IMG/VR virus record: IMGVR_UViG_3300021364_001384
Location: 1-22,927 of that record
DNA length: 22,927 bases
Direction: 5' to 3' (one strand)
Source: a virus
Shown: positions 1 through 22,927 of the stretch, piece after piece
Numbering within the stretch: position 1 is the first letter of the stretch
Layout: the number at the start of each line of letters is the position of its first letter
Translations under genes and position numbers: made by a program
The notes under the pieces: generated by a model
Seen by the model: only the letters and a program-made list of their open reading frames with translations
What the model was told of the DNA's origin: nothing
Database searches by the model: none

Positions 1-2
1 TA

Positions 3-602
3 AATCTACGTGCTGATAGAGATATTAATGTTGAAGCAGGAAGAAACATCAGTATGAAAGCAACAGCAGAATATCAATCTTCAGAAACATTACACGGAGG
101 TGTGAGTGCTTCAGATGCCACTGGTCAAGAAAGCGGTAGAATACAAATAGAAAGTGCTTTCAATACAAACTTATTAGTCGGCGGCAATGGCAAAATTGAT
201 GTTGTCGGTGGAACATTAGATATTAATGTTATTGCTGATACACGTATACAAACACAAGCAAATATGAATATTAAGTCCGGTATTAATTCTTATTTCACAG
301 CAGGAACTAATACAGAAATGAATAGTGGATCTCAACATATTGAATCTGCTCCAACTGCTATACATATGAACGGTCCTTCGGCACAAACTGCTGCTAATGC
401 AGAATCAATTGCTGCATTAATTACACACGATAATATTGTTACTAATGTAGAAGCAGGGTGGAATCCAAAACGATATCAAGAAGGTACATTTACTTCTATT
501 ATGAAACGAATACCAATGCACGAGCCTTGGGCATTACACGAAAACCTAGCACCACAGTTTACTACTCGATCAGACACTGATAGGGAGGTTAGCGGTGAAT
601 AA
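3..602 (+). CDS. gp5: Baseplate hub/central spike protein, gp5-like, C-terminal part (5' end outside window)
   Basis: The frame is open from the left edge, so this is the last 199 residues of a longer protein; the first ATG at 54 is internal. The first visible residues, around DRDINVEAGRN, and later segments such as DINVIADTRI and MNIKSGINSYFTAGTNTEM are short alternating beta repeats, as in the triple beta-helix needle of T4 gp5 and VgrG-type spikes. A segment with IHMNGPSA, then a C-terminal tail with IMKRIPMHEPW and HEN (about nt 501-545), resembles the ends of gp5-like hub proteins of marine T4-like phages as I remember them. The role would be the membrane-puncturing spike at the centre of the baseplate. 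Any lysozyme or OB-fold domain lies upstream and cannot be judged. Position next to gp25 and gp6 supports the call. Family assignment is fairly sure; the gp5 label is less so because only the end is seen. Confidence 0.82.
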   Translation, partial: NLRADRDINVEAGRNISMKATAEYQSSETLHGGVSASDATGQESGRIQIESAFNTNLLVGGNGKIDVVGGTLDINVIADTRIQTQANMNIKSGINSYFTAGTNTEMNSGSQHIESAPTAIHMNGPSAQTAANAESIAALITHDNIVTNVEAGWNPKRYQEGTFTSIMKRIPMHEPWALHENLAPQFTTRSDTDREVSGE

Positions 603-605
603 TAC

Positions 606-611
606 AGGAGG
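606..611 (+). promoter_or_regulatory. Strong Shine-Dalgarno site of gp25
   Basis: AGGAGG lies 9 bases before the ATG at 621, just after the hub gene's TAA (600-602). It is the best match to the anti-SD sequence at any gene start in the window and fixes the gp25 start. Confidence 0.85.
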
Positions 612-620
612 ATCACACTG

Positions 621-1058
621 ATGGCTAGAGTATATAACACTAGACGAATTGCTTCAAATAAAGTATCGTCTGGTGATCAAAATGTAAAATCCTTCACTTA
701 CAAAGGATTTAGCAGTAAAGAAAGTAAAAACGGTTACAAACTGTATGATATAGAACTTGTAAAGCAAGATCTAATCAATCATTTCTATATTCGTAAAGGT
801 GAAAAATTAGAAAATCCTAATTTCGGAACTATTATATGGGATATGATCTTTGAACAGTTCACCGAAGAAGTTAAAAATCTAATAGCAAAAGACGTTGAAG
901 AAGTAATAAACTATGATCCTCGTATTACTGTGAATGAAGTTGCGGTTGACAGCACAGAGCAAGGTATGCGTATTCAAGCAGATATCACATATTTGCCGTT
1001 TAACATCAATGAAAAGATGACTTTTGACTTTGATAGAAATAGTTCAACTATTAACTAA
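621..1058 (+). CDS. gp25: Baseplate wedge subunit gp25 (GPW/gp25 family)
   Basis: The 145-aa product is close to T4 gp25 (132 aa). It has the family pattern: an amphipathic N-terminal stretch leading to YDIELVKQDLINHF (residues 42-55), then RKGEKLENPNFGTIIWDMIFEQ in pieces (G60, P66, FGT 68-70, W73, F77), and the acidic-Pro-Arg core motif as DPRI (residues 99-102), where T4 has EPR. The C-terminus is a short beta region ending in MTFDFDR. gp25-family proteins form the inner wedge core that contacts gp6 and the sheath and starts sheath polymerisation; the same family occurs in type VI secretion and other contractile systems. The gene is flanked by the hub gene 18 bases upstream and gp6 42 bases downstream, the usual company for this family. 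The start is supported by AGGAGG at 606-611. Confidence 0.94.
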   Translation: MARVYNTRRIASNKVSSGDQNVKSFTYKGFSSKESKNGYKLYDIELVKQDLINHFYIRKGEKLENPNFGTIIWDMIFEQFTEEVKNLIAKDVEEVINYDPRITVNEVAVDSTEQGMRIQADITYLPFNINEKMTFDFDRNSSTIN

Positions 1059-1074
1059 GCAGTTTATTATAAAC

Positions 1075-1082
1075 GCTAAATA
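1075..1082 (+). promoter_or_regulatory. Possible weak T4-type late promoter element before gp6
   Basis: GCTAAATA lies in the 42-base gap between gp25 and gp6 and matches 6 of 8 positions of the T4 late consensus TATAAATA. With T4 spacing, transcription would start near 1088, leaving a leader of about 12 bases with the SD-like TAGGAA (1088-1093) at its very 5' end. This is the only gap in the window longer than 30 bases, so it is a reasonable place for a promoter, but the match is imperfect. Confidence 0.3.
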
Positions 1083-1100
1083 TTGCATAGGAACTAGATA

Positions 1101-4100
1101 ATGAGCACCACTGAAAGACAAAACAACTTAATACTTAACGAAGACTGGACTAGGATATATCAGACGTTCAAAAACGCCGATTTTAAGTCCTATGATTTCG
1201 AAAATCTTCGAAGAGTAATTATAACATATCTTAGAGAAAATTATCCTGAAGATTTCAATGATTATATTGAAAGTTCAGAATATCTTGCTCTTATCGATGC
1301 TATTGCTTTTCTAGGCCAAAGTTTATCGTTTAGAATTGATCTTGCTTCAAGAGAAAACTTTATTGAACTAGCAGAACGTAAAGAAAGTGTATTACGTATT
1401 GCACGTATGCTTTCTTACAATGCAAAGCGTAATATTCCTGCTAAAGGGTTGTTAAAATTTACAAGTGTTACAACAACAGAAAATATTGTTGACAGTAACG
1501 GAAGAAATCTAGCACAACAGAATATTCGCTGGAATGATCCAACAAACTCAAATTGGGCAGAACAATTTATTCTTGTATTGAATGCTGCTATGACAAATAA
1601 CGTCGAGTTTGGTAGAAGCCAAGGCAGTGCAAGTATTCAAAGTATTCCTACAGAGCAATATAGATTTAACACTTACTCAACAGATGTTCCTATCTACAGT
1701 TTTTCTAAATCTGTTGCAGGAAGAAGTATGGTGTTTGAGTTATTGAGTACTACATTTAAAAACTCTGAAGAAATTTACGAAGAAGCACCATTTCCTGGAA
1801 ACCAAATGGGATTCGTTTATAGACAGGACGGGCAAGGACCAGCAAGTCCTAATACAGGATTCTACTTTATGTTCAAGCAAGGTTCTTTAGAACTTGCAGA
1901 CTTCACAATTGATGTTCCTACAACAAACGAAAGAGTAAATGTTGAAAGTCAAAATATTAACAATGATGATGTTTGGTTATACCAATTAAACAGCGTAGGT
2001 GCTCAACTACAAGAGTGGACTAAGGTTTCTAGTTTAGTAGGAAACAATATTGCTTATAATAGTGTTTCAGCAAATTTAAGAAATATCTATAGTGTTGCAA
2101 CCAAAGAAAATGATAGAATAGACCTAGTGTTTGCTGACGGTGTCTATGGTAACTTGCCACAAGGGCCATTTAGAGCCTACTATAGAGTTTCAAATGGTTT
2201 GAGTTATAGTATATCTCCAAATGAAATGAAAGGTATTACTATTTCTATTCCGTATATCAACAAGCAAGGCGCACAACATACACTAACTATTGGTCTTGCA
2301 TTACAATATACTGTAAACAGTGCAGCATCTTCAGAAACTTTAGATAGCATTAGAGCAAATGCTCCTGCACAATATTATACACAGAACAGAATGATTACAG
2401 GCGAAGATTATAATCTTGCGCCGTTAACTGCTTCACAGAATATTTTAAAAGTAAAATCAGTAAACAGAACGTCAAGTGGTATTAGTAGAAATTTTGATAT
2501 TATAGATGCAAGTGGAAAATATAGTTCAGTAAATGTATTTGCTGATGACGGATATATCTATAAAGAAGAAGGCGAAAGATATCTTTCATTTAAATTTGAG
2601 AATAGAACAGACATTATTAATTTTATTAAAAATAATGTTGAAAAAGTTTTTACTGACACAGACGTTTACAATTATTATCTTACAAAGTTTGATAAAATTT
2701 TATTCTCTGAACAAAATATTATTTGGACAAGTGTAACCAATGATGTAAATGTAGGTACTGGTTATTTTACTAATACAGTAGATTTAAGTCTACTTAAAGT
2801 AGGAACCTATGCAACTAATAACCTAAAATATCTTGTACCAGGTGCAACAATTAAATTTACACCGCCAGAAGGCCAAGCATTCAAAGACGGAAAACTGGTT
2901 ACTGCTGACAGTACTGATCCTAAGCAGAGAAGTTATATTTGGACAAAGGTAGTCGGTGTTGCAGGCGACGGTACAAATGCAGGCAGAGGAGCTCTTACAT
3001 CAGGATTGGGTCCAGTAACATTTAATGATAATATTCCTAATGGTGCAATTGCAAATAGAATTGTTCCTAAATTTGTATCAGATATTTCAGATAGTATTGA
3101 ATCGCAGATTGTAAACCAGTGTTTTGCTAATTTAAATTTTGGATTGCGTTATGACTTTACAAACGCTAGTTGGAAAATTATTCAAAGCCAAAATGTCAAT
3201 CTAACAAGTTCTTTTAGTTTAGGTAAGTCAGGCGATGTTTCAAGTGAAAATTTAGATGCATCTTGGATTGTTGCTTTTGTAAAAGAAAATGATGAGTACA
3301 TTGTTAGAATTAGAAAACTAGATTATGTATTTGGTAGTATTAAACAGAATAGATTCTATTTCGACAAAAATGAAAAAGCATACAATAACCTAACAGGTAA
3401 ACTAGAAAAAGATACAGTTAAGGTTTTAGGAATCAATACTGATTCTAACGGTATTAATCCTTTAATAAATGATTTTGATTTTGAGATAAGCGATACAATT
3501 CAGTTTGACGATGGTTATGAAAGTACGAACGAAATTAAATTAGCATTTAGCGATGCTGATAGTGATGGAGTAGTAGACAATCCAGAGTCGTTTGAAAATA
3601 TTGTAGGTGAAGATTTAGATTTAAATTATCTATTTTTTGTAGAAGAAACAGATCAATACGGAACAGCGATTTACAATCTTATTCAAGACAGTGATAATAT
3701 ATTGGTATTTCAGAAAGAAAGTCTGGTAAATGTAAACGATTATGAAGACGGTCAATTATTTTATTTTTATGATACTAATGAAAATAGAATAAAGCGTTTA
3801 GACAAAACAACAAACACACTTAGACTAGAAAGTGCATATAAAGCAGTAATAGGAAGAAAAGGTCTTAAGTTCCAATATACTCACGCAGCCAGTGAAGATA
3901 GAAGACTAGATCCTAGTGTAACAAATATTATAGATATCTTTATACTAACAAGAGCATATGATACAACATTTAGAAATGCACTTGCAGCAGGAATTGATTT
4001 ACCAGAAATTCCTAGTAGCGAAGATTTAAGAATTAGTTTTGGTTCTGGATTAAACTCTATCAAAGCAATTAGTGATGAAATAATTTATCATCCTGTACAA

Positions 4101-4496
4101 TATAAAGTATTGTTTGGTAGTAATGCAGATGTAAAACTACAAGCAAAATTTAAAGTTGTTAAAAATCCTCAACTTGCAATTAACGATAATAATTTAAAAG
4201 TAAGAATAGTAAATGCAATTAATACATTTTTTGATATTAACAATTGGGATTTTGGCGATAGATTTTATCTAAGCGAATTAACTACATTTGTAGTAAATTC
4301 TGTTTCACCAGAAATAACAAACTTTACAATTTTACCAAGACAAGAGACACAGGTTTTTGGTAGCCTTTTTGAAATACAAAGTAAGCCAGATGAAATTTTT
4401 GTAAGTGGTGCTACTGTCGATGATATTGAAATAGTTTCGTCTATTACCGCTGCTGAAATCAGAGCTGGTGCAGGTTCAGTAGTGAGTAGTACATAA
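1101..4496 (+). CDS. gp6: Baseplate wedge subunit gp6 (Baseplate_J-like), enlarged
   Basis: The 1131-aa protein has a T4 gp6-like N-terminus: NEDWTRIYQTFKNADFKSYD (residues 14-33), then the helical stretch with LIDAIAFLGQSLSFRIDLASR and ARMLSYNAKRNIPAKG. Baseplate_J signatures follow: FADGVYGNLPQGPF (about 344) and NAPAQYYTQNRMITGEDYN (about 419), the typical aP..y....r.iT.eDy pattern. The C-terminal quarter has NAINTFFDINNWDFGDRFYLSEL, a standard gp6/Baseplate_J ending. gp6 dimers form the continuous ring of the baseplate that holds wedges together and relays the trigger to the sheath. T4 gp6 is 660 aa, so about 450 residues are extra, mostly between residues 440 and 960. This insert contains a canonical EF-hand-type loop, DADSDGVVDNPE (818-829). 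TAGGAA at 1088-1093 serves as the ribosome site. The stop overlaps the next start (TAATG), indicating coupled translation. Confidence 0.93.
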   Translation: MSTTERQNNLILNEDWTRIYQTFKNADFKSYDFENLRRVIITYLRENYPEDFNDYIESSEYLALIDAIAFLGQSLSFRIDLASRENFIELAERKESVLRIARMLSYNAKRNIPAKGLLKFTSVTTTENIVDSNGRNLAQQNIRWNDPTNSNWAEQFILVLNAAMTNNVEFGRSQGSASIQSIPTEQYRFNTYSTDVPIYSFSKSVAGRSMVFELLSTTFKNSEEIYEEAPFPGNQMGFVYRQDGQGPASPNTGFYFMFKQGSLELADFTIDVPTTNERVNVESQNINNDDVWLYQLNSVGAQLQEWTKVSSLVGNNIAYNSVSANLRNIYSVATKENDRIDLVFADGVYGNLPQGPFRAYYRVSNGLSYSISPNEMKGITISIPYINKQGAQHTLTIGLALQYTVNSAASSETLDSIRANAPAQYYTQNRMITGEDYNLAPLTASQNILKVKSVNRTSSGISRNFDIIDASGKYSSVNVFADDGYIYKEEGERYLSFKFENRTDIINFIKNNVEKVFTDTDVYNYYLTKFDKILFSEQNIIWTSVTNDVNVGTGYFTNTVDLSLLKVGTYATNNLKYLVPGATIKFTPPEGQAFKDGKLVTADSTDPKQRSYIWTKVVGVAGDGTNAGRGALTSGLGPVTFNDNIPNGAIANRIVPKFVSDISDSIESQIVNQCFANLNFGLRYDFTNASWKIIQSQNVNLTSSFSLGKSGDVSSENLDASWIVAFVKENDEYIVRIRKLDYVFGSIKQNRFYFDKNEKAYNNLTGKLEKDTVKVLGINTDSNGINPLINDFDFEISDTIQFDDGYESTNEIKLAFSDADSDGVVDNPESFENIVGEDLDLNYLFFVEETDQYGTAIYNLIQDSDNILVFQKESLVNVNDYEDGQLFYFYDTNENRIKRLDKTTNTLRLESAYKAVIGRKGLKFQYTHAASEDRRLDPSVTNIIDIFILTRAYDTTFRNALAAGIDLPEIPSSEDLRISFGSGLNSIKAISDEIIYHPVQYKVLFGSNADVKLQAKFKVVKNPQLAINDNNLKVRIVNAINTFFDINNWDFGDRFYLSELTTFVVNSVSPEITNFTILPRQETQVFGSLFEIQSKPDEIFVSGATVDDIEIVSSITAAEIRAGAGSVVSST

Positions 4497-7400
4497 TGGC
4501 AGATAAGAAAAACTTTCCAAGTAGCGGATTACCTATTAGAAGAAACAGTGACTTTCTTCCAGAAATTTTCCGTACGGATGCAAACAAAAAATTCTTTGCT
4601 GGAGTTTTTGATCCGTTAACACAGCCTGGAGTTGTAGATAAAATTGTAGGCTATTTAGGTAGACGATATGGAAAGACGTATAACAATAATGATACCTATT
4701 TAGATTCAGATGAAACATTAAGAAGTAGATATCAGTTAGAACCTGGTGTTGTTGTTGAAAAAGATCAGAAAATAGAAAAATTTTATGATTATCTAGATCA
4801 AAAAAACATTATTAAGTTTTTTGGTAATGATATTGATAGAGATGATAAAATCTTTTCACAAGAACATTACACTTGGAATCCACCTATTGATTGGGATAAG
4901 TTTTCAAACTATAGAGAATATTTTTGGGTACCATCAGGTCCTCCTAGTGTTACTGTTCAAGGACAAGCAGCCTCTATTACAAGTACATACAAAGTAAGAA
5001 CCGCTGTTGGCAGTTCTTGGATTTTTACTCCTGACGGAGCAACTAATAATCCTAACATTATTTTATATAGAGGACAAACTTACAATTTTGATCTAAACAA
5101 TACAGAAGGTTTTGTAATTAGAACAAATTATGATACAGGCTCGTTAAATTATGATCCTGATAGAACATATTTTCCAGGTGAACTTGCAGTATTCGATGGC
5201 AACCTCTGGAAAGCGAAAGTAGAAGTAAGCCCAGCAGACGGAAGTACAATTACAGAAGAAAGCCAAGACTGGGAACTTATTGACAGCAGTACATCTAATG
5301 TAGCACTACTGTATAATAAAGGTATAACAAATAACGGAACAAAGAAAGGAACTTTAACGTTCGAAGTTCCAATGGATGCTCCTGACTTACTTTATTATCA
5401 ATCAGATGTAGACCCTAACAGAGTAGGACAATTTGTAATTGCAGATATTGATACCAATACATTTTTAGATGTAGAGAAAGATGTTATTGGTAAAAAAACT
5501 TATACAAGTTCAAACAATATAGAATTTACAAATGGACTTGTAGTTGAATTTACAGGAACCACCCTTCCTGAAAAATATCAAGAAGGTACCTGGCTAGTTG
5601 AAGGTGTAGGAAAAGAAATCACACTTACACAATTTAGTGATCTTGTTCCACCGCAGGTAACAATAGACACACCAGAGATATTATTTGATAATGAAGGATT
5701 TGATACGCAACCTTTTGATGATGCAAGTCAGTATCCTGGTGCAAAAGACTATATTACAATTGCGAGAAACAGTAAAGATTCTAATCCCTGGTCTAGATAC
5801 AATCGTTGGTTTCATAGAAGTGTATTAGAATTTGCCTATAATCAAAGAAATTCTAGTTTTGAAGCAACAGAACAAACTAGAGCAAAAAGACCTATTATAG
5901 AATTTCATCCTAATATACAGTTGTACAATCACGGTACAATTGCAAAACAAACTGTAGATTATGTCGATACATTTACTACAGACGTTTTTTCAAATATTGA
6001 AGGAAGTTTAGGTTATAACGTAGATGGCGAATTCTTATTTGAAGGTGCTAGAGTACTTGTAATTGCAGATACTGATGGTTTAGCAAATAATAAAATATAC
6101 GAAGTTAAATTTATAAATCACAACGGTAGAAGACAGATTACATTAGTACAAACTGAAGATTCAGAAAGTTTACTTAACGAGTGTGTTCTAGTAAGACGTG
6201 GTAGAGATAATGCAGGTATTATGTATCATTACAACGGTACAAACTGGGTACCTAGTCAGCCTAAAACGTCAGTTAACCAATCACCTATGTTTGAAATGTT
6301 TGACAAAAACAATAATGCTTTTTCAGACGAGACGACATATCCTGTAAGTACATTTTTTGGAACAAAAATTATAAGTTATACACAAGGCAATGGTCGAATT
6401 GATTCTGAATTAGGGTTTGCACTATCCTATCTTAATATTGATAATGTAGGCGATATACAATTTGATTGGAACCTAGATAAAGATTCATTTACATATGCAG
6501 AAGGTCAAGATACTGTTGTAAAAAATATTAATACCGGATATTTGAAAATTGATGGAAATTTTGATAATGGGTGGACAGCACTAGCCACAGATTATCAAAT
6601 GCCTATGATAGACACATATGTACTAGACGAAGAATCAAATGAAGTTATATTAAACACAGTTGATTGGGGGAAACTTTCTGGTGATGAGAAAATTATATTC
6701 TACACTAACGGTGTAAGAGAAAACGCAAATTATACAAGAACCGGAAATGTATTTGCATTTGAAAAAACATTTGCAAAAAGAGATTCAGTATCAGTAAAAA
6801 TTATTTGTGATTTAGATCCTATTGACGGATACTATGAGATGCCAATAGGCCTAGAGAAAAATCCATTAAACACACCTAATAAAAAATTTACTCTTGGACA
6901 AGCAACTGATCATATTTTAACAAGTTTAGAATTCAGCGATGAATTTAAAGGCACATTACCAGGTGTAAGCAATCTAAGAGATTTAAGTAGTTTTCAACAA
7001 CACGCAAAACGTTTTATAAAGCATAGCGGTATTGCACCTGCGTCTGTTGCACTATTAAATGACAAAAATATTAACATAATTAAATCTTTACAATACGCAA
7101 AAACTGCATACAGTGTTTTTAAAAATAACTTTTTATTAAAAAGTACTGAAGTTGAATTCAATGAAAATATTCCTGATTTTGTAGACGGTATACTAGAAAG
7201 ACTAAACAAAACAAAAAGTATCGACAGCCCATTTGCGGATAGTGATATGGTTGGTACTGGTGCATACAATTCGCTAGATTATACTGTAGAAGATACAGGA
7301 ATTAAGACCTTTGCCTTAAGTGAAAACTTTAATTTAGAAAGTCTAAGCAGACGTGCTGTTTATGTTTATATAAACAATGTACAGTTATTGAATGGCGCCG

Positions 7401-10400
7401 AGTATACCTTTGACAGTAATTTTGGATTTGTTACAATTTCTAAAACACTGGTACAAGGTGATGTAATACAGATTAGAGAATATATTTCAACTAGTTTCTG
7501 TCATATACCTCCTACACCTACAGCATTAGGATTGTATAAAAAGTATACTCCATCTAAATTTATCGATGACACATATAGAGAACCTCAAGAAGTAATTCAA
7601 GGACACGATGGCAGTATTACAATTGCCTATGGAGATTATAGAGATGATCTTATACTTGAATTAGAATATAGAATTTATAATAACATTAAGAACGAATACA
7701 ATAATAAAGTTTTTGATATTGATGCAATTCTAGGCGGGTATTATGGTAACAGTGAATATAATGTAAAAGAAATTTCTGATATTGTAAATCAAGAATTTTT
7801 AAAATGGGTATCAAATACAAATCTAGGTTATGTGCAAAATTCTTATTTTGTAGAAACTGAACCGTTTACATATACCTATAATCAAATGGCTGATCCTACA
7901 GGATCTGAAAACTTACCTGGTTATTGGAGAGGAGTATATAGATACTTCTATGATACAGATAGACCTCATAGATGTCCTTGGGAATGTTTAGGGTTTTCTG
8001 AAAAGCCAACTTGGTGGGAAGAAGAATATGGTCCGGCACCTTATACAAACGGTAACTTAATTCTTTGGGACGATATTAAAGATGGAATTATTAGACACGG
8101 TCCAAGACAAGGAATACACCCCAGATATGCTAGAACAAGCATTACTAAACACTTGCCCGTTGATGCAGACGGTAATTTAGTTGATCCACTTACAAGTGGT
8201 CTTGCAACTAATTTTACATTACAGAATAATAAAGGAAGTTTTCAATTAGGCGATGTAGGCCCTGTCGAATATGCTTGGAAATCTAGCAGTGAATATCCTT
8301 TTGCAATTTGTTCTGCACTTTGTTTAATTAAACCGTTTGATTTTATAATTGAAAATTTTGATAAAAACAAAACAATAAGAAACGCAGTTGATCAAATTGT
8401 AAGTAAAACTACAGACGTCTTTATTACAATTGACGATTTAAAATTACCAGTTGCAGGCAGTGACGAATTACAAAGTGGTTTAGGATTTTATGTAAGTGCA
8501 TATGTAAAATCAAAAGGACAATCAGTACAAGATGCTCAAGACATATTGTCAAATCTAAATGTTAAACTTACATCAAGACTAAGCGGGTTTGTTGATAAAG
8601 ACCAACAAAGATTTTTAACTGACAGTAAAAATCCTAATTCAACAAGCAGTAGTACTTTTATTCCACCTGAAAATTTTGATATTATTTTCAGTGTTGGTAG
8701 CCCAATTGCTAGTCTATCATACAGTGGTGTAATATTAGAAAAAAGTGATAGAGGTTGGATTGTAAATGGTTATAACGATCTCGAACCATACTTTAGATAT
8801 TTTAGTGCAATACCTAACCAAAAAGACCCTACAATAAGTGTAGGAGGTATCAGTGAAACATTTACAGTATGGGAAGAAAATCAAACCTATAATAATGGAT
8901 CTATAGTAGAATATAGAAATGATTATTGGAGAACCAACCAAACACATACAAGTACAACCGAGTTTGATAAAAATCTTTGGAGAAAGTTGCCGGCACTTCC
9001 ATTAGTAAACGCAACTACGGCCCAAAGAAGAAGAAACTTTAATAACACTGTTGTTAGAAAATTAAGTTATGGTGAACAATTAACATCAATCCAAGATGTT
9101 GTAGATTTCTTATTAGGATATCAAGAATATCTAAAATTCCAAGGCTTTGTTTTTGAAAATTATGATCCTAGAAATCAAGTAGTACAAGATTGGATTACAA
9201 GTGCGAAAGAATTTATGTTTTGGAGTAAACATAACTGGGCAGTAGGAAGTTTAATTACACTAAGTCCAGGTGCAGAACGTTTAGAGATAAATGTTCCAGT
9301 TGGCGTTGCAGATAATATTCTTGATAGTTTTTATGACTATAATGTGCTAACAGATAAAGGAACCACAATTGATACAAAAAATATTGATGTATCTCGTGAC
9401 TTCCAAAAATTTGTAATTAATACTACAAATACTACAGAAGGAATTTACTATCTAAAAGTAAATTATGTTCTTAAAGAACACGTTGCTGTTTTTGATGATA
9501 GAACAGTCTTTAATGATGTAATATTTGATAAGCCAACAGGATATAGACAGGAAAGAATAAAATGTCAAGGTTTCCGTACTGTTGATTGGGACGGCGATTA
9601 CACTTCACCTGGTTTCTTGTTTGACAATGTAAAAATTAATGTTTGGCAGCCTTTTAGAAATTATCGATTAGGTGACATTGTTGCATACAGATCAAAAAAT
9701 TATACAAGCAAATATAATCACACAAGTGGTGAAAATTTTGATAATAGAGATTGGACTGTATTAGATAGCACACCTAGTAAACAACTTATACCTAACTACG
9801 ATTATCGTATTAATCAAATAGAAGACTATTTTGATGTTGATACTGATGGACTAGGCAAAAGTCAACGTGACCTTGCAAGGCATACAATAGGTTATCAAAC
9901 TAGACAGTATTTAGAAGCACTTGCAGAAGATCCTACAACACAGTATAAGATCTATCAAGGTTATATCAGAGAAAAAGGATCAAGTAACAGTATCTCTAAA
10001 TTGTTTGATAAAATCAACGGTAGTGGTGAACCTAGTGTTTCTCTAGACGAAGAGTGGGCATTTAGAGTTGGTAAACTTGGCGGCATCGATCAGTCTTATA
10101 ATATAGAATTAAAACTACAAACAGATCAGTTTGTTATAAATCCTCAACCTTTATTACTTACTGATGAAGAAAGAATTAATCCTGACAGATATTATAGAAT
10201 AGGAAAAAGCGGATTTGATTATGCGCCAGTTCCTTTTAGTTATGATGTCAATCCAGTATCATATGAAGCAGTACCAACAAGAACTGCTGGTTATGTAAAA
10301 ATTGGCCAGACACAGTATAATGTAAAAACTAGAAACGATTTATCTAATTTAGATATCGACAGTTTACAAAATAATGACCATATATGGATTACATTTGACG

Positions 10401-13400
10401 GACCAAGTTGGTCAGTCATTCGTGCAAACTTTGCATACGATCTACCTATAATTGGTGTGGAGATAGAACAAAACAAAGTTACATTACAATTTGCACGTAG
10501 ACACAACAAGGCAGTTGATGATTTTGTAGGAGTTAAAGGCATTGATGACATCAGTGGTATACATAAAATCACCGAAGTCAGTAACTTTACAGTTTCTTAT
10601 TTGTTAGAAAAAAATGCATCTCCTGATGTATTTGAACCTAGTACATTAAAGTATCCTGCATTCTTTACAGAAGCAAGATTTAAAAACTATGATGAACTAT
10701 CACCAGAACACGTTGCTCTACTAGAAAATGGTAGTAAAATGTATATTGATGATAACGGTGATAATAAATGGGAAGTTATTGAAAAAAATAAATCTTATAC
10801 TGATAAGAAAATTGAAAACTTTGGATTATCGGATCCAGACAGAGCAGGCGAAAAAGTTGTCTACAGTGATGTATTGAAACAAACACTAGTAGGAATCCCT
10901 CACAGTGGTTATGTTATATCATATGTAGAAACACCGACTGGTCTTGATTTAAAACAAATTGTTGAACCATTATCAGAATTCCGTGATGAAGTACTAGGAA
11001 GTTTTGGAAAAGAAATTGCAATTAGTCCTGATAGCAGATGGCTAGCAGTAGGATCTCCTTTAGCAAGTGGAATCAAATCAAATTACAAAGGAGCATTTAA
11101 TCCGGCAGGTTTTTATGTTACAGGCGACATTGTTTTATATAATGGAAAATTATATAAAGCAACTAGAAATATCCAAGGCGACGGAAGTACAATTAATGTA
11201 TATACAGAAGATTGGGAATACGTAAGAAACATAGAAGCACTTACATCAGGTTCTTCAGATGGACAAACTCAGCAAGGAATGATTTCTATATATGAGTTTT
11301 CGGCAAATCAATGGAACTTACGTTTTAACTTTATCAGTCCTCGTCCGGCTGACTTTGAATATTTCGGAAGTAAAATTACACTTGCAGTCAATGGTAACAA
11401 ATACCATATGGCAGTTAGTGCTACAGGATCTAGGGATGGTAAAGGTAGAGTATATCTTTACACCTATGACAACGAACAATGGACTTTAGATGAAAATCCT
11501 AATTATCAAGGTGTATATGATAATGATGCATCTAAGTTTTATCCTAAAGGATCTACAGTATGGTATGAAGGTTATCTATGGCAGGCACTAGAAGATAATT
11601 ACGGCGACGGTAGTACACTTAATATTGATAGTGTTGATTGGTTACGACTTGATGCTGTAACTACAGAAAATAGTTTACCTCAATCTGTTAGTATTGATGT
11701 AGCAGACGATAACAGTACACTATTTGCAGGCCTGCTATCACCTAATCAGGTTGCAGAACTTATTATGGAAGGTGATCAATTTGGTAGTTCACTTGCTATG
11801 AGCTATGACGGAAGTGTATTAGTTGTTGGTGCTCCTAATAGTGATAAACAATTTTTTGCAAACTACAGAGGAATTTGGAGACCTGACTTTGAATATAAAT
11901 CAGGAGATGTAGTAAAATATCAAAACAGTTATCATCAACTAGAAAATATTGGACCTAGTGCTGTAGATGATGGTAGTACAATTAGAAGTTATAACGAAGA
12001 ACCTGATAGAGGTTATCCGTGGGTCAACGTAGGCGATAGTAGTTCTGAAGCAACAGGTAGAGTGTTTATCTATAGACGAGACGAAGACTATGGATATAAA
12101 TTAGTACAGGCAATTGCTGCGGATGGATTAGCAGATATTAGTGATCTAGATGTAAATGAACAAATTAATTCAGGAGATCAGTTTGGTAAAAGTATTGCTA
12201 TAGATTATAGCGGTAACACAATTGTTGTAACAAGTCCTAAAGCAGATATTAACTTTCAGAATCAAGGTAGTGCATATGTATTTAGATATGACAGTGACAG
12301 CACAGGAACACAAGATTATAGACTGAAACAAAAATTACAAAGTTACGATAAGTTTCCAAATGAATTTTTTGGACAAGATGTTTGTATTTCGCCAAACACT
12401 GAAATTGTAGCCATTGGTGCAAGTAATAGTCCTTTTGTATTACCAACAATATTTGATAATTCTGGAACAGAATTTGATCAAAACAGGACTACATTTAAAT
12501 CCTACAGCGGTTTTGCTGGTAGTGTTTATGTGTTTGAATTAAAAAATAATACATATTATCTATCAGAAAAACTAGAAAGCGAACTTTCTTTAAATGAAAG
12601 TTTCGGACATAGTATCAGTTGTACAAAAGATACAATTGCAGTAGGATCACCAAACTATGTAGCACCTGCACCACACGGAGTACAAATTGCATTCGAAGGT
12701 GATCAAACTGGTATGGCAAGACTGTTTAAGAAAGATCCAGATGTCAAACCATTTGCTGTTTTAAATTCTCAACCAGCAACGGTTGATATAGAACAAGTAA
12801 AAAGAATTAGTCTGTACGACAACAATTCAGATGATAAAATTCAAGATCTAGAAATAATAGATCCTGCTAAGTTGAAAATACTTGCGGCTGCTGAAAGAGA
12901 ACTAAGTTATAAAACACCTTTTGACCCTGCAGTATACAGTGTAGGTAATCCAGATGAACAAATTGTAGATGATCAAATTTCTTGGACAACAAAGAATGTA
13001 GGTAAGTTATGGTGGAATATTGGCAATGCTAAATGGATTGACTACGAGCAAGGAGATATTGCATATAGATCTACTAACTGGGGAAGACTTGCTGAAGGAG
13101 CAAGTATTGATATTTACGAATGGGTAGAATCAAAGTTATTACCAAGCGAGTGGTCAGCAATTGCTGATACTAACGAAGGTTTACAAGTAGGTGTTAGCGG
13201 ACAGCCATTGTATCCAGATAATACTGTTTATTCTCAGAAAAAATTATACAACACAAACACCGGCGAAGAAACCGAAACTAGATATTACTATTGGGTTAGA
13301 AATAAATTAATCAAACCTAAAGATATTGTAGGCAGAAATATTAGTGCAAGTACTGTCGCAAGTCTAATTCGTGATCCGTTCTCTGTAGGTAATACATTTA

Positions 13401-16400
13401 TTGCACTTGCAGACAGTAATAAATTTATTTTATACAATTATACTTCTATAGTTTCAAACGATTATGCAGTATTAAACATAGAATACTATAATAGTAAAGA
13501 ACGTAAAAATGCAGTTCATAGAGAATATCAACTGTTAACAGAAGGTGTTGCAGATAGTCTACCTGCTGACAAATTAGAACAAAAATGGATTGACAGTTTA
13601 ATAGGTTATGACAAGCAAGGTAATAGAGTACCTGATACTGATTTACCTGATAAGCAAAAATACGGTGTTATGTTTAGACCAAGACAAAGTATGTTTGTGA
13701 ATAATCGTAAGATATTAGAAACAACTATCAAAAAGATTAATTCTATACTTTTAAAAGAAGCATTTGCAGATACTATCAGTTATGCTAACTTAAATCTTAC
13801 AGACACACAGCCTGCAGAAATTTTAAATTTATATGATACTAAAGTTACAGGTATTGATGATTTAGAAAATGTAGGTACTATACGAGTTAAAAAAGCAGAA
13901 CTATCTGCGAATATAATTGACGGTGAAGTTGTAAGTATAGATGTTATAGATCCTGGCTATGGTTATAGAGTTGCGCCAACAATTGATTTTGAAGGCGACG
14001 GTGTAGGTGTACAGGCACAAACGGTTATTGATAATCAAGGTAGATTGTCACAGGTAAATGTAATAGCACGTGGTAGAAGATATAATAATCTAATAGCAAA
14101 AGTTAGAAACTTTAGTGTGCTTGTAGAATCAGACAGCACAGCAAATAACTACTGGTCAATCTATGCCTGGGACGATATAAGAAAAACATTCTTTAGAAGT
14201 GCATCACAAGCATTTGATACAACACGTTATTGGTCAAAAATTGATTGGTGGGCAGAAGGTTATAGTTCAAATAGTAGAATTGTAAAAGAAATTTTAAGTG
14301 TATACGAAGAACCAACTACAAATTTACTTGTAGGTGATTTATTACGTATCAAAGAATACGGCACAGGCGGCTGGGCAGTATTTGAAAAACTAGATGCTAC
14401 AGGTAATACTCTATTAGAAAATTACAAACTTGTAGGCAGACAAAATGGCACACTTGAATTAAGCGATAGATTATACAATACCGATACAAGCGGAATAGGT
14501 TATGATATTGTAGATAGTTTTGATGCAGGTGTATATGACAAAGAAGTTTCAAATGAATTAAGAAATATATTTAAAGCAGTTAAAGAAGACATTCTGACTA
14601 ACCAATATGCTGTAGAATGGAATAACTTATTCTTTATCAGTGTTAGATACGCATTACAAGAACAAACTTATGTAGACTGGGCATTTAAAACAAGTTTCTT
14701 AAATGCTGCTTACAAAGTAGGAAAACTAGAACAAAAATTAAACTATAAGAATGATAGCCTTGATAGTTATCTAGAATATATTAATGAAGTTAAACCGTTT
14801 AGAACAACTATTAGAGAATATAAATCTATATACGATAATATTGATAACGCAAATACCGCAATAAGTGATTATGACTTGCCGCCATATTTCAATGAGGCAC
14901 AGGGCGAAATTATTCCGGTTACTGAAACAGATGATGTTTTACAAAATTATCCTTATAGATTCTATACTGACAACGCAGGTTATGAAATTACATCAATAGA
15001 TGTTTCTAATGCAGGTAGTGGTTACACCAGTATTCCTAGAGTTGTTATTCAAGGAAATGGAACTGGTGCAAAAGCAACAGCATTTATTTCTAATGGTAAA
15101 CTAAGCGGAGTAAGAGTTGATAATCCAGGTAAAGGTTATACAAAAACGCCAACAGTTTCTATAGTAGGTGGTAATGGCGATAATGCCGATACTGCAAAAG
15201 TAGTTGCTATTCTTGGTAATACTAAAATCAGAACACTCGATGTCAAGATGAAACTTGATAGAATTACCAAAGATGGTGTGTATAATGATTTTAATTTTAG
15301 TCAATCATTTACTGCGTCAGGCAGCAGTTCTGTTTTTGAATTAAGTTATCCTTGCGCAATAGAAAAATCTAAAATAGAAATTATCAAAGACGGACAACTA
15401 GTTCTTAATAATGAATATACAGTTAGCCTATATAGACAAAATATTGATAACTTTAATCAATTAAAAGCAAAAATTACATTTGTTGAAGCACCAGCAGCAG
15501 GTAGTGTTATCGATATTACATATGAGAAGAATGTAGAGTTACTTGATAGTGTAAACAGAATTCGTAAACATTATCAGCCTACCGCAGGTATGAAAGGTAC
15601 AGATCTTGATCAACTTATGACAGGTATTGATTACGGAGGTGTACAAGTTCAAGGAACAACTTTTGACGTTACAGGCGGCTGGGACGCACTTCCTTGGTTT
15701 ACAGATAGTTGGGATAGTGTAGAAGCAGCAGCAGACTATTATATTGTTTGTGACGGAAGTACACAGGCAGTTACATTACCTTATATTCCAGGTGATGGAC
15801 AAGAATTAAACATCTATCTAAAACGTGCAGGTTCTGGTGCACCAAGATCAGTTGATGAATTACAGTATTCTGAACAAGTTGATGAACCTAAAGCAGTTCG
15901 TATAGATGATCCTAATTACACAGACGCCTGGGACAGCAGTATTGCAACTAATCCTGCTGCACAGATGCCAACGTTTGTAGGAGACGGAAGTACTCAATCA
16001 GTAGAAATTGGACAGTACATTCAAACGAATCCTGGAGATATTTTAATATTTAGACCTATATCTTCAGATGGTAGTGTTACTATTAATGATCCTAATCTTG
16101 TTGACACTAAAATATCTGGCGGAAGTTTAGAAACACTAGATAAAGCGTATAGTACAGCACAAGGTAACACACCTGAAGAAATTGCAATCATCGGTGGTAG
16201 TTTTATATCTCCCGAAAATGTACCAGCACCGGAAGAAAATATTCCTGGACAGGTTTTAGATAGTTTAAGTATTAAAGTATATCAAACAACAGGTAGCGGT
16301 GCAGCACCTTTACAAAGTAAAGTACAAAACGGTGATGGCACAACTACTAGATTCTCAATAGGACAAAATATCTTAGAATCTAATTCGGTTTTAGTTTATG

Positions 16401-18256
16401 TGGATGGAATTAGACTTGACGCAGATCAATATCTAGTAGATCTTGCTGATAATGTTGTTGAATTAGATATAGCACCCGAACTTGGAAAACTAGTTGAGAT
16501 TCTAAGTATTGGTATTGGTGGTGTAAGTTTATTGGATTATCAAGAATTTACAGCAGACGGAGAAACAAACCTATTTTTAACTAATGCACCGTTCGAACTT
16601 ACAGCAAACACATTTGTTTCTGTAAACGGTGTTCGTGAAGATGTTGGTTTTGTAAACAGCACAGGTATTGCAGACACACCGGATAGAACACTTGTACAGT
16701 TTGGTATTACACCAGACAGAAATAGTGTTATTAAGATAGTGTGTCTAGGAGCAAGTTCAGATGTTGACAGCACTAACCTTGCAATTGTAAGGGTTAACAA
16801 ACAGGAATTAGTGTATGACGGAAGCACAAGATCATTTGATTTAGATAATTTTGTTCAACTTACAAGGGAAAGTCCTGTTTCTTCAATGGTTGTTACCATT
16901 AACGGTAATAAATTAAAAGGAGTTGATACAACTTATGCTGTGTATGACGGAACAAATAATTCATTTACACTAGGTATTGATCCTTTTGAAGCATCGGGTG
17001 CTATTCTAACAGATAATATTTCTGTATTTGTAAATGAAGAAAGAAAAACATTTATTCAAGATTATGTTTATAATGGTACAACAAAATTACTTGAAATTGA
17101 CAGCACAAAATTAAGTGTTGGTGATGTTATTAAAATTGAAAATGATTTTAGATCACAATATACTGTGTTAGAAAATAATCTTGTGATAGATAGTGCAGTC
17201 ACTTTAACAACAGGTGACACGATCGATGTAACTTGGTTTGGTGAATATCCAAGTATGGCTGTTGTAAGCGATAGATTCACTGGAGGTAAATCGGTATTTG
17301 AACTTCCATTCAAACCATTAAGTGTAAGTTATGTTTGGGTTTATAAAAACGGTGAAAGATTAAAACAAGATTTTGATTATGTTGTTGATCTTCCTAGAGG
17401 CGTTTTAAGAGTGTTAACAGGAACAGTGCCTGCAGATGAAATTTCAATCACTATGTTTGGTGCACAAATATTTAAATTGCCAAGAGCATATGAAATTAAT
17501 AAAGATATGTTGAACGTATATAGATATACACGTTTTGCTGCTAATGATGATATTAGATTAGCAAAAGATTTAAATTATTTTGATACTGAGATCGAAGTTA
17601 CAAACGGACATCTATTAGCAGAACCAATTACAGAACGTAATATTGCAGGTGTTGTAGTTATTAACAGCGAAAGAATACAGTATTTAGAAAAAGACGGCAA
17701 TATATTAAGAAAATTACGCAGAGGTGCGTTAGGAACTGCTGTAAAAGAACTGCACAATAAAGACGATATAGTAGTAGATGCAGGCGCTCCTGAAAATATT
17801 CCATACAATGATACTCAAGATAGAACAGATTTTGTGAGTGATGGAAGCAGCCAACTAATTGGACCGCTTGATTTTGTTCCAATTCAAGCAGCAGATGCAA
17901 ATTGGTACAGTGAAACTATACCAAGCGACTATGGTAGATGTGATACTATTGAAGTGTTTGCTGGCGGAAAGCGTATGAGAAAGAATTCATTAACAGTTTT
18001 TGATGAATCACTAGGTGCAAATAGCCCTAGTGCAGATAAACAAGTTGAAGCAGAGTTTGCTGTAGACGGTTCAAGTCCATATATAAGACTAACTAAACCA
18101 CTACCTGCTGGAACTAGAATTAGTATACTAAGGAAATTGGGTCAAACTTGGTACGATAGAGGCACTACAACCGCTACTAGCGGCATTACATTGCTGGATA
18201 ATAATACTGCAATTAGTAAGTTCATTGCTGCTAAGAGTACGAGATTACCTGAATAA
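4496..18256 (+). CDS. Giant virion structural protein (4586 aa), baseplate/tail-associated, likely adhesin
   Basis: This one open frame of 13.8 kb begins at the TAATG overlap with gp6. No convincing SD is visible, so translation is probably coupled to gp6. The N-terminus (residues 1-150; FFAGVFDPLTQPG, YLGRRYGKTY, W.PPIDWDKFSNYREYFWVP) and several blocks resemble the very large structural proteins encoded beside gp6 in marine T4-like phages, from memory. These blocks are the Trp/Pro-rich stretch at 1143-1199; LARHTIGYQTRQYLEAL; EEWAFRVGKLGG near 1850; WIDYEQGDIAYR; and YEWVESKLLPSEW. Order after that: CBM5/12-like modules at about 219, 1456, 1714, 2196, 2337 and 2456; an FG-GAP-like propeller at 2118-2760; GxGY repeats near 3147 and 3498; tandem beta modules from about 3600; and a conserved C-terminal block, VVVINSERIQYLE (about 4386). 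It has no signal peptide or membrane segment. By position it replaces T4 gp7-gp11, suggesting a wedge-attached, sugar-binding, host-contact protein. Structural role is likely; the exact function is inferred. Confidence 0.9.
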   Translation: MADKKNFPSSGLPIRRNSDFLPEIFRTDANKKFFAGVFDPLTQPGVVDKIVGYLGRRYGKTYNNNDTYLDSDETLRSRYQLEPGVVVEKDQKIEKFYDYLDQKNIIKFFGNDIDRDDKIFSQEHYTWNPPIDWDKFSNYREYFWVPSGPPSVTVQGQAASITSTYKVRTAVGSSWIFTPDGATNNPNIILYRGQTYNFDLNNTEGFVIRTNYDTGSLNYDPDRTYFPGELAVFDGNLWKAKVEVSPADGSTITEESQDWELIDSSTSNVALLYNKGITNNGTKKGTLTFEVPMDAPDLLYYQSDVDPNRVGQFVIADIDTNTFLDVEKDVIGKKTYTSSNNIEFTNGLVVEFTGTTLPEKYQEGTWLVEGVGKEITLTQFSDLVPPQVTIDTPEILFDNEGFDTQPFDDASQYPGAKDYITIARNSKDSNPWSRYNRWFHRSVLEFAYNQRNSSFEATEQTRAKRPIIEFHPNIQLYNHGTIAKQTVDYVDTFTTDVFSNIEGSLGYNVDGEFLFEGARVLVIADTDGLANNKIYEVKFINHNGRRQITLVQTEDSESLLNECVLVRRGRDNAGIMYHYNGTNWVPSQPKTSVNQSPMFEMFDKNNNAFSDETTYPVSTFFGTKIISYTQGNGRIDSELGFALSYLNIDNVGDIQFDWNLDKDSFTYAEGQDTVVKNINTGYLKIDGNFDNGWTALATDYQMPMIDTYVLDEESNEVILNTVDWGKLSGDEKIIFYTNGVRENANYTRTGNVFAFEKTFAKRDSVSVKIICDLDPIDGYYEMPIGLEKNPLNTPNKKFTLGQATDHILTSLEFSDEFKGTLPGVSNLRDLSSFQQHAKRFIKHSGIAPASVALLNDKNINIIKSLQYAKTAYSVFKNNFLLKSTEVEFNENIPDFVDGILERLNKTKSIDSPFADSDMVGTGAYNSLDYTVEDTGIKTFALSENFNLESLSRRAVYVYINNVQLLNGAEYTFDSNFGFVTISKTLVQGDVIQIREYISTSFCHIPPTPTALGLYKKYTPSKFIDDTYREPQEVIQGHDGSITIAYGDYRDDLILELEYRIYNNIKNEYNNKVFDIDAILGGYYGNSEYNVKEISDIVNQEFLKWVSNTNLGYVQNSYFVETEPFTYTYNQMADPTGSENLPGYWRGVYRYFYDTDRPHRCPWECLGFSEKPTWWEEEYGPAPYTNGNLILWDDIKDGIIRHGPRQGIHPRYARTSITKHLPVDADGNLVDPLTSGLATNFTLQNNKGSFQLGDVGPVEYAWKSSSEYPFAICSALCLIKPFDFIIENFDKNKTIRNAVDQIVSKTTDVFITIDDLKLPVAGSDELQSGLGFYVSAYVKSKGQSVQDAQDILSNLNVKLTSRLSGFVDKDQQRFLTDSKNPNSTSSSTFIPPENFDIIFSVGSPIASLSYSGVILEKSDRGWIVNGYNDLEPYFRYFSAIPNQKDPTISVGGISETFTVWEENQTYNNGSIVEYRNDYWRTNQTHTSTTEFDKNLWRKLPALPLVNATTAQRRRNFNNTVVRKLSYGEQLTSIQDVVDFLLGYQEYLKFQGFVFENYDPRNQVVQDWITSAKEFMFWSKHNWAVGSLITLSPGAERLEINVPVGVADNILDSFYDYNVLTDKGTTIDTKNIDVSRDFQKFVINTTNTTEGIYYLKVNYVLKEHVAVFDDRTVFNDVIFDKPTGYRQERIKCQGFRTVDWDGDYTSPGFLFDNVKINVWQPFRNYRLGDIVAYRSKNYTSKYNHTSGENFDNRDWTVLDSTPSKQLIPNYDYRINQIEDYFDVDTDGLGKSQRDLARHTIGYQTRQYLEALAEDPTTQYKIYQGYIREKGSSNSISKLFDKINGSGEPSVSLDEEWAFRVGKLGGIDQSYNIELKLQTDQFVINPQPLLLTDEERINPDRYYRIGKSGFDYAPVPFSYDVNPVSYEAVPTRTAGYVKIGQTQYNVKTRNDLSNLDIDSLQNNDHIWITFDGPSWSVIRANFAYDLPIIGVEIEQNKVTLQFARRHNKAVDDFVGVKGIDDISGIHKITEVSNFTVSYLLEKNASPDVFEPSTLKYPAFFTEARFKNYDELSPEHVALLENGSKMYIDDNGDNKWEVIEKNKSYTDKKIENFGLSDPDRAGEKVVYSDVLKQTLVGIPHSGYVISYVETPTGLDLKQIVEPLSEFRDEVLGSFGKEIAISPDSRWLAVGSPLASGIKSNYKGAFNPAGFYVTGDIVLYNGKLYKATRNIQGDGSTINVYTEDWEYVRNIEALTSGSSDGQTQQGMISIYEFSANQWNLRFNFISPRPADFEYFGSKITLAVNGNKYHMAVSATGSRDGKGRVYLYTYDNEQWTLDENPNYQGVYDNDASKFYPKGSTVWYEGYLWQALEDNYGDGSTLNIDSVDWLRLDAVTTENSLPQSVSIDVADDNSTLFAGLLSPNQVAELIMEGDQFGSSLAMSYDGSVLVVGAPNSDKQFFANYRGIWRPDFEYKSGDVVKYQNSYHQLENIGPSAVDDGSTIRSYNEEPDRGYPWVNVGDSSSEATGRVFIYRRDEDYGYKLVQAIAADGLADISDLDVNEQINSGDQFGKSIAIDYSGNTIVVTSPKADINFQNQGSAYVFRYDSDSTGTQDYRLKQKLQSYDKFPNEFFGQDVCISPNTEIVAIGASNSPFVLPTIFDNSGTEFDQNRTTFKSYSGFAGSVYVFELKNNTYYLSEKLESELSLNESFGHSISCTKDTIAVGSPNYVAPAPHGVQIAFEGDQTGMARLFKKDPDVKPFAVLNSQPATVDIEQVKRISLYDNNSDDKIQDLEIIDPAKLKILAAAERELSYKTPFDPAVYSVGNPDEQIVDDQISWTTKNVGKLWWNIGNAKWIDYEQGDIAYRSTNWGRLAEGASIDIYEWVESKLLPSEWSAIADTNEGLQVGVSGQPLYPDNTVYSQKKLYNTNTGEETETRYYYWVRNKLIKPKDIVGRNISASTVASLIRDPFSVGNTFIALADSNKFILYNYTSIVSNDYAVLNIEYYNSKERKNAVHREYQLLTEGVADSLPADKLEQKWIDSLIGYDKQGNRVPDTDLPDKQKYGVMFRPRQSMFVNNRKILETTIKKINSILLKEAFADTISYANLNLTDTQPAEILNLYDTKVTGIDDLENVGTIRVKKAELSANIIDGEVVSIDVIDPGYGYRVAPTIDFEGDGVGVQAQTVIDNQGRLSQVNVIARGRRYNNLIAKVRNFSVLVESDSTANNYWSIYAWDDIRKTFFRSASQAFDTTRYWSKIDWWAEGYSSNSRIVKEILSVYEEPTTNLLVGDLLRIKEYGTGGWAVFEKLDATGNTLLENYKLVGRQNGTLELSDRLYNTDTSGIGYDIVDSFDAGVYDKEVSNELRNIFKAVKEDILTNQYAVEWNNLFFISVRYALQEQTYVDWAFKTSFLNAAYKVGKLEQKLNYKNDSLDSYLEYINEVKPFRTTIREYKSIYDNIDNANTAISDYDLPPYFNEAQGEIIPVTETDDVLQNYPYRFYTDNAGYEITSIDVSNAGSGYTSIPRVVIQGNGTGAKATAFISNGKLSGVRVDNPGKGYTKTPTVSIVGGNGDNADTAKVVAILGNTKIRTLDVKMKLDRITKDGVYNDFNFSQSFTASGSSSVFELSYPCAIEKSKIEIIKDGQLVLNNEYTVSLYRQNIDNFNQLKAKITFVEAPAAGSVIDITYEKNVELLDSVNRIRKHYQPTAGMKGTDLDQLMTGIDYGGVQVQGTTFDVTGGWDALPWFTDSWDSVEAAADYYIVCDGSTQAVTLPYIPGDGQELNIYLKRAGSGAPRSVDELQYSEQVDEPKAVRIDDPNYTDAWDSSIATNPAAQMPTFVGDGSTQSVEIGQYIQTNPGDILIFRPISSDGSVTINDPNLVDTKISGGSLETLDKAYSTAQGNTPEEIAIIGGSFISPENVPAPEENIPGQVLDSLSIKVYQTTGSGAAPLQSKVQNGDGTTTRFSIGQNILESNSVLVYVDGIRLDADQYLVDLADNVVELDIAPELGKLVEILSIGIGGVSLLDYQEFTADGETNLFLTNAPFELTANTFVSVNGVREDVGFVNSTGIADTPDRTLVQFGITPDRNSVIKIVCLGASSDVDSTNLAIVRVNKQELVYDGSTRSFDLDNFVQLTRESPVSSMVVTINGNKLKGVDTTYAVYDGTNNSFTLGIDPFEASGAILTDNISVFVNEERKTFIQDYVYNGTTKLLEIDSTKLSVGDVIKIENDFRSQYTVLENNLVIDSAVTLTTGDTIDVTWFGEYPSMAVVSDRFTGGKSVFELPFKPLSVSYVWVYKNGERLKQDFDYVVDLPRGVLRVLTGTVPADEISITMFGAQIFKLPRAYEINKDMLNVYRYTRFAANDDIRLAKDLNYFDTEIEVTNGHLLAEPITERNIAGVVVINSERIQYLEKDGNILRKLRRGALGTAVKELHNKDDIVVDAGAPENIPYNDTQDRTDFVSDGSSQLIGPLDFVPIQAADANWYSETIPSDYGRCDTIEVFAGGKRMRKNSLTVFDESLGANSPSADKQVEAEFAVDGSSPYIRLTKPLPAGTRISILRKLGQTWYDRGTTTATSGITLLDNNTAISKFIAAKSTRLPE
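5150..5284 (+). repeat. CBM5/12-like module A of the giant protein
   Basis: Residues 219-263 follow the pattern Y..dr.Y.pGe.a.fdg.lWkAk......DGST......DWELID. This is the short aromatic three-strand pattern of chitin-binding-type (CBM5/12) modules: early Tyr, Gly before a hydrophobic strand, Trp/Tyr-x-A, and a final Asp-Trp. It shares ADGST...DW with modules D, E and F. Confidence 0.55.
7922..8092 (+). other. Trp/Pro-rich conserved block of the giant protein
   Basis: Residues 1143-1199 are unusually aromatic: YWRGVYRYFYDTDRPHRCPW, then LGFSEKPTWWEEEYG and PYTNGNLILWDDI. It contains two of the protein's few cysteines (in HRCPWEC). I recall close versions in giant proteins of marine myoviruses; the density of Trp, Pro and Tyr suggests a tightly packed, strongly conserved core. 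No enzymatic motif is recognised. Confidence 0.5.
8861..8992 (+). repeat. CBM5/12-like module B of the giant protein
   Basis: Residues 1456-1499 read F.vWeenqtYnnGSiVeYrndYWrTnqtHtSttEFDknLWRKLP. This is the classic W...Y..G..V.y...yW.......s...f....W pattern of short carbohydrate-binding or fibre modules. It lacks the GDGST loop of modules A and D-F and resembles module C instead. Confidence 0.6.
9635..9769 (+). repeat. CBM5/12-like module C of the giant protein
   Basis: Residues 1714-1758 contain VWQPFRNYRLGDIVAYRSKN, then YTSKYNHTSGENFDNRDW. The W..f.nYrlGDIVaYr..nY pattern and closing Asp-Trp match module B closely in spacing. Confidence 0.6.
11081..11230 (+). repeat. CBM5/12-like module D inserted in the propeller
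   Basis: Residues 2196-2245: NYKGAFNPAGFYVTGDIVLY, then NGKLYKATRN, QGDGST and EDWEYV. It lies between the VGSP strand and the GMISIYEF strand of one propeller blade and shares GDGST...DW with A and E. Confidence 0.62.
11504..11656 (+). repeat. CBM5/12-like module E inserted in the propeller
   Basis: Residues 2337-2387: YQGVYDNDASKFYPKGSTVW, then YEGYLWQALED, GDGST and VDWLRL. It sits after the outer strand of the second FG blade (GRVYLYTYDNEQWTL) and before the next FG strand at 2429. Confidence 0.62.
11861..12036 (+). repeat. CBM5/12-like module F inserted in the propeller
   Basis: Residues 2456-2514 begin NYRGIWRPDFEYKSGDVVKY, followed by QNSYHQLEN, DDGST and a longer loop before PWVNV. 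It is inserted between VVGAP and GRVFIYRR of the third FG blade, at the same blade position as module D, and starts with the same NY(R/K)G. Confidence 0.6.
13931..14092 (+). repeat. GxGY-type beta repeat, copy 1, in the giant protein
   Basis: From about residue 3146: VSIDVIDPGYGYRVAPTIDF, then EGDGVGVQAQTVID and GRLSQVNVIARGRRY. The pattern V..pG.GY...P.i.f.g.G.ga.a...v..G.l..v.v...G..Y is repeated more perfectly at 14987-15175. It is a beta-rich structural repeat with no known catalytic role. Confidence 0.55.
14987..15175 (+). repeat. GxGY-type beta repeat, copies 2 and 3, in the giant protein
   Basis: From residue 3498 two half-repeats follow each other: ITSIDVSNAGSGYTSIPRVV with GNGTGAKATAFISNGKLSG, then VRVDNPGKGYTKTPTVSIVG. 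Both have the sequence V..aG.GYt..P.V.i. This is the clearest instance of the motif in the protein. Confidence 0.62.
15302..18150 (+). repeat. Tandem beta-sandwich-like modules, C-terminal part of the giant protein
   Basis: About ten units share a common plan: a strand F.(a/g)dGst..F.l, a loop, then a V.vnG.rl..g.dY.v strand pair, and a closing gd.I.i strand. Recognisable starts include FTASGSSSVFEL (about 15308), DGSTQAVTLP (about 15750), DGSTQSVEIG (about 15983), GDGTTTRFSIG (about 16331), FTADGETNLFLT (about 16547), DGSTRSFDLD (about 16817), YNGTTKLLEI (about 17069), FTGGKSVFELPF (about 17276) and DGSSQLIGPL (about 17838). A non-repeat insert with VVINSERIQYLE and LRRGALGTA lies at about 17649-17790. 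Such modules usually form extended rods or fibre shafts. Confidence 0.6.
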
Positions 18257-18259
18257 ATA
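18252..18259 (+). promoter_or_regulatory. T4-type late promoter overlapping the giant gene's stop codon
   Basis: AATAAATA matches 7 of 8 positions of the T4 late consensus TATAAATA and fully matches the NATAAATA form reported for T4-like cyanophages. It overlaps the TAA stop at 18254-18256. With T4 spacing, transcription would start near 18265, giving about a 20-base leader before the ATG at 18285. It would let the 214-aa protein and the fibre genes be expressed independently of the 13.8-kb gene. No late sigma factor or co-activator gene is visible here to confirm the system. Confidence 0.65.
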
Positions 18260-18284
18260 CACTATGAAAACCGAAGAGAAAAAT

Positions 18285-18929
18285 ATGCCAACAGACAAAC
18301 AACTTAAACAAGAAAAGCAGCCAGTTGCAAACGAGACTGGTGGATTTCACTTTGAAGGTCATATTAAGATATTTGATCCTAAAAGTGGTGAAGTATTCAT
18401 CGATAAAAGAAACGCAATACACTATGAAAATATGAGTATTGCTATGGTTAACAGTTTAAGTAATCAAGGTCAAGGTACAATTTATGAAATGGTTTTCGGC
18501 AGTGGCGGTACAACAGTAGATCCTACAGGTTTAATTACATATCTAACTCCTAATACCGTTGGAACTAATTCAAGTTTATATAATCAAACGTTTTCAAAAG
18601 TAATAGATCAGAACAGTATTAATAACAGTGATCCTGTTAGAAACAAAATGGAAATTAGACATATCAGTGGTGCAACATACAGTGATATAGTTATAAGTTG
18701 TTTGCTTGATTACGGTGAGCCAGATGATCAAGAAGCATTTGATAACAGTGTTGATATGAATGGTAACTTTGTTTTTGATGAATTAGGATTGAAATGGTTC
18801 AATCCAACAGGTGATGGCAAACTTCTTACACACGTTGTTTTCCATCCAGTACAAAAATCATTAAACAGATTACTACAAATTGATTATACTATTAGGGTTC
18901 AAAGTTTAACTGGATTTACAGAGGTTTAA
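18285..18929 (+). CDS. Conserved virion protein of marine T4-like phages, function unassigned (214 aa)
   Basis: From ATG 18285 the product starts MPTDKQLKQEK. This start is chosen because AAGAG (about 18274-18278) lies just upstream and because the late promoter at 18252-18259 would begin the message at about 18265, after the in-frame ATGs at 18225 and 18264. The 18225 start would also overlap the giant gene by 32 bases. The N-terminal 15-20 residues are charged and probably disordered. The rest is a compact mixed domain with FEGHIKIFDPKSGEV, NAIHYENMS, MVFGSGGT, ITYLTPNT, FDELGLKWF, LLTHVVFHPVQKSLNR and a final IDYTIRVQ strand. I recall these motifs in conserved proteins next to tail-fibre genes of marine myoviruses, but no function. 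Position between the giant protein and the fibres, near where T4 has gp8/gp9, suggests a baseplate-to-fibre connector (inference). No enzymatic motif, signal peptide or membrane segment is seen. Confidence 0.85.
   Translation: MPTDKQLKQEKQPVANETGGFHFEGHIKIFDPKSGEVFIDKRNAIHYENMSIAMVNSLSNQGQGTIYEMVFGSGGTTVDPTGLITYLTPNTVGTNSSLYNQTFSKVIDQNSINNSDPVRNKMEIRHISGATYSDIVISCLLDYGEPDDQEAFDNSVDMNGNFVFDELGLKWFNPTGDGKLLTHVVFHPVQKSLNRLLQIDYTIRVQSLTGFTEV
18920..18924 (+). promoter_or_regulatory. Ribosome binding site of the collar-fibre gene inside the upstream gene's 3' end
   Basis: AGAGG lies within the last codons of the 214-aa gene, 8 bases before ATG 18933. The upstream gene ends with two in-frame stops in tandem (TAA 18927-18929, TAG 18930-18932), so termination and re-initiation happen within a few bases. 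Confidence 0.6.
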
Positions 18930-18932
18930 TAG

Positions 18933-21080
18933 ATGCCATATATTGTTAATTTTACAGATAGCGAAAACAAGACACCCATAACAGTATTTGATAATACGTC
19001 AAGTCAAGATACCAGTTTAACATTTCCAGGACGTAATGTTACAGGCTATGGACAAATTATTGCAGAAAACTTTTTATCACTGTTAGAAAACTTTGCAAGT
19101 GCAACAGAACCTGTTAATCCTGTAGAAGGACAGTTATGGTACGATACTACTAATGGTGTTTTACAATTATTTGATAATACAAACTGGAAAGCAGCATCTA
19201 ATATTCAAAAGTCTCCAGTTGAACCATCAGTAGAGAATTCAAAAGTTGGAGAACTTTGGGTTGATACTACAAATCAACAATTAAGAATTTACACAGGTAA
19301 CAGATGGTTGCTTGTAGGACCTAGCGAAAGTTCAATTGACGGTTTAAGATACGGACCTGCGGTTGAAAGAATCACAGACAGTGACAACGTTGATAGAAAT
19401 ATATTAATATTCTACATTGCTGATGTTCCTGTTATTATTATTTCAAAAGATACTTTTACTCCTAAAATCGATATTGCAGGTTTTGATACAATTAAGGCAG
19501 GTATGAATGTTGCTATCCCAGCAGACGATAGTGAAGCAGCATCATTTGCAAGTATTTTTGAAGGAGGCCTACTTCCTAAGTTAATTGGTACAGCATCAAA
19601 TGCTGATGCACTTAATGTAGGCGGTGTAGAAGTTTCAGCAGGTAAATTCCTAAGAAGTGACACAGTTAATACTACAGAATTTAAATTTAATGTTAGAAAC
19701 AATGCTGGTATTACACTAGGTATTGACGGAAACTTCAATATTCAAACATCATCAACAGCAGCAAAATTATATAATTCTACTACAGGTAGTTCGGTAGATT
19801 TACAAACAAACAGAAACGGTGTTCCTACTACTATTCTAAGAGTTACAGATAACAAAGTAGGTATAAACGTAGCAGCACCAGACACAGAATTAGATGTTGA
19901 CGGTGACTTTCAAATCACAGGAACTATTAAAGTAGAAAATGATCAAGAAAGCACAAGTCTAACAACAGGTAGTATTGTAACAGATGGCGGTTTAGCAGTC
20001 AATAAAAATTTAATTGTTGGCGGAGCAATTAGCGTTGGCAGTAATATTGTTACCAAAGATGTTTATCCAACAACAACAGATACTTATGATTTAGGTACAA
20101 CACTTTCTAGATACAATAATATTAGAGCAAAGAAAATTATTGCAGAAGAAATTGAAGGTACTATTAACGGTAATATTACAGGTAACGCAAATACAGCAAC
20201 TAACCTTAAAAATGTTACAAGTTTTAGATTAACAGGTGACGTTGTTTCACCTGCTGTAACATTTGATGGCCAAGTTGGTAGTTATGATAAGCAATTTGTT
20301 ACTGAACTTACAGCAAACATTATTAAAGACAAAGACGATGCAACTCCTAACGAATCTGAAAAAACAGATTTAGTTCTTGTTTATAGAGCAAGTGCAGAAG
20401 TAGGAGCAAGTTCAGGTCTTGTTAAACAGTCTAGAGATACATTCGTTGGTGACTTAGGTGTACCAATTGGAGGCATTATGCCTTTTGCAGGAGCAAATGT
20501 TCCATATGGTTATTTGCTTTGCGATGGTGGTGAAGTTGAACGTGCTAAATTTCCTGACTTGTTTGATGTTATTGGAACAACCTATAACGGATCAACACCA
20601 TTAAATGGTACTGGTACATTTAGATTACCTGATTTACGTGGTAGATTCGCACTAGGTAAACACAATATGGATAACAACATCGACGTGCCGACAACAACAG
20701 GTGCGTTTGTTGATAACGGGGGAGGTGTTCCTAGTCCAGCAAGAGTTGAAGGTATTGAAGCACAGACACTTGGTAGTTCAAGCGGGTCGAGCTCAACAAC
20801 ACTTACACTTGGTAACTTGCCTGAACACGAACACGATATGAGAAACGAAAATGGAATTCAATACAGTGCTATTAGATCTGATAATAGTTTCCTTCCACCT
20901 GCAACACCAGGATTGGGCGGTACAGCAGCAGACCAAGCACAGTATTTTAATTCATCAGGTGGAATATTAAAACCTAGTCCAGATTTTGGTTTAGCACAAC
21001 CGGTTGGTATTATGAATCCATACCAGACGCTAAATTACATTATTAGATCAGGACCACCTGCATTTACAACTGGAGAGTAA
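18933..21080 (+). CDS. Tail-collar fibre protein (gp12/gp37-type collar domain), 715 aa
   Basis: The N-terminal ~180 residues carry two Trp modules, GQLWYDTTNGVLQLFDNTNW (66-85) and GELWVDTTNQQLRIY, then SKDTFTPK (171). This is the attachment-type head common in marine myovirus fibres. The middle is shaft-like: VGINVAAPDTELDVDGDFQI, GSIVTDGGLAVNKNLIVGG, YDLGTTLSRYNNIRAKKI. Residues about 513-580 form a phage tail-collar domain: GGIMPFAGANVPYGYLLCDG, then FRLPDLRGRFALGKH. The C-terminal region has LPEHEHD (H632 and H634), an HxH like the metal-coordinating pair in trimeric T4 gp12, and ends with the typical YQTLNYIIRSG. It probably forms a trimeric receptor-binding fibre at the baseplate. The first ~300 residues are paralogous to the next gene. 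No chaperone or S74 peptidase is seen in this protein. Confidence 0.9.
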   Translation: MPYIVNFTDSENKTPITVFDNTSSQDTSLTFPGRNVTGYGQIIAENFLSLLENFASATEPVNPVEGQLWYDTTNGVLQLFDNTNWKAASNIQKSPVEPSVENSKVGELWVDTTNQQLRIYTGNRWLLVGPSESSIDGLRYGPAVERITDSDNVDRNILIFYIADVPVIIISKDTFTPKIDIAGFDTIKAGMNVAIPADDSEAASFASIFEGGLLPKLIGTASNADALNVGGVEVSAGKFLRSDTVNTTEFKFNVRNNAGITLGIDGNFNIQTSSTAAKLYNSTTGSSVDLQTNRNGVPTTILRVTDNKVGINVAAPDTELDVDGDFQITGTIKVENDQESTSLTTGSIVTDGGLAVNKNLIVGGAISVGSNIVTKDVYPTTTDTYDLGTTLSRYNNIRAKKIIAEEIEGTINGNITGNANTATNLKNVTSFRLTGDVVSPAVTFDGQVGSYDKQFVTELTANIIKDKDDATPNESEKTDLVLVYRASAEVGASSGLVKQSRDTFVGDLGVPIGGIMPFAGANVPYGYLLCDGGEVERAKFPDLFDVIGTTYNGSTPLNGTGTFRLPDLRGRFALGKHNMDNNIDVPTTTGAFVDNGGGVPSPARVEGIEAQTLGSSSGSSSTTLTLGNLPEHEHDMRNENGIQYSAIRSDNSFLPPATPGLGGTAADQAQYFNSSGGILKPSPDFGLAQPVGIMNPYQTLNYIIRSGPPAFTTGE

Positions 21081-21094
21081 TTAGGTAGATATAA

Positions 21095-22927
21095 ATGGCT
21101 TATCAGATTAATAAAACAGATGGTACAATAGTAGCAACAGTAGCAGATGGTCAAATAGATAACATTTCTACTGACATTACTCTTATTGGTAAAAACTACA
21201 GTGGCTTTGGCGAAGCACTAAATGAAAACTTTATCAAATTACTAGAAAATTTTGCAGGAACTACAATTCCTGAAAAACCAATCAGAGGACAAATTTGGTT
21301 TGATGCTACAGAATTAAAATTAAAAGTCTACAGTGGAACTGCTTTTGTTCCTGTAAGTTCTGCTACAATTTCAAATACACAACCTTCAACACTTGGTGTT
21401 GGTGACTTGTGGTTTAATGATGTAGACAAACAATTATATTTCTTTGATGGAACAAGTACTATTCTACTTGGACCTGATTTTTCAGTTACACAGGGTTTAA
21501 GTGGCTTGAAAGTTTCTAGTATACTTGATACACTTAACCAAACACGTGTTATTACCAGTTTATACAATAACGGTATACTGTTAGGTATCTTTTCAAAAGA
21601 TAACTTTACACCTAAAAACACAATTGAAGGTTATAGCGGAGATATTATTCCTGGATTTAATGCAGGTACACTAGATGGTTTGAAATTTGATGTTACTGCA
21701 ACAAATGCTGAACAGTTAGGCGGCGTAGATGCTGTAACTTACGTTAGAAAAGATACTGCAAACAGTTTGTCAAATGCACTAAGAGTTGAAAGTGATCTTG
21801 GTGTTGTAATTGGCGGTGGTGGTCAAGGTAACTTTACAGTTGACGGCGGTAACCTTAAAATATCAAACTCAGCGACCGACAGACAAATTATTTTAGATGT
21901 ACGTAAAGGTATTACACAGGAACAAGCAATTGTAATTGATCCAACAGATAGAAGCATAAGTTTTTATAATGATTATACAGATAGTCAAATCAATGTTGGC
22001 GGAGCAATGGATATTACTGGCGATGTTACAATCAAAGGTAACCTTACTATTAACGATGGTGATATTTCTGTAGTTAGAGAAACAAGTTTAGAAATTGAAG
22101 ACAAATACATTGTACTAGCACAGACTGGCGACAGTGGTTCTAATTCAGATGCTATAGCAGATGGCGGTGGACTAATTCTTAAAGGAACTACAGATCACGT
22201 GTTTATGTGGAGTAACTTAGGTCTTCCAGGAACACCAGAGTATCCAGCACTTGCTTCACAGGCTTGGACTTCATCAGATCATATCAACCTTGCTAGTGGA
22301 AAAGAATTTAAAATTAACGGTGTAACTGTATTAAATGGAAATAGTTTGGGTCCAGGTATTACTGCTATTCCAGGTGTTACTGCATTTGGTACACAGAATG
22401 TTGTTAACATTGGTCCAGGACTACCGCCAGTATCAGAACTTAGACTTGAAAATCACAGAATATCAACATTGTACAGTAACTTTGATCTTGAACTAGAACC
22501 AAACGGGACTGGTAATGTTGCACTAATAGGAAGTCCTAAAATCACAGGACTTGCAGCACCAACAGATCCAAATGATGCAGCATCTAAAGAATATGTTGAC
22601 GACACTATCGAAACAAGAACACTTTCGTTTAGTATGGATTTATCAGACGGTAAACCAAATTCATATATTGCACTACAGGTATTAGCAAATCTTGCACCTA
22701 CATCTGAGTACAGAGATGGCACACTTGCAAGGATCCTGTGTACAATTATTAACTCGAGTGCAGGTAATGTTGATGTAAACACAAACTTAAATGTTTCAAC
22801 TGATACATTTACACAGCCTTCAGGAACAGCACCTGCGGTAACAAACGTTGCTGTTAGTCCTGTACCAGGACCTGCTATCAGTGTTAACGTTACAAGAATT
22901 ATTAAAACATTCCAATTACTTGCCGGT
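21095..22927 (+). CDS. Tail-fibre protein, paralogue of the preceding gene (3' end outside window)
   Basis: ATG 21095 follows the previous stop by 14 bases, with AGGTAG at 21083-21088 as a likely ribosome site. The frame is open for 611 codons to the right edge, so the protein is longer. The start MAYQINKTDGTIVATVADGQ is followed by GQIWFDATELKLKVY (64-78), GDLWFNDVDKQLYFFDG and SKDNFTPK (167), collinear with the same elements of the upstream gene. Later parts are shaft-like: ITGDVTIKGNLTINDGDISV, then LEIEDKYIVLA, GGGLILKG and a WTSSDHINLASGKEFKING stretch. The phage-fibre motif ITGLAAPTDPNDAASKEYVD lies at about nt 22542-22600. No collar domain is reached before the edge. It is likely a second baseplate-attached fibre with a different tip. 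Confidence 0.88.
   Translation, partial: MAYQINKTDGTIVATVADGQIDNISTDITLIGKNYSGFGEALNENFIKLLENFAGTTIPEKPIRGQIWFDATELKLKVYSGTAFVPVSSATISNTQPSTLGVGDLWFNDVDKQLYFFDGTSTILLGPDFSVTQGLSGLKVSSILDTLNQTRVITSLYNNGILLGIFSKDNFTPKNTIEGYSGDIIPGFNAGTLDGLKFDVTATNAEQLGGVDAVTYVRKDTANSLSNALRVESDLGVVIGGGGQGNFTVDGGNLKISNSATDRQIILDVRKGITQEQAIVIDPTDRSISFYNDYTDSQINVGGAMDITGDVTIKGNLTINDGDISVVRETSLEIEDKYIVLAQTGDSGSNSDAIADGGGLILKGTTDHVFMWSNLGLPGTPEYPALASQAWTSSDHINLASGKEFKINGVTVLNGNSLGPGITAIPGVTAFGTQNVVNIGPGLPPVSELRLENHRISTLYSNFDLELEPNGTGNVALIGSPKITGLAAPTDPNDAASKEYVDDTIETRTLSFSMDLSDGKPNSYIALQVLANLAPTSEYRDGTLARILCTIINSSAGNVDVNTNLNVSTDTFTQPSGTAPAVTNVAVSPVPGPAISVNVTRIIKTFQLLAG

Follow-up and report, generated by a model that had tools for sequence, protein, structure and literature searches.

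In contractile tails, the gene for the wedge subunit gp7 is expected directly behind that for gp6. T4 gp7 (1032 aa), P2 gpI (176 aa), and XM1 gp17 (242 aa) all lie behind gp6/J in gene order, and each is expected to pair with two copies of gp6. The (gp16)2-gp17 complex of phage XM1 is a homologue of (gp6)2-gp7 of T4, with the tail spikes attached to loops of gp17 (PMC10457771), and in T4 firing of the baseplate is accompanied by an outward swing of gp7 domain A (PMC3004832). Giant single chains behind gp6 are already known as well, both in RaK2-like phages and among the gp7-type giants of cyanophages, which measure 4156 aa in S-SM2 (gp7), 4225 aa in ACG-2014f, and 4878 aa in Sf-CH5. What is new here is the assignment of such a jumbo-phage giant to gp7, which is unproven, together with a comparison between two lineages of giants, and we regard both as useful additions.

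The DNA analysed (hereafter the window) is an IMG/VR virus fragment of 22,927 bases, in which only part of the baseplate cluster is visible, and all of its genes lie on the + strand (Table 1). At the 5' end we found the 3' part of a gene with a match to hub lysozymes of the gp5 type, then the genes of a gp25-like and a gp6-like wedge protein, the latter matching also phrog_219 (E 2e-22) and TIGR02243 (E 1e-8). The gp6-like protein is the expected partner of the giant, and the two genes overlap, the stop of the former with the start of the latter. The gene order parallels 6-7 of T4 and W-J-I of P2. Behind the giant there are a small partner gene, which likely starts at the ATG at 18264 rather than at the TTG at 18225, a gp12-like collar-domain fibre and, at the 3' end of the window, the start of another fibre gene, with which the collar fibre has its N-terminal domain in common.

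Table 1. Features of the window and of the giant protein that it encodes (residue numbers refer to the giant).
Feature	Position	Strand	Remarks
gp25-like wedge protein/sheath initiator	621..1058	+	PF04965, 38.9 bits (cut-off 27.2)
gp6-like (Baseplate_J class) wedge protein, 1131 aa	1101..4496	+	phrog_10646, E 2e-294
Giant ORF, phrog_10938 family	4496..18256	+	4586 aa, ATG start, TAA stop
Conserved core 1, residues 1-1900	4496..10195	+	Alignable in every jumbo relative, apart from segment 201-300
Possible gpI/gp7 N-terminal core-bundle helices ('LLPxIFQTxAN'), residues 15-60	4538..4675	+	Weak hhalign match
Beta module, residues 265-317	5288..5446	+	phrog_677 positions 360-410; common to tail-fibre and gp9/gp10-type proteins
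CBM_5_12, residues 1459-1488	8870..8959	+	Pfam 31.3 bits (cut-off 26.2); PDB chitinase A1 1ed7, E 0.004
CBM_5_12-like, residues 1717-1747	9644..9736	+	Pfam 25.2 bits, just below cut-off; PDB 7b5h All3316, E 0.018
Putative gp7/gpI wedge-core module, residues 1760-1870	9773..10105	+	KGT(S)...EEWAF...GG motif
Variable insert, residues 1950-2790	10343..12865	+	FG-GAP repeats and CBM5/12-like modules
Three FG-GAP_2 repeats, approximately residues 2425-2451, 2558-2596, 2700-2719	11768..12652	+	Pfam 24-35 bits (cut-off 23)
Conserved core 2, residues 2790-3460	12863..14875	+	In all relatives
GSGY-type module 1, residues 3131-3208	13886..14119	+	Common to cyanophage baseplate and neck proteins
GSGY-type module 2, residues 3491-3590	14966..15265	+	Origin of the phrog_460 'gp14' match
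C-terminal RG..GT module, residues 4351-4414	17546..17737	+	hhalign 89.7%, E 1.8e-6; same module inside cyanophage gp7
Small partner gene, phrog_11259, 234 aa	18264..18929	+	Present in every relative examined
gp12-like collar-domain fibre, 715 aa	18933..21080	+	PF07484, E 2e-19

The giant ORF runs through 4586 codons with no internal stop, just as the preliminary description of this DNA had claimed. It takes up 60.0% of the window (13,761 of 22,927 bases), and the encoded protein has a predicted mass of 515 kDa and a pI of 4.7. By comparison, 100 Markov simulations of the window gave no stop-free frame longer than 167 codons. The G+C contents at codon positions 1, 2, and 3 (0.46, 0.37, and 0.17) reveal a strong codon-position bias, the differences from the relative L008 (0.295, 0.229, and 0.521 per codon position, respectively) fit a protein under selection, and an uninterrupted giant frame of 4427-4964 codons is found in 36 related IMG/VR loci. 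With the intact frame, the bias, the pattern of differences, and these 36 loci taken together, chance and assembly artefact are excluded and the giant ORF is real. The frame is broken at least once, at differing places, in L017, L019, L039, L055, and L064, which we have taken as assembly or sequencing errors or as single decayed copies.

By HMM comparison the giant matches phrog_10938, a 'virion structural protein' (E 0, 1058.6 bits). A tblastn search with residues 1-2000 retrieved 60 phage records, all below 60% identity (24-29% among the phage matches listed), including Atu_ph07 (Agrobacterium), the PA5oct group, Phosso (Sinorhizobium), SCTP-2 (Salicola), and RaK2-like enterobacterial phages; a megablast of phages gave no match. 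There are also 66 related IMG/VR loci, mostly 42-67% identical to the giant in the best segment. The homologues have 3326 aa in RaK2 (ORF070), 3771 aa in Vibrio 2.275.O, 3807 aa in SCTP-2 (gp140), 3857 aa in PA5oct (gp355), and 4449 aa in Atu_ph07 (gp180), and the window giant is longer than those of RaK2, PA5oct, SCTP-2, and Atu_ph07 (4586 vs. 3326-4449 aa), to which it is only 24-29% identical over the length; with these, and probably with phAPEC6, it has the segments 1-1900 and 2790-3460 in common. The gene order gp25-gp6-giant is kept in PA5oct and Atu_ph07 and gp6-giant in RaK2, and SCTP-2 has no gp6-sized gene directly upstream of its giant. In SCTP-2, a second giant of 3096 aa (gp141, L070:6609-15899) lies directly upstream of the 3807-aa one.

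Both phrog_10938 and the tblastn relatives place the lineage with the RaK2/PA5oct-type jumbo myoviruses, and the label "marine T4-like" given to it earlier has to be abandoned. The ends of the protein had likewise been described as of marine-myovirus type. This did not hold for the N-terminal part, of which about 1900 residues match jumbo relatives only, and a profile made from them failed to match a core in those cyanophage giants that were tested; what stood is that the C-terminal half contains modules shared with cyanophages, although only short ones. The expectation of a virion protein was borne out for the family by mass spectrometry in relatives of the window phage. PA5oct gp355 is flagged in its record as detected by ESI-MS/MS, placing it in the virion. 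The 381.9-kDa gp245 of phAPEC6, which we assigned to the family by gene position and size, gave 17 unique virion peptides (7.6% coverage) and adjoins gp244, a 'baseplate wedge' (PMC7247149), and CBB_236, assigned by gene position, gave 21 virion peptides and adjoins the gp6-like CBB_237 (PMC5259590). The giants of PA5oct, phAPEC6, and probably CBB are thus virion proteins.

The phrog_11259 gene is located directly behind the giant, or one or two small genes further on, in most relatives, and in RaK2 some 7 kb from it on the other strand. The sequence ATAAATAC (window 18253-18260) resembles the core of T4-type (gp55) late promoters, and a site of this type was found at the giant stop codon or within a few bases of it in all nine sequences checked (the window, L004, L021, L013, L016, L033, L038, L048, and L028); it probably serves the partner and fibre genes as their late promoter. 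The consecutive fibre genes (window 18933-22927; L004:24624-33921) start with one common N-terminal domain (phrog_14394/15511/8309) and then diverge, and they may represent a paralogous fibre set for one docking site.

Conservation along the chain was read from an alignment of 26 giants. More than 100 invariant residues, kept across all relatives, fall within the segments 1-1900 and 2790-3460, and RaK2, PA5oct, and Vibrio 2.275.O lack all or part of a stretch at about 200-340. The same three phages have a much shorter 1950-2790 insert, and the FG-GAP/CBM5/12 content of this insert is fuller in the window giant. The earlier suspicion of ligand-binding-type domains in the middle of the protein proved right, with Pfam scores of 67 bits for FG-GAP_2 and 59 bits for CBM_5_12, both above the cut-offs; PDB matches of the FG-GAP region to integrin alpha are weak. 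Since these modules sit mostly in variable segments, they are mainly additions. To our knowledge there are no modules of the CBM5/12 or FG-GAP kind in T4 gp7, P2 gpI, or XM1 gp17, which are 4 to 26 times smaller than the giant. Searching PDB sequences with profiles of the cores gave no baseplate-wedge chain and only CBM-type, integrin-type, and All3316 matches. Those to All3316 (7b5h), from the contractile injection system of Anabaena, are weak and lie at residues 1717-1794 and 2407-2443, in CBM5/12-like modules. The giant of L001 and L053 (identical in their overlap and from consecutively numbered samples, hence treated as one case) is 62% identical up to residue 3889, where an unrelated, fibre-like C-terminus begins (L053:21758-23278), and this looks like a C-terminal module swap. 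The genes behind the giant are different in L053 as well, and the swap together with this change fits a docking role of the C-terminus.

The gene order gp6-giant, the profile matches described below, and the lack of any other gp7, neither a separate gp7 (phrog_964) nor a gpI (PF09684) being detected in the records searched, make one reading the best: in a jumbo myovirus of the RaK2/PA5oct type, the giant would serve as the wedge subunit of the gp7/gpI class and would have grown to about 515 kDa through additions inside the chain and at its C-terminus (we put its probability at roughly 0.68). A profile of 123 non-redundant gpI proteins, scanned over 40 slices of the giant, peaks at residues 1761-1980 (score 27.4, E 0.0028), in an alignment resting on KGT...EW...GG. 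None of 300 column shuffles reached this score (maximum 24.2), and 38 decoy slices of other structural proteins from the same phages gave at most 20.3. An independent profile, built on the N-terminal parts of cyanophage, phiM12, and X1 gp7, matches the same 1760-1870 site (29.8 over 57 columns, 0 of 300 shuffles, maximum 22.7), and more strongly residues 4351-4414 (probability 82-90%, E 1e-5 to 2e-6, 0 of 192 shuffles). Within the site, K1827 and G1828 are invariant in 26 of 26 giants, RaK2 and SCTP-2 included. A KG[T/I] motif is also present in T4 gp7, P2 gpI, and XM1 gp17, with hydrophobic positions at similar spacing behind it and, in gpI, EW/GG in addition.

This likeness is visible only in profile-profile comparisons. 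The matches of the two profiles to the giant are short (33-58 columns, with hhalign probabilities of 11-14%), and the case for 1760-1870 rests on position, motif, and shuffle controls and not on one decisive score. However, the accepted gp7-gpI pair scores only 26.8-28.9 with the same tool, so that no more than a modest score is to be expected of true homologues in this case. Aligning slices of the giant with hhalign to a six-sequence T4 gp7 profile found nothing, and against T4 gp8, gp9, gp10, gp11, gp12, gp53, and gp6 the only finding was the GSGY module shared with cyanophage gp8/gp7. The PF09684, TIGR02242, and phrog_964 HMMs do not match the giants either; as T4 gp7 itself goes undetected by PF09684 and TIGR02242, the failure of these two on the giant is uninformative. 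A gp7-like wedge fold had originally been expected at the N-terminus, and of this expectation the gp7/gpI-type core module is retained, with its strongest match at 1760-1870, while the match of the N-terminal helices (residues 15-60) to the gpI profile is weak (score 20.3, E 0.016, one of 200 column shuffles equally high).

The modest scores and the lack of matches to standard gp7/gpI HMMs would also be compatible with a giant other than gp7 at the baseplate periphery, serving there as an arm or adhesin platform. The actual gp7/gpI would then be another, unrecognised small protein, e.g., the 234-aa partner (phrog_11259), which is as widespread in the family as the giant itself, or the product of a short upstream gene, and the KGT motif a coincidence or a borrowed helix pair. 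We consider this rather unlikely, given that the motif belongs to the conserved core with its K-G pair invariant, that two independent profiles agree on it with shuffles and decoys scoring lower, and that the 234-aa protein gave no match to the gpI, gp7core, gp53, gp9, and gp11 profiles. The partner had been considered as gp8, gp53, gp11, or gp7, and these identities were dropped as profile comparison gave them no support.

Much less probable is that a single polypeptide replaces gp7, gp8, gp9, gp10, and gp11 (wedge arm, pin, and fibre connector), as the preliminary description had proposed, and as the place of the giant between gp6 and the gp12-like collar fibre and the matches to phrog_438 (gp8) and phrog_677 (gp9 connector) could suggest. 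These matches involve positions 172-285 of phrog_438 and 360-410 of phrog_677, whereas T4 gp8 uses 3-86 and 441-478 (139-185 weakly) and T4 gp9 uses 3-112, and the modules behind them are mobile, being present also in cyanophage giants, neck proteins, and fibres. Moreover, PA5oct encodes a gp10-type sequence in an ORF of its own, the long contigs G001 and G002 have gp9/gp10-type N-terminal domains elsewhere than in the giant, and in the window the collar fibre has its own gene, all of which speaks against a takeover of gp8-gp11. Identities as gp8, gp9, or gp14 based on phrog_438, phrog_677, and phrog_460 were dropped as module sharing. Finally, a repetitive tail fibre or adhesin with no baseplate-scaffold part, for which the CBM5/12, FG-GAP, and GSGY modules and the fibre-like C-terminus of L053/L001 could be quoted, is hardly credible beside the linkage to gp6/gp25, the gp7/gpI-type core, and two segments conserved to a degree that fast-evolving fibres are not.

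The gp7/gpI-class reading of the giant finds a parallel in the cyanophages. Large structural proteins near gp6 are known in marine T4-like phages, and the gp7-type giants of cyanophages have 4156-7022 aa. The largest, annotated as gp8 in S-MbCM6 (L081:3280-24348, 7022 aa), has a gp7 core (FYSTKGT...LFKLLYGENV) near residue 704, and its annotation is probably wrong or incomplete; it also lies directly behind gp6, like the giant of the window. On this reading, both lineages have a gp7-class giant chain with the KGT core motif and with RG..GT and GSGY modules. They differ in the position of the core, at approximately residues 190-700 in the cyanophage giants and 1800 in ours, and in that of the RG..GT module, before the core in the former and at the C-terminus in the latter. 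Long core segments of the jumbo giants have no detectable similarity to the giants of S-MbCM6 and S-H9-1, which, together with the different core position, hints at a separate enlargement in jumbo phages and cyanophages, the alternative being common ancestry followed by divergence.

By analogy with XM1 gp17 and T4 gp7, the giant would be anchored at its KGT core to two gp6-like chains, with its arms extending over the periphery. One copy per wedge (six per baseplate) would join two gp6-like copies through a conserved core made up of a short helical part and the KGT module (1760-1870), and the rest of the chain would form a large peripheral arm. In this arm the CBM5/12 and FG-GAP modules may contact glycans or ligands of another kind, and docking of the small partner protein and of the collar fibres encoded downstream may fall to the C-terminal third. 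The binding of a receptor at the periphery could then be transmitted through the chain to gp6 and gp25, leading to release of the sheath.

A wider implication, which we put forward tentatively as a possibility, is that the universal wedge subunit gp7/gpI has grown into a giant scaffold on two or more occasions (with the core at about residue 1800 in jumbo phages and near the N-terminus in cyanophages), fusing receptor-contacting modules into the wedge chain, so that ligand binding would act on the gp6-gp7 trigger with no separate connectors. These giants of 330-515 kDa are among the largest phage virion proteins, and in the records examined they are annotated only as 'structural' or 'hypothetical'. 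Naming them gp7/gpI gives them a testable role and would close an apparent gap in the jumbo-phage baseplate, where gp6 and gp25 were found and gp7 was not. It also points to where host-binding modules may be plugged in, and suggests that differently named cyanophage giants (one of them 'gp8') carry a gp7 core.

Follow-up and report, generated by a model that had tools for sequence, protein, structure and literature searches.

A seven-bladed FG-GAP/integrin-type propeller carrying CBM5/12-like modules in a giant baseplate-region protein of a virus

Residues ~2118-2758 of a 4586-amino acid protein encoded by a 22,927-base virus record (the window, which here means this whole stretch of DNA) are confirmed as a seven-bladed FG-GAP/integrin-type propeller, and sequence comparison with relatives shows this propeller to be a domain cassette within a giant baseplate-region protein. 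The record derives from an uncultured bacterial virus that is probably very large. The giant open reading frame (4496..18256, plus strand) matches the virion structural protein family PHROG 10938 with E = 0 and is of baseplate type. Its start coincides with the stop of the gene directly upstream, which encodes a gp6-like baseplate wedge protein (1101..4496, plus strand; PHROG 10646 and 219, baseplate wedge subunit), and a gp25-like baseplate wedge protein (621..1058, plus strand; Pfam GPW_gp25, E = 7.7e-10) is located before this. The giant frame is followed by genes for a small conserved protein, for a tail-collar fibre protein (18933-21080) and, from 21095, for a second protein of fibre-like type.

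The fold assignment is based on profile and structure comparisons. FG-GAP_2 (PF14312) matches the slice in four stretches with E = 2.7e-24 and 85.5 bits against a cutoff of 23, and it alone matches, there being no match to PF01839 (FG-GAP) on the window record. The AF2 model of residues 2060-2800, calculated with an alignment of 25 relatives, has a pLDDT of 79 and a pTM of 0.77 with lower confidence in the region of modules E and F, and its 28 blade strands are arranged in seven groups of four. A Foldseek comparison of this model with the PDB ranks integrin α headpieces first (E = 3e-12 to 1e-9) with TM values of up to 0.62 normalized on the ~443-amino acid α5 propeller. Superposition is over the full length of integrin α propellers of ~440-455 amino acids (TM 0.59-0.62), and from this superposition onto closed propellers the ring is predicted to close. 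Among viral predicted structures the matches are giant-virus and phage FG-GAP proteins with E values down to 6e-24. A second AF2 model, of the relative L070, has a pTM of 0.81 and matches integrins with E = 6e-14.

The leading blade is divergent, with AG at residues 2117-2118 in place of FG, and Gly-2118 is invariant in 26 sequences. In the relative L073, with a backbone only 37% identical to that of the window, seven FG-type blades follow one another with no inserted modules and the first blade has FG, and the divergent first blade of the window is therefore not the sole basis for counting seven. The earlier note had placed a divergent leading blade and six Phe-Gly blades (residues 2170, 2290, 2429, 2563, 2625 and 2703) at 10847-12774 (residues 2118-2759). 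These FG positions are exact, the coordinates fit the domain closely, and the seven blades and the integrin type are borne out by both models, Foldseek and the two relatives L070 and L073. Neither separate sandwiches nor an open ring (closure again judged by superposition) nor fewer than five blades, any of which that note would have counted against itself, was found. The FG dipeptides are on their own weak evidence for blades, with seven observed compared with 2.7 expected in shuffles (p = 0.016) and an extra FG at residue 2109 outside the blade strands, and the profile and structure evidence is strong. This modest excess over chance would suit tandem β-sandwiches or chance FG dipeptides in place of a propeller, a reading made very improbable by the Pfam E value, AF2, Foldseek and the independent blade sets of two relatives. 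Integrin-type calcium sites were also considered and are ruled out, as the DxDxDG-type motif of integrins is absent from 28 of 28 sequences.

The inserted cassette, comprising the whole propeller and its modules, extends over residues ~2099-2756 (10790..12763, plus strand), and is absent in PA5oct, as judged from a continuous joined-flank HMM match described below. All of its elements are on the plus strand, and blades 2-7 in the AF2 model each open on one of the six FG dipeptides. The divergent blade 1 (residues 2118-2156, 10847..10963; AF2 strands 62-97) is followed by blade 2 (residues 2170-2280, 11003..11335), which has module D in its 2-3 loop (residues 2188-2260, 11057..11275), and by blade 3 (residues 2290-2331, 11363..11488). 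Module E and its linker (residues 2332-2428, 11489..11779) form the 4-1 loop between blades 3 and 4, and module F is placed in the 2-3 loop (residues 2447-2521, 11834..12058; AF2) of blade 4 (residues 2429-2541, 11780..12118). The ring is completed by blade 5 (residues 2563-2614, 12182..12337), blade 6 (residues 2625-2693, 12368..12574), which has a 33-residue 2-3 loop, and blade 7 (residues 2703-2758, 12602..12769). The long loops are all of the 2-3 or 4-1 kind (73 residues for D, 100 for E and 75 for F, with others of 33, 25 and 20), and the 1-2 and 3-4 loops amount to 57 residues in total. In any propeller the 2-3 and 4-1 loops lie on one common face. Because modules D, E and F all sit in these loops, they project from one face by topology, and the AF2 placement agrees with the earlier proposal that they project from loops.

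The three modules are CBM5/12-like. The Pfam profile CBM_5_12 (PF02839) matches the slice with 32.6 bits compared with a cutoff of 26.2 in two stretches, the modules not all being reported singly; D is assigned from Pfam on the slice together with AF2, E from Pfam and F by sequence. Positions 274-326 of profile A2, in module E, match All3316 (PDB code 7b5h, a cyanobacterial contractile injection system) with E = 2.8e-4, and the module F stretch has a weak phmmer match to the same protein. Further CBM5/12-like modules are present in the window backbone at residues 1459-1488 and around residue 1713, and such a backbone module is also found by Pfam in the PA5oct, SCTP-2 and Phosso homologues.

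The regions on either side of the cassette are conserved backbone. The left flank (residues 1709-2098, 9620..10789, plus strand) is matched by HMM in six of six isolate homologues, L073 and L080, and the right flank (residues 2757-2900, 12764..13195, plus strand) is matched with E values of 1e-63 to 2e-32 across the window, L073, L080 and the same six of six isolates. In PA5oct the joined-flank HMM matches continuously (hmm 13-122, E = 1.3e-23) with 7 extra residues at the junction, compared with an insert of ~658 residues in the window. As the joined flanks match with only these 7 residues between them, PA5oct has an empty site. The propeller is present in all 60 environmental-lineage open reading frames that have both flanks (59 by BLAST and L080 by Pfam), 44 of which, by subtraction, were retrieved via the backbone and not via the propeller. 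None of the six isolate homologues has a BLAST match to the propeller, tblastn with the window, L073 and L080 as queries gave no propeller relatives in phage isolates, and Pfam reports no FG-GAP match in the giant proteins of PA5oct, GAP32, SCTP-2, Vibrio 2.275.O and Phosso.

Among the relatives the blades persist and the modules come and go. L070 retains the blades without modules E and F (residues 2342-2422 being missing for E), L001-type loci have 51 additional residues beside module E, L057 and L061 have ~380 extra residues in the 1-2 loop of blade 3, and L080 keeps the FG-GAP blades with inserts different from those of the window. Close to the cassette site in Atu_ph07 and Phosso, glycine-rich GYT-type repeats can be seen by eye. 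A LamG/jellyroll-like lectin stretch was likewise noted by eye near the site in SCTP-2 (L024; residues ~2110-2350 of the giant protein), is not reported by Pfam, and is placed by the joined-flank match a little upstream of the junction itself.

Outside the cassette, long stretches of the protein have homologous counterparts in giant structural proteins from jumbo phages that infect Agrobacterium, Sinorhizobium, Pseudomonas, Salicola, Vibrio and enterobacteria. Isolate homologues include PA5oct gp355 (3857 amino acids, with an ESI-MS/MS note in its record), GAP32_230, Atu_ph07 AUZ94962, Phosso 294 and SCTP-2 gp140, and in most records examined the homologue follows gp25/gp6 or baseplate-wedge genes. 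These proteins share the backbone and, in most, the gene order with the window, but the propeller was not found in them. In contigs L030, L042, L063 and L075 the giant gene is in two or three frames, reflecting either an assembly frameshift or a real split. Following gp25- and gp6-like genes, the giant protein occupies the position of gp7 in T4, where the order is 6-7-8. Despite this matching position, membership of T4 gp7 was dropped on the hhalign result, in which six regions of the giant protein compared with a gp7 profile gave probabilities <1% throughout and no detected homology, the profile being a shallow one of 4 sequences that distant homology could escape. T4 gp7 itself (L081:5061-8159) has one sialidase Asp-box-like stretch, SNDKGQTW, at about residue 215, from which it may contain a propeller of its own; Pfam gives no BNR match in T4 gp7.

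In comparisons between clades few parts of the locus diverge more than the propeller, which has an identity of 49-52% in the L002-type group compared with 64-66% for the backbone and 68-70% for gp6. Within the close group it evolves no faster than its flanks, and the modules are conserved to the same degree as the blade strands (0.51-0.56 compared with 0.57), a combination atypical of a surface in contact with a receptor. These comparisons bear on the proposal of the earlier note that the propeller is the primary host-recognition head, its own upper face being the main receptor-binding or triggering surface. The integrin-like fold and the between-clade divergence above that of neighbouring regions would be in keeping with such a role, as would the propellers of two phage baseplates: the receptor-binding protein (Gp45) of Staphylococcus phage phi11 has a five-bladed β-propeller in the host-recognition device, and gp131C of phiKZ, at the periphery of the baseplate, is a propeller of seven blades suspected to be a receptor-binding domain (PMC4901313). 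We consider this role unlikely and less supported than an accessory display platform, given the lack of excess change in the close group, the equal conservation of modules and strands, the missing calcium sites, the empty site of PA5oct, and the separate collar-fibre and second fibre-like genes that follow, the distal parts of whose products have no match in many other clades. The remark in that note that a disc of this kind does not usually belong to a T4 baseplate requires qualification for phage baseplates generally in view of phiKZ and phi11.

At about even odds in our judgement, the propeller is an accessory platform displaying putative glycan-binding modules. Display is favoured by the one-face arrangement, the CBM-like modules and their turnover, the optional cassette and the lower between-clade identity, and the accessory nature by the empty site in PA5oct. 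The propeller would then be a rigid platform on the outer baseplate with its module-bearing face pointing away from the scaffold, presenting to glycans on the host surface several modules that each bind carbohydrate weakly, and so adding avidity beside the dedicated tail fibres. Were it present once per wedge, as T4 gp7 is, a virion would bear six platforms and ~eighteen modules. Against display, the protein has CBM5/12-like modules in other places as well, and isolates with no propeller have them too, so that they may be structural fillers, and the conservation of modules at the level of strands and the unaccelerated change in the close group weigh the same way. The main rival, which we regard as possible on a tentative footing, is a structural hub or spacer in which propeller and modules dock proteins and anchor fibres or neighbouring wedges with no host contact. 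It would account for those same observations, including the CBM-like modules in relatives, and for the resemblance of module E to All3316 of 7b5h. However, the empty PA5oct site indicates that baseplate assembly does not as a rule require the cassette, and relatives lose or exchange modules but retain the blades. The other suggestion of the earlier note, a rigid hub for the inserted modules, fits this persistence of blades under module turnover.

Like the integrin α propeller, its best Foldseek match, the window domain has seven four-stranded blades with FG blade starts. It differs in an identity of ~12%, in the missing DxDxDG loops, in CBM5/12-like modules replacing the I domain and in being embedded in a phage protein. 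The integrin αI domain is inserted between blades in the same kind of loop as the modules here, a likeness of placement that is best described as structural analogy and carries no claim of descent. The phiKZ protein gp131C (PDB code 4GBF) is likewise a seven-bladed propeller in the baseplate of a large myophage, but there it is the C-terminal domain of another protein, and it is not among the best 50 Foldseek matches, which are of integrin type or other cellular propellers. The phi11 protein differs in having five blades and in being a homotrimeric receptor-binding protein. Stand-alone viral FG-GAP proteins (the Atu_ph07 'Hemagglutinin' A0A2L0UZX4, cyanophage S-TIM5 H6WG31 and giant-virus proteins) share the predicted fold but are separate from the giant baseplate protein. 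The Atu_ph07 'Hemagglutinin', a Foldseek match of the propeller, has 393 amino acids, and FG-GAP_2 repeats are also present in a separate 409-amino acid frame of the Atu_ph07 genome (MF403008.1, L021, ~243,045-243,311). Phosso (PV764938.1, L088) has giant open reading frames of 3182 and 3702 amino acids with dozens of FG-GAP_2 repeats (~48,386-56,545 and ~60,543-68,852, minus strand) and two smaller ones of 429 and 398 amino acids near 92-94 kb, and from these it seems to encode several multi-propeller proteins.

Phage baseplate propellers and FG-GAP in viral annotations are thus known. The combination of an FG-GAP propeller cassette in a giant gp6-adjacent protein with CBM-like modules on one face turned up neither among isolates nor in the literature searched, in which no paper brought together FG-GAP, bacteriophage and tail protein (subscription journals lying mostly outside its scope). 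A broader and tentative reading is that the scaffold in the gp7 position is a modular docking port for whole surface-binding folds, with the propeller as a second-level frame in a two-tier exchangeable adhesion system. The port would hold the propeller in the aquatic lineage, have other repeats or lectin-like domains nearby elsewhere, and be empty in PA5oct.

The series of a bare (L073), a partly loaded (L070) and a fully loaded propeller (the window) and a missing one (PA5oct) makes the platform role testable. The FG-GAP propeller is the core of integrin adhesion in animals, and the present finding extends it into phage baseplates. If the proposed platform role is right, surface recognition in very large phages would be part of the baseplate scaffold as well as of the fibres.
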